Shown: positions 1-64,000 of the stretch, in pieces
How the letters are laid out: each line of letters opens with the position of its first letter
Numbering within the stretch: position 1 is the stretch's first letter
NCBI RefSeq assembly: GCF_000346465.2
Contig: NC_034009.1
Location: forward strand, 16,689,741-16,753,740
Length of the DNA: 64,000 nt
Direction of reading: 5' to 3'
DNA from: Prunus persica
Taxonomy: Eukaryota > Streptophyta > Magnoliopsida > Rosales > Rosaceae
Program-made: the position numbers and the translations under genes
The notes under the pieces: model-generated
The model's database searches: none
What the model saw: the letters and a program-made list of their open reading frames with translations, nothing else
Told to the model about the DNA's origin: nothing

Positions 1-1106
1 GTTTTGGTTTTTTTTTTCCTGTTTCTGTTTTATGTTCTTTTCTTTTCTTTTTCTTTTTTATTATTATTTATTTTTCTCTCCTCATTACTTCTTTAGTTGT
101 TTCCTTTGTTTATTTTCCACACCTTGGGGACAAAGTGTGATTTAAGTTTGGGGGTGGGAACGTAAATTTTTTATTTTTCATTTTTTGAGTCTTGTTTACA
201 AATTTTCGTTTTTTTTCAGTCAATATCCATAGATTATTTTAAACGTTAGAACAAATGGACATGGTGAAAATCAATCCCACAGTAGAGTCTTTTCTATTTA
301 TTGTTGCTTAGACACTAATTCATGAATTATACTTTGAAATTTGCACATCACACCAACATGGTTTTTGGGGAATGAGATTGGAATACTTACTTTTTGTCCA
401 AGTGTGTTTTAATTTCTGTTCAATATAAATAAAGTTAGTATGTGTTATAAAGTAATAATTGCCCTCACCCGAAACTTTGCTAGTAACCGAGCCAGTCCTG
501 CCTAATCAGCAGTGATTCTCGAGACAAAAGGTAGAGTTTTGGCATGAGGCAGGGTGGTTAGTTGGTTACGTAGCCTTTTCAGCTTGAGTTAATAAGTCCT
601 TAGGGGTGTTCTACACCTAGTGCCCTAAAACCCGAGTGGTTTGGGAGACATTGACCTAAGTCTCGCTACACGGTTGGATCGAAAGCTTAAAGGAACCAAC
701 ATTGCACAACCACTACTGTTACTATTTATACACCAAAAAAAAAAAAAAAAAGAAGAAAAAAAAAAGAAGAAGAAAGGGAAAATAAAAAGTGTGGAGTGTG
801 TGAAGTATGAATAAAAGGGATGAGTGGTAAGGGTTTTAGTCGAGTCTCCATAACCATGATGGTTCACTTTACACCGAAGGAAGTTTGTGAATTCTTTTCT
901 AATTGAGTCTAAATAGCTCAGACTCTGTGGTGGGATTACTTGGATCTATTGAAAGGATGTTCTAGTTTTTAAAATTTTCTATGGATTGCAACTTGAAGAT
1001 GGAAATTTTGTCCTAGTTAAGTGTTAGCCAGATGTCTAATCTGTTAAGTTTTTATTTGAGTCTTGTTTCGCTTGAGGACAAGCAAAAGCTAAGTTTGGGG
1101 GTATTT
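1..1106 (+). mobile_element. Ty3/gypsy element, 3' internal noncoding end
   Basis: This is the noncoding stretch between pol and the 3' LTR of a Ty3 element of the Tat/Athila type. Two AAGTTTGGGGG purine-rich motifs are seen, near 143 and at 1091-1101. The second is preceded by GAGGACAAGCAAAAGCT and lies directly before the LTR start, where the polypurine tract that primes plus-strand synthesis is expected. No coding frame survives here; the A-rich tract near 735-780 makes only low-complexity ORFs. The gag-pol part and the 5' LTR would lie before base 1. The family assignment rests on the motif arrangement, so it is an inference. Confidence 0.75.
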
Positions 1107-2565
1107 TGATGGACATATTTTATATTATATATTTAACCTCATTCTTAGTATATTTTGGTTAATATTTTGGAAGAATTTTGATACTTTGAATTATATTTTC
1201 AATATAGGACTTTCGACTCTCTCTGGAGCAAAACATAATCAAATTGAGGAATTTTGGAGTAATTCCAGTTGGAGGACGTTCTTGAGTCACTTAGCTTGAT
1301 CGTATCAAAATTTCAGATCTTTCTTCCAAGCGGTTATTTTCTGGCAATAAAATAAATGAGCAGTGCGCGGTGCTGGAATAGTGACGTGTTGGGCTTTTAT
1401 TGCGTTTTTGAAGCCCAAGATGACCTCGGATGGGTTCGTGGCCTTCTAGAGAAGTGTTCAGAACATTTTTATCTTTAAAACAAGCTATCTTGGGCCAGAT
1501 TTGGAGGAGATTTGGGGCCAAAACGTGGCTGGGCAGATTTTAGGCAAATTCTCCTATTCCAATTTGGACTTTATTTCCTAGTATTATTTTACTTTAATTA
1601 GTTTCCTTGTGGGGATAGAAAAGCTGTACATTGGCAGCTAGGTTTTAAGGGGTATTTAAGCTCTTTCTCACAAGGAATTGAAGGACTCCCTTTTCACTTT
1701 TGAACTTTGCATTGTGGAGAGCAATTGCTAGGGTTTTGGGTTTTCACAACTTTCAGGTGTTTTCGTTCTTTTCTTCTTAATGATATTTCTTGGATTTCAA
1801 TTATGAGTATGCGTAACTAAATTTCTTTTGCTAGGGTGAAGCCTTGAACCTTAGCATGAATATGTGATTTTTATTTAATTGCTTATGATGAGTGCATGCG
1901 TATTTTGAATTGTTAATCACTGTTTTAAACTATCTAATTGTCTTAATGCCTGATCACCATTAGGATCTTTAGAAAAGTAATTGGATGCAATTTTGGTCGG
2001 AAGGTTCCCTGAAATTGATGCTAGCTTCTTGTGATTAATAATTGTAATTTCACTTAAGATGAACACCACGTCTTAAGGGTTGCATGGTTTTTCAAAGGGT
2101 TTTCACAAAACTTAATGAGTCTTTCATGTTCAGATTTGATCCGAACGTCCGGACGGGTTGCATGTTGGATATACGTTCTGTGTTGGAGGTTCCAAGTAGA
2201 ATATACATTAGGAAAACCTAACCTTCAAAGTGGCATGTGCAAATCATAAGTAATTGGTAAAAGTTCATAGGATTGCTAGGTGATGGTGAAACCCTAGTGT
2301 TTTTATAAATTGATATTCAAAACTCTTTCTCTCAATCGTATTTGTTTTTGTTTAATATTTGTTTTTTAGAATCCACCAAATTTATAATCATCTTTCTTGA
2401 CTTTTTATTTTAAGTAGTAATTGGAATTTGTTTTTACATAAATTGCTAATTAGTCCTTGAGGAAAACGACCTTGCATGAGCATCTATACTACAATAGCCT
2501 TGTATTCTTGCAAGTATTTTATGTGATTTTTAACACTGTTTGCACAAGTACTAAAAATCCTATCA
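1107..2565 (+). mobile_element. 3' LTR of the Ty3 element
   Basis: The LTR starts TGAT directly after the polypurine tract and ends ATCA, giving the inverted TG...CA termini. It is 1459 bp long. A TATA-like TATTTAAG lies near 1652, about where the U3/R boundary would be. The stretch TTGAGGAAAACGACCTTGC near 2456-2475 resembles the U5 end of Tat/Athila LTRs. Immediately downstream (2566-2570, ATACT) the sequence switches to the gag frame of a copia element, so the LTR marks an insertion into that element and ATACT is the expected right-hand target duplication. Its left partner is outside the window. Confidence 0.8.
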
Positions 2566-2571
2566 ATACTC

Positions 2572-5500
2572 ATGAAGGATGCTAAGGCTCTGGGATTGAT
2601 TCAAGGTGCAGTTTCAGATGAGATATTCCCACGAATCTCTCATGAGGAGACATCAAAAGGTGCCTGGAATATCCTGCAGAAATAATACCATGGAGATAAG
2701 CAAGTAAGAAGTGTTAAATTACAAAGTCTTAGAAGAGAATTTGAATATACAAGGATGAAGGATGATGAATCATTAACTGTTTACATTACTAAACTGTTTG
2801 ATTTGATAAATCAAATGCGAAGTTATGGGGAGGAATTGCCTAGGGAAAGGGTTGTTCAAAAATTGCTCATTAGTCTGCCATCTGCCTATGATTCTATCTG
2901 CTCAGTTATTGAGCATTCATTGAAGAGTTTTGAATTAAGGCTGGACAGACATTCTGAAAACAAAACTGAGAAGGCATTTGCTAGTCTCAGTGTGGATGCC
3001 AAATCAGTTAAAGCTGGTGATCAAAATTCTAAGCAAAATAAGAGTTGGAAAACAAAAGGCAAGAAGTGGGATAACAAAACAAATGATGGTGCTAAAAATC
3101 CTTGCAAGCACTGTGGCAAATTACACTTTGGAGAGTGTCGATTCAAGGGCAAACCAAAGTGTTTCAACTGTGACAAATTTGGGCACATAGCCAAAGATTG
3201 TTACAGTAAGAAACCAGCACAGCAGGTCAATTATGCCAACCAAGTAGATGCTACTCCAACTATGTTTCACGCTAGCAATAAAACTGATGCTAGTATAAAA
3301 GGAGGTGATGAGGTATGGTACTTGGACAGTGGATGTAGCAATCATATGACAGGAAGAGAGGATCTACTTGTTGACATTGACAGAAATGTGTCTGCAAAAG
3401 TTGAAATGGGAACTGGACAGCTTGTTGAAGTTACTGGTAAGGGCAGTCTTGTGGTTGAAACCAAAGTGGGCAAGAAATACATCAAAGAAGTTATGCTTGT
3501 ACCTGGTTTGAAAGAAAACTTACTCAGTGTGGGCCAGATGATAGAGCATGGTTACTACTTTGTGTTTGGAGATCACAAGGTGGAGATTTACAATGACAGT
3601 TCTTATTCCAATTTGATTGCAAGGATACAAATGAGAGGAAATCAAAGTTTTCTAATGAAATTGCAGGCTGAAATACATCTTGCCTACAAGGCAAGTGTTT
3701 GTCACTCTACTGCAATATGGCATAGAAGACTGGGGCATCTAAATCTGAGTAGTCTGAAATTACTACAAGAGCAAGAAATGGTTATGGGATTGCTAGAAAT
3801 TATGGGATTGCTAGAAATTACAGCTGTTACAGAAGTATGTGAGGGCTGTATTCTAAGCAAACAGTGCAGAGAGTCATTTCCAAAGGAAGCTACTACTAGA
3901 GCATCAACTCCTCTAGAGCTTGTACACAGTGATATCTGTGGTCCAATGCAAACAACTACAAAAGCTGGAAATCGATACTTTCTCACTTTCATAGATGATA
4001 ACACAAGAATGTGTTGGGTCTATTTCTTAAGACAAAAGTCTGAGACACTGAGTGTATTCAAGAGATTCAAAGCTACTGTGGAACTGCAAAGTGGCTATAA
4101 ATTAAAGAAGCTTAGAAGTGATCGAGGAGGAGAATACACCTCAGTGGAATTTGATAGGTTCTGTACAGATATAGGCATAGAAAGGCAGCTAACAACTCCA
4201 TATACACCACAGCAAAATGGTGTAGCAGAGAGAAAGAACAGGACTATTGTGGAAATGGCAAAGTGCTTGTTACTTGAGAAGAAGATCCCTCTTGATTTTT
4301 GGGCTGAACCAGTTAATACATCAGTGTATATTTTGAATAGGTGTCCAACCAAAGCTTTGAATAAGAGAACACCATTTGAAGCTTATAGTGGAAGAAAGCC
4401 TGGAGTCAAGCATCTGAAAGTGTTTGGTTCATTGTGCTATGCTCATATTCCAAGTCAACAAAGGCAGAAGCTGGATTTGACAAGCAAAAGTTGTATTTTC
4501 TTAGGCTATGGAAGCTGTGAAAAGGGGTATAGACTTTATAGTCTTGAAACTGAAAAGATAATTGTCTAGGGATGTTGTGTTCAATGAAGATGCATGTTGG
4601 GATTGGAATACACAGAAGAAAGAAGTGTGAAGATTCCAATTGCTGAAATACCTGCAAGTAAGCAAGGACAAGAAGAAAACAGCAGTAATTCTGAAGTACA
4701 AGGTGAAGAAGGTGAAATATTTGGTATTAGTACTGAATCTAGTGATCAAGAAAGAGTGCCAAGCTCCCAAGATTTTGATCACACACCTCGCAAGTACAAA
4801 AGCATTGCAGAAATTTATGAGAAATGCAATATGTGCATCATAGAACCAGAGAGTTTTGAAGAAGCAGCAAAGGATGATTCATGGAAGAAAGCTATGGAAG
4901 ATGAAATTCTGATGATAAACAAAAATAGCACTTGGGAACTTGTAAATAGACCATCTGACAAACCAATTATTGGTGTTAAATGGGTCTATAAGACAAAACT
5001 GAACTTGGATGGATCTATGCAGACGAACAAGGCATGGCTGGTGGCAAAGGGATATTCTCAGAAGCCTGGAATATACTTCAATGAGACCTTTGCACAAGTG
5101 GCAAGACTTGATACTGTGAGAACCTTGGTGGCTTTGGCTGCATAGAGAAATTGGAGGCTATTTCAGTTGGATGTAAAGTCGGCATTTCTTAATGGAGTGC
5201 TAAAAGCAGAAGTGTATGTGGATCAACCATCTAGTTTTGTGATACAAGGAAGTGAAGATAAGGTGTATAGGCTCAAAAAAGCCTTATATGGTTTGAAACA
5301 AGCTCCAAGAGCTTGGTATGAAGAGATAAATTCCTATTTTACTAAAGCTGGTTTTTATAGGAGTCCAAGTGAAGCTACTTTGTACACAAAGATGTCCACA
5401 AGTGGTATTCTCATTGTGTCACTATATGTAGATGATATTATCTACACAGGGAGTTCAAAAGAAATGATGGTTGAATTCAAGAATGAGATGATGAGGCAAT

Positions 5501-6396
5501 ATGAGATGACTGACCTAGGATTGCTCCATCACTTCCTTGGCCTTGGAGTGCTACAAACTGATACCTGCACCTTCTTACACCAGAAGAAGTATGCAAAGAC
5601 CTTGCTGGACAAGTTTGGACTCAAGGATTGCAAGCCTGTTGCAACACCACTGGCTGTGAATGAAAAATTGTCAAAAATGGATGGAAGTGATCTAGCAGAT
5701 GAAACTTTGTATAGGCAAATGGTGGAGAGTCTGCTTTACCTGACTGCAACCAGACCAGATATCATGTTTGCAGCAAGCCTCTTGGCAAGATTCATGCATA
5801 ATCAAACCAAGAAGCACATGGGAACCGCAAAGAGGGTGCTTAGATACATTCAAGGTACTATGAATTATGGAATTGCGTAAGAAAAGGGAAAAGGGGCAGT
5901 GTTAATAGGTTACTGTGATAGTGATTGGAGTGGCAGTGAGGATGACATGAGAAGCACATCTGGCTATGCATTTAATTTGGGATCAGGTGTGTTTTCTTGG
6001 GCTTTAATCAAGCAAAGCAGTGTTGCTCTTTCAACTGCAGAGGCTGAGTATATGAGTGCAGCAGAAGCTACTGCACAAGCTATTTGGCTGAGGTTTGTAT
6101 TATCAGATTTTGGGGAAGAGCAAGTAGAACCAACTAAATTGCTATGTGATAATACTTCAGCTATTGCTATATCAAAGAATCCTGTTCATCATCATAAAAC
6201 CAGACATATCAATCGAAGGTTTAATTTCATTCGAGATGCCCTTCAAGATGGTGAGATTGATCTACTATATTGCAAAACTGAAGAGCAACTTGCTGACATT
6301 TTTACCAAGCCTTTGGCAAGAGATCGATTTGAATATATGAGGAAAGCTCTAGGAGTCATTTCAGCACAACACTTAGAAGGGAGTGTTGGTTTATAA
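2572..6396 (+). pseudogene. Ty1/copia gag-pol polyprotein, decayed and 5' truncated
   Basis: A single reading frame carries the copia domain order. It runs gag (UBN2-like), CCHC zinc knuckle near 3160-3205, protease with DSGCSNHMTG near 3327, GAG-pre-integrase HRRLGH near 3722, integrase core with conserved D, D and E (DRGGEY near 4123), reverse transcriptase with YVDD near 5425, and RNase H from about 5905. It is not functional. In-frame stops are at 2683-2685, 4567-4569, 5143-5145 and 5878-5880, and a pair of compensating frameshifts lies between about 4567 and 4630. The N-terminal part of gag is missing because a Ty3 element is inserted at 2565. The stop at 6394-6396 lies a few bases inside the 3' LTR. 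Family assignment is secure. Confidence 0.93.
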
Positions 6397-6753
6397 GTGT
6401 GATTGCTGAAATGTAATTAGAACAAAAGGAGTTTCTATTCTGTGTTTTACTAGGTAGCTTTGGATCACAGTCCAAGTATGCAGCAGAAAATGTAATAGTC
6501 TTGTGCCACTTGTCTCTATCTCATAGGGTAGTTAAATGAGAGGCCAGGATTGAATGATGTAATGAGGAATATTCCATTCTTAATGGTTTTGTCAGAGCAC
6601 AATACAATCTTAGCTAGCTTCTTCTCCAATGTCTCTCTCTCTCTCTCTGAAATTCTCTCCTCTTTCTTCTACTCAATCTCTCTGCATTTCTATAAGCCTT
6701 ATTACACTGATGATTGAATAAATATATAAGATAATGGTCTCTATATGTTAACA
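6384..6753 (+). mobile_element. 3' LTR of the copia element
   Basis: The LTR begins TGTTGG directly after the purine-rich AGAAGGGAG and ends TGTTAACA, 370 bp. It contains a (TC)n tract near 6630-6650. The next five bases, GAAAG, start a sequence repeated at 35758-35829 where no LTR is present. There the same GAAAG is preceded by unrelated sequence, as expected for an empty site and a 5-bp target duplication. The 5' LTR would lie upstream of the window. Confidence 0.8.
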
Positions 6754-6825
6754 GAAAGGTGGCCTGGATTATGGATTAGGTGAAACTGCTCATATTAAAA
6801 CAGAGAATAAGACAAGACAATCTAA
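6754..6825 (+). repeat. 72-bp sequence repeated at 35758-35829
   Basis: The stretch GAAAGGTGGCCTGG... up to ...AAGACAATCTAA occurs again at 35758 with only a few mismatches, upstream of the small membrane-protein gene at 34782-35376. It shows that the copia element landed in another copy of that gene's upstream region. No function is evident. Confidence 0.75.
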
Positions 6826-7022
6826 TTTATCTCTGGCGCAATGCGTAGAATAAAGGTCAGCTAATTGAATTTTTTATTTTGTGGTCAAATTATACTTCAT
6901 TGAACCCGCAAAGGGGAAACCTGAAGAACAGACAAAGACTGGGAGATTAGAGCCAAAGACAACAGCTTAGCCAACATGCCAGCACCAAAATAAAACAAAT
7001 CAAAAGACAGGTTGAAAAGGTA

Positions 7023-7240
7023 CACTACTACAGTGGTGTAAAACCACCATGCCCAAATCTGTCATGGTTTTTCACAGTTGTTATAAAACCGTCGTGATAG
7101 GGTATGAAAAAAAAAATTGTGTTGAATTGATTTTAAGTAGGAACCGTCGTGCTTCTAAGAGGAGCTTAACGACATGAAAAATCGTCGTATTTTGACATTC
7201 AAAATATACCCGTTGTCTATTTCGATTTTTGTGGTAGTAG
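7023..7240. mobile_element. Short CACTA-like miniature element
   Basis: The segment starts CACTACTACAGTGG and ends TTTTTGTGGTAGTAG, whose complement CTACTACCACAAAAA resembles the start. Subterminal motifs ACCGTCGT and CGTCGT recur at about 7090, 7142 and 7187, as in CACTA (En/Spm) ends; similar motifs occur at 59042-59735. About 218 bp, noncoding. The right terminus is mutated and no clean 3-bp duplication was found, so the exact ends are uncertain. Confidence 0.5.
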
Positions 7241-7924
7241 GAGTCCATCAATGACCAGAATATGCTTTATAATATTAGAGACGGTGGTAGCCTATTGGCC
7301 CAAGTCTCCACTTCCTTCCACCGCTCGCAAACCAAGCCTTGCAGCTTCAAGGGCCGTCCGAGTTCTCTTCCCAGGACCACCGAACTTCATCAAAAGACCC
7401 AGCAATCATTTGAGTTTCGTGTCTAATTCCATCTAATTGGAATCAGATTAATTGACCACCCTCCTCATTCCTTCTTGTGCAGCTAATTGATTGGGTGAAA
7501 CTTTTCATCCCATGAAGGACAAACGAGAACCACATGCCCGCTAATGCAAAAGGGTGAGACATTTCGAAGTGGCCATTTTTGTGTCCCCTAATCATTCATA
7601 TATACTTTTCATTGTATGATATTATAATCTATCCCAAATGTTAGGGACAGATTATTGCTTTGTACTAAATTTTAAGTAAATAATGCTAGGGATACTAAAT
7701 TTGTGCTTTAAATTTGAGCCTCAAATGATCTGGCACGTGCCACGTAATAAAGTATTAAATTAAGAATTCTAACTTGGATTATGATTTAGTTAATTTCTTT
7801 TAAGAGAAAAAAAATTAAAAACTTTATACATGCCAACCCTAATATTAATGTATCTTTGCTAGGGGTAAAATCCCCAATTCTATATATATATGTAATGTGA
7901 GCCCATGAATTTTTTTGGAATTTT
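7241..7924. other. Intergenic, nothing recognised
   Basis: AT-rich sequence. A short open frame at 7251-7436 has no recognisable domain and no supporting signals. No repeat boundary was seen. Confidence 0.4.
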
Positions 7925-8150
7925 AGTTCAAGCAAATGTGTGGAAATGATGCGCTGGACTTGTTGTTGTACTTGTTGCCAAATTTGCCCAACACGCTCGC
8001 CTTTGTTTCAACGAATTCTATTGTCGTCAATGTTGTAGTTTCAACCCTTCCTTGCATGCACCACCTCCCCTCCGCCTTCATGATATTCGTTGTTGAAGTC
8101 TAAAATCCCGACGTCTTTGCCTTCTTACGCCATTACATTCCTGCGAGGTC
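7925..8150 (-). pseudogene. Fragment of the small membrane-protein gene family
   Basis: Read on the minus strand, this matches the middle part of the gene at 10114-10801: a DVGI-like segment, a Gly-rich stretch, a NYNIDDN-like segment and the NKGERVG segment. The frame is broken by at least two stop codons (at the codons before NYN and before NKGERVG) and by a shift near its end. Neither the 7-nt first coding exon nor the membrane segment is present. It is a decayed relic of the family also found at 34782-35376 and 52681-53247. Confidence 0.65.
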
Positions 8151-9604
8151 TTGTTGCTTTCATTAATATTTTTAGTTATTCTTTTTGGTTCTTAAAATCA
8201 AACCGTCTATGAAACATTTAATTGTCCGAAATGAATCTCTAGATTTATGGCTTGTCAACATCAAACCCTAAAACGAACTAATTTTGTGTTTCACAGAATT
8301 TTGGAATTTCAACATCTATTCCGATTCTGAAAAACTCTAAATTTTCGGAATATTTGGAAAACTACGAAACTTATATATTTCAGAATTTTTTTGACAAACT
8401 TCGGAAAATAATTCAAATTTTAAACATGCTTTAAGCATTTGAAACGTTAAGATCGGCTCAAAATTGAAACCCCAATATATTTCAAAATTCTGAATTTTTA
8501 GAGTCTTGAGCTGTGTTCTGATTCCAATCCAATTTTTTCAGAATTTTTGGATTTCAAAACTTTTTTTAATGTCATATTTGATTTACAAGTACAAAAATTA
8601 GAAATTTTCGAATTGAAATCTGCTGGAATTGAAATTTACAATCCAACTTGCCCCTCTAATAGTAATGAAAACAATAAACGATTTTATGGGGATTGTTCAT
8701 CTCCTACTACTGGCACGGGTTTTCCACAATGTCTTTTGTGTCATCACTAACAATAATTCTTGGTCATGTTCGTCAAAAAAATTTATTCATAGTGCCGAAT
8801 TTTTTAGGTTTATCATAGCCTATTTTAAATTTATTAAATAAGTAGTAGAGAAAAAAAAAAATTTAAGTAAATAGATTGAGCAGATAGAACTTTCTCAATT
8901 TCAACAAACTTATCAATACAAGGTTATTGGAAGAGCGTAAAATTGAATACAGAAGTTATCAATACAGGGTACATAGATGAATGCCTAGAGATGTGGCTCA
9001 ATAAGTTAAAAAGTTGAAACTCAGACAAGGATAAAGTCTTGGGTAGGGCTGCCTGATCACATGGGTTGTGCGCAATTGTAGTCACTAAAGAGTAGGACCC
9101 CTTGCACTTTGGTCACATTCAACCCAACCTAGTCCCAACCCTTTAACTCTGTGACCTCTAAATGACATAAATCTACCTAGGTTGTGTGAAAGGAGTACCA
9201 TGCAGGAACAAATCGTCCAAATATTCAAACCACCCTTTCACACAACTATGCTCTCAACACCAGTTTACACCCCATTAGTAAGTTGAATAAAGAAGATAAG
9301 TGAGTAAAAGACTTTCGCTCATGTGGGTGTGAAGCTGTTTAACAATTGCGGTTCATGATAACAATAGAAATTTGATGGGTTGATTTTTTTAGTTGTTTAT
9401 GATTAATAAAGTTTACATAATTAAGTAGCATTTGTAATCATGCGATTACCTTTTTCTATGTCTCATCATGTGAAAGAAATATGAACGCCAATAGGAAAAA
9501 CGAAAATTTTCCACCCACATAAAATACCTTTTGAGTCTTGACTATACTAATCCAGGTTCATTATCAGGACTTTTATTTATTTATTATTTCCATTTTTATA
9601 CAAG
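8151..9604. other. Intergenic, nothing recognised
   Basis: AT-rich, with repeated TTCAGAATTTTTGG-like stretches around 8280-8560. Short overlapping frames at 8547-8841 look like chance ORFs. No gene, repeat boundary or RNA signal was identified. Confidence 0.4.
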
Positions 9605-9729
9605 ATGGGTCTCCAAATGAAGCTGAACACCTGCACAATGCCCATGGCAACAAGTACTACAACTCAAGGAAAGACAAAGCAAGAAGCTCGAGCGAAGAAG
9701 AAGGAACGAGCACCATGCCCATGGTATAA
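9605..9729 (+). pseudogene. Possible isolated second exon related to the small membrane-protein family
   Basis: After an acceptor-like TTTTTATACAAG the sequence reads ATGGGTCTCCAAATGAAGCTG, resembling the start of exon 2 in the family (AT GGG TCT CGA ... GAA). The frame beginning at 9607 runs 40 codons to a TAA at 9727 and encodes a charged Ser/Glu-rich peptide with no membrane segment. No matching 7-nt first exon (ATGGCAG before GTA) was found upstream. A similar stub is at 58961-59031. It could be a chance resemblance. Confidence 0.3.
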
Positions 9730-10113
9730 GCTTTGGTAATAGTAGGGATGTGGGTCTTGATCAAAATCATAGAAGGATCAACCCCTAACATATACTCATC
9801 AGTAATCTGTGTGTATTTGAATTTATTATTAATTTGCGCAAACGAGAAGAGGAAATTTTCCTGTCCATGAGGAAATTAATTTGCTTTGAATGCAATGAAC
9901 ATCTGAAAGCTTAATTCTGAGCATGAGAAAGAACTAATAACGAAGAAATCTAACTTATTGATTGCCACAAAACAAGTCCATACAGAAATCTAGTTTTTCC
10001 TGCCCCATAACATGTGGTAGAGTCTTGACCTGCCCCATAAAATCTAGTTTTTCGCCAACTATTTATTTTGCTTCTTCTTAGTCGTGCCATTTTTTTCACT
10101 CAAGCCGCTTGCT
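9730..10113. other. 3' flank of the gene at 10114-10801
   Basis: AT-rich sequence downstream of the minus-strand gene; it would hold its 3' UTR. No separate feature is seen. Confidence 0.4.
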
Positions 10114-10801
10114 TCATTTTTTGTTTTGCTTACTCACCATTGATATATAAAAGAAAAAAGAAGAAGCAATAACAAAAAGAGCAAGAAGACCAAGAAGAAA
10201 TGGTACGCTCGACTTGTTGTTGTACTTGTTGCCAACTTTGCTAATCCCAACACGCTCGCCTTTGTTTGCATAAAATGTATTGCCACAAATGTTGTGGTTT
10301 CGACCCCTCCTTGGTTGATGGACATCAACACCACCTCCACCTTCTTCGTTGTAAGCATCGTGAATCCCAACATCTGTGCTATCAATTGCGCAGAAATCAT
10401 TCTCATTAATGTTGAAGTTCTCGTTGGTTTCATCAGTATTTTCTGCCTCACTATTTTCGTTTTGCTGGAGTTCTTGTTCAGTTCTTTCTTCTTGGGGATC
10501 TTGTTCAGAAAGCGTTCTAGAGTGACCAGGAAAGCGGTTTCTTACCCGCTCCTGAGAGCTCTGGCTCAATCGTTCAGTTTCAGATCGAGATCGAGACCCA
10601 TCTTATGTATATGCAAAGATAAAAATGGAAAGATCTTCCAATAAGTAGAGACAAATACTCTAAAATCAGATGGAAGACAATCTTTCAATAAATGGAAGTT
10701 ACTATTGTAAACTAATTACATAAATTCCTTAAACCCTATACACAAAAAGATCTTGAATGAAATAAAAATATTAATCATAATATATAGTACTTACCTGCCA
10801 T
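10114..10801 (-). CDS. Small acidic protein with C-terminal membrane segment (family copy 1)
   Basis: The function is not recognised. Two coding exons are inferred. The first is only 7 nt (10795-10801, ATGGCAG followed by GTAAGT); the second is 10114-10601 after an AG acceptor, with a 193-nt intron. The spliced product is 164 aa. It opens MADGSRSRSETER, is rich in Glu, Asn and Gln, then has a Gly-rich patch and a repeated VGI motif. It ends with one hydrophobic segment at about 134-156 and a basic tail, which suggests a tail-anchored membrane protein. The same start, intron position and C-terminus are kept in intact copies at 34782-35376 and 52681-53247, which supports this gene model. The frame also begins without ATG in exon 2, so the microexon is needed. 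A solo LTR lies about 156 bp upstream. Confidence 0.72.
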
Positions 10802-10920
10802 TGATGAAAGCTCAAAAGAAAAGTCTTCTATTCTCTGGAGAGTTCTTATGTTCAATTAGCAGTAGGGACTAGATGTTTTTTAAGGTGTGTTTATAAGAGA
10901 GCATGTGACCTCCTCTTGAA

Positions 10921-10955
<35 letters not shown>

Positions 10956-10956
10956 A

Positions 10957-11391
10957 TGTTGTAAAGTCAACAATGTGGATCCCAAAATGGCAAGCCTCAC
11001 TACCCAATTGATTGAAGAATATTAATGATGCTTGTCTGCCAATTATTTGAGTGAAGTCAAATGCTTGTGAAGTGAACAGCCAATGTCCTTGGCCTATAAA
11101 TAGATACCTCCATCAGTAGAAGAGGGTGCTTTGAGAAGAGGAAGAGAAGGAAGAAAGAGGGTGAGTGAATGGAGAGGAAAGAGAGCAGAGAGAAATTCTC
11201 CAAGAAAGAAAATTCAGTGAGCCATACATACTGTAAACACTAAAGTTGTAGCCCTATTATTTTATATAATGGAAAAGTTACTGCTGTTGCTCTCCGAGGA
11301 CGTAGACATAGCCGAATCTTGTTAAATGCTGTGTCTCATCTACTTTACGTGCAGCTCAATATTCGCACATATTCCAATTCATTTTATAACA
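10957..11391. mobile_element. Solo LTR with perfect 5-bp target duplication
   Basis: It begins TGTTGTAAAG and ends TTTTATAACA (inverted termini) and is 435 bp. TATTA occurs on both sides (10952-10956 and 11392-11396). Inside are TATAAATA near 11096 and a CTCCGAGGACGTAGACATAGCC stretch near 11292, typical of the R/U5 region of plant copia LTRs. No internal retroelement sequence flanks it. The paralogous upstream regions at about 35918, 53391, 53940 and 58082 read through the same site without an LTR. It is therefore a solo LTR, the product of LTR-LTR recombination, lodged upstream of the minus-strand gene at 10114-10801. Confidence 0.88.
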
Positions 11392-11821
11392 TATTAGTCT
11401 TTGTTATATCTGCAATATTCTTAATGATCAACTTGGGAAAGTCTTTCCAGCAAAAACCAAAAAAACTTGGAAAAGTCTTGTAAAAAAGGACCCCTCTTGT
11501 CTAATCAAAGAGGGACCGGACAGACTTTTTTAAGTGGCCATGCTTGTGGAAAAATTCTACAAGCATATGAATTCTAATTTAGTGTAGGCAAAGCAATAAT
11601 TTAGATTCCTTGTCAAATTCCAATAATACCATGTCGAAAAAATTAGTTGAACAGTCACACCCCATACTTTGAGCAAATATTCCAAAGCAAATTCAGAGAA
11701 ATATTTCACTAAATTAACGTTGGTATATATTTGTTGACCTGAAAAATTATCAACATTTATTAATAATAAAAATAATTCAATACCAGCCTAAGCTGTGAGT
11801 TAATAGTAACTGATAACATCT
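11392..11821 (-). repeat. Conserved upstream block of the small membrane-protein gene family
   Basis: A block starting TATTAGTCTTTGTTATATC and containing CTGCAATATTC, CTTGGAAAAGTCTTG and GAGGGACCGGACAGAC recurs upstream of the other family copies (35918-36100, 53391-53500, 53940-54090) and alone at 58082-58200. From 11578 to 11821 it matches 54328-54563 with few differences. It is part of a segmental duplication and may hold shared promoter sequence; that role is an inference. Confidence 0.7.
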
Positions 11822-12386
11822 TTATGGGGTGCTAGTATTGCTTAACTGAGCATGGAGATTGCATAGAGAGGTAGAGCTACTTCCTAAATAGATATAAGAA
11901 TTCTTGAGCTTGTTTGTGTGAGTGAACACCCGTATATTGATCTAATATGAAAATATTATTATGATTAAAAAAATTTGCCATGACTTAATACCATAAAATA
12001 ATTTTTTTAATAACTAAAATTCATCATCGATTAGTATGCAATGGCAATCATAAATCAAATTCACAAATATTTTAATGTTTCAATTTGAGAAAAAGGAAGA
12101 GGAAAAAGAAGACATGAACTTTTTTTTGTTTTGTTTTGAGTGGGTGAAATCATACACTACAAAAAAAATTAAATTAAATTAAATTATTTTTTTCTTACAT
12201 TGTTAACAAAAAGAGAAGTAATGTAGATACAACTACTGAATGACACAATACTGACTCAAACCTGACTTGCCTACTAAAGTCAAGGCATTGATTTCCAACT
12301 CAACCAAATACTCACTTGTGTTATTGTCCGGCATGCTCAAGTATATATATAATATCTATAATATTAATACATATATATATATATAT
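11822..12386. other. Intergenic, with AT microsatellite
   Basis: AT-rich, with A/T homopolymers and an (AT)n run at about 12371-12386 directly before the next LTR. No gene was seen. Confidence 0.4.
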
Positions 12387-13800
12387 TGTTGAGGCCCAAA
12401 AAAAATCCAAGGGGCTAAGCCAAGATTAATTCTTGGCCCAACACAAATAAACGCAAAAGAAGCTCAATCGGGACAAAAGAGAATTTGTACGACGCACCAA
12501 TACAAGCTACGGGCCACGTATCATGCCAAGCAAGCACGTACAAAAGAGCCGGGAGTATATCAATTTTACAAAATCACGCTCACACATCTATTCGGTGTTA
12601 CTTGACCCGATTATAGCCTATCACGGCATAATAATAAAGCTCAAGCACAAGCGTAAATGTCATGCAAGGAGAACCATTATTCTAACACCAAGCTATGCCA
12701 CAAGCTTAAGTGGGCCCAAGCCACAAAATTACCCTAGGCTTGCATGGGAGCACCAAAACTCGAGCCCATTTGTTGGCCCCAAAAACATGGGCTAGCATGA
12801 GAGAGAGAGAGAGAACATGACCCAATACCTTAGGAAAAATACAGTAGTTTGCTTAGAAAACTCTATGTTAATTAGAATGCCCAAATACTTTATTAAAAAC
12901 ACAACAGGCAAACTGCTTCCAGCAGCTTGACGAAAACAAGCTAACCTGTTGCTGAAGAGTAGAATATCACCGACCCATGGCCTTAGGAAAAGCCTAGCCC
13001 AACACTCGATAAAATATCTAGTAGACACGTTCAACCTTTGCCCAAAGGAGTCAACGGAAGCCAACACAAAAACCGTAGGAAATCCATGCGAGCAAGAGGT
13101 TTACCCGTTGGGTAAACAGCATGTCCATTCCCACCTTTTTCTCTGTTAGCTCCCATAGTAAAAATCGAGAAGAAAGTTAGTGGCGCTTCACCCTTATGGA
13201 GAAAGACCAGCCATGCTAAAACCTTGGAACCACAAAGAACTCCGTACCTATGCACCCTGGATGGGAGAATTTCACCAAAGAAGATAAAGTGGAAAGAAGT
13301 AACGAAAAAGGAATGAAAAGGTTAGATGAAATTAGGGTTCTTTGTGGCTATAAAAGAAGGCTTCTGCCACCCAGAAAACCAACCCATTCAGGGCCTGACC
13401 AAGCTTTGTCAAGCAACTGAAAATTTACTCAAGCCACCCAATCTTCTTCTTTGTTTGTTTTCTTCTTCCCTTAAGGAATAAATCGTTCTAATCTTCCTCT
13501 GCCCACTTCAAATCCTTGTTCTCTGTAAGAAATTCATGCTTCCCTCTCTCTCAAATTGCTAAACTTGTGAAAGCTTAGCTCTCACGCCACAAGCTTCTCA
13601 AGCTAAGCCATTAATTGATTTATCATGTTTATTTGGTTATAGTAAAAAGAACCTGAGAGTGTTTTTCTAAAGTTTCATCAGACTTTTCAAAAACTCTTTT
13701 GGGAGCTTGGTTTCGAACTCAGACACTTGGGGAATTTTGTTTCTTTTTTACGACAGCCCAAGCTTATTCATCAGACTGCTGGAACAGAAAGGCCCCTACA
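12387..13800 (+). mobile_element. 5' LTR of a Tat/Ogre-like Ty3 element
   Basis: It starts TGTTGAGGCC and ends GGCCCCTACA, so the termini are inverted copies (TGT.G.GGCC). Length is 1414 bp. A primer-binding site follows five bases later. The region just before the end is pyrimidine-rich, typical of a transcribed R/U5. Short ORFs inside (for example 12523-12795) are not genes. No matching 3' LTR is visible in the window, so the element is 3' truncated. Confidence 0.75.
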
Positions 13801-13805
13801 TAAAT

Positions 13806-13823
13806 TGGCGACTCTGCTGGGGA
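13806..13823 (+). other. Primer-binding site of the Ty3 element
   Basis: The sequence TGGCGACTCTGCTGGGGA resembles the tRNA-complementary primer-binding site of Ogre-type Ty3 elements and lies between the LTR end and the gag start codon at 13844. One base differs from the TGGCGACTCCGCTGGGGA form I recall, which would weaken priming. Confidence 0.7.
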
Positions 13824-13843
13824 CCAAGCTGCCATTTTCACTA

Positions 13844-15937
13844 ATGCCTCCAAGAAAGAAGACTAAGAGCAATACCATGGCTTCCCAAGATAGGACCGAC
13901 CATGGTGATTCTGAATCAAGGCAAAATGCCTCCTCTAGGGAGCATGAAAGTACAAACGAGGGAGCTTTTACCCTCACAAATCTCATTACCGCTATTCAGG
14001 CTATGGGGGAAGCCCAGAGGGAGATGATGGGAACCATCAAAGAATTGAAAAATTCTGTCTCTAAGCCAAGCGGAGAGAATGACAGACACCCACGAGAGGA
14101 ATTTGCTACTGCTGGAAAAGGGTCTGAACAAAAGAGACCATCTTTTGTTGCCCGAGAAGATGTCGTTGCCATGCTGGAAAAGGAGCTTAGTCGAAGCCAG
14201 GAGGATTGGAAGTACATTCCTCAGCCACCATACCCATCGAGCCTACTCCAGCAGCCATATCCTAAAGGCTATGAAACACCAAGCTTTGTTCTTTTCGATG
14301 GAAGGAAGGGAAGCCCGAAGGAGCATGTCAATCGTTTCGTTGATGCTTTAGGACCACATGTCGATGATTACAATCTCCGGCTTCGAGAATTTTCAAAAAG
14401 CCTTACCGATCGGGCTTATACATGGTGCACAACGTTAGCACCAGGTTCTGTTCGCTCTTGGAATGATTTGGCAAACAGGTTTTGTAAGAAATATTTCCAG
14501 TACGAAGAAAGAGTTACTACCACTCATCTCAACAATACTAGCCAAAAGCATGGGGAAGATCCTGTGGTTCAGGCTAATTGGCCAGAGAAAAAGAAACAAG
14601 CGGCTGAGGTTCAGGCTAATTGTCCCAAATGTTCTACGATACTCACTATCGAGGAATCTTTCACCATTTCACTTGCGGAAGATTGGAGGGCTCCATATTT
14701 AGCATTCTTTGTTGAAGGGACTTTGCCAACCAATTCCAAGCTCGCTTATAAGCTTAAAAAGATGGTGAAGAGGTATTTTGTGGATGGGTCGACTCTTTAC
14801 CAAAAAAGATTCCATGGTGAACCACTACGATGCTTAGGAAGGTCAGAGGCACATCAAGCCATGCAAGAAATACATGCTGGAGAGTATGGAGAACATCAAG
14901 GAATGAAGAGGCTTCATCGGCAGCTGCTGAGTTTTGGATATTACTGGCCTACCATGAAGAAGGATGCACACGACTTTGTTAAGAGATGCCACACATGCCA
15001 AATCCATGCTAATTTAAGTCACAAACCTCCTACATTGTTACAAGATATGCGCACTCCTTGGCCTTTTCACACTTGGGGGCTCGATTTAATTGGGACAATT
15101 CATCCTTCTTCCAATGGTTACATATGGATTCTTACCGCTACAGAATATTTCACAAAGTGGGTTTAGGCGATTCCTCTTCGGAAGGCCACAAGAGCTGCTG
15201 TCTCAAACTTCATTCGAGAAATACATTGTGTGCAGGTTCGGAATCCCATACAAAATGGTTACTGACAATGGCACGCCTTTTGTTAACAAGCAAGTGAGCT
15301 CAACACTTAGTGGTTACGGTATCAAGCATCGTCGCTCTACACCTTATTACTCACAGAGAAACGGTCAAGCGGAAGCTACCAATAAGACAATACTGAGGAT
15401 TTTGAGCAAGATGGTGTATGAGTACGAAGGAGGTTGGAGCGTTCACCTACCGGATGCTTTGTGGGCTACCGCACCTCACCAAGAAGTGCCACAAGTTTTT
15501 CACCTTATTCACTTGTGTATGGATCTGAGGCTATTTCACATATGGAAATCACCATTCCCATGGCCAGAGTATCGGTTGTCAATGATCTTGAATGGGATGC
15601 AAAGTCATGCTCGGATTGGCGTTTGTTAGACCTCGAAGCAGTTGATGAAAAGCGAATGAAAGCTGAAAGAAAGATGGCGCTCTACCACAAAACTATTGCC
15701 CAAGCATATAACAGGACCGTTAAGCCTCAAGCCTTCAAGCAAGGAGATCTTGTGCTAAAAGTCGTCGAGCATGTGAGAAGACGAGTGTCGGGACCATCCA
15801 AGTTTGCTCTGCAATGGGAGGGTCCATTCGCAGTCAAGGAAGTACACAACAGTGGCTATTATCGCTTGATCTCTGTCAAGGAAGGCATGCTAACGGCTCC
15901 CATCAATGGAAAGTGGCTCAAGCCCTACTACTGCTAA
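13844..15937 (+). pseudogene. Ty3 gag joined to integrase, with protease-RT-RNase H deleted
   Basis: The gag start ATG (MPPRKK) lies just after the primer-binding site. The retrotransposon gag domain is at about 14270-14510 (LREFSKSLTDRAYTWC). At about 14560-14640 the frame passes directly into the C-terminal end of the RNase H/integrase region. The integrase zinc-binding HHCC motif lies near 14890-15010 and the D, D, E catalytic core at about 15075-15400, with a C-terminal chromatin/SH3-like part to the stop at 15935. Protease, reverse transcriptase and most of RNase H are absent. The integrase is also broken by a TAG at 15164-15166 and single-base shifts near 15218 and 15468. The junction lies beside a repeated GTTCAGGCTAATTG (near 14568 and 14609), a possible deletion scar. 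Confidence 0.85.
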
Positions 15938-16748
15938 GTAGGCATAATATCTTATCTTTATGTTGCCGCATTTCTTTTTTTTTTTTTATCGTCTCCTTCC
16001 ATATGCTCGCTTTTTTGCTTGGATAAGCTTTTGTAAAATGTACCATCTGGTAACATGAGATTTGAAATGAAAATGGAGGAGTGTTTTGAAAAAAAAAAAC
16101 AAACAGAAACTGTCTCTGGGAGCTTGCCTTTTTCAAATTTTAATATCCGTGGTAGATATTTTTTTTAAAAAAAGAGAAAATGTCGACATGCCAAGCAAAG
16201 CCATTTGTATGGGATCCTAAGTCGTTAGCAAGCTTCATGCTTTATCAAGGTAACAAAGAAATGCGCCAAGCTGAGCCTTTGAAATTAGCATGCTCACAGA
16301 CTTGGGCATGGATCCTACCAAAATTTTGGCAGTATCTACCTTGTTTTAAAGGGTGCCCAACCTGTGAAAAGATCTCAAGCAAGGAATTCCGCCAACCAGG
16401 CAGCATATATATATATATACTAAACTAAAGTTACAATGTGTCTTTGGCAAAAAAAAAAAAAAAAGGGGGACATAAGTTCTGGCAGCTAGAACACTACAAC
16501 TTTACAATGCCAAGCTGCCACAGTACAAGCTTTACAACATAAGTCAGACCAAGTTATACAAGCTAAAAAGTAATGTGTTCTTCAATCTTGAAAGGAATCA
16601 TGAAATGTGTCAAGCCAGTCAGTCCTACACCAAGCAAAATGTAACTTGCAGAATTAAGAAGAATGTCAGAAGAGAACAGGTTGGTATTGGACAAGAATAA
16701 GACAAGAAATGGATAAAAAGTTACGAACCTCAAAACCACCAAGGATGG
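15938..16748 (+). mobile_element. 3' noncoding part of the Ty3 element
   Basis: Homopolymer-rich sequence between the integrase stop and the antisense gene. It contains an (AT)n run near 16403 and an A tract near 16450. Tat-clade elements have long noncoding 3' regions like this. No ORF with a domain was found; 16180-16428 is open but unrecognised. Confidence 0.5.
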
Positions 16749-18900
16749 CTAGAAAAGAATGGAGGAAGCCTTATGAGAAGATCTTGTCACTGCTTCCATC
16801 ACGCAGCTAGCACCTTCAAAAGAAACACCTTGGGCAAGAAGAAGGGCACGCAATTCCCCATGCTGATTTTCTAACTCGCGTTGCTTGAGGTTCAAGGCCT
16901 TTGTCGCTGCCCTTATGTTGTCAGGACCAAAAAATGACTCCATGCTGTGAATGGCTCATTCCCCGAATACAGCACGTGCTAGACCTTTCACTAAGTTCAA
17001 AATAAATTCTATCTGGAAACCTAAGGTCATGGCTTCGCAGATTGCGCCCCGCCAGCAAAGAAGTCGGTGATCTGTGATACCCAGCAATCGCATAGTATCC
17101 ATTCCATGGAGCACCAAGCCAAGGGTCCGGAAAGCAGCGCACCGTGAAAAGGAAGAAGTGATGTCGGTGATGTCCATAAAATTCTCATACATGTCCATGA
17201 ATTTTTCTAAAGTTGCAACTGTTTCAGGATAAACAAGAGCTCCCCAAAATGTTGCATAGCCATTAAACCGGTGACAAAGTGGCAGGAGCTCATCTGCAGA
17301 CCGAAGGACCTGAACACCCCCGTCAAAGAAGGCCATGAATGCAGTAAACGAATTCTCCCACTCCAACCAAGACGTGCTAGATGGGTGTTCTGCAGAAGCA
17401 TTCCCGACAACAGTAATGTTAACCTGGGCATCCTCAGCAGGACCTGTGTCACCAAATGAAGACGCTGGAAGAAGTGCTAGGGGACTGGGCTCTGGCGCCC
17501 GGAGAAGTGGTTGAATGTGGGATGGAGTGGGCAATGTCCCGTGAAAGGCAAAGGTGTTGCTTCGTAGAACTGCCGAAAAGGCTGGTGAAATAGCAGGCTC
17601 AAAGTCCCTCAGAAGAAAGTGTTGGAAGACAGGAAGCAAGGGGCTTGTGATTTGGAACATAGGTGCCTTGTCCCGAGAATTTGTTGACGTCATAGTTGGA
17701 GGTGACTCCGCAAGAGCTACCTCAACCAATGTGTTAAATGTGTCGGAGGAAGAAGGCACCCCAGGCACAATCTCCATGTTCTAAGCAATATGCCCAATCT
17801 GCAAAAAAAAAATTATATGTATGCAAGGATCAGTATGAGATAATTAACAAGATGCGTGCATTAGCAAAAGAGTAAGAGGAAGGAGAATGAGATAAATAGA
17901 ATATCAGCAGAACGGATACCTCAGGGGCATTTCGTGCAAGTTCAACAATGGCCATAGTAAGGTTTAAGCCCTCAGCAATATCGGTAACCTGCAATATGGG
18001 CACGGGTGGTGAGTAAACAGTTTCTGGTACGAAGAAGGAAAGGAGAACAAGATTTGAAATATGCCAAGTACCGGCTCAACGCTAATATGGCGCACACTGC
18101 TACCAGCATATCCAGAAAAAGTATCCGGGCCACCTTGTTCTTCTGGATAATCACCAGAATAAGCAAATACGTCCTCATCACGATCATAATTGTTGTTCCT
18201 GTCAGAATCCTCATGCATGTCACCAATGTCATCAACATCCTCTTGCTCCAGAACACTAGCCTCAGAATCAGTGGTGTCACCATCATCACTGTCATCATCA
18301 ATTGTCACCACAGTTCTGGTTTCGGAGGCTTCCCTACCGCTTGTACGAGCTCCAGTGAATCTTGCCTGCAAAACACGCATGCTACGATGTTTTGGAGTCA
18401 CGTGTGGGGACATGGGAGATTTGTCACTTCTCTTCCTCTTTGGGGAAGTACCCATCTTCCCTAAAAGAAAATAAAATCAGAAAAGAAAAAAAATATATAT
18501 ATATATATATGATACACGCAGAATAAGGAAAAAAGGCATGAAGAAGCAAAAAAGGCATGAAGAAGCATTTGAGGTAGGCTAACATTTACTGCGAAAATGG
18601 GTGGTTTCCAGCGCCTTGCCAGTACGACTCTGGCTCTTGGATGCAGCAGGCTTTGAATACTGTGGACGTTCCGGGGGAGTTGCTTCTTTAGTTCGAGGAG
18701 GGCCACTTGAGGCTACCTTTGGAATGAACTTTCCAGGTTTACCAGCAGTCTGCTCCTTCCTTGCACTTTTCTTCTCTTCCCGCTTCTGTCGTATCTTTCC
18801 CAGAACTGCGAAGACCCGGTTCTCCCAGCTTTGGTCTTGTTTTAGGAAATTCTCCAACAATGTCACCGCTCTTGGAAATAAAGGGCAGATTGCGCTTTTG
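16749..18900 (-). pseudogene. Spliced antisense gene carried by the Ty3 element, decayed
   Basis: Minus-strand exons join in one phase. An exon ends at the CGCA|GTAAAT donor (about 18586), then come 18072-18460 (acceptor TTTTAG), 17920-17988 and 17798 down to 16749. The product has a Lys/Pro-rich N-terminus and a KRKR stretch. An acidic Asp/Glu region follows, then a long part with FNGYATFWGALVYPETV and RTLGLVLHGMD, and finally a short coiled region. It is broken by in-frame stops at 17781-17783 and 16956-16958. Extra antisense ORFs, some related to the plant mobile domain, are known in Tat-clade Ty3 elements. I cannot confirm that domain here. The 5' end is unresolved because frames overlap near 18860. 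Confidence 0.6.
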
Positions 18901-18963
18901 GCTTAGAGGGATCGCTTTCTCTTCCGACACCAAACCTGCAAGGCGAGCTGTTGTAGGAGGCAA

Positions 18964-20327
18964 TCTGTCTCCAGGAAATATTGGGACTCACGGAAAGAAG
19001 CAAGATAGCGGTTCCAGTAGGCTAGGTAGGCTCGTGAGAAGCCACCAATTCTGCCCATGCCAGTTACGTCGTACGTACGTACTCACCTGTGATGTCAGTG
19101 TTCATTTAAGAGAACTTACATTATGTTGGGAACTTGTCCAACTGTGATTAATAAAAATGGCTACTGTTGTGCATCAAAGTTTAGGGTATTGGGGATTTGA
19201 ACACTATAGATGGTAATGTAAATGTTTCGCAACTGGCATCTGATTTACGTATGTCATATGTTCTAAACTCCGACTGTGTCTAATCCAAAACTTGTTTCAT
19301 GTTCTTTATGAAAGGTTAAAACAATTACTTCTTCAAATTCAACATGTCTTATGACGTGTCATTTTCCCTTTATATGAATGCTGAAGTGGCACATATGTCA
19401 TTCTTCTGCAGGTGGTCCTTCCAGCTTCATACCCATATTCACATCTCAGATTTTGTACACGTATGTGAAAGAAGTTGCAGGCTGTTTTGTCGTATGGTGA
19501 ATCTTGAAACTGAATATGAGTTTTTGCGTAACATGGCACCATTTTTAACATTTTACTCACCACGCGATAAAGTGTGGTGATTTTGTAGTAGGTTGCAGGG
19601 TGTTCATTTCTGTAATGAAATTCAACTGTACTTGTCTTCCATAGTAGAAGGGCTGTACTCACTTTCCTTTGTTAGAACTAATTCTTGACATTCTGTGCTT
19701 AACACAGATTGTAAATCCATCATTTGGCACAAGTTGCAGCGAAATGCAATTTTTTGGGGCCACCCACATTGTAGCCTTTTTCCATTATTTTATCGCCACT
19801 ATAGCGAAATATTCGACTCTCATTTGGCAATATTTGTGGTTGAGATATTTTCGTGACAGTTGAAAGTATAGATTGGGTGGCTATGTCATGGGACTTGCTT
19901 CGTGAGACGACAGTGCATTGTCGACTGTTTAGTTTAGTTCAGTTAGGTTGAATACTTAGTTTTGTATATGCATTTTTTAAATCCGATCCGGACGGAAATG
20001 TCGGGGTTGGTTAGCACAAACAATATCATTAACGCTCGGCTGGGCCTACAAGCTTAAATATTCTATTGTTTGACGTCATTGAATTGTAGTTTTGGGAGGT
20101 CCCTCACCGTCAAATATTTAGTTCTTTCTCATGTTTTACGTGGAAGAATTGGTCTGACGATTGAGGCTGCATAAGAGTTGATACCAAAATACCAGAGCCT
20201 GGGGTTATTGGCTATGCCTTTTGTGTTAGCCTTTGAAAACCAGGATGAAATAGAAAACGACCATGTCTGCCATCACTGATTTCTAATAAATCAAACCTGT
20301 TCCATTACATCCATAACCTAACCAACT
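18964..20327. other. Intergenic, nothing recognised
   Basis: No 3' LTR matching 12387-13800 is seen, so the Ty3 element is truncated at about 19060 (near CGTACGTACGTA). The rest is unique-looking AT-rich DNA. Frames at 19339-19662 and 19669-19863 show no domain. Confidence 0.4.
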
Positions 20328-20870
20328 TTAACCTGCCAACTGTAGATGAACAAACCTCCTATTACATTTGGAAAACAACAAATAAATGACCATTCCAACC
20401 ATGAAAACAGAGACCCAAAACCATGGGTTTTTCATCTTCCCTTTTCCAGCGTTTTGTTCTTCTTCCAAGCGGTTTATTTTCCTAAGCAAGCCTGGAATTA
20501 TGTGGTTCGATCTGTCACACATCTCTAGGTCAGCCCATTCCCAAAATGTACATACATTCCTCTGCATAAACGGAATCAATGTTTTCAAACAAAGACGGCC
20601 AGCATCAGATTTGGAAGACAGACAATTCCCAAATGTCAGCTCAAACTTACACAGAAATAAACTTACCCTTGCACATACTTGAAACCTCCTTCCAGGATGA
20701 GAAACCGTCCATGATGTATGCGTTTTGACAACGTTCCCACAGTAGCACAGCCGTGAACACACTGAACTCGCGGCTTCCATTTCCCAGTGAGATCTTGAAG
20801 TAGCCTCTTGACCGGGCAACCGAGACGTCACTGACTCACCCTCACTGGTACGGAGGCTCCTCCTACTCAT
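20328..20870 (-). CDS. Small GRF-type zinc-finger protein with C-terminal membrane segment
   Basis: Two exons are inferred: 20667-20870 and 20328-20561, separated by a 105-nt GT-AG intron (GTAAGT to TGCAG). The intron length is a multiple of three and has no in-frame stop, so the gene also reads straight through. The spliced product is 145 aa. The GRF zinc finger has Cys42-x-Cys44, GRRF at 60-63, Cys66 and Cys72, followed by FWEW; splicing brings Cys66 and Cys72 together in the family spacing. A short charged helix near 97-105 and a hydrophobic segment at about 114-131 follow. GRF fingers bind single-stranded nucleic acid in other proteins. Small plant proteins of this layout (At4g04775-like) are often multicopy and near transposons. 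Host gene or transposon passenger is undecided. Confidence 0.72.
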   Translation of the reverse strand: MSRRSLRTSEGESVTSRLPGQEATSRSHWEMEAASSVCSRLCYCGNVVKTHTSWTVSHPGRRFQVCARVSLFLCKFELTFGNCLSSKSDAGRLCLKTLIPFMQRNVCTFWEWADLEMCDRSNHIIPGLLRKINRLEEEQNAGKGKMKNPWFWVSVFMVGMVIYLLFSKCNRRFVHLQLAG

Positions 20871-21400
20871 CTTCTTGTTTTGGAGGGTATGAATTGTTGT
20901 TCACATTGTGCGATATTTAGGGTGCTGAAGAGGGTCATCGTGTATTCAAAGGGTTACACTTGCATGTGCACAATGTTTCAGGAACATGGTGTGAGTGCAC
21001 AAACATGAAACCTGGAGTTAATGGGGTGTTTTAAAAAAAAAAAATTTCCAATATTTACCATTGCCAACAGTAAGTATTGATTGGAATGTTATTCATAGCC
21101 TTAGTTTATGACAGATACGGCATGATATACACTTGCAAATACAGTAGATGCCATTCTTCGTTGTCTGTATATTGGTTTATTAATGACGTATTGGTAGTAT
21201 AGTGGCACTATATTGGTATCCTATTGTAACTGTATTGTATTGCTATTGCTTTGTATTGATTTTGTAATGCCCGATATTGGACTTATATTGGCATTCCAAT
21301 GTAACCTCTGCATTATTTGCAATTGGTACAGCTATTAGAACTTTTTTTATACTGTCTTACATATTGGTTTTGCAATGTCATTTAACAAGTCTACAAATCT
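20871..21400. other. Upstream region rich in TATTG words
   Basis: From about 21160 to 21360 the words TATTG and ATTGG recur many times without a fixed period. The part next to 20870 would hold the promoter of the GRF gene. Nothing else is recognised. Confidence 0.4.
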
Positions 21401-21577
21401 GAAGTGGCGGGAGTTATTGGCGGCAGTTGTTGGGTCCAATTTTAGGCGGGAGTTGTTGGGCAACACGTTTGACTTGGGCTGTGCGTAATTGGGTATATAA
21501 CTATTCTTTACCATTTGTTAGTGGTTGTTGTATGGGACCCTTGTTGAATTTGCAATTTATTCCTTTTGTCCTCTTTG
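21401..21577 (+). repeat. Direct repeat flanking the first gap, copy 1
   Basis: GAAGTGGCGGGAGTTATTGG up to TTTTGTCCTCTTT is repeated at 22468-22658 with few mismatches. Copy 2 has an extra GAGTTATTGGCGGG unit. The GGCGGGAGTT words are locally repeated. Because the two copies bracket a run of N, a real tandem duplication and an assembly duplication cannot be told apart. Confidence 0.75.
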
Positions 21578-21582
21578 AAACT

Positions 21583-22422
21583 NNNNNNNNNNNNNNNNNN
21601 NNNNNNNNNNNNNNNNNNNNNNNNNNNNNNNNNNNNNNNNNNNNNNNNNNNNNNNNNNNNNNNNNNNNNNNNNNNNNNNNNNNNNNNNNNNNNNNNNNNN
21701 NNNNNNNNNNNNNNNNNNNNNNNNNNNNNNNNNNNNNNNNNNNNNNNNNNNNNNNNNNNNNNNNNNNNNNNNNNNNNNNNNNNNNNNNNNNNNNNNNNNN
21801 NNNNNNNNNNNNNNNNNNNNNNNNNNNNNNNNNNNNNNNNNNNNNNNNNNNNNNNNNNNNNNNNNNNNNNNNNNNNNNNNNNNNNNNNNNNNNNNNNNNN
21901 NNNNNNNNNNNNNNNNNNNNNNNNNNNNNNNNNNNNNNNNNNNNNNNNNNNNNNNNNNNNNNNNNNNNNNNNNNNNNNNNNNNNNNNNNNNNNNNNNNNN
22001 NNNNNNNNNNNNNNNNNNNNNNNNNNNNNNNNNNNNNNNNNNNNNNNNNNNNNNNNNNNNNNNNNNNNNNNNNNNNNNNNNNNNNNNNNNNNNNNNNNNN
22101 NNNNNNNNNNNNNNNNNNNNNNNNNNNNNNNNNNNNNNNNNNNNNNNNNNNNNNNNNNNNNNNNNNNNNNNNNNNNNNNNNNNNNNNNNNNNNNNNNNNN
22201 NNNNNNNNNNNNNNNNNNNNNNNNNNNNNNNNNNNNNNNNNNNNNNNNNNNNNNNNNNNNNNNNNNNNNNNNNNNNNNNNNNNNNNNNNNNNNNNNNNNN
22301 NNNNNNNNNNNNNNNNNNNNNNNNNNNNNNNNNNNNNNNNNNNNNNNNNNNNNNNNNNNNNNNNNNNNNNNNNNNNNNNNNNNNNNNNNNNNNNNNNNNN
22401 NNNNNNNNNNNNNNNNNNNNNN
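21583..22422. other. Assembly gap (N)
   Basis: 840 unknown bases. ORFs reported across it are artefacts. Confidence 0.99.
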
Positions 22423-22467
22423 TTAAATAGTGGGAGGTATGAATGACCAGGAGTAAATGACTGTAAT

Positions 22468-22658
22468 GAAGTGGCGGGAGTTATTGGCGGCAGTTGTTGG
22501 GTCCAATTTTAGGCGGGAGTTATTGGCGGGAGTTGTTGAGCAACACGTTTGACTTGGGCTGTGCGTAATTGGGTATATAATTATTCTTTACCATTGGTTG
22601 GTGGTTGTTGTATGGGACCCTTGTTGAATTTGCAATTTATTCCTTTTGTCCTCTTTCC
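22468..22658 (+). repeat. Direct repeat flanking the first gap, copy 2
   Basis: Second copy of the repeat at 21401-21577; see there. Confidence 0.75.
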
Positions 22659-23344
22659 CCAATTTCCCTCCTGTACCAAAACTACAAATTGTCCCAAATG
22701 TATGAGTACGGTAATTTGACAATGTATAGGCCAATTACAAAAATGGAAAATGAAAGTATTTGTGTTTCCAATTTTCTTTTTGTTGTCTTCCAAATTCCTT
22801 GATATGAGTTCCATTTTTGTATATAACGGTGAATTCCTAACTCTGATTTTTTACCATTTGCAAATCTTTGTAGGTGTATTCATCCCACATGACGTTTTAT
22901 TCGCCTTGAAATTTTGGTCGGGACTGTATATGACTGTTTTGCTGGTATTTTTTTTTTTTTATAGATGGACTTGTCTATTGTTGTCATTTGTAGGGAATAC
23001 TTTGTAATTTATGAACAAGTGTATACAGTTGGTAAAATGAGAATTAGGGAACTTGCTACTAAGCTATTATTCATATGGCAGCACATTCAATATTAATATA
23101 GTATAGAATTGTGATGAAGATTTTGTGTAATTTGTGTAGTCACTGTTGTTCAAGTGTGTATATTGCTACGGCCGATTATTCCAACGTTAACATACATTTA
23201 TTCGTATTTGGTCTGGCTGTAATGGGCATATTACAATGCTATCACTGACAGAGAGGAGTAATGAGTGAAGACTGATTTTGTAATGTAGTCATTGAAAGCA
23301 ATATAAAACACACAACTTCCTCTATATAGAGGGTCTAACCTACT
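22659..23344. other. Intergenic, nothing recognised
   Basis: AT-rich sequence between the repeat and the second gap. Small frames at 22605-23007 show no domain. Confidence 0.4.
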
Positions 23345-24341
23345 NNNNNNNNNNNNNNNNNNNNNNNNNNNNNNNNNNNNNNNNNNNNNNNNNNNNNNNN
23401 NNNNNNNNNNNNNNNNNNNNNNNNNNNNNNNNNNNNNNNNNNNNNNNNNNNNNNNNNNNNNNNNNNNNNNNNNNNNNNNNNNNNNNNNNNNNNNNNNNNN
23501 NNNNNNNNNNNNNNNNNNNNNNNNNNNNNNNNNNNNNNNNNNNNNNNNNNNNNNNNNNNNNNNNNNNNNNNNNNNNNNNNNNNNNNNNNNNNNNNNNNNN
23601 NNNNNNNNNNNNNNNNNNNNNNNNNNNNNNNNNNNNNNNNNNNNNNNNNNNNNNNNNNNNNNNNNNNNNNNNNNNNNNNNNNNNNNNNNNNNNNNNNNNN
23701 NNNNNNNNNNNNNNNNNNNNNNNNNNNNNNNNNNNNNNNNNNNNNNNNNNNNNNNNNNNNNNNNNNNNNNNNNNNNNNNNNNNNNNNNNNNNNNNNNNNN
23801 NNNNNNNNNNNNNNNNNNNNNNNNNNNNNNNNNNNNNNNNNNNNNNNNNNNNNNNNNNNNNNNNNNNNNNNNNNNNNNNNNNNNNNNNNNNNNNNNNNNN
23901 NNNNNNNNNNNNNNNNNNNNNNNNNNNNNNNNNNNNNNNNNNNNNNNNNNNNNNNNNNNNNNNNNNNNNNNNNNNNNNNNNNNNNNNNNNNNNNNNNNNN
24001 NNNNNNNNNNNNNNNNNNNNNNNNNNNNNNNNNNNNNNNNNNNNNNNNNNNNNNNNNNNNNNNNNNNNNNNNNNNNNNNNNNNNNNNNNNNNNNNNNNNN
24101 NNNNNNNNNNNNNNNNNNNNNNNNNNNNNNNNNNNNNNNNNNNNNNNNNNNNNNNNNNNNNNNNNNNNNNNNNNNNNNNNNNNNNNNNNNNNNNNNNNNN
24201 NNNNNNNNNNNNNNNNNNNNNNNNNNNNNNNNNNNNNNNNNNNNNNNNNNNNNNNNNNNNNNNNNNNNNNNNNNNNNNNNNNNNNNNNNNNNNNNNNNNN
24301 NNNNNNNNNNNNNNNNNNNNNNNNNNNNNNNNNNNNNNNNN
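23345..24341. other. Assembly gap (N)
   Basis: 997 unknown bases. Confidence 0.99.
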
Positions 24342-25785
24342 ATTTATTGACTCATATTGCAATCGTGTTGTGCTTATAGTATGGTTTTATTGCTGCTTTA
24401 TGGATATACACCTCATATTATAGCCTCTACATCTGAGTACTGATAAACAGTGACTCTAGCAACGGTCGTATATATGAAGGGTTTCGGACAGATCGATGGT
24501 TCTGACGCGCGAAATATCCATGGAAATATGGGACATATATCGATTCCAATAACAATTGGATACAAACCACGGACACTGTAAATACATGAAATTTTTTACT
24601 AACAAGACAAATAAAGTTATGAAAGCAATAATTAAATAGGAACAAAAAAAAGGATTATCGACATTTAAGTAATGAAGTAACAATTTGAAGGGATAGATGG
24701 TAATATTCAGTACTTATTAAGTTCAGTAGTTATTCATTTCAGTACTTATAATGAACATTGGAAGTAAATAAGCAATAACATGAAATGGATGAAATAGGAA
24801 AGAAATGAATGACATTAAGTAATGAATTTTGTGAGCAACAATATAGAACACTAATAAATGACTTTGTTATTTTGCAAAACAGGTTGGATTGGAAGACTTA
24901 TAAATACCAGAGTCCATAGGCACTAATCACACACCGATGGGGTGTGCGTGTGGGGACGTAGCTCAGAACCTAGAAGAGGGGAAGGGTTTCTACCTCTGTG
25001 TGTGTGACTTGAATTGAATAATTAACTATTTGAAAAGTCCATATCACGATAGTAGCGATGTGTTCACCATGTGTAGCTGCATGGATAGTTTCCCAAAAAC
25101 TATATATAGTTTGGTCTATGGCAATCAGAACAATGAGAAATCATTAAGTACAACGACGCTCCCAGTAATTGCATAACATTTGCATTTGAAGGAGTTTTAT
25201 GTACGAGATGCAATTTTAGTTAGCCTTCTAGGCCCTTTCATTTTGGACACAAACCGTTTTCATTACACTACCAATAGGCGTGCAACAAAGTTACAATACA
25301 ATACCAATACGGTGGCAACAAAGTTACAATACAATACCAATACGGTGGCAACAAAGTTACAACAGCATGACAATAGTGTGAATATAAAGACAGGAATACA
25401 TAACGTTGTCTAGGAAAGGAAACCAAGTGATGCCAACGTGACTACAATCACATTTCACAACACCAAATCGAATACAATTTAAATGAAAATAAAAGGTACA
25501 TCAGAAACGAATAGAAATGCTAATCTGTAAGACACATTGGCCAGTGGAACACTGTTAAATAACAACTGGTTTCCTTTTCACAGGTGAAACTGTATGTTCA
25601 CCAATTTGTACTAATAATAGGCTCTCATTGCAAGGAACTTGTTACCTTGTTCCATATGCCTCACATGACCGTTTAGTTGACGGACTTCCATCCCTGCAGC
25701 ATCACCGAACCTATTCATGAACTTCACAGTTGATGACAACTGAGGTACAAACTGAACAACTGTAAAATCTGCCCAAATTGACACT
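24342..25785. other. Sequence downstream of the MuDR pseudogene, with a short tandem repeat
   Basis: At about 25283-25365 a 33-bp unit (GGCAACAAAGTTACAATACA...) is repeated about two and a half times. The part at 25550-25785 is the likely 3' UTR of the minus-strand transposase. Nothing else was recognised. Confidence 0.45.
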
Positions 25786-28238
25786 TCAGTTCTTGAGAGG
25801 GACAGATTGTTTGCATGTATTTCGGTAGTGGCCCTTCACACCACACCTTGAGCATTTGTTTTGCCGGGAGTCCTCTCCTTTGGAAGGTATTCTTTGCATT
25901 TTGCGACGGCCCGGCATAACCTTACAAACAGGAGGAAGGATTTTGACATTGTTCAAATGTTCGAGAATAACCCATGTGCCTTTAGGTGGTACAAGATAAA
26001 TAGATTCAGCATATGCAGCTGCCCATGTAGCTCGTGTATAATAAGAAGAGGCAAAGGAGTAGGGGTTCAATTTCAAGTGCCGACATACCGCAATAGCATG
26101 CTTGCACGGGAGTTGCTCCAAGTCAAACTTCCTGCACGTACAACTACGGTTTGCCAAGTGCACCAGACCGTTCAAATCACCATCCAGAACATTATACTCG
26201 ACATCATTGATTTTGACCACATTCATCCTTGACGCAGCGTCTAACCTCTTCCTTAACTTCTGTTCACCCAAATCAGGGCACAATGTAGAATGACATTTCA
26301 TTGCTAAATCTCGACGTTGACTAAACCAAGTGAGAAGTAGATTTGTGATTTCATCGATCAAGTGTAGCACCGGAAGCATCCTTGCAAAACGAAGAACTGA
26401 ATTAATGGACTCCACATTATTCGTTGTCATCACATTATATTGTCGTCCATCACAGTGGGCCCGAGACCACTTCTGGACGCCTGCACGTAGTAGATAAGTT
26501 CGCACTCGCTCATTGTTTATCATCGAGAAGTGACGATTGAACTCCGCTAGACGATAAGACTTCGCTGCCCTTACAAAATACCCCAATATCGGATCCTGTT
26601 GCTTCAAGTGAAATGAGGCTTTCATATTGCCCTTCAAGTGATAAAAGCAAATACCATGGCTTGCCCCAGGAAAAACTCTACGCAACCCATGTTGTATGCT
26701 AACATTGCGATCAGATATGACAACAAGATTCGAGCAATCACCAATTGCACAATGTAATTTTCTCAAAAACCACTCCCATGCTGCATCCGTCTCCTAATCT
26801 CCAATCCCAAAGGCAACAGGATATATGTTGCGATTTCCGTCAAATGCGGTCGCAACAAACAAAACACCTTTATACTTGCACTTCAAATGGGTAGCATCAA
26901 CAGCAATCACGGGCCGCATTGACGACTTAAATCCTCGTATGCATGCACCAATTGACATAAAAAAAAAATATAACTGGTCGGCTGCATCAGTCTGAATGTA
27001 TGCCAAAGTTCTCGGATTTATATGCTCCAATTCATAACAATAGGAAGGGAGAAGGGAATACAACTCTTCTGCAGACCCTCTCATTGTTTTGAAAGCTAAC
27101 TCTTGGCTTCTCCAAGCTGTAGAGTAGCTTATGCTGACACCAAATTTTTTTTCACATCTGTCTTTATATCAGCTGCAGTGTAAATGCTGCGCGAATCCTG
27201 AAATCTCCATTTAACACAGTCAGACACCAATTCGGCCGTAGCTTGAGGATGGTGATTACTTACAAACCTCAGATCACATTCATGAAGTGGATCGTATTTA
27301 ACAACCTTAAACTCATGTAATCCAACTTTATATGCCCGAACTTTCCAAGGGCAAGGCACCTGCCAACAGCGAACACACAACCGACGCTTCCCAGATTGGA
27401 CTGTTCTGAACCAAAAGTGGCCTCTAATTGCTGCTAAACTGATGGTTTTTAAAAGGGCAATCTTATTTGGATAAACTCGGCCAACCTTCAAATTTGCTTC
27501 CCAATTTATGCACGAAAGGCCTCCACCATAACCAATATATTCCACACTCTCACCATGCTTCGAATCAACCCGAATTGTATGCATTTCACTCGAACTTGAT
27601 TGCCGGGGAGGTTCAGATTGCACCTGTCTACACTGCACAGTGGAGGGTTCCGCATTGCTGTCCTCATGAGGATGCACAATTGGTGCAGAGTACGGTTCCT
27701 CTTCATTGCTAGGTTGATACAAATCAGCAACTATGTTTTCACCGCTTTCAAAATGAACTTCTTGAACCCAATCACTCCAATTAAAACCATTCCCACCATT
27801 TTCAGTTTCATTGTCCGAAATTACCACATGTCTTTGTTCCACAACAAAGGTAGCAGGAGCATTGCTACTCTCAACGTTTACAATGCCATTGCACCCTTCA
27901 ATACCATGACCTTTGATATTTTTCAAGCTTGCTACTAAAGGGGTTACTTTAGAGGCCATAACATCTGTGTTGTACTTGAGAAAATATTGAACATCATCAT
28001 TGTCTTCAACCCTTATGTGCTTACTGACAGATGCGGATACAGGAACTGAATACTTCAATGTGACACTATATTTCGTGGGCTCTGCATCCATGATCTTATA
28101 AATGCGTTGAACAAGGTCGGAAAACGTTACGTTCCGTGACACTATTATGCCTTTAGCCTCCCCACCTTCATGACTCTCAATATTATCCTTCTTAACCCAA
28201 CTTCCATTGTAGCATACCAAAATTCTAACTGTATCCAT
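25786..28238 (-). pseudogene. MuDR-type MULE transposase, nearly intact with two lesions
   Basis: The start ATG at 28236-28238 follows an acceptor (TTATTTGCAG), so a 5'-UTR intron is likely. The N-terminus looks PB1-like and is followed by an acidic linker, then a MuDR DNA-binding segment (about 27480-27170). The DDE core keeps its three acids in VIAVDATHLK, VVISDRN and NNVESINS. A SWIM zinc finger (CTCRKF...PCKHA) and a CCHC knuckle (CSRCG...HYRNTC) end the protein near 25786. One base is missing in an A run near 27150, shifting the frame, and a TAG lies at 26794-26796. Otherwise about 816 codons are open. A TATA-like TATAAAAG on the minus strand at 29287-29294 could be its promoter. The element ends were not found; the left end may lie in a gap. 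Confidence 0.9.
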
Positions 28239-29590
28239 TTCTGCAAATAACATAAATAATTACTACACCGATTCATAACACTAAAAAAGAAAAAATTGAT
28301 GAATAAAAACATACACAACAATCATTCCACTACACATATCATCTTCTAAATCCTCAAATCTTCAAACTGAAATTGTAGCTGCTTCAACAAGGAACTTTTA
28401 TTCCTTTTTGTTTTTTCTCTGATTTTGTACATATCTGTGGGTTCCAAGTTATTAACAAACTAACATACACATACAATGGCAGAAATATGAACCCTCTAAC
28501 CCTCCAAGGCTTTTGCACAAATGTAAACACCTTCAACAAAAGGATCAGGTTGTGATAGAAAACGTATAATGTAGTACAAGCTCAATTACCAAATTCGAAA
28601 CCAAAACACACAAACTATACTTCTTACCAAAACAAACCTAGAATGCCAATAAATTCCCCACATTAGCATCTAAATTGAGCCTAACACTAGCCGTATTTAC
28701 AAATTTTTAGGCCAGACAAAGTTAACATATGATTTTTCTGTGTGCTGTTATTTTCACCATTATCAAACACATTGCACTACATTATACACGCATTCGGTCA
28801 AATTTTAAACAAAATTCAAGTTCACCAGACAGATCCCACTGCAGATAATATCACAAACTATGAATTTCAACATATCATAACTCCTTCAAACTGAAAATTT
28901 AAGCTTTTAGGCCCTCTGTGGTGAAAAGGGGATTTCATAATACACATACACTACCAAACCAATATCACAACTCACATCCGTTCACAACGACGCAGGAAGT
29001 CGCCACTTTCGCTTCTCTGTGGACTCGCAGCAGTCACCTCGATCTGGAGGTCAACAATGGAGGCCGTGCCTTCCGGCTTCGCTGCGCCCAAACTAGGGTC
29101 CCAAATTTGAGGACATCTGGGTTATTACGATGGATGGGTTGCGAACTGGATTGCTCAGTGGCAACATGTCTCACAACCTGGAGTTCCCCCAATTTTTGTC
29201 AACCTTCCAACACAAAGGAGAGAGAGTTTTAGGAGTTCAGACAAGTTCCCTTTCAGAAAAGGGGTGGCAAAGGGTTGCTACATCTGCTTTTATATGGAGG
29301 GCAGTTTGGTCATTTCACGTCCACAAGGGATTATATCGGAACACAATTTGTAACCTGATCATTTCAGAACACCACTTGTGAAAGGTGATTATATCAGCAT
29401 ATTTCCGAATATTTTTCTCCTTAGGGATTTTTTAAAAATACCAAAAAATTCTGAATTGTTTTCTATAAAAACCTACCAATAGTTTTCACTTTCCACACCA
29501 AATCTTCATACAAATTCATCTCCTTCCAATATTATTCACTTTCCACACAAAATTTTCTACACTAAAAATTTCATTTGTGTAAAAATACAA
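28239..29590 (-). promoter_or_regulatory. 5' leader and putative promoter of the MuDR pseudogene
   Basis: This holds the inferred 5'-UTR intron and a TATA box (TATAAAAG, minus strand, 29287-29294), preceded by CTCCA. GC content rises at 28980-29120, as in a leader exon. Plus-strand frames at 28918-29381 have no domain. The element's outer terminus probably lies near 29400, but no partner inverted repeat was recognised. Confidence 0.45.
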
Positions 29591-30492
29591 ATGGTCTCTT
29601 CCATCGAAGCCGAAAGCATGTGGACAACCATGGAAAATATTTTGTTGTGTGAGTGTTGGGTCAAAGTTGGTAATTGCTCGACCACATGAAGTTCTCTCAT
29701 ATGTGGAGAAAAATTCATGGAGAATTTTGTCAAAGATCAATCGGGTTCAGCTCGAACGGAAATGGGATTAGTTAGTAGGTGGAAAATTTTGAATAAAGAG
29801 TTAGGGAAATGGAGAGATGCGTTGGCAAAAGCAAGGGACAACATTCGAAGCAGTCAAAATGTTGCTGACGAGGTAAAATATTTATAAATGCCGTTGTATT
29901 CAATTTAATGTCACTTTGTATTTTCTTGCATTTCCATTTGTTAAAATATGTTCTTGCATTTCCTTTTTTTTTTTTTAATTTTCTTGCATTTTCAATTATT
30001 TTTTTAATAGATTATTCAAGCACAAATGTGGTTTGGTGCCATTGGCCAAGGCAAAAAAAGTTTCAACAATCACGAATGTTGGGATGTTGTGAAGAATTGT
30101 TCTAGATTCAAAATTATTTCCATTGGTTCGACGGTTGTGTTGAATGAGATGCCACTTCACGATTCACTAGTAACCGATTCGCCATTGGACTCCCCAATCC
30201 AATGTGAGCCGAGGTCTATTGGGAGAAAGGCGGCAAAGGCCAAGAGAGGGAGCACTTCGAACACTGAATGTGCAAACTTTTGGAGCAAATTACTAAGAAC
30301 GGCACACTGAGAATTGAGAGAGACTTGAAAAGAGAATAAGCTGACAAGCCACAATATGAAGCATATGCAATTGAAAGGCAGCAGGATATGAGCCATATGT
30401 CTCTTGAAACAAAGTCCTATTGGAAGCTAAAACGAAGGGATGTTATGAGAAGAAAGTTTTTCCATGACGATGGACCTAGCAACACAGATTAG
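29591..30492 (+). pseudogene. PIF/Harbinger ORF1 (Myb/SANT-like partner protein), decayed
   Basis: Read on the plus strand across frames, this shows the layout of the Harbinger DNA-binding partner. An N-terminal Myb/SANT-like part includes GLVSRWKILNKELGKWRDAL near 29764, then comes an intron-like AT stretch (about 29872-30010). The second part reads MWFGAIGQGKKSFNNHECWDVVKN, RSIGRKAAKAKR and a C-terminal ETKSYWKLKRRDVMRRKFF. Stops (TGA near 29686, TGA at 30308) and frameshifts break it. In active elements this protein is needed with the transposase for DNA binding and nuclear import. The partner transposase lies convergently at 30715-31893. Confidence 0.75.
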
Positions 30493-30714
30493 TTAAATGA
30501 TCAAAACCATTAGGTTGTATTGAAAGAGTTGTCATATGTATTAATTTTTTGTATTATTCCTCTTTTATTTAATAAAGAAACTATTAAATAATATAGCTAT
30601 TTATTAAAAACATTTCATACATCAAAACAAACCTTAATTCATTACAAACCACACACAAAACAAAGCATAATTTAAAACAAAGCATAATTCCAAATAAAGC
30701 ATTAAACTTGACTT

Positions 30715-31893
30715 CATCTACCGTGATTGCCCTTTATCTCCCATACATGCTCAATTAAGTCAACTTGACGTCTCTCGTGAACATATGAAGATTGCATTTC
30801 CTGATAACGGTCATTTCCTAAACCCTAATCAACAGTTCATACTCCAGTGGTTGTCCATTTGCTCCCACGAGCCGTTCATAAATTCTTGTCAATGCCATGT
30901 TTATGGGACAAGGTTCGAACATCTCTAGGCATCATAATCATACTCATCCTCCACAATCATGTTATGGAGGATGATGCAAGTCATCATAATGCTCAAAAGC
31001 ACCTCCTCATGAAACATACGAGCATCACTCATAATAATTCCCCAACGAGCTTGCAGGATACCAAAACACCTTTCCACATCTTTCCTATAACCCCCTTGAA
31101 AGGCAACAAACCTTTTTTCCTTCTCCAATTGGGGATTTGGAATTGTTTTGACCAATGTCGTCCGCCTCGGATAAATTCTGTCGGCTAGGTAGTACGCACC
31201 TGAGTATGCGGTATTATCGATTTGATACGTGATCTTGGGGGGATGACCTCTCAAGACAACGTTGAATACTGGGGATTGACCCGCACATTAAGATCATTTT
31301 GAGATTTGACAACTCTAAAAAAGGCATGCCAAACCCAAGTATTGAATGATGCAACGGCCTCCAGAATTATACTTTTTTGGCCCTTCATATTCCCATACTC
31401 TTTGCCAAGTAGTTAGGCAACTCTTCCACTATCAGTGCATGCAATCGATGCTTCCAATCATGCCTGGGAAACCTCGAGTCTCCACTTTTTGTAGAAATCT
31501 TCGGAGGTCCCTAGGCGTAGGTTTGTGAAGGTACTGCCTCTCGTAGAGATTTTCTATTGCATCACAGAATCTGACTAAGCACTCTAGGGTAGTTGATTTC
31601 CCTATCCTAGCAATCTCATCCACCTGGTCTACAGATGCCCCATACACAAGTAGCCACAAAGCAGCTATAAATTTTTGCTTTCGGAAAAAGACCCAAAACC
31701 CCAAGAGCAACGTACTTCTGAATGAAGTATGTGTTGTAATTACAAACACCCTGCATGATTTTTTGGAACAAATAAGGCTACATTCTATATCTCCCTCGAA
31801 AATAAGAAACATGATATAACGAATTTGGAATAAAGTAATCTTCCATGAGATTCTTACCCTAAGAGTGTCTATGTCTGTCCACGTTCGGGACAC
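30715..31893 (-). pseudogene. PIF/Harbinger transposase, decayed
   Basis: The minus strand encodes DDE_Tnp_4-type transposase pieces: IARIGKSTTLECLVRF, GMIGSIDCMH (first catalytic Asp), IDNTAYSGAYYLADRIYP (second Asp region), VERCFGILQARWGII (catalytic Glu region) and LHNMIVEDE. A C-terminal tail with GANGQPLEYE-like and EHVWEIKGNHG-like stretches follows down to about 30715. There is a stop after DCMH at about 31432 and the frame changes before 31254, so it cannot make a whole protein. Convergent arrangement with ORF1 is usual for this superfamily. Confidence 0.85.
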
Positions 31894-32575
31894 GATGACA
31901 GTGGTGTTTCCTTGATTGATTAAGCATACCCACTGCTAAAACAACTTCTTCCTCCTATTCATCCAACTCACAATCTTTTTCAGCACGTCTGCGCCTAATT
32001 TCTTCACCTTCTCGCTATTGACTCTCCAACACCCTCCTCAAGTTAGACATTGTGAGAAGAATGTGTTTTGTAAAATCTGAGAAATAAAAGGATAGAGAAG
32101 ATGTGGTGTGAGAGGTCTAAGTTGAGGGTGTAAAAGATAGAGATGACACGTGGAGCAATTTTAAAGGGTGAAAATCTTATCTGAAATCTGATATTATAAT
32201 TTTATAATAAATATCGACACATAGCAACTGAGAATCTTATCTGAAATTTGAGATCTGAATGTTATAGCAAAATATGGACACGTGGCAACCAAAAATCTTA
32301 TCTGAAAATTTTATCTGAAATTTTAGGTGAGAATTTTATAATAAATAGTCACACGTGGCAACCAAAAATCTTATCCAAAAAGCTTATCAAAATTAAAGGT
32401 TTAAGTATAAAAAATATAAAATAAATTAAAGTGAATAGTAATTGCCATTGCCATTGCCCTTGCCCTTTGGGGTGAAAATAAAAAGGCAAAGGCTGCCACT
32501 ATTCACGTAAATAGTTACAACCTTTGCCTTGCCTTTGCCTTTGCCTTTGCCTTATCCTTTGAGGTGGAAGTGACC
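31894..32575. other. 5' flank of the Harbinger pseudogene, with simple repeats
   Basis: Repeated AATCTTATCTGAAA/T and ACACGTGGCAACC words occur between 32160 and 32380. A (TTTGCC)n-like tract lies at about 32521-32556, facing TTGCCATTGCC words near 32440. These may be the subterminal region of the element. The terminal repeat was not resolved. Confidence 0.45.
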
Positions 32576-33023
32576 TTACTAATAAGGAATTGAATTCCAC
32601 CAATGGAGGATTCCTACGTTCACTTCACATCAATGAATGAAGAGTAAGTGGGGCCTACACAAAATTAGGAATTGAGTTCCTTATTTCGGAGGAATTCAAT
32701 TCTTGGGTGAGAGGTGGTATTCTAATTCATGGAGAACTAACACATTAGGAATTCATCTTTTTTACCTATTATATCCTCACACAATTTTCAAAATTTCAAA
32801 TTTGTCATCTACTTTAATCCAACAATGAAGACATTTTAGTAATTAGGACCACTCCTATCTCAATTTCATATGGTTTAGTAGACAACTTCAATAGAAATCC
32901 GGAATCCAACTCTCTTCAATCTATATGGTTTAGTAAACAACTTCAATAGGAATCCAAAATCTAATTCTGCTCAATCCAACTCCTCCTCAATTCAATTCCT
33001 CTAAATCCAATTACGGATTAGTA
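32576..33023. mobile_element. MITE-like element with inverted ends
   Basis: The left end, TTACTAATAAGGAATTGAATTC, and the right end, ATCCAATTACGGATTAGTAA, are imperfect inverted copies. Internally, GGAATTGA/TCAATTCC words and TGGTTTAGTAAACAACTTCAATA recur. It is noncoding, about 448 bp. The target duplication is ambiguous because TTA and TAA belong to the inverted ends. Confidence 0.5.
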
Positions 33024-33568
33024 AACATGTCATCAGTGTATTGGGTTTGTATTTTTAAACTGATTGCCTTTTCTCTTTCTTAATATACAAGAAACATTGA
33101 GGGGATGAGGAAAGGCTTTTCAGTGTATCGAGTTTGAATTTTTAAACCTAAAGCCTATAATTAGGTATGTTTAAACATATTTTAAATAACATAAAAATAT
33201 ATATTTTATACCTAAACCCATGTCCGGAAATGACGAATTCATGAATTTTTCAGGAGAAGTGCAATATTTAAAAGGCTAAAAAATAAAAAATAAAAAATAA
33301 AATAGATAACCAATACTATGACTAATTGGCAAAGTCTATATCAATTAATATGAACAAAATCCATATCAAATTACATATATTAGTATACCAAAATTCATAT
33401 CAAATTATCAATTAATCTAACAAACATTAATATTAATTAATCTAATGAAAATGTAAATCAAATTATCAATTAAACAAATAAATTAGAAAATAATAATAAT
33501 AATAATGAAAGACATATTTTATTTTTTTTTATAAAAAAAAAACAGAAGGAAAAAACCCATAAAAAAAA
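33024..33568. other. AT-rich intergenic, nothing recognised
   Basis: Very AT-rich, with AAAAATAAAAAATAAA and ATAATAATAATA runs. The last nine bases before the next element (33560-33568) are its left target duplication. Confidence 0.4.
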
Positions 33569-33918
33569 GGGAGATTCACTATTATACCCAATATGGGGGC
33601 CAAAATTATAAAAATACCCTATATAAAATGGACTTTAGAAACACACCCAAAGCCCATTTACAACATAACAAAAAAGCTTTTAACTTCTTATAAATTACAA
33701 AACTGCCATCAATTTCTTAAAACAAGCCCAACCCCAAAATCTCATAAAAATACCCAAAGCACTCAATAGGGCATCAAAGTAATTTAATAATTAATATTAA
33801 ATTCAATAAGGCCAGCTATCATTTTTTGGGTTTTTTTTGGGTTTGTTTATAGGAATTCAATTGTGTAGGGTTTATTTATAATATTAGTGCTAGAAATGGG
33901 TATATCACTAAATATCTC
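33569..33918. mobile_element. 350-bp miniature MULE related to the 14.7-kb element
   Basis: The left end, GGGAGATTCACTATTATACCC, and the right end (complement GAGATATTTAGTGATATACCC) are inverted repeats of roughly 90 bp. A perfect 9-bp direct repeat TAAAAAAAA flanks it (33560-33568 and 33919-33927), the length typical of Mutator elements, although it is low complexity. The left end shares TTCACTA.TATACC, AAATTATAAAAA.ACCC and AAACAC.CCCAAA with the right end of the MULE at 36136-50848. It has no coding capacity, so it is a plausible non-autonomous partner of that element. Confidence 0.8.
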
Positions 33919-34781
33919 TAAAAAAAATGCATTCGAAGTCGAACTTGCAACTTGGTGGAGAGGGATGGGTCTGCTGCATCAGCAAGAGCCTACTCCCCTT
34001 CAACGCCACGCCCAAGCCAGGCTTCTTTTTTTGGGTAATTAAAATCAAATTAAAGTCTTCTTTCAAGACTCCTCTGCATGGAAGGTAAGTTTCTTCTTCA
34101 TCTAGCTTTTTTCTTTTTCTTTTTCTTTTCTTTTTTTTTTTTTCCAAATATTTGGCCTGATCCAAAACGCATGCGTTTTGGCCAGGATTATTTTTATAAA
34201 TATAAAAAAAAAAAACAAAAAAAAAAAAAAAAAAAACAGAGATGCGCGCAGCGTGCACAGTAAAGAAGAGAAAAGGAAGGTCCCTCAGTCATTTGCTCAA
34301 ACAGTTGGTGGGCACCTGTAAAGGAGCAACATCCGGCGACTCCATAGCTTTTTCCGGCGAGGGGAGTGCAGCTGTAGGTTCGCCAGACCTAAATCCAATA
34401 CGTATCCGACGCGTATCGAAGAGTATACCATGTATATCGTATCCAAAGGCGTATCCAACAACCTATTATAATTTATAAATAAGAGTATCCTTGCTTCATA
34501 AGTGGATATAAAGAAAAAAGCTAGAACAAGAGGAAACAGTACTGATCCCATGTAGACAAAGAAGAAACAAAAAACTTATTCAGCATTAATATATTGATGG
34601 GATGTAGAAGAAGAAGAAAAGAAATACAGAAATATAAGAAAAATAACATTCAGATTCAGAGAAAAGTTCAAGTGTAGGAGCTCTGGTGGCCATAAATCTC
34701 CAAACCATACATCTCAGTTTTTGTTTTCTTCTTGCAAATTTCAGCCTGTCTATTCAGCAGCCCCTTACCTTTTGATCTTAT
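33919..34781. other. 3' flank of the gene at 34782-35376, nothing recognised
   Basis: It contains long T and A homopolymers (34120-34230) and repeated TATCC/GTATC words around 34390-34460. Frames at 33908-34551 are low complexity or lack domains. Confidence 0.4.
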
Positions 34782-35376
34782 TTATATTTTCTTCTTGTTC
34801 GTACCGCTAGCTTCGCTATATATATTATATATAGCAAAAACTAAAATAATAAGCCCACCAAGAAAGAATGATACGTTCGACATGGAGTAGTTGTTGCCAA
34901 ATTTGCCAATCCCCACACGCTGGCCTTTGTTTGAATGGATTTTATTGTCCTTAATGTCGTAGTTTCGAGCCCTCCTTGCTTTAAGACCATCAATATAACC
35001 TGCACGATAGTCGTTGTTGAAGTCGAAAACCCCAACTTCTGTGGCTTCAGATGAGCTGATTTCATTCCTATGAATCTTCCAGGTCTCACTATTTTCGTTC
35101 TCCGGAAGCTCTTGTTCATTTCTTTCTCCAGTGGACTCTTCTCCAGAATTCTCCTCGGGGCTCTTGTTCAGTTGTTCAGCTTCAGTTCGAGATCCATCTT
35201 ATATTTATATATATATGCAAAGAGAAAAATGAAAAATAATCTTCAAATAATCTTCAAAATAATCTTCAAAAATGCAAGTTACTATTGTAAAATAAGTACT
35301 AAATTCCTTAGGCATGCACGCATAGAATCACATCAAGGAGAAGATCTTGAATCAAATAAATTTACATACCTGCCAT
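34782..35376 (-). CDS. Small acidic protein with C-terminal membrane segment (family copy 2)
   Basis: The function is not recognised. The first coding exon is the 7-nt ATGGCAG (35370-35376) before a GTATGT donor. The second is 34782-35197, after an AG acceptor, and ends in TAA. Spliced length is 140 aa with no internal stop. It opens MADGSRTEAEQL, has a Glu-rich stretch, then VGVFDFNNDY, RNYDIKDNKI, NKGQRVGIGKFGN and a hydrophobic segment near 111-129 with a basic tail. It is collinear with copy 1 (10114-10801) throughout, so the intact frame argues for selection or recent duplication. Exon 2 has no upstream ATG in this frame, so an ORF finder that needs a start codon misses the gene. Confidence 0.7.
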
Positions 35377-36126
35377 TGATGAAAGCTGTAGAGTTCTTAT
35401 GTTCAACAGGCAATACAGACTAGATGTTTTGAATGTGTGTTTGGAATAGAGGATGGATCTCTTTAAAACCAGTAGAAAGGCACTGTTTAAGCCTTCATCG
35501 ATAAGTTTCAATAAAATAAATAAGTACTTTGTGTGGAGAAGGTTCCATTGACTGAGCAGCTAACTTAATAGGAAGGTTTTTCTTTGAAAATGAATGACTT
35601 ATAGTTTATTGAAATCCTAATATTGTTCTTGTTTTTTATTTCAAACCTAGGAACTATATTTACAGATTAACCATAATCCAAACAGAAATTAAGGCAAACC
35701 AAATCAATAAAATCAATTCTGGTAACAAATTAGTGCTTGCAATTGTCACACAACAAAGAAAGGTGGCCTGGATAATGGATTAGGTGAAACTGCTCATATT
35801 AAAACGGAGAATAAGACAAGACAATCTAAACAATCTAGATATTTTGAACGTGTGGGTCCAAGAGAGCATGGACCTCCTCTTGAAAATGGAATAAGTTGCT
35901 ATTATAAACATGGATTTATTTATTAGTCTTTGGTATATCTGCAATATATTCCTAATGATCAGCTTGGGAAAGTCTTTGCAGCAAAGACCAAAAAAAACTT
36001 GGAAAAGTCTTTTAAAAGAGGACCACTCTTGTCCTAATGCAAAGGGGGCCGGACAGACTTTTTTAAGTGGCCATGCTTGTGGAAAAATTCTACAATACAT
36101 TGAACATCAAATTTGGAAAGCAGCAA
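35377..36126 (-). repeat. Upstream block of family copy 2
   Basis: It shares GGATTTATTTATTAGTCTTTGG, ATCTGCAATAT, AAAGTCTTT and GGGGGCCGGACAGAC-like words with the blocks at 11392-11580, 53391-54090 and 58082-58200. It also holds the 72-bp sequence found beside the copia LTR (35758-35829). The 14.7-kb MULE is inserted at its far edge. Confidence 0.65.
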
Positions 36127-36135
36127 TTTGAATAA

Positions 36136-36240
36136 TACAAAATTAGTGAAATACCCAATTGTAGACATGAAACTATAAATATACCCTACATGATTTAATA
36201 CATATAAACACACCCAAAACACACCCAATTGTAGAAAGCT
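36136..36240. repeat. Left terminal inverted repeat of the MULE
   Basis: This pairs with 50745-50848. Shared blocks are TAGTGAAATACC/CACTAATATACC, ATAAATATACCC/ATAAAAAAACCC, CACATG/TACATG and AAACACNCCCAAAA. Identity is moderate, so the ends have diverged or belong to a loosely conserved family. Confidence 0.7.
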
Positions 36241-36416
36241 GTCTATTTTTGTATTTTATTTTCTATGTTAGATTACGTTTTTGACCTTTTGGTTCGAATA
36301 TTTTGAAACATGCCCAAAACTCGCCAGCTAGGATAGGAATTTCTTGAAATTTACGTTGGTGACCTCGTAACAGAAACCTGTTTGGCAGCCTCAGCAGATC
36401 GAATATTCCAAGCGAG

Positions 36417-36496
36417 CTTCGTTCACTTCTTCGAACGAAGGAAGCTTCGTTCATCTCTTTGAACGAAACGAGTTTCGTTCACCTCTTCGAACGAAG
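36417..36496. repeat. Three tandem GTTCA/TGAAC hairpins near the MULE left end
   Basis: CTTCGTTCACTTCTTCGAACGAAG (36417-36440) is an inverted repeat with a short loop. Two similar units follow, at about 36445-36470 and 36473-36496. They lie in the 5' leader region of the transposase gene. A transposase-binding or regulatory role is conjecture. Confidence 0.7.
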
Positions 36497-37064
36497 CTCA
36501 GTATGATGTGGTTCCAGATCTTCTTTTTCGATTCTTCTGAGCTTAGTATGGCGTAGATTGGAGTTCTATTGCTTCAATTTCTTTTTCTTTCTTGTTTGAT
36601 TTGGTGATTTTTGGATTGATATGCGCTGCATGAGACTCGATTGGAGCTTGGTGAGATCTGTGATCTTCGATTTTTGAGGTATTCGATTTTTTCTTGTGAA
36701 TTCATATTCGTTTTTGGAGGTATTCGATTATATTGTAGTCTGCTTTTTGGTGATTTGATGCTCGATTAATTAAGTTGCTGATTAGGTTTTCGTTTCTCTT
36801 TGTTTATAATTTGGATTGATTTCAGATTCGTTTTGATTGTGGATTTGCTCTTGTGTTTTGGTTTGAGCTGTGGTGAACAATTTGTGTTATTCGATTTAAT
36901 TGAGGTATGCTTTTTCAGTTGAATCTGAGTATATTCGTGTTTTTTCTGTTTATGCGCTATTGGTTTTTGAGTCGACTATAATTCATTGTTAATGCACTCG
37001 GCATCCACTGTTATTACTAGTAGTCATTTTTGTTTTGTTTGTTGTTTTTTTTGTAGAGATATAT

Positions 37065-39596
37065 ATGGATGATTCGAGAGTGGCGAAGTGCACCTATGGT
37101 GCTGGAACTTTAATGCTTATTTTGTCTTCAACTACTACTTTTGATTGGTTGTCCAACGAGTTGTGTAGTAGGTTTAAGCTTAAGTTAGGTCATTTTGAGT
37201 TAAGGTACTCTTTTATGGATTGCTCCAATTGTTTGTTGGAATCGGACGATGATTTGAAAATCATGTTTATGGTATGTGGACTGATGAAGGATCAATTAAT
37301 TCACATTGCTGTTAGGGATAAGGCTGTAGTGAAGCATGTTCAAACTGTTAATACGAACATGATTGCTTCTCCTTTTTTGTTGGAGTCTGCTCCTAACAAT
37401 TACAGTTTTGCACAAGATGAGGATACATGTAAAGATTCAAGTCAAACTGGTAGTATTGTTGATTCAAGTGCTGCTTCTTCTTCTTGTTTGAGTATGGATT
37501 TTGATGGTATTAGCAGTGAGTTTGGAAATGAATATTTAGGCAAATATGGTAGTTGTGGAGGGCGTAAATATTTGTCTACTGATTGGGAGGGTTATATTAC
37601 TCATGAGGGTCAGAAGTTTGAGGGTGGAGTTTGTGAATTCCGTGATAAGTTGGCTAAGTACGCGATTGAGAATGGTTTTAAGATGAAGTATTTGAAGAAT
37701 GAGCCTCGTCGTGTTACTGCTGTGTGTGCTAAGAAGGAATCAAATGGCTGTGAGTGGAATGTGCATGCTGTTAAGTCCAATGTAAATGGATTTTTCTATA
37801 TTAAGAATTTAAATAATGTACACAGTTGTAGTGGTTTGATCCGTGAGAAGAGAAATAAGGCAATGGGGTCTCGTTTGGTGTCTTCAATTGTCAAAGATAA
37901 AGTTCGTAGCAATCCTTTGGTAAGGCCTATTGAGCTAATTACTGATTTGAAAGAAAATTATGGATTGGATGTCCCTTATCATGTTGCGTGGTATGGGAAG
38001 GAGTCGGCTACTAAGGATTTACATGGTGATGAGGAGTTGTCTTATGCTCACCTGCCTTGGTATGTTGATGTTTTGAAGGCCAGCAATGTCGGGTCTCATT
38101 GTGTGCTTGACTGTGGCGAGGATGGTTCTCGTTTCCAGCGGATCTTTATATGTTATAAGGCCTCCATTGATGGTTTTCGATGGTGTAGGCCTATGCTGTT
38201 TATTGATGGTACTTTCGTTACAAACAAGTACAAGGGTACTCTTCTAGGAGCTACTGCAAAGAATGGGAATAAAGGTATGTAATGTAAATGATTTAGTTGT
38301 TGACTTCCATTGAGTAGTATGAACAGTATAGGTATGCAAATGTAAATGCTGTAGTTGTTGACTTCCAGTTAGTGGTATGAACAATTGTTATACTGTTTGT
38401 TGACTTCCATTGAGTGGTATGAACAGTTTCTATACTGTTCATACCCTGCATCTGAGTATTTTTATGCATTGTAGTTTTACTCTGCTTCATGTGGTAACAC
38501 TGTTAGCTCTTGCAATGTTCAAACTAACTAATATATTTCTCTGTTTTTTGTAGAGGTATTCCCTTTTGCCTTTGCTATTGTATCCGGTGAAACTGCTGAC
38601 AATTGGAGGTGGTTTCTGCAAAGGATATCTGAAGTTTTGGTGGATGAAGGTAGGCAACTTACATTCATTTCTGATAGGCATGGTGCTATTATCGATGCTG
38701 TTAGGACTGTTTTTCCTGCTTCTGCCCATGGTTTTTGTCTATATCATTTGAAAGAGAACTTGAAAAAGAAGTATCCGCATTCTGTTGGTTCCTCTTTCAA
38801 GGATCATATTTTATGGCTTTTTTGTAAGTTGTTGTATGCACCGACTGTTGAGGAATATCAAGATATTTTGAAAAAATTAAGAGATGATGGCGGTTCAAAA
38901 ATAATTGATAAGTTTTTGGCTAATCTCCCTGTCCAAAATTTTGCTAATGCATTTTTTCCGGGAAAGAGGTATGGGGAGGTTAGTAATGCCTTGTCCGAGT
39001 CGTTTAATTCATGGGTTAAGGATGTGCGTAGGCTTCCAATTTATGAGATGATTGACACTATTAGGGTCAAAATGATGGAGATGATTTCTAGGAGGAAGCT
39101 TGCATCCGAGAAATGGTGTAGTGTTTTGTGTCGGGTTATTGAGGATGAGTTGAAGAATTTAGCTGCAAAGGGTCGTCATTGGAGGATATGTCGCGCGAGT
39201 GAATCTATATTTGAAGTTCATGCTGATTTGAGTGTTATGGTCAATTTGGACGAGAGGTTTTGCTCCTGTTATCAGTGGCAATTGCTTGGGTTTCCGTGTC
39301 AGCATGCGATTCAAGTTATCCAACATTCCGGGTTATGTTTGTATAACTTTGTTGATGAGTATTACAAGGCAGACTTTTATAGGGCTACTTATGCAACCCC
39401 TATATTTCCTATACCTGATATTGAGAAGCCTCCTGCTGGAGATGTTTTTCTTCTACCTCCGCATACAAGAAAGCCTCCGGGACGACCTCCGACAAAGCGC
39501 TTCAAGTCAAGCAGTGAAACTACAAGGCAGTTGAAGTGCAAGAGATGCGGTTCTTGTGATCGTCATAATAGGAGGACTTGCAAGGCTCCTATTTGA
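37065..39596 (+). CDS. MuDR/MULE transposase, intact, two coding exons
   Basis: The coding exons are 37065-38274 and 38554-39596, joined across a GT-AG intron (AAAG|GTATGT ... TTTTTGTAG|AGG) within one codon; the product is 750 aa. The start is the MDDSRV ATG, because an acceptor (TTTGTAG) lies just before it and implies a 5'-UTR intron. There is a PB1-like N-terminus, then a MuDR zinc-binding domain (CEFRDKLAKYAIENGFKMKYLKN). The DDE catalytic acids are Asp381 (FIDGTF), Asp444 (ISDRHG) and Glu552 (LSESFN). A SWIM finger has Cys640, Cys642, Cys652 and His654; a CCHC knuckle has Cys732, Cys735, His741 and Cys746. It would cut and paste elements bearing the terminal repeats at 36136 and 50848. 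No lesion was found. Confidence 0.93.
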
Positions 39597-40196
39597 TGTA
39601 AAGGTTTTGGAGTATAAAGACTTGAATGAGAGTAGTTAGTCTTTAACTAGTTAAAGTGCTATGTGATTGATTAGTGACAATCATAGTTGAAAGGAATAGA
39701 AATTGATATGCAAGTTGTTAATACGGTGAAATAGCAGTCACTGCATATGAATACTGTTTGAATTTTCGGTATTAATACATAATATGTACCATTTTTGGTA
39801 TTTTGGAAATTTTGGTTTTGAAGTTTGATATGAATTAAGCATTACTGCTGTTTGAATAATCTATAAATGAAGGAACACTGTTTTAATACCCACTGTTTAT
39901 GTCATTGTTGAAATTAAAAGATAGTTCTATGACATGGTATTAACAATTTATTTCTATCAAATAGGATTAACATTGTATTGAGAGTGCGTTGTTATTTGTT
40001 GGAGTTCACCTTTTTAGTTGTTTTAGTGTTATGGAGACCATTATTTCAGGTTACATACACTGTTAATTCACGTAAATAAACTGATTTTTGAATAAGTACA
40101 TAACTTGAATTTGAAAATCACTTTACTTCAATGTTCTAAACCTACACAAATCCTAAGAAACTACAATATAAGCAAGAATTTTTGCAAAATATTTGA

Positions 40197-43100
40197 TTAC
40201 AACTTCGTTCCTTTGCATTTCTCTCCTCTTTCTTTGATGGAAATCCAACTTCTTTCATTGCTCATAATTTTCATGAGAACTTCTTTTCTCATTTCCCAGA
40301 CCTTTTCTTTGTTGAAATCTGATTCTATTTGTTGGTCTTTGGAAAGCTGCTTCATGAAGTGCATGACAAAGACGCCACAATCATTGCTGCATAATAGAGA
40401 TACGCATGCAGGAGTTAGTTCAGTATTTTTTTCAGTTGAATAGGATTAAAGTTTCACTGTTATTGCGTAACTTACGAATTGTTTGCTTGTTGGGGGCATT
40501 CTCTGTTCTCAGTCAGCTTGAAGTTAGTAGTATCATGACGAATCAGATACTTCAATGTCTGAGCATATTCCGGTGTAAGTTTGTTGCTGGCAAGCATTTT
40601 TGCTATCATTCTAGCTGAAGCTTCATTAAGCCCTCTCGGCTTCTTGGCATCAAAATCAGGAATTTGGACGAGTTTTGTTTTCAGTGATGCTGCAGCACAT
40701 TCCTTAAGAAGACAGAGGAATATATTCGCTGTCTCAACCTGCATCATAGTCATAGTCAAGTATGTGCGTAGTTTCCTTTAAATTTAGTGTCCTATGTATT
40801 AACAGTGTTAATCACCAGTTTTACTTACCAAAACAATTGCCTTCTTGTGATAATATTCGAGAGTTTGTTCTGATGTCCCCCTGAATGAGTTGAAGTGTGT
40901 CCATTTTGCTGCACCGGTGTCAAAGACAAGCAGCGTATGGTGGTTCTCATCTGTAATTGGTATGAACACTCTATCAACGCTTCCAATATTTTCTAGGAGT
41001 GGCATATAGAAAGCATGATATGTCAGCTTGTGTGAAGCACCTCGCAAAAACATCTGCATAAGTCATGTGTTGGTGATTAGTAACTATGTTGATGATATAA
41101 TATTGATGTATTATATGTGATCTTACATAGTTATTGGCGGACAAATATGCATTTTTTTGTTTCTGAGGGTTCTGCTTCGCATCATCATTAAGTGCCTCTC
41201 CATAAGCATCGATGATTAGTGCAGAAATTGGATCATCTCCCATCAGCTTTTCAATGTTATGTTTGTACAATACTGTCCTATTGTGTAGGTAAAAAGCGCC
41301 CCTGAACAATAATGTTGTTTAAATAATAATTCAGCAAATAATAATGTCATAACAGTTTAATAGCAAGACAGTTCTACGGCATAGTATTAACAGTGTAATT
41401 CTATGACAGTTCTACGGCATAGTATTAACAGTGTAATTCTACTACAGATTGGCTTACTCATCGGAATCAGATGCAGATATCCAGTAATTTTCCAAATTCT
41501 TCTTTGATTTTTCATCCAGCCTGTTGTAGACCTCATACATGCGCAACTGAAGGTATGTATCTTTGTCCTTCTTTTTTTTGTTGGGTGCTTCATCTTCGCT
41601 TTGGCTTTCTCTTTTTCGGGCTTTCTTATGTGCTTCGGGGTATGTGTAATCTGGTTTCTTTGCAGGCTTTCTGTCTTTTCTGTCTTTGATGATTTTGATG
41701 CCAGAACGTAATTGCCTGGTTCCTACTTCTTTCGCTTGCAGGAGAACTGACTTTTCAGGAGTTTTTTCATCAGCATTCTCATCTTCATCATTAGGAGTTT
41801 CTTGCACCTCCAATTCACTTTCTTCTGCTATTCTCTCATCTTTTTTCTCCTTATTAGCTTGTTCTTTCATTGTAATTTCTCCTTGTTCACCTTGTGTGAA
41901 ATTTTTTCCCATCACATGTTTCAAAGAGGCAATAACAGTGTCTTTTTCTTTCATGCTCTCAATGCAGGACAACTTTTCCCCTTCAAGTAGTTCATGTTGT
42001 TCCTGTAGCTGTCTCTTGTTTGTTTTGAGTGCATGAAGTTCCCCTTGTAATTTTGCACCTTCTTTTTTCTCTTTCTCAAGCTGCTTTTTCAGTATTTCAA
42101 TTTCTTTCTCCAACTCTTCTTTTTCTGTCCATATTTGTTGAATGAATGATTTTTTCTTTATGCAGGATTCTATAGCACTCTGCATCATATCCCTTCGAGT
42201 ATCTGCCTTTTCAATCCAATAGTCGACTGCTTCTTTTAGCTGTTGGATTTTCTCATGGGTAGAGACTATTTCATGCTTGTAGTACTCTGGGATTGAACCC
42301 ACTATGTCCTCAAAAATGGTGTTGAAGTCTTCTTCCTGGCCGTCAAGGTCTGGATGCTGTTGCTGGACATTAACAGTGTCCCCCTCCGTCATTGAGTCTC
42401 TGCTAAGGTCAACTGCTTGTTCTTCAATTTCATCATCTGCTTCGCATCCCGGTGCTTGTGCTGGTGGTTCTTCAATTTCATCATCTGCTTTGCATCCCAA
42501 TGACTCTGTATTGTCTTCATTTTGCTCCTGTTGTGGAGTGTTTGTCTGGGTTGCACTTTGGTCCACATTTTCATGGAAGTTGAAGTTCTGTTTCTGGGTA
42601 ATAACAGTCTGCTTTTTTCCTTTTTGTGTTTGACTCTTTAACTGTCACAAATATTAGAAAGGAAAAAAAGATCATTAGCAAATTTATATACATGTATATG
42701 TGTGTGTCCACCATCAATTCAGTTTTGAAATATAAATGTTGGGTCATTGTAGGTTATCTTACCCAATCTTTAAGTGTGATAACAAAGTCATCATCCTCTT
42801 CATTTTCTTCTTGTTCTTCATGGTCTGCGTGATCAGTCGTTGCTTCTTCTTCTTTTTCATTGTCTGCAGCTTTTATCTGTTGAATTATTGGAGTCAGTAG
42901 TAATTATGGTGTACTAACATTATATATGTTTATGGAAGTAAGAAAAATGCCTTAATGTTTTCATATTTTGCAATATTCAGCTTGATATTGAGCTCCGGAA
43001 GGCTCCATTTGACAGCCGCTGGTTTATGATCTTCTCTTCCAGGAATTGGACTGATCAGGTTAGTTCTTTCACACAGCCAATACTGCAAACATGTTTTTCA

Positions 43101-44588
43101 ATATAAAGTGTTAATGCACGTGAAAACAAATAATATAATAGGATTAACAAATAGATGTAGTTTCTTACCAGGATTAGCACAAGGCAACCACTGACACTTG
43201 GTTGATTTGTCTTGTGCTTTTTATTTTTCATGGCTTGGTCCAGTCCAAAATGCATGTAATCTAAGACTCCTTGTGCCCAGTTGTAGCTGTTCATTGCTTC
43301 TAAGGTGTCAATCATAGTCAAAAAGGTCCAAGCCATTGTCGCCCCCGAGTTGCAAAAGAGATTTGTGATGAGGAGCTCTAGGATTAACAACCTCACAACA
43401 TCCATTGCATTGTTCTTTCTGTCATCTGCTATTGCTGTGTTCAGGCACCTATCAACCTCAGTTTTTGTGATTTTTTTTGAATTCTTGAAGTACTTCTTTT
43501 CAAAGCCCAAATTTGTTCTTGTGGAAGTTGTTGTGCTTGGCAACTTGTTTCCTTTGTTAGGCAATCCAAAGATTTCAGACACATCATTGCTTGTAATTTC
43601 ATACTCGTTGCCTTCACTGAATTTGAATTTTTTGGTTTCGGGGTTGTAGAACCTGATTAGTCTAATTATTTGATAATTAGACTTCTGGCATTCTACCTTG
43701 GTGAGCTGACCTTCCATGTAAGCCTTGATGATGCTCCAGAATGGCGTTTTTTGTAGGATCTTGAGGACATCCTTTCTTGCTGCAAGCTTGTCTTTTACCG
43801 TTTGCAATGTGTTGTCAAATGTGAGCATGTTGCTCTTGATCTGCACATAATTTGGGTTATTGCGTCTGCTTGGTTTGGCTTTTGCTGTTGTTGGTGGTGT
43901 GCCTTGTGTGTTTGTTGATTTTTTTTTGCTCTTTTTCTGGCTTGGGATACTTTTGTATGCTTTTTTTTTGAATTTCAACCCGGTTACCTTTTTCCATATG
44001 ATCACCTGCAAAGTGAAACAAATATGTTATTTTAACTAAACAAAAGAAAGATGAAACATAAGTATTAATACTTCTATGACATGGTATTAACCATTTACTT
44101 CTATGCATTTGAACCTCATATGCATTTCTAGTGCATGTTGCACTAGAAGAGCAAAATGCATAGAAGTCCCAGATTTTGATTAACAAAGGATGCTACATAT
44201 GTTGGTCTTCAAGTGCACTCAGTGCACTAGAAGAGCAAGACACATAGCATGCTATATATTTTGGTCTTCTAGTGCACTGCAAGCAGTGCACTAGAAGAGA
44301 GAGATGCATAGCAGCCACAGATTTTGATTAACAAAGCACTGCACTAGAAGAAAGGATGCTACATATGTTGGTCTTCAAGTGCACTCAGTGCACTAGAAGA
44401 GCAAGACACATAGTATTAACAGTTGTGACATAGTATTAACAGTTCAAGTTCTATGACATAATATTAACAGTTGTGAAACATATACATCGCAGTCAAAACA
44501 TGCGTTTTTTCAGAACATTTCTATCGGACTTTGAAGTTAAGAGATTTTTTAATACCTGGGAGTTTGATTGTGATGCTTTTTCAGCCAT
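40197..44588 (-). CDS. ULP1-like (C48) cysteine protease of the MULE, gene A
   Basis: Nine minus-strand coding exons join without a stop: 44556-44588, 43169-44005, 42951-43082, 42763-42876, 41458-42641, 41127-41301, 40829-41053, 40476-40738 and 40197-40386. The product is 1050 aa. Residues 12-290 form a conserved N-terminal domain (PNYVQIKSNM, SEIFGLPNKG, NLFCNSG, PSVSGCLVLI), perhaps related to plant mobile domains. Residues about 373-767 are charged and contain a long coiled coil. The C-terminal 280 form the C48 fold: FIPI...HHTLLVFD with His864, HFNS with Asn880 in place of the usual Asp, and CPQQANNSNDCGVFVM with Cys991. This class removes SUMO or related modifiers. The start exon is chosen by phase: only ATGGCTGAAAAAGC joins the exon-2 frame. 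The third donor is AAG|GC, not GT. Confidence 0.85.
44100..44420. repeat. Palindromic TAGTGCACT repeats in the first intron of gene A
   Basis: Words such as AGTGCACTAGAAGAGCAAG and GGATGCTACATATGTTGGTC recur three or four times. At 44266-44297 CTTCTAGTGCACTGC and its exact complement GCAGTGCACTAGAAG form a 15-bp stem with a 2-nt loop. The region lies in the intron between the first and second coding exons (44006-44555) of the protease gene. Confidence 0.8.
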
Positions 44589-45462
44589 TTCTGAAGCTTC
44601 TTCGTTTGATTTGGGATGGTCTTCTGTGCTTTTGCATCTTGACTGTTTGTTTCTGTCATTGTTGGCCCTTTCGTTGGTTACCTGTATTAAACGTCGTACT
44701 CTTGCATTAGTTAGCAGAATCTTAAGATGAAAGTAGAAAGTGAGTTTGGGTTTTTGGGATTGTACCTTATGTCGATGTTTATGGTTGAAATTTTCTTCCT
44801 TTTTCCCTGGGTTGTCCTTGTGCTCAGTTGCTTTTTTCCTGGGTTTTGTAGTGTCGATTTTGAAGACTTGTGGCTATGGCAGAATATAACTTCGATTCGC
44901 CGGCTTTCTCGTAATGGAGTTTGTCTCCTGTCTGGTGGTTATGGAGGTTTTCGCCTGCTTTTGGAGTTGGTGTCGCAGAGATTGGGGTTAGAGGTGAGTG
45001 GGTTTTCGGCTTTTGGGTGCCTGCGTGTACTGTTGTTTATCTAGGCTTAGATTTTTTTTGTCTTTCAATGGGCTTAGTTAAATTGGGCTTTATTGGCTTG
45101 TTGAGTTTTCTGGGCTTCTTTTTTTATGAGACTTTTTTAGTTTATTTAGTTTATTTGCTTGATTTGTTTTGGGCTTTATTTCGTTTCTGAACTTGATTTT
45201 CTGAAGTTGGGCTGGGCTTTTTGAAAGTCACTGTTAATACGCATTTTGAACATTGTTAATGCGCAGTTTGAAATTTAGAAGAAGCTACACAGTAACAATT
45301 TTTTACATTTGAATCTCACTACACAGTAACTATTAGACATTTGAAAGTTAAGAAGCAGCAAAAGATTTTGTTTAGAAGCTACATATTAACACTTTGACAT
45401 TTGGAAGTTAGAAGCCGGACATTTACTATTTTATAGTTCTAAAATTTGTGAAATCCATGCTT
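44589..45462 (-). promoter_or_regulatory. Promoter and 5' leader region of gene A
   Basis: This 874-bp spacer between gene B's stop and gene A's start holds gene A's leader and promoter. At 45065-45220 there are six TGGGCT words (plus strand), for example near 45069, 45083, 45110, 45168, 45206 and 45211. These match the site II core TGGGCY bound by plant TCP factors. Gene B's upstream region shows the same. An out-of-frame ATG (ATGACAGAAAC) precedes the chosen start. Confidence 0.45.
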
Positions 45463-48400
45463 TCATCCTTCATTCCCTTTTGTGAAATACCAACTTTTTT
45501 CACTTTCCATTGTCTTCAATAAAACTTCTTTTCTCATTTCCCACACATGCGCTGTACTCAAGCTTTCTTCAATTTTTTTTCCTTGTGACAACTGCTGGAT
45601 GTAGTACATGACAAATACTCCACAATCGTTTCTGCAAATTCAGACATATGTATATGTAACATTTAGTGAATCATAGTTTAATTTGAATTGGGGGAAGAAA
45701 AGTGTTATTGTGACACTTACGACTTTTGGGGTTGTTGGGCGCATTCCCTGTCCTCCTTAAAGTTGAATTTTGTGGGATCATGTTTCATCAGATATTGTAT
45801 TGTTTGAGCAATTGCTGGTGTAACTTTCAAGTTCGGAAGAAGTTTTGCAACCTCGTAGGTGAATTCTTCATTGTAGACGGGCTTCTTGAACTCAAGAAGT
45901 GTGAAGCTGTTTTTTTCTAAAATTGATGGAGCACATTCCTTGACACTATTGAGGAAGACATTTGATGCGTCTGCCTGCATTTTAGGCAAGTATGTTGTTA
46001 GCTTCACTGATTAAATGTTTTGTTCATGCATTGTATTAACAGTTCATATTAGGAGTCTGTCTTACCAAAATTATTGCTTTTTTGTTGTAGTATTCAACGG
46101 TTTGCTCAGTTTCCCCCCACAATGAGTTGTAGTGCGTCCATTGCGATGAATTGGTGTCAAAGACAAGCAGGGTGTGGTGTCCGCCATCCGTTATTGGTAT
46201 GAACACCTTTGAAGTCTTCCCTATGCATTCAAGGAGTTTGACAAAATATTCATCGAATGCTCTTGGGTGCATTTTACCTGTGAGATACCTCTGCAAGATT
46301 AATAGTTTCGGCATTAGAGAGAATGTGAAAAATATAGGAAGATGAATAATTTGTGATTTTTACTAGAAGTAACGGGATAGGTATGATCTTTACGTATGCG
46401 TAGCACGTGATGTATGCATTCTGTTGTCTTGCAGGATCCTTCTTTTCATCATCATGAAGTATCTCGGCATACGCATCTATGATTTGTCCATAAATTTCAG
46501 TATCTCTGAATAAGCTTTGTATGTCATCTTTGAACAAAATGCTTGTCCCTTGCCAAAAAGCAGTGCTGTAACAGTATTTGTAGTTAGAAAAAATGTCAAT
46601 AAATTGAAAGAACTGTTCAATAGAGTTCCAGTATAGCGTAATAATACTGCTTGTTTCCTTAAAAAAACCTTTTCCTAATGCATGCCTACCATGTAAAGTT
46701 CCAGTATAGGGTAATAACACTGCTTGTATCCTATGAAATCCTATATCTAATGCATGCCTACCATTGTAAAGTTCCAGTATAGGGTAATAACACTGCTTGT
46801 ATCCTATGAAATCCTATAACTAATGCATGTCTAACCACTGTAAAGTTCCAATATAGGGTAATAACACTGCCATATTACTCTGAAATCCTATAACTAATGC
46901 ATGTCTACCCGCTGTAAAGTTCCAGTATAGGGTAATAACACTGCCATATTACTCTGAAATCCTATAACTAATGCATGTCTACCCCCTGTAAAGTTCCAGT
47001 ATAGGGTAATAACACTGCTATATTACTCTGAAATCCTATAACTAATGCATGTCTAGCCCCTGTAAAGTTCCAGTATAGGGTAATAACACAATGAAATCCT
47101 ATTTTCTAATGCATGTTCAATAATAGCATCTTGCATTGAAAATGAATGAAACACATTGCCTTACCCATCAATTGAACTTTTCCAGTAATTTCTCAGCTTT
47201 TCTTGTGAGAGTTCATCCAGCATGTTGTAGACCTGATATGTATTCCATTGCAGGAATGAACCTTTGGCCCTCTTCTTTGATTTGGCTGGTTCTTGAGGTT
47301 GTTTTGCAAGCTTTCTCTTTTGTGCTCTTGTCTCTGCTTCAGGGAATGAGGAATCTGGTTTTCTTGATTTTATCTTTTCTGCTTCACCTTCTTTCTCTTC
47401 TACTTTATCTTCTTCACTCTGCAGTTCTTGCGCTAATTTTTGATCCCTCAATAGGGCAATAACAGCTTCCTTTTCATTAATAATTTCCAAGTAGGAAATC
47501 TTCTCCGCAAGAAGTTGATCATTTTCTAGCTGCAGCTTTGTCATGTAGGATTTTTCCTCATACATATCAAGTTGTATGGCATTCTTGTGATATGCTGCTT
47601 CCTTAACCATCTTCTGCAGTTGCTGCTGATGCTTCCTTAATTCTTCTTTTTCATTGTACAGCATCTGAATCAATTTATTCTTTTTTATGCAGGATGCTAT
47701 TGCATCATGGATCTTTTGATGCTCTCCTTTCTTTGTCCAATATTCAGCAGCATTGTTGATCGCAATCATGTATTCTTTTGTAAGCTGTATTTCATCCTCC
47801 TTGTATTCCGGGACAGATCCAACATTTTCCTCAAATAACGTTGAATTCCGGTATTGCTGGTGGTGTTGCTGGTGGCCTTCTTGTAGCTGATGGTGTTGCT
47901 GGACTTGATGTTCAGCAGCATCATCATGCTCTTCATTCATTTCAGCATCCTCCTCTTCATTTTCTTCTTCATCAGCATCACCATGCTCTTCATTCACCTC
48001 TTCAGCAGCATCATCATGCTCCTCATTAACTTCTTCAGCAGCAGCATCCTCCTCTTCATTCTCTTCTTCAGAATCATCATCCGGCTCTTGAGCTTTAGTG
48101 CTTTTTATCTGTTTGTTGAGTAGAGTTAGCATTAAGAGTGACATGGTATTCATAGTTTACTTCTATGACTGGAACTTGACAGTGGTAGAAAAGCACAAGA
48201 AATAGGATTTCAAAGAGAACTAGTAGTGTTATTACCCTATATTGGAACTTTGCAGTGGCAGACATGCGTTAGAAATAGGATTTCCTAGGGAACAATCAGT
48301 ATTATTACCATATACTGGAACTTGACAGTGGTATAAAAGCACAAGAAATAGGATGTCTATGACATGGTATTAAGAATGTATGTCTATGACATGGTATTAA

Positions 48401-49408
48401 CAGTACCTTTATCTGGTTGTTCTCTAGATGATGAAGCTTCGCGCTGAGTTCTTGAAGACTCCATTTGACAGCTGCTGGTGTCATTTGTTCTCTTCCAGGA
48501 ATTGGAGTGAGCAGGTTAGATCTTTGACACAGCCAATACTGCACAATATTTTATTGCAATATCATGTGTCAATTCATATCATTTAAAGTAATGCTACGAA
48601 TTTGCAGTTTGGAGATTGGTGTTCTTACCGGTATTAGGATTAGGCAGCCACTCACGCTTGGCTGCTTCTTTTTGTCTTTCTTGTTCTTCTTTGCTTGTTC
48701 TAATCCAAAATACATGTAGTCCAAAACTCCTCGAGCCCAATTATATTTCCCCATCTCTTCTAAGGTGTCTATTGTGGTTGTATATGTCCAAGCAAGTGTA
48801 CAACCAGAGTTGCAGAAGAGATTGGTCATGAAGAGTTGTAGGATTATCAATCTTGTTGTATCCATAGCCCCCTCTTCTGTTTCATCTTCAAGTGCTAAGT
48901 TCAAGCACTTATCAATTGAAGTCTTTGTTATCTTCTTATAACCCGAGAAGTACTTCTTTACAAAATGGAGATTTGGCCTTGTTGAGGTTGTTGTGCTTGG
49001 TAGCTTCTTGCCTCTGTTTGGCAAGCCAAAAATTTCAGACACATCTTGGCTTTTCATCTCACTGTCACCATCACCAAACCTGAACTTCTTTGTCTTCGTG
49101 TCATAAACTTGTATGAGTCTCACAATGTCATAGTTAGACTTCATGCACTCTACCTTCGTTAACCTTCTCTGGATATATGCTTCTATCAATGTCCAAAAAG
49201 GTGTCTTTGATAGCAGTGTTAAGACATCGTGCCGTTGTTCAAGTCTTTGTCTGATGTTGTCAATTGTTGTTGCAAAAGAGAGCATGTTGCTCTTGATCTG
49301 GACATAATTTGGGTCATCCCATCTGCTTGGCTTCTTGTTTGTTTTTGTTATGGCTGATGACTGTTGTCCTTTTGGTTTGGAGGTTCTTCTGGTTTGTATT
49401 TTCTTCAT
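45463..49408 (-). CDS. ULP1-like (C48) cysteine protease of the MULE, gene B
   Basis: Seven minus-strand coding exons stay open: 48629-49408, 48407-48538, 47165-48108, 46394-46565, 46066-46290, 45721-45974 and 45463-45631. The product is 891 aa. Exon phases match gene A exactly, except that gene A's fourth and fifth exons are one here and gene A's short first exon has no counterpart. The start ATG at 49406-49408 lies 16 nt after an acceptor, and an in-frame TAA precedes it. The N-terminal domain is shared (PNYVQIKSNM, SEIFGLPNRG, NLFCNSGCTLAWT, PSVSGCLILI). The middle is a very acidic EEVNEEHDDA repeat region plus a coiled coil. The C48 part has His715 (HHTLLVFD), Asn731 (HYNS) and Cys839 (SNDCGVFVMYY). 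Sequence divergence from gene A is large, so the duplication is old. Confidence 0.85.
46701..47095 (+). repeat. 74-bp minisatellite in an intron of gene B
   Basis: CCAGTATAGGGTAATAACAC recurs at about 46701, 46773, 46848, 46922, 46996 and 47070, so the period is about 74 bp with six copies. It lies in the intron between the third and fourth coding exons (46566-47164). The same unit in reverse orientation fills the leader intron at 49440-50330. Confidence 0.9.
48170..48330 (-). repeat. Minisatellite copies in another intron of gene B
   Basis: Two units (GTTATTACCCTATATTGGAAC and the TACCATATACTGGAAC variant) lie in the intron 48109-48406, in the orientation opposite to those at 46701-47095. 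They match the array at 49440-50330 closely. Confidence 0.8.
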
Positions 49409-49439
49409 CTTTTAATTTGTATACCTGCATTAGAAATAG

Positions 49440-50330
49440 GAACATGACAGTAAAGTATCGATGTTAATACCCTATACTGGAACTTGACAGTGGTAGAAAT
49501 GCACAAGAAATAGGATTTCAAAGAGAACTAGTAGTGTTATTACCCTATATTGGAACTTTGCAGTGGCAGACATGCGTTAGAAATAGGATTTTCTAGGGAA
49601 CAATCAGTATTATTACCATATACTGGAACTTGACAGTGGTAGAAATGCACAAGAAATAGGATTTCAAAGAGAACTAGTAGTGTTATTACCCTATATTGGA
49701 ACTTTATTTACAGTGGCAATATGCGTTAGAAATAGGATTTCCTAGGGAACAATCAGTATTATTACCATATACTGGAACTTGACAGTGGTAGAAAAGCACA
49801 AGAAATAAGATTTCAAAGAGAACTAGTAGTGTTATTACCCTATATTGGAACTTTATTTACAGTGGCAGACATGCGTTAGAAATAGGATTTCAGTGTACAA
49901 TCAGTATTATTACAGTGGTAGAAAAGCACAAGAAATAGGATTTCAAAGAGAACTAGTAGTGTTATTACCCTATATTGGAACTTTATTTATAGTGGCAGAC
50001 ATGCGTTAGAAATAGGATTTCAGTGTACAATCAGTATTATTACCATATACTGGAAATTTACAGTGTTAGGCAAGCATTTCAAAGGGGATTTCATAGGAAA
50101 CGAGTAGCGTTATTACCCTATACTGGAACTTTATTTACAGTGGCAGACATGCGTTAGAAATAGGATTTCATAGTGTACAATCAGGGTTATCGACCCTAGA
50201 TTAGTGACTAGAATAATGCTCCTATGCATTTATTCCAGTAGTGAATCCTATATAGTTTCAAGATTTTGTCCTTCATTCGAATTTAAAATACTGTTATTAC
50301 CCTAGACTGGATCTTTATAGCAAATAATCA
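49440..50330 (-). repeat. Large minisatellite array in the leader intron of gene B
   Basis: About ten units of roughly 73 bp carry TTATTACCCTATATTGGAAC or TATTACCATATACTGGAACT. They are the reverse complement of the array at 46701-47095. Two alternating unit types suggest a higher-order repeat of about 145 bp. The array lies within the inferred 5'-UTR intron (about 49425-50350). Confidence 0.85.
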
Positions 50331-50350
50331 ATATTACAGTAAATGTCTTA

Positions 50351-50744
50351 CCTTTGAAGCGTTTTCTTGTCGAAATTGTTCTCTGAAATTTTGTCTTGGT
50401 TCTGAAGGTGGAGGTCAGTGTCTGGTGTTCGTTTTGAAAGTAGATGAAGCTTCGTGGTGATTATGGAGTCTCGGTTTTGCAGACGATTTGATGAAGACGA
50501 AGAGTGAAGAGACGTTTTGCAGAGATAGCTTAAATGAAGGCGCGCGTGCTGGCAGTTAAGTTACTGTTTGTTTACTTTTACGGTTTACTTTTTTTTTTTG
50601 GGCCGAAAGTTATGGAATACGAGATGGTACAATGTTTGGGCTTGTTTATAAATTTGGGCTGGGTTTGTTTTGGGTGTTTTTTGAGTTTTTTTCTGTTGGG
50701 CTTGATAGTGGCAGTGCTGTAATTTATTGGAACTTCAACACTAA
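50351..50744 (-). promoter_or_regulatory. Leader exon and promoter of gene B
   Basis: On the minus strand a GC-richer segment without any ATG ends in CGCTTCAAAG|GTAAGACA (donor near 50351), as a noncoding first exon would. Upstream are TGGGCY words near 50598, 50637, 50656 and 50697, like those upstream of gene A. The transcription start is not resolved. Confidence 0.5.
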
Positions 50745-50848
50745 TTTGTTATTTAATAAATGGATTTTGGGAGTGTTTATGAAGTGTTTTCCATGTGGGG
50801 TTTTTTTATAATTTCAGCTCCTATTTTAGGTATATTAGTGAAGATCCC
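50745..50848. repeat. Right terminal inverted repeat of the MULE
   Basis: This pairs with 36136-36240 and also matches the left end of the miniature element at 33569. It ends TATTAGTGAAGATCCC at 50848, followed by the TTTGAATAA duplication. Confidence 0.75.
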
Positions 50849-50857
50849 TTTGAATAA

Positions 50858-51890
50858 TCACCAGTGTTAACCAGGGCCGGCCAGGGCAACTAGGTCATCT
50901 TCCGGGGCCCACAATTGAGAGGGGCATAAAAAAATATATGTCCATATATATATATGGGCATATGCAAACAAATAAAAATAAAAGTCCTCATAACAAAACA
51001 AAATTAAAAGTCCTCATAAAAAAAAAATAAAAAAAGAGTCTTACTTGGTAGTTCAAAACAATAATAAAAAAAGAGGCTGGAGTTAATTTCCATGTTTGTT
51101 AGGTGGAGCAGTTTGCTCTAGTTTTGCTTCTTTCTATCTTTCTTTTTTTTTTCGCTTTCCTTGTTTGTTGTGTGACAGTTTATTGACAGAACTGATCTGA
51201 CAATGTTTCTTTTATTCATGTATGATTAATTATTTATTTACACATTAAATTTAATTTTTCATATGTCATGTCAAAGAGTTAAACTGATATTGAAATAAAC
51301 AGACTGAACTTAACAACTTGTATTTGTTGGGTTTAAAAGGATAAGATGAGATAAATGGTATAATTTAGTTGTGGCCTTCATTTCGATTTTTTTTTTTTTA
51401 AACTGAATTTTGATATTAGTTTTTTTAAATTCGGTATATTAATATGACGTTTTAATATGTGTTTAAGTCAGTTACCATGCCGGTATTGTATATGTATGAA
51501 ATATTTCTTAGAATGAACAAGAATTCTTTGTAGAGATTTGTAACTTTCTTGTTTTGTTTATAGTACTGAAAATGACTTTCTGTTTTTAGGTATTTTAGCT
51601 GCACTGCATCCATATGGAAATATATATATATATATATATATATGATTTATCTACATTTCCAGATATCAATCATTAATCTAACCAAAAATCATCTGATGAC
51701 TACAATTTGTGGCTTATCCACTTTCCTTCATTGGGGTTTCTATTCAAGCAATGCTGGTAGTAAGGTAACATGCCAACAAGTTCATGAACAAAATTAGAAA
51801 AGGTCATTTGCCTTGGAAAGCAAGACTCCAACACGCAACTTCCGTCTCTGATTGTCTTACACGAATTAATGATATGGTTCAAGACTTTAA
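50858..51890. other. Intergenic, with a possible hAT end
   Basis: CCAGGGCCGGCCAGGGCAAC near 50872 resembles the CAGGGCCGGCCC terminus of some plant hAT elements. No partner end was seen. An (AT)n run lies at 51620-51643. Frames here carry no domain. Confidence 0.4.
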
Positions 51891-52246
51891 CCCTCCGTTT
51901 GGATGAAGGAATTGAAAATTACATAGAATTCTAAAATGACAGAATTTAGATTTCCATCATTTCAATTTCTAGCAATTGAAAATTCTAGTGCTTAGATTTA
52001 TATATGTCGAATTTTGTAAACGACAAAATTTTGTAAATAGCACTATGAAAATTGTGAAATAACGCCTATTTTGATGGAAGTTAATTAGACTCAGGAATTT
52101 GATGCCCCAATTTCCACGATTTTTTCCGCGTGTCATTTAATAAATTTCGTGCTTAAGTTGCCAAACAAGAAAATTGTTAATTTCTTCTCTTAAATTTTCG
52201 ACTTTTAGTTAAATTCTAAATTATTTTCCTTCATCCAAATGGACCA
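51891..52246. mobile_element. Tourist-like MITE with TAA duplication
   Basis: Terminal repeats are CCCTCCGTTTGGATGAAGGAA on the left and, complemented, TGGTCCATTTGGATGAAGGAA on the right. TAA flanks both sides (51888-51890 and 52247-52249). It is 356 bp, AT-rich and noncoding. The TAA target and size fit a Harbinger-derived MITE. Confidence 0.8.
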
Positions 52247-52249
52247 TAA

Positions 52250-52680
52250 ACATTTCTTAATCTCCTTCTCTCTTTTTCTTTCTTTTGCTTTCTCTGTATG
52301 AATTTTCTCTCGTTTTGGTTTTGCTTACTCTCACTCCTGATATACTTTAGTGGCTATGAAAGAAAAAGGCTAGAACAAGAAGAAATAATACTTACTCAGC
52401 ATCTATCAATATACTTATGGCATGTAGAAGATGAAGAAATACATAAATATATATAAGAGAAATAAGATTCAAATTCAGAGAAAGGAACGCAAACAAAAGT
52501 TTGAGTATAGGAGCTCTAGTGGCCATACATCTCCAAACCCTTCCGCTATGTAATAGTACGGGAAACTCCAAGCCGAATCTTTCTTTCTCACTTATTGATT
52601 TTTCTCTTCTTTTTCTTCTTGGTCGTGCCTTCTTTTTCAATCAAGCCGCTTGCTTCATTTTTTGCTTTGCTTACTCACCT
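52250..52680. other. 3' flank of family copy 3
   Basis: Pyrimidine-rich and AT-rich sequence downstream of the minus-strand gene at 52681. Part of it resembles the 3' flank at 10020-10113 (CAAGCCGCTTGCTTCATTTT occurs in both). Confidence 0.45.
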
Positions 52681-53247
52681 TTAATATATATATATAAAAA
52701 TAAAAATAAAAATAAAAAAAGCTAGAACAAGAAGAACAAGAAGACCAAGAAGAAATGGTACGCTCGAGTTGTTGTACTTGTTGTCGACATTCCTAATCCC
52801 AACATCTGTGCTATTAATTGCGGAGATATTATTATTATTAATATTGTTGGTCTCATTGCTTCCATCAGTATTTTTTGTTTCACGATTTTCATTTTGTTGG
52901 GGCTCTTGTTCAGTTATTTCTTCTTGGGGATCTTGTTCAGAAAGCGTTCTAGGATGACCAGGAAAGCGATTTCGTACCCCCTTTTGGGGTCTTTGGCTCA
53001 GTTGTTCAGCTTTAGATCGAGATCGAGACCCATCTTACATATATGCAAAGATCAAAATGGAAAGATATTCAAATAAGTGGAGGCAAATACTCCAAAATCA
53101 GATGGAAGACAATCTTTCAATAAATGGAAGCTACTATTGTAAACTAATTACATAAATTCCTTAAACCCTATACACACGTAGAAATCGCATCAAGGAAAGA
53201 TCTTGAATCAAATAAAAATATTAATCATAATAGTACATACCTGCCAT
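52681..53247 (-). CDS. Small acidic protein with C-terminal membrane segment (family copy 3)
   Basis: The function is not recognised. First coding exon ATGGCAG (53241-53247) with a GTATGT donor; second exon 52681-53033 after a TGTAAG acceptor, ending in TAA. Spliced length is 119 aa with no stop. It opens MADGSRSRSKAEQLSQ and follows copy 1 closely, including NRFPGHPRTLSEQDPQEE. It then lacks the segment between two VGI motifs: copy 1 has DVGI ... RVGISKVGNKYNN, this copy has DVGIRNVDNKYNN. The hydrophobic C-terminus (about 95-119) runs to the end through repeated Phe-Ile codons and lacks the basic tail. It belongs to a segmental duplicate of the 10-12 kb region. Whether it is still functional is uncertain. 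Confidence 0.65.
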
Positions 53248-54563
53248 TGATGAAAGCTCAAAAGAAAGTCTTCTACTCTCTGTAGAGTTCTTATGTTCAA
53301 CTAGCAAGAGGGACTAGATGTTTTGAACGTTTCTGTTTCTAAGAGAGCATGGACCACCTCTTGACAATGGAATAAGTTACTATTATATACATGGATTTAT
53401 TTATTACTCTTATATCTGCAATATTCCTAATGATCAACTTGGAAAAGTCTTCCCAGCCAAAAAAATAAAAAAATAAAAAATTGGAAAAGTCTTGTAAAAA
53501 AAGGACTTAATTTGTGTGTGGAGAAAGGTTCAAGATTTTCATTTTTTGTTCAAATCTCGACTGTGTGAGTATATTTAATAAAAATAAAATAAAATAATTA
53601 GAAACTAACAATCCAAAAAGAAATTAAGCAAAATCAAACTTAGGCAAACCAAATCAATCCTAAAGATACCAATGGAAAGAAGCTTCAAATAAGTTGATTT
53701 TTAAAGTTAATGTCTGTTATATATCTGCAATAATCATGGGGCATTCTAAAAGACTCTATTATCAAAGAAATCCTAGCCTCCCCTCTGTCAAAAAAAGCCA
53801 TTTTCACTTTTAGGAGGGAGGAAGTCACAGTTCTTCCTTCCCTCCCCCATCTTCTATTCCTCCCTTCTCCTCTTTTCCTATTTTCAAAAAACAGAAAGTT
53901 TTCTATATTTGTCTTAGTTTTGTTATAATTTTCCTAATAGATTTATTTATTAGTCTTTGTTATATCTGCAATATTCCTAATGATTAACTCGGGAAAGTCT
54001 TTCCAGAAAAAACCAAAAGAACTTGGAAAAGTCTTGTAAAAAGGGACCCCTCTCTTGTCCTAATCAAAGAGGGACCGGACAGACTTTTTCAACCCGAGGG
54101 GTCGATGTGGTGACATTACAGAGCTGTGGTTTTAGTGCTCGTCTGGTTCGACTGGTCAGTCGTCCGCCTGAGCTAGTGTCGGTGTGGGCTTTGAGTCCAC
54201 ATCGTGGTGCTAGTGGTTAATTCGGCTCAGTCAGCCTCCTGTGTCAACTACCACCATGTATACAAACATGGTACAGACAACCGCTTTTTCTGTAGCCCTT
54301 TGAGCCAATACAATAAGATTTTGTAATTTAGTGTAGGCAAAGCAATAATTTAGATTCCTTGTCAAATTCCAATAATACGCATGTCGAAAAAATTTGTTGA
54401 ACTGTCACACCCCATACTTTGAGCAAATATTCCAAAGCAAATTCAAAGAAATATTTCACTAAATTAACATTGGTATATATTTGTTGACCTGAAAAATTAT
54501 CAACATTTATTAATAATAAAAATAATTAAATACCAGCCTAAGCTGTGAGTTAATAGCAACTGA
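53248..54563 (-). repeat. Duplicated upstream region of family copy 3
   Basis: The block found at 11392-11821 occurs here twice in part (53391-53500 and 53940-54090). 54328-54563 matches 11578-11815 with only a few mismatches (AGTGTAGGCAAAGCAATAAT, CACACCCCATACTTTGAGC). An unrelated pyrimidine-rich stretch (53800-53890) and a dispersed repeat (54086-54325) interrupt it. Confidence 0.75.
54086..54325 (+). repeat. Dispersed repeat, partial copy
   Basis: GGGTCGATGTGGTGACA, TTTTAGTGCTCGTC, CACCATGTA..ACATGGTACA and CTTTGAGCCAATACAAT match the repeat copies at 58345-58857 and 60113-60540. Its nature is unknown. Confidence 0.65.
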
Positions 54564-55930
54564 AGGCCCTGTTTGGTGGGCTAGACTGGACTGGTTAGGA
54601 TTGAACTTTGAGTGTTGGACTGGTTTGGCTTGGATTGGGTTGGACTTTAATAAGTTGTTTGGCACATTAAGTTGGACTAGGCTACATTGGACTAAAGTCC
54701 AGTCCGTTGTTTGGTACAAGTATGGACTGGACAGCATTGGACTTCAAATAAAATTTATTTTAATGTTTATTAAAATTATTTAATATCAGAAATAATTATA
54801 TTTAATATAAAAAAACATGTATAGAAAATTAAAAATAAGAAATCACATGAAGAAACCCTAAAAATAGTCCAAAAATTCACAAAATTAATAATAACACGAA
54901 AATTCTTTTTAAGTACATTCAAATGATCAACAAATACTTATGTTATGTTGGTCTATTTGCCATCCACTCATTAAACATCTCAGTAGCTAAATTATCCCTC
55001 CATGTAGACCATTGGTCGGATGCGGCAATGGTATCAATAGTGGCATGATCTACATTGTTCTCAATGAGGGGATCATAATAAATTTCTTGCTCTATTGGAT
55101 CTATAGACATCTCTCTCCTAATTAAGTTGTGTAAAAGACAACAACCCATTATTATTCGGCATTGTGTTTGTATTGGATAGAACGATGGACTCCTTAAGAT
55201 TGCCCAACGCATCTTAAGAAGTCCAAAACAATGTTCCACCACATTTCTTGCTGATGCATGCTTCATGTTGAAGTGTTCTCGATGGTTCAAGGGTTCACAT
55301 CCTTCTCTCCATTCCGATAAGTGATATCTCATTCCTCTGTAGGGCGCAAGAAATCCCTCACAATTTGTGTAACTAGCATCCACAAGGTAATAATATCCTA
55401 AACAATAAATAGGAGCTAATTAAAAAATATAATTCAAATTTAAGATGATTTACACCTACACTACAGGGAATCTACATTAATCTTACCCGTCGGAACCTTT
55501 AACCCATGTGGCCTCTATATCGCATCTCGAAGTACTCTAGAGTCTGATGCTGAACCTTCCCAACCTGGTAAGACAAATATGAACCTCATATCTCGGGAAC
55601 AAACTCCTAATACATTAGTGGCAATGTCACCTTTTCTTGTTCGATATCTTGGCTTGTCAACATAGAGCACATGCACCTTTATATACGTCCCATCTAAAGC
55701 TCCCAAGCAATTCTGTACAAACAAAACATAGATAGTTCAATTCATGAAACAAAATTCTAAAAACTAGATCGCAATTAACACCTCAATATATGAACTTATA
55801 AACATACCTTAAACCATTTCCATCTTTCCTCAGTGCAATTATTAGGCATAGGATTTGGCAATTGTTGTTTAAAATGTTCTCTTAAACATAATGGATTTCT
55901 AATGCTTGATTTTAGGTTTGACAACAAAGG
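54564..55930 (-). mobile_element. PIF/Harbinger element, 5' truncated
   Basis: The transposase 3' side ends at AGGCCCTGTTTGGTGGG, a typical Harbinger terminus, and the subterminal region has many TTGGACT words. It is inserted in the duplicated block; the sister copy at 11815 reads through as ACTGATAACATC. No second terminus is visible beyond about 55930. Confidence 0.7.
54943..55920 (-). pseudogene. PIF/Harbinger transposase, exons partly preserved
   Basis: Minus-strand exons: about 55920-55808 (LREHFKQQLPNPMPNNCTEE, RWKWFK), 55712-55487 ([13 protein letters not shown] with the first catalytic Asp) and 55397-54943. The last holds [17 protein letters not shown] with the second Asp, [18 protein letters not shown] with the Glu, and [10 protein letters not shown]. 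Introns have GT-AG ends. A TAG at 55515-55517, just after DSRVLRDAI, interrupts exon 2, and the N-terminus is missing. Confidence 0.85.
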
Positions 55931-56290
55931 ATTTGATTAGAGAATTAGACCAGACTCCATGGCTAAATTATACATTAGAGAGAATCAATCTTTTTACTTG
56001 AATTGAACTTGTTAACATGATTGTTTGAGACTTAGAATTGGATTGTTCCCTAGTGTCTTTTTTCTTTGTTTGTCTAAATTTTTGTTTTCAATTCATGTAC
56101 TCTTGTCAATCATCTTTAACCCTTGTTTCCGTTTCTCTTTTGCAGGGAATCCAATTAAATCAATCTATCAACAATCCTCGTGGGATCGAGCTTGCACTTA
56201 CATATGTTATACTACCCAACGGCTAGTGCACTTGCGAGTATCACAAGTTGAAGATGCAGCTGAATCAATTTTGGCGCAGCTGAATCGATA
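55931..56290 (+). mobile_element. Ty3 LTR end remnant
   Basis: AATCCTCGTGGGATCGAGCT, TATACTACCCAACGGCTAGT and GCACTTGCGAGTATCACAAG are phrases typical of the U5 end of Tat/Athila LTRs. A TTTTGGCGC at 56270 resembles the start of a primer-binding site. No gag follows. Confidence 0.5.
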
Positions 56291-57050
56291 ACAACACTTT
56301 GCCAGCCCCTGTCTAGGAGAAACACTTACCTGAAACGGGAATAGCACTGCTATTCTCAGCCAATCACATTATGCCATGCGTGATAACTTTTTCACATGCA
56401 GTATGTGGTTTACCGGGATAGCAAAACAGTTCTATTCCTGTTTCATACAAGTTTTTATGCCTATCAACTAACTAATTATGTTTTTTTTTCACTAGTTAAG
56501 GGGCGAGGCGGGGGGACGAGGTTTTACTCATACATGCCTATGGATGGGTTTGAACCTCAGACATCTCAAGACAAACACACTTGGCATGGTAGAATCCCAT
56601 GGGCACTAGTCATGTATTTTTCGCATACATTATCCTTTCTCGAAAGTGAAGTTTCGAAAGATAAAGCAACCAATTGGAAATGGTGTTGTGCCCAACAAGT
56701 CGATTTTCTGCTATGATAACATGAAGAACGTTAAAGTTTCATCCTAAAATTAATGAGTTATAAACTTATGTTAAATGCGTTTAACTTTTCATTGTGTGAC
56801 ATACTCTTAACAATCCAAATGCACCATCAAAGTGGAGGCCCACCTAACTAAGTGTTAAAAAGCACGAAATAGTGTATTTGAATATTATCATTACGTATTT
56901 TCTGCAATTAGATTTAAAGTACCATCTAGTGAATGCAATAATCAAGAATTACAAATTAACATCCAAAAAAGAAATTAAGCAAAAATCAAAATTAGGCAAA
57001 CCAAAATCAATCATAATCACACCCAAAAATAATAATAAATACACCGGCCA
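56291..57050. other. Intergenic, nothing recognised
   Basis: No domain, repeat boundary or RNA signal was identified. 57051-57058 is the left target duplication of the next element. Confidence 0.4.
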
Positions 57051-57058
57051 TTTCCTAG

Positions 57059-57638
57059 TAGGGGTGGGCATCGGGACCGGAAAACCGGAACACCGAACCG
57101 AACCGGTGAAAAAAAACCGGAAAAAAAACCGATTGACCAAAAAAGTCAACAAACCGGACCGGAACCGGACCGAACCGGTTCCAACCGGTTCCGGTTCTGG
57201 TTTTACATCTCTCCGCACCGGACCGGACCGAACCGGACCGGTCATATATTTTATATTTATATTTTTACAAAATTTTAAAATCTAATGCCATTTTTTAACT
57301 TCTATAATAACTAATTTTCCAAGTTCAACTTCAAAAAATTTCTAAATGTATGAATTGGATTATTTGTTCATTTTTAAGCTAAAAAAATAAGTTATTTATT
57401 ATAATTTTTTTATTAAAAAAATTTAAAATTTTTTTTTTAAAAAAAAAACAAATAAAAAAATAATAAATTAATAATCCGGTTCAAAACCGGAACCAGTCAG
57501 AACCGGACCGGAACCGGTTAGAACCAAACCGACCGGTTTTCAAAATTTTTTTTGCCTAAACCGGACCGGTTAAATAATACCGATTTCGGTTTCGGTTTGA
57601 GGTGAGAACCGGACCGAACCGGACCGCGCCCACCCCTA
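57059..57638. mobile_element. CCGG-rich hAT-type miniature element, copy 1
   Basis: Ends TAGGGGTGGGC and GCCCACCCCTA are perfect 11-bp inverted repeats, and TTTCCTAG is a perfect 8-bp target duplication (57051-57058, 57639-57646), as in hAT elements. Both arms consist of overlapping ACCGG/CCGGA words around an AT-rich centre. It is 580 bp. The ORFs inside are repeats, not genes. A second copy in the opposite orientation is at 62237-62776. Confidence 0.9.
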
Positions 57639-57646
57639 TTTCCTAG

Positions 57647-57955
57647 GAGTTGAGATTAAAGGAGGTAAAGTCGTTGTGGAGCGTAGAAATATTCAGAGGA
57701 CCCCATCATCATTGGGGAAAGGAATTTTAAAGTCGTCGTGGTTGTTCACTCTAATCTTTTCATGGTGTGTTTAGAGCACTTCTACTGCAAGGGGGGAAGG
57801 CAAGCAAAAGGGGGCTCGTGGCCCAAAAAACCCATCCAACGCGCAAGGTATAGTTCGGGTAAGGGGTGGGAACCACCAACTCAAGCAAGAATCGCCTGAA
57901 ATGTGGCCCGAAGGTTGTTCATATAGCGTGACGTCACGGCAGATGTCAGCAAAAG
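57647..57955. other. Intergenic, nothing recognised
   Basis: Short spacer without a recognised feature. Confidence 0.4.
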
Positions 57956-58200
57956 AAAAGTCTTCTATTCTCTGTAGAGTTCTTATGTTCAATTAGCAAT
58001 AGGGACTAGATGTATTGAACATGTGTGTCCAAGAGAGCATGGACCTCCTCTTGGAAATGGAATAAGTTACTATTATATACATGGATTTATTTATTATTCT
58101 TTGTTATATCTGCAATATTCCTAATGATCAACTTGGAAAAGTCTTTCCAGCAAAAAAAACAAAAAAACAAACAACTTGGAAAAGTCTTGTAGAAAAAGAG
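57956..58200 (-). repeat. Orphan upstream block of the small membrane-protein family
   Basis: AAAGTCTTCTATTCTCTGTAG, GGGACTAGATGT, GAGCATGGACCTCCTCTTGG and GGATTTATTTATTA match the leader and upstream regions of the copies at 10801, 35376 and 53247. The coding part is absent: the match stops about where the ATGGCAG exon should begin. Confidence 0.7.
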
Positions 58201-58344
58201 GTTAATTCGTGGATAGTCATGAATGCTTTATGCAGTTTCCTAAGGCGACGGTGCTCCGAATAGTCTCTTACCTCCGTTTTGTCATGTGTGACATGTCTTG
58301 TCCTAGAAGTGGCCCAATGGTGATCAGATACGTGGAGGTCTTCA

Positions 58345-58857
58345 ATCATTTGCGGCTCCTAGGTCTCTGAGTGAGCCATCCCTCAGGGTGGTTGACCGGG
58401 ACTTTCCAAGGTATGTAGGAAGATACCCTTGATTTCTCCTAACCATATAGGCCAACCCGGCGGGTCGATGTGGTGACACTACGGAGCTATGTGGTTTTAG
58501 TGCTCGTCCCGTTCGAGTGGTCAATCATAATGGTCCGCCTCAACTAGTGTGGCTTGTGTGGGCTTTGAGTCGATATCGCGGTGCTAGTGGTTAATTTGGC
58601 TTGGTCAGATCAGTCCCTTATATCAACAACCCCCACCATGTACAAATACATGGTACAAATAACCACTTTTTCTGTAGCACTTTGAGCCAATACAATGATG
58701 AAGATGAGCCACGGAGCATCAAATGATGCTTTTGAGAGGAAAAAGGTCTGGGACAATCCAAAAGCATCCAAGGCTGGAACAAAAAATATATAAAAAAAAC
58801 TATATTTTTCATATCCGTACACATAAAACAATCGCCAAACACACAACTTTCATAATC
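58345..58857 (+). repeat. Dispersed repeat, copy with empty site
   Basis: CATTTGCGGCTCCTAGGTCT to ACACACAACTTTC is repeated from 60113, and partly at 54086. Near 58820 it reads ACACATAAAACAATCGCCAA uninterrupted, where the second copy has a 1.47-kb insertion. It is not recognised as a known SINE or LTR. Confidence 0.8.
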
Positions 58858-58960
58858 CCACTCATTACTCTATTGGTACAACCCTAGCTCAGTCCAAACT
58901 CGAAACTTTAGGATTGGGTCAGCCTAGCCCAGCGCAATGATGAACCCTATCTGTTATAAG

Positions 58961-59031
58961 ATGGGTCTCCAAATGAACTTGAACAACTACACAAGGAGAT
59001 GACAACAAGACGACCTATTCCTCCTTGTTAG
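58961..59031 (+). pseudogene. Possible exon-2 stub related to the small membrane-protein family
   Basis: It has the same ATGGGTCTCCAAATGAA start as 9605-9729, after an acceptor-like GTTATAAG. It ends at a TAG after about 23 codons. Evidence is weak. Confidence 0.3.
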
Positions 59032-59041
59032 TACGAAACTT

Positions 59042-59735
59042 CACTACTACAAAAAGTGAAAAAGGCGACCAGAAAAAAACGACGGTTTAACAAAAAACAA
59101 TCGTTGCGTTTGAAAAGACGACAGTGCTATAAAATCACCGTGTATGAGTAACTTAAACACTAAAAAATAGAGATTCCAATTCGTGTTTTTAAAAAACGAC
59201 GCACTAAATTAAAAAAGTGTCTTCTTATTAAAAAGGTTTTCCTCAGAGTTAAACTCTAAGCCCAAAAACAACGGCAGAAGGTATGAATCCACCAACGTAG
59301 AAAGTAAAGGCAACGGTGTGCAATAACAGCCGCCGTTTTTACTCCATAATTAACATGACCAAGTTTTCGTATTCGGCGCCGTATAATTTCAAAAAAATCC
59401 ACGTCGGTATATTACAAAATACCGACGTACAACGATGGTAAAGATAAATTTATCGACTTATTATTTTGTAGTGTACTACAACGGTATCTATAACTCTAAC
59501 TACGTCGGTTTGTTTAATTAACGCCGTATAATAAAATTTACCATGTCGTGAAGTTAAAATTACCGTCGTATTTATTCACTTTATACGGCTAACCTTATAT
59601 CTAAACCGTCATCTTAATATTAATTTTTTTAAAAAAGATTTATTTATTGGATTTTGGTAGCCTACGACGGTAGATCAACATAATGACAAGTATTGAGAAT
59701 AACCACGATGGTTTATATAGAAACCGCCGACAGAA
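59042..59735. mobile_element. CACTA-like terminal region with ACGACGG subterminal repeats
   Basis: It begins CACTACTACAAAAAGTG. Words ACGACGG, CCGTCGT, ACGTCGG and CGACGGT recur throughout in both orientations, as in En/Spm subterminal regions. TTTTGTAGTG at 59464-59473 could be an end, but the 3-bp duplications (CTT, TAC) do not match, so the limits are uncertain. It is noncoding. Confidence 0.55.
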
Positions 59736-59815
59736 TCAGATTATTCTGAGATCCCAAGAGATATGAAATCTTACCATAGGGAACTTTGTTCCTCATCATA
59801 ATCGGACCACCAATG

Positions 59816-60088
59816 TGAGAGAAAGACAATATTTTAGATGTTGATAATGCATGTGTTTTTGTGTCTTTCAGATACACAAAAGCACATACGCATCAAAATC
59901 CAAAAATTTGCCTATAAAATTTGACGACAGCAACACATCAAAATCCAAAAAAATTGCCTCTAAAATGTGAGAGAAAGACAATATTTTAGACATTAACGAT
60001 GTGTGTGTCTTTGTGTATGTCTTTGAGATACACAAAGACACATACACATTAACATCCAAAAAATTTGCCTCTAAAAATTGACGACAGC
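59816..60088. repeat. Tandem duplication with long hairpins
   Basis: A unit starting GAGAGAAAGACAATATTTTAGA and ending ATTGACGACAGC occurs twice (about 59816-59936 and 59967-60088). The second copy holds TGTGTCTTTGTGTAT and its exact complement (60004-60042), a 15-bp stem with a 9-nt loop; the first has a decayed version. Confidence 0.75.
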
Positions 60089-60112
60089 TCTGTGATTTTA
60101 GTGCTCGTCCCG

Positions 60113-60540
60113 TTCATTTGCGGCTCCTAAGTCTCTGAGTGAGCCATCCCCAGGGTGGTTGACCGGGACTTTCCAAGGTATGTAGGAAGATACCCTTGAT
60201 TTCTCCCAACCATATAGGCCAACCCGACGGGTCGGTGTGGTGACATAACGGAGCTGTGTGGTTTTAGTGCTTGTCCCGTTCGAGTGGTCAATCATAACGG
60301 TCGTTAATTCAGCTCGGTCAGATCAGTCCCTTATATCAACAACAACCACCATGTACAAATACATGGTACAAATAACCACTTTTTATGTAGCACTTTGAGC
60401 CAATACAATGATGAAGATGAGCCACGGAGCATCAAATGATGCTTTTGAGAGGAAAAAGATCTGGGACAATCCAAAAGCATCCAAGGCAGGAACAAAAAAT
60501 ATTAAAAAAAACTATATTTTTCATATCCATACACATAAAA
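60113..60540 (+). repeat. Dispersed repeat, copy interrupted by a Pack-MULE-like element
   Basis: It matches 58345-58820. The match resumes at 62032 (AATCGCCAAGCACACAACTT), after the insertion at 60551-62021. Confidence 0.85.
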
Positions 60541-60550
60541 AAAAAAAAAA

Positions 60551-62021
60551 GGCTTATTTACTATAGTGCATCCTGAAACTTTGGTCAAATTTCACTTTAC
60601 CCCTTGAAAGTTAAAATGACCCAAAGTACCCTTTTAACCAAAGTTTTGTAGTTCACTTTGCCTCCCACTCTTAACTCTGTTAAAAATTCTATTAAAAACA
60701 CTGATGTGGCACAAATAGAACCCACTTTTTTTGTTGAAATATATGTCACCTAAGTGCCACATGCAAAAAAACAATAAAATATTTTATTTAAAATTTTTAA
60801 CAAATTGAAAAAAATAGAAAATTACATTACTTCTCTCTTCCCTCTCCCTCTTCCTATCTCTGCTTGAGTCCCGACCTCCTCCCCCACCAACCCACGCGGG
60901 GTAGCCATCACTGCCCCACCAGCTACTCCCCTCGCTTTAACCAACTTAGCTGCCCCAAAACCCTCAAACCGCCTCCTTCCAAACGGCGCTGGAGCATACC
61001 GACTCTCTACTGTGGATGGAGTACAGGAAGATGAAGAGGCATGTGGCGTTTACGAGAGCGACAGGGGACAACGTTTTCAACGCGATCATATGGGACGTGG
61101 TGGTCAACCCCTCGTTTCAGCAACTAGGGCTGGGGCTAGGGCTAGGTTTGGGGAAGGCGGTGATGGAGAAGTTGGTGGAGGAATTGGTGGCGAAAGGGAT
61201 TTGTAATATTGCTTAGCAAGTAAATGTTCATTTGATAGGTTATTTGTAAAGATTTCTTTTGTATGGTAAACTTAATGGTAAAGATAAGCAGCAAAGCACA
61301 TGCCATTAAAGAAATTCTTGTCCTTCAATTTTAATTACTGAAATTCTGTGCTTGAATTTTAAGCAGCAAAGCACAGCCCCAGATAGAAAGTCATACCAAT
61401 TCAAACATCATACAAATCAAGAGGGAACCCAAAACCATTCAAGAAATCAAAACCAAGAGGCTTGGGGTGCTCCTTTTGTTTATAAATTAAATTTTGTTTT
61501 TGTTTTATGGTTTAGAAAGTATTTGGAGTTTTTGGGTTCTGTTTGGTAGACAATAAAATTTCAACAGGAAGTTGAGATTTTGGAGGTGGGTTTGGTTGGG
61601 GAAGGAGTGGTTTTGAAGATTTTTGGGCTGCGAAGCTGGTTAGATAGAAGGGAGGAGTTGGTGGGCCAGTGATGGCTACCCAAGTGGGTTGGTGGGAGGA
61701 GGGAGTCGGGTACAGAGAAAGAAAGAGGGGGAGAGAAGAGAGAAGGGGAGAGAGAAGTAATGTAATTTTCTATTTTTATTAAAATAAAATATTTTATTAT
61801 TTTTTTTCACATGTTGCACTTACATGGCATATATTTCAACAAAAAAGTGGATCCTATTTGTGCCACATCAGCGTTTTTAATAGAATTGTTAACAGAGTTA
61901 ACAGTGAGGGGCAAAGTGAACCACCAAACCTTGGTCAAGGGCATATTCTGGGTCATTTTAACTTTCATGGGATAAAGTAAAATTTGACTATAGTTTCAAT
62001 GGGCACTACAGTAAATAAGCC
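60551..62021. mobile_element. Pack-MULE-like element with a captured acetyltransferase fragment
   Basis: It begins GGCTTATTTACTATAGTGC and ends with the complement GGCTTATTTACTGTAGTGCC. The inverted arms extend about 370 bp (60551-60925 and 61665-62021), through TGTGGCAC, TTACATTACTTCTC and GGTAGCCATCACTG. A-rich flanks (A run on the left, TAAAAAAAA on the right) fit a 9-bp duplication but are not diagnostic. The paralogous repeat at 58345-58857 shows the empty site. The centre holds a gene fragment at 61016-61216. Long terminal repeats plus host gene sequence define a Pack-MULE; superfamily is inferred. Confidence 0.8.
61016..61216 (+). pseudogene. Captured GNAT N-acetyltransferase fragment
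   Basis: The frame reads HVAFTRATGDNVFNAIIWDV, then VVNPSFQQLGLG and GKAVMEKLVEELVAKGICNI. This is the core of a plant GNAT acetyltransferase resembling the plastid NSI/GNAT group: beta-strand 4 followed by the acetyl-CoA-binding QxxGxG loop and helix 3. The loop has been expanded by tandem GL repeats (GCTAGGGCTGGG), which should spoil cofactor binding. Only about 66 residues are present and both ends of the domain are missing. It lies in the centre of the inverted-repeat element at 60551-62021, so it is a transduplicated piece. Confidence 0.75.
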
Positions 62022-62055
62022 TAAAAAAAAACAAATCGCCAAGCACACAACTTTC

Positions 62056-63352
62056 GGTATAACCATGTCAGCTGGTGATACTCCCACTCAAAATATAACA
62101 CATGTCAAATTTTAAAAAATAATTATATTTTTTTCATAGTTGTACTTTGTCTCCCAACTTTACCCTGAATAAATTTTATTTAATTTTATTTATAAAAAAC
62201 ATGAAAAAGAAAACAAGATTGTAGCAGTGTCGCACCTAGGGGTTGACGTGGTCCGGTTCGGTCCAGTTCTTACCTCAAACTGGAACCGAAATCGGTACTA
62301 TTTAACCGGTCCTTTTCGGTCTGATTTCGACAAAAAAAATTTCAAAAACCAATCGGTTCGGTTCTGACTGGTTCCGATTTTGAACCGGATTATTAATTTA
62401 TTATTAATTTAATTATTTTTTTTAAAATAAATTTTTTTAATAAAAAAATTATAATAAATAACTTATTTTTTTGGCTTAAAAATTAACAAATAATCCAATT
62501 CATACATTTATAAAATTTTTGAAGTTGAACTTGAAAAAATAGTGATTATAAAATTTAAAATATGGCATTAGATTTTAAAAATTTGTAAAAATAAAAAATA
62601 TATATATGACCGGTCCGGTTCGGTCTGGTGTGGTGGGGTGTAAAACCAGAATCGAAACCGGTTGCAATCGGTTCGGTCCGGTTTTGGTCCGATTTGTTGA
62701 CTTTTTTGGTCAACCGATTGTTTTTTCACCGATTCGATTCGGTATTCCGGTTTTTCGGTCCCGATGCCCACCCCTAGTCACACCTAGATCCCATTGGCAA
62801 TCTGGCTTCCACGCACTGCCATCCCTTGGCTGCAGTCCCTCACTATGAATACCAACATCAAACAACACCACCCAAAAAGTGGTTGATAAAATTAACAGAA
62901 AAATGCAAAAAAAAAAAAAAAAAAACTGATTTACTTGGTTGCCCGTAACATCCATCATTACCTTTCTTTCAGTAGTGGGTTGTCAACTTATCACCATAGG
63001 AGATGCTTTTGAAGATTTCTAATTTGCACTTATATATATTCAAGATTTTTGGCTTTTTCTTAATGCGTTTAACTTTTTTATTGAGAATGAGAGGGAGGGA
63101 AAGAGGGGTTGGAGATGTTGGATGAGAAGGGAGAGAAAAGCTGGGGTGGGTGGTGAGGGAAAAGAGAAGACAACTTGGTGGTAAGGGACAAGTGAAGCAC
63201 AGGGAAGACGGTGGGAGAGGGGTTAGGTCTAATTAATGTTGAAGGGGTATACTTGGAAGACAAAAGTTCAGGTGTAATTGTTTTCTATTTTTTTTTAAAA
63301 AATTGATAGATGTTAGATTTGAGTGGGAGTATCACCAGCTGACGTGGTGATA
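62056..63352. mobile_element. Inverted-repeat element containing a nested hAT miniature element
   Basis: CGGTATAACCATGTCAGCTGG with TGATACTCCCACTCAAA on the left matches, inverted, CGGTATCACCACGTCAGCTGG with TGATACTCCCACTCAAA on the right. The terminal repeat is about 50-60 bp and the unit about 1.3 kb. The hAT element at 62237-62776 lies inside. No coding gene was found; 63078-63263 is low complexity. Confidence 0.65.
62237..62776. mobile_element. CCGG-rich hAT-type miniature element, copy 2
   Basis: Inverted relative to 57059-57638: it starts TAGGGGTTGAC and ends GCCCACCCCTA. The 8-bp flanks are GTCGCACC (62229-62236) and GTCACACC (62777-62784), one mismatch. It is 540 bp and noncoding. 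Confidence 0.85.
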
Positions 63353-64000
63353 CCGTATCACTCTATAATTTCTCGGAGGATGGCACGCATTGCTTCATGA
63401 TATCTTGAATACTTAATATTCGTATTATATATAACCGTTTAACTTAGTAGTATACTTCTCCTCAAGATTTCAACAAGAGAAATCACCCTCCGATTATCTC
63501 AGGTTCAAAGTACTAACCCACAACCACATACTTGCATAAGATAGTTTTGCGCAAAGTAATATGAATGACAATATTCCGCCATGTAAAGTGCACCAGATAA
63601 GTAATATCTTGAGAACACAACAAAGGAAACAGAAAAGTACTAAACTTGGCATAACTGAACCTAACAAATAAGCCTAAACTTGCGGCTGCACCTAGGCTAA
63701 CCTAGGTCACCTACGTACCCCTACTGAGGGATCAAGCCACACGTAATTCTTTTACTGATAGACACAATTCCTAAAATATAATATAATGTTGAAACAACCT
63801 TACGTTTATAACCCGACTCTTAAATTCTTTAATTTATTATTACAAAACAAACCAAATAAAAAATCCGTAACTTTTAAATCAAACCTTTTATCTAAAACTA
63901 TACCTGTAACCATCTGCATAGCATCCTACTATCATCCACTAAGGGGTATATGGACCATATAGTTTCATCCGAACGCAACCGATATATTTTATGAAGGCAA
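63353..64000. other. Intergenic, nothing recognised
   Basis: AT-rich unique-looking sequence; no feature seen. Confidence 0.4.

Follow-up and report, generated by a model that had tools for sequence, protein, structure and literature searches.

A 64,000-nucleotide stretch of the Prunus persica genome (contig NC_034009.1, positions 16,689,741 to 16,753,740; hereafter the window) carries a MULE with a transposase gene and two genes for ULP1-like proteases, ULP-A and ULP-B (A and B). The question raised by this locus is whether the protease genes are working parts of the element and, if so, what they would do for it. A preliminary description, which mentioned ULP1-like passengers of known MULEs, had suggested a functional module here, perhaps interfering with SUMO-based silencing or regulating the transposase.

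The element and its genomic copies

The complete MULE occupies window positions 36136-50848 (14,713 bp), within the following limits:

36127..36135, no strand: left target-site duplication TTTGAATAA, single copy in two empty sites
50849..50857, no strand: right target-site duplication TTTGAATAA, perfect 9-bp match to the left one
36136..36235, + strand: left terminal region, degenerate terminal inverted repeat, inverted similarity to the right end
50749..50848, - strand: right terminal region, degenerate terminal inverted repeat, inverted similarity to the left end

The perfect 9-bp duplication that had been proposed to bound a complete element was confirmed by a genome search using both flanks joined around one TTTGAATAA. 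This query matched end to end at C1:16647293-16647643 (89%) and across the junction at C1:16662096-16662299 (91%); both sites have one TTTGAATAA and no element, and the element ends are therefore exact to the base. The two empty sites are paralogous. Terminal inverted repeats had also been described, and here the similarity is genuine yet degenerate: within 100 bp of each end 54 of 73 aligned columns are identical, with a score equalled in 2 of 5000 random pairs (the direct orientation scores 20), while the outermost ~14 bp of the left and right ends do not align.

Among the matches listed, 40 of 41 genomic matches to the left end and 35 of 42 to the right end start at base 1. In 14 family regions inspected for a target-site duplication we found ten perfect 9-bp duplications and one with a single mismatch, the other three comprising one region with a flank gap, one solo left end and one stretch ending before the right end. 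The search for copies sharing these ends, suggested in the preliminary description along with the search for empty sites, recovered five full-length copies with identical gene order besides the window copy (six in total), and short derivatives with the same ends, three of which are >99% identical to one another. All three genes are open in the window copy only. In each of the other five full copies A and B are both broken, four having several stops or frameshifts in each gene; in the fifth, A is interrupted by a single stop and B by a 1-bp insertion. An Rfam search gave no match. The element is a complete, recently mobile peach transposon, and it represents an autonomous MULE family of Prunus.

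Three genes and the selection acting on them

The gene models are as follows:

37065..38274, + strand: transposase exon 1, PB1 domain, MuDR DNA-binding domain and start of MULE domain (PF00564 and PF03108 pass the Pfam cutoff; the PF10551 start in this exon does not)
38554..39596, + strand: transposase exon 2, MULE/Transposase_mut and SWIM zinc finger (PF10551, PF00872, PF04434)
43169..43951, - strand: ULP-A exon 1, plant mobile domain, 5′ end uncertain (PF10536 above cutoff, DUF1985 below cutoff)
42951..43082, - strand: ULP-A exon 2, followed by a GC donor (junction agrees with relative P0008)
42763..42876, - strand: ULP-A exon 3, acidic (gene model)
41458..42641, - strand: ULP-A exon 4, helical region and basic tail (gene model)
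41127..41301, - strand: ULP-A exon 5 (gene model)
40829..41053, - strand: ULP-A exon 6, predicted catalytic His and Asn replacing Asp (alignment to SENP1)
40476..40738, - strand: ULP-A exon 7, PQQ motif (model, SENP1 alignment)
40197..40386, - strand: ULP-A exon 8, predicted catalytic Cys in NDCGVF, and stop (PF02902)
48629..49408, - strand: ULP-B exon 1, start and plant mobile domain (relative P0001 opens with the same MKK)
48407..48538, - strand: ULP-B exon 2 (gene model)
47165..48108, - strand: ULP-B exon 3, acidic peptide repeats (about 47919-48089) and helical region (gene model)
46394..46565, - strand: ULP-B exon 4 (junction also in P0001)
46066..46290, - strand: ULP-B exon 5, predicted catalytic His and Asn (analogy with the ULP-A/SENP1 alignment)
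45721..45974, - strand: ULP-B exon 6, AQQ motif (gene model)
45463..45631, - strand: ULP-B exon 7, predicted catalytic Cys, and stop (PF02902)

The transposase (2 exons, 750 aa, open in the window copy) is 94% identical over 100% to relative P0016, and PF03108, PF10551, PF00872 and PF04434 all score above their cutoffs, as looked for in a MULE. ULP-B has 7 exons and 891 aa; ULP-A has 8 exons and 980 aa counted from the first in-frame ATG at 43828, and its relatives P0008 and P0013 have an annotated start at MLTF. Exon counts of 2, 9 and 7 had been given, of which the first and last stand. The ninth ULP-A exon was rejected because a run of nine A puts the upstream ATG it needs out of frame. The GC donor is present in three other copies, and its pattern had no match in the remaining two full copies. 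The models uphold the claim that all three genes are open, with splice junctions shared by relatives annotated in other Prunus, and the arrangement of two tandem ULP1-like genes convergent to the transposase was likewise borne out, the same order recurring in the five other copies.

A and B share a layout of an N-terminal plant mobile domain (PMD, above cutoff), a helical region and a C48 protease part that exceeds the Pfam cutoff in both (PF02902, E 1.1e-11 in A and 2.4e-9 in B). DUF1985 stays below its cutoff of 35.1 bits in A (30.7 bits) and B (19.5 bits), and one of 15 relatives matched it, at E 0.01. Structure prediction for an apricot B relative from 15 sequences had a mean pLDDT of 37 and was set aside. 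The predicted triad is His-Asn-Cys, with codons starting at 40942 (the first of an HH pair, the second being at 40939), 40891 and 40379 in A, and at 46179 (second His 46176), 46128 and 45624 in B. Of the His-Asp-Gln-Cys set of active ULP1/SENP proteases, the His, Gln and Cys align to SENP1 and the Asp is an Asn, a residue able to serve in such enzymes. A second peach family likewise has Asn at this position.

These domains bear on the possibility that A and B counter SUMO-dependent silencing generally, deSUMOylating host factors with no reading of the element's own DNA. C48 domains above cutoff and the correspondence of the SENP1 His, PQQ and DCG with A (E 0.0044) would suit such an activity; the replaced triad Asp, the published view that SUMO is an unlikely target of Kaonashi proteins (PMC6117577, from the portion available) and the family-specific motif arrays described below, which it leaves unexplained, make it distinctly improbable.

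Groups A and B each have members in several Prunus species. As paralogues A and B differ by a dS of about 1. Their overall dN/dS is 0.39, lower in the PMD (0.26) than in the protease part (0.43), and shows purifying selection as an average across both lineages after their split. On the stem, the lineage leading to the window copy and its sister, dN/dS is 0.15 for the transposase (p 9e-6 against neutrality), 0.32 for B (p 0.003) and 0.69 for A, no different from neutral (p 0.31). Terminal branches of old copies give 0.89 for the transposase, 0.73 for B and 0.53 for A (p 2e-4); for B the difference between stem and old-copy branches reaches p 0.054 only. Between the window copy and its sister dN/dS is about 1 for all three genes, with few changes. 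The dN/dS comparison proposed earlier thus finds constraint on the transposase and B along the lineage of the window copy, and a value not below neutral for A. We also considered B-only loci as ancestral one-ULP elements and dropped this idea; of the five such loci, the two examined (C3:8.93 and C7:13.56) gave no catalytic-exon match and resemble deletion derivatives.

Could A and B nevertheless be captured cargo of the Pack-MULE type, useless to the element? Gene capture is frequent in MULEs (PMC2528002, in part), both genes are broken in all five other full copies and the stem value of A is not below neutral. Against this, dN/dS is below 1 both for B along the stem and in the comparison of A with B, and both groups are represented in several Prunus species. 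For B the selection test largely rules this explanation out, and overall we consider it very improbable. A and B are old parts of the element and diverged paralogues, and the passenger label is misleading for genes of which one, B, was under selection on the moving lineage.

Motif families in non-coding DNA and a possible role in anti-silencing

Two apparently family-specific motif families, M1 and M2, are newly described here in the non-coding DNA of the element:

39933..39947, + strand: M1 copy with 1 mismatch, between transposase and ULP-A
41380..41432, + strand: two M1 copies, ULP-A intron
44080..44471, + strand: four M1 copies, between ULP-A and ULP-B
46029..46043, + strand: M1 copy with 1 mismatch, ULP-B intron
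48142..48404, + strand: three M1 and two M2 copies, ULP-B intron 2
46624..47089, - strand: M2 tandem array, 74-bp unit, 6.3 copies, ULP-B intron 3
49461..50198, + strand: M2 tandem array, about 73-bp unit, right terminal non-coding region

M1 has 157 sites genome-wide versus 1 for a reversed control, and the M2 core 58 versus 0 for its control. In the six full copies M1 occurs 44 times forward and 0 times in reverse at ≤2 mismatches; at ≤3 mismatches there are 19 sites in the element (3 reversed, 3 in coding DNA) and 2 outside. M2 is found in both orientations, one orientation per array. The 9-mer GTATTAACA is present in 7 of 18 non-coding segments; across 200 Markov simulations no 9-mer reached more than 5. 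The first 100 of the 157 M1 sites form 73 clusters, of which 25 lie ≤4 kb from a family end, as do 13 of the 25 M2 clusters, with under 1% expected by chance in each case; ends were counted among the matches listed, so that internal sites of long copies escape. Two of the remaining M1 clusters were inspected, one having both family ends and the other the right end only. Such private repeated motifs suggest that A and B help the element escape silencing.

The same arrays might instead be transposase binding sites, as subterminal repeats, with A and B as accessory transposition factors comparable to MURB. One M2 array does adjoin the right end, in the terminal region, and a maize element has an accessory gene apparently needed for integration (PMC6446971, in part). 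However, arrays also occur well away from the ends, within introns and between genes. Of seven short derivatives examined, three have M1 only, one M2 only and three both; movement therefore depends on neither array by itself. We regard this alternative as unlikely. The three M1-only derivatives are those >99% identical to one another.

A second peach family (type C8:5431400-5440399, L064) resembles the window's family in having a convergent PMD gene, beside a transposase about 47% identical; the C48 exons of L064 contain His, Asn and Cys. The families differ in gene number: in the window's family all 6 of the 6 loci had two PMD matches, whereas within 14 kb the second family had one at 40 of 56 loci, two at a single locus (one of them not convergent) and none at 15. 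This count took transposase rows at 40-47% identity (57 rows, 56 loci; 117 of 745 candidates scored), and because PMD exons were counted, a ULP gene without one would escape it. The second family has its own, different motif (371 genomic sites versus 0 for the control), with 10 of 11 clusters, among those listed, at its transposase loci. With approximate exon limits, this motif is present in 6 of 7 segments of its element, equal to the simulation maximum of 6, and only its copy number, 39, exceeds the corresponding maximum (24).

Together with the VANC precedent, the motif arrays and the N-terminal PMD point to a sequence-targeted anti-silencing function, more specific than the SUMO interference originally conjectured; none of the observations concerns regulation of the transposase, the other role then suggested. 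We give an even chance to A and B being Kaonashi-type, VANC-like, sequence-specific anti-silencing proteins, with binding and demethylation argued by analogy. The transposase would move the element, leaving 9-bp duplications; A and B would bind the M1/M2 arrays in its introns, intergenic and terminal DNA; the protease part may cut a SUMO-like tag off a silencing factor at the motif sites; silencing there would be prevented or removed, putatively by demethylation; and autonomous and short derivative copies would thereby remain mobile. This VANC-like reading is weakened by the stem dN/dS of A, which does not differ from neutral, the ratio of about 1 between the window copy and its sister, the p of 0.054 for B between stem and old-copy branches, the sub-cutoff DUF1985, the less clean behaviour of M1 at 3 mismatches and the segment spread of the second family's motif.

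More tentatively, and somewhat doubtfully, a duplicated Kaonashi/VANC-like protein may have split into A and B as two keys, each reading its own array, with either array sufficient to keep a derivative active and the ULP domain as effector; the assignment of one motif to each protein is conjecture. Host silencing would then face two recognition systems to overcome. In peach, a two-ULP, two-motif family can be set against one that normally has a single such gene and a different dominant motif, and short derivatives retain one motif or the other, which amounts to a natural experiment. Were A and B to bind the motifs, VANC-type anti-silencing would not be a Brassicaceae peculiarity and the ULP domain, whose function in plant transposons a 2026 review, in the part available, still calls unknown (PMC13317346), would acquire a role; sequence-targeted demethylation tools for a tree crop would also be suggested.

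Comparison with known systems

ULP-bearing MULEs are known from grapevine, melon and rice, and share with the peach element a ULP region downstream of the transposase (in either orientation, with or without terminal inverted repeats); unlike it, those in the available part of the source include no two-ULP element and have no motif arrays described (PMC2528002). The Kaonashi kinship proposed earlier for the ULP genes fits, as judged by descriptions of the Arabidopsis KI-MULEs and their KIU ULP-like genes (PMC2528002, PMC13317346, PMC6117577, each in part): both are MULEs holding a C48 gene in reverse to the transposase, a feature found here, and the peach element differs in its two paralogous tandem ULP genes, PMD N-terminus and weak terminal inverted repeats.

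The closest precedent for the motif arrays is VANDAL21 (Hiun), which encodes the anti-silencing protein VANC21 (PMC5735166, in part). Shared features are a three-gene MULE, a 9-bp duplication and degenerate or absent terminal inverted repeats, as in the VANDAL group (PMC5735166, PMC6446971), long terminal inverted repeats being absent in some MULE groups (PMC6446971, in part). VANC targets are single-orientation motif arrays within non-coding tandem repeats (PMC5735166), and the peach motifs are likewise short, in one orientation, and in tandem repeats of intron, intergenic and terminal DNA, with M2 in both orientations, one per array, and M1 at 3 mismatches being not strictly one-sided. The M1 core AGTATTAA resembles the VANDAL21 motif YAGTATTAY (PMC5735166). 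VANC proteins are DUF1985 proteins with variable repeat-rich regions (PMC5735166), which A and B may resemble as judged by description, DUF1985 staying below its cutoff in both. ULP is not mentioned in the available main text of PMC5735166, so the protease may do something else.

According to the available part of the review, VANDALs that carry KIU recognise their own kind of motif and bring about hypomethylation (PMC13317346), a statement not found in the main text, as available, of the paper it cites. These ULP-bearing VANC elements of Arabidopsis have one such gene each (PMC13317346, in part), whereas the peach element has two; and, unlike VANDAL21, it bears a C48 domain in both of its extra genes and has two motif families.

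Borders, copies and signs of recent movement of the element

The Mutator-like element (MULE) at window 36136-50848 is bracketed on both sides by TTTGAATAA in the window sequence. A search of one peach assembly (227.5 Mb in 192 contigs) with the joined flanks returned two paralogous empty sites, each with a single TTTGAATAA, as would be expected of the complete, bounded element of the preliminary description, and the element ends are thus fixed to the base. Among the matches listed for each end (40 candidates scored), 40 of 41 at the left and 35 of 42 at the right begin at base 1. Perfect 9-bp duplications were present in 10 of 14 regions and a one-mismatch duplication in one more, the remaining three not being readable for duplication. 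The gene order first described in the window recurs in five further full-length copies, in which all exons were matched, some partly:

C6:24.08, approximately 98-99% identical to the window copy
C3:11.15, C8:9.68 and C8:9.65, approximately 82-94% identical in longer segments
C6:19.10, interrupted, with its right terminus beyond the fetched stretch

Open frames in all three genes, as originally reported, are a property of the window copy, the sole such copy among the full copies. The C6:24.08 copy has a stop in ULP-A and a 1-bp insertion in ULP-B (the two paralogous ULP1/C48 protease-type genes, hereafter A and B), as well as a gap or poor sequence close to where transposase exon 2 begins; on its left side the copy abuts an assembly gap. 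A solo left-end fragment at C1:14591134 is flanked by the 9-mer TATAATTTT, which is also the right flank of this copy (C6:24083395-24098482), and is perhaps a misplaced assembly piece of it. We also read seven short derivatives (2.1-2.4 kb); within each of two groups of three, identity is 99.3-99.8%, which points to recent movement.

The left flank of the element repeats locally (window 53992-54092 and 11436-11562, and C1 16.647, 16.662 and 16.677 Mb), which points to a cluster of duplicated segments. Elsewhere in the window we noted:

25789-28259, minus strand, a MULE transposase of another group, with MULE and SWIM domains in one open stretch and a MuDR DNA-binding domain in another
2686-5877 and 13646-15163, Copia-type and probably Gypsy-type retrotransposon pieces

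Gene models, protease domains and selection

The transposase contains PB1, MuDR DNA-binding, MULE and SWIM domains, and both A and B are convergent to it. The exons of A and B can be aligned pair by pair, and splice sites are canonical throughout except for one GC donor in A, which was found in four of the six full copies, the search pattern being unmatched in the other two. The models are supported, short of proof, by splice junctions common to the apricot, almond and flowering cherry relatives P0001, P0002, P0008 and P0010 where exons are present; at least one exon or part of an exon is missing from each of P0002, P0008 and P0010, and the annotations may be prediction only. The start of A is uncertain, as a 9-A run puts the upstream ATG out of frame.

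Peptidase_C48 matches above cutoff were obtained in the C-terminal parts of A (1.1e-11) and B (2.4e-9). Among solved structures SENP1 matched A best, at an E-value of only 0.0044; in this alignment the catalytic His, PQQ and DCG line up and the catalytic Asp is replaced by Asn in A. The same Asn occurs in a second peach MULE family and in P0001, P0008, P0010 and P0011, and is therefore a group property rather than a lesion. Some other cysteine proteases also have Asn as third residue.

Stem and terminal-branch selection in the three genes. Stem values count single-codon changes on the branch leading to the window/C6 pair; terminals are the four old copies.
Transposase: stem N 9, S 15, dN/dS 0.15; terminals 0.89; stem versus terminals p 1e-4
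B: stem N 19, S 14, dN/dS 0.32; terminals 0.73; p 0.054
A: stem N 29, S 10, dN/dS 0.69; terminals 0.53; p 0.57

Comparison of stem and terminal dN/dS indicates that the transposase was constrained as long as the lineage was mobile and then decayed, and that the same was probably true of B. The terminal value of A, below 1, fits no simple story; its stem dN/dS by domain was 0.44 for the plant mobile domain (PMD), 1.46 for the middle and 0.81 for the protease, each from 2-13 changes per class. The stem result for A (0.69; p 0.57 against terminals) does not settle constraint, which gives some room to the view that A and B are captured passenger genes with no function for the element, a view we nevertheless consider very improbable. 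Comparing the window copy with its sister gives a dN/dS of approximately 1 for each of the three genes (N:S 10:3, 12:3 and 18:4). Between A and B, dS is approximately 1.05 and dN/dS 0.39 as an average across both lineages (PMD 0.26, middle 0.53, protease 0.43).

Protein searches, in which scoring covered the approximately 8,000 candidates with most shared words, supplied relatives for a PMD-region tree of 16 of 19 sequences (P0010, P0014 and P0015 had too few columns). The A group comprises peach, flowering cherry, apricot and almond (support 92 including the long-branched P0009; inner nodes 54-65) and the B group peach, almond, apricot, P. brigantina and P. speciosa (support 98); since each contains several species, the A/B split is older than these Prunus species. 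A third PMD gene (L063, C5:1386200-1393199) has an open first exon and is equidistant from A and B, at approximately 62% identity in that exon; an almond relative is P0012 (annotated LOC117628483 isoform X2). On the protease side L063 shows just a faint hint of a single exon (22 aa, E 0.07-0.15), and the 7 kb read revealed no convincing ends of an element; L063/P0012 is possibly a domesticated gene.

Motif arrays in two peach families

Two motif families are present in the 6.7 kb of non-coding DNA in the element. M1 (CATRGTATTAACAGT) has 157 genomic sites and its reversed sequence, as control, 1. All five exact matches within the element fall in non-coding DNA, and at ≤2 mismatches M1 occurs in a single orientation across the six full copies (44 to 0); relaxing the limit to ≤3 mismatches gives 19 element sites (16 non-coding, 16 forward) and 2 elsewhere in the window. 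M2 (GTGTTATTACCCTATACTGGAAC) lies in 73/74-bp tandem repeats of two B introns and the right terminal region, with 19 copies at ≤4 mismatches in the element versus 0 in 49 kb outside, and its 21-base core has 58 genomic sites versus 0. Among the seven short derivatives three carry M1 only, one M2 only and three both, and those with just one array argue that neither is needed for transposition. A 28-bp-unit tandem repeat rich in TTCGAACGAA lies close to the left end (window 36410-36497).

Transposase matches of the second family (40-47% identity) lie at 56 loci. PMD matches within 14 kb of the transposase numbered exactly one at 40 loci, two at 1 and none at 15, versus two at 6/6 loci in the window's family, and 41 of 42 transposase-PMD pairs are convergent. 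Neither M1 nor M2 was found in the type element as read (L064, C8:5431400-5440399), which has a palindrome of its own, AGAAACTGCAWTGCAGTTTCT, with 371 genomic sites versus 0; among the sites listed (all C1), 10 of 11 clusters are at second-family transposase loci. In L064 we counted 39 copies of the core GAAACTGCA in the 5.5 kb treated as non-coding and one in the 3.5 kb of coding sequence, with approximate exon limits and the ULP gene modelled in part.

Comparison with VANC systems

VANC21 of Arabidopsis VANDAL21 is described as binding YAGTATTAY and causing sequence-specific methylation loss, the motif being arrayed in a uniform orientation within non-coding tandem repeats; other motifs are read by VANC6 (PMC5735166). 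In the peach element YAGTATTAY occurs six times in non-coding DNA, in repeats and not independently, and 0 times in the coding part; the 49 kb outside contain it once. An anti-silencing role has been suggested for MULE PMD genes (PMC5418596). A 2026 review treats Kaonashi genes as Ulp1-bearing VANC genes, ascribes motif recognition and hypomethylation also to VANDALs bearing Kaonashi ULP-like (KIU) genes, and gives the role of the Ulp1 domain as unknown (PMC13317346); the main text of the paper cited there for KIU-bearing VANDALs makes no mention of ULP.

The most likely reading, with about an even chance of being correct, is that A and B act by VANC-like targeting to the element's motifs; conjecturally, M1 and M2 would be read by one protein each. 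The peach element has the same sequence layout as the VANDAL/VANC system, with the protein in duplicate and an additional motif.
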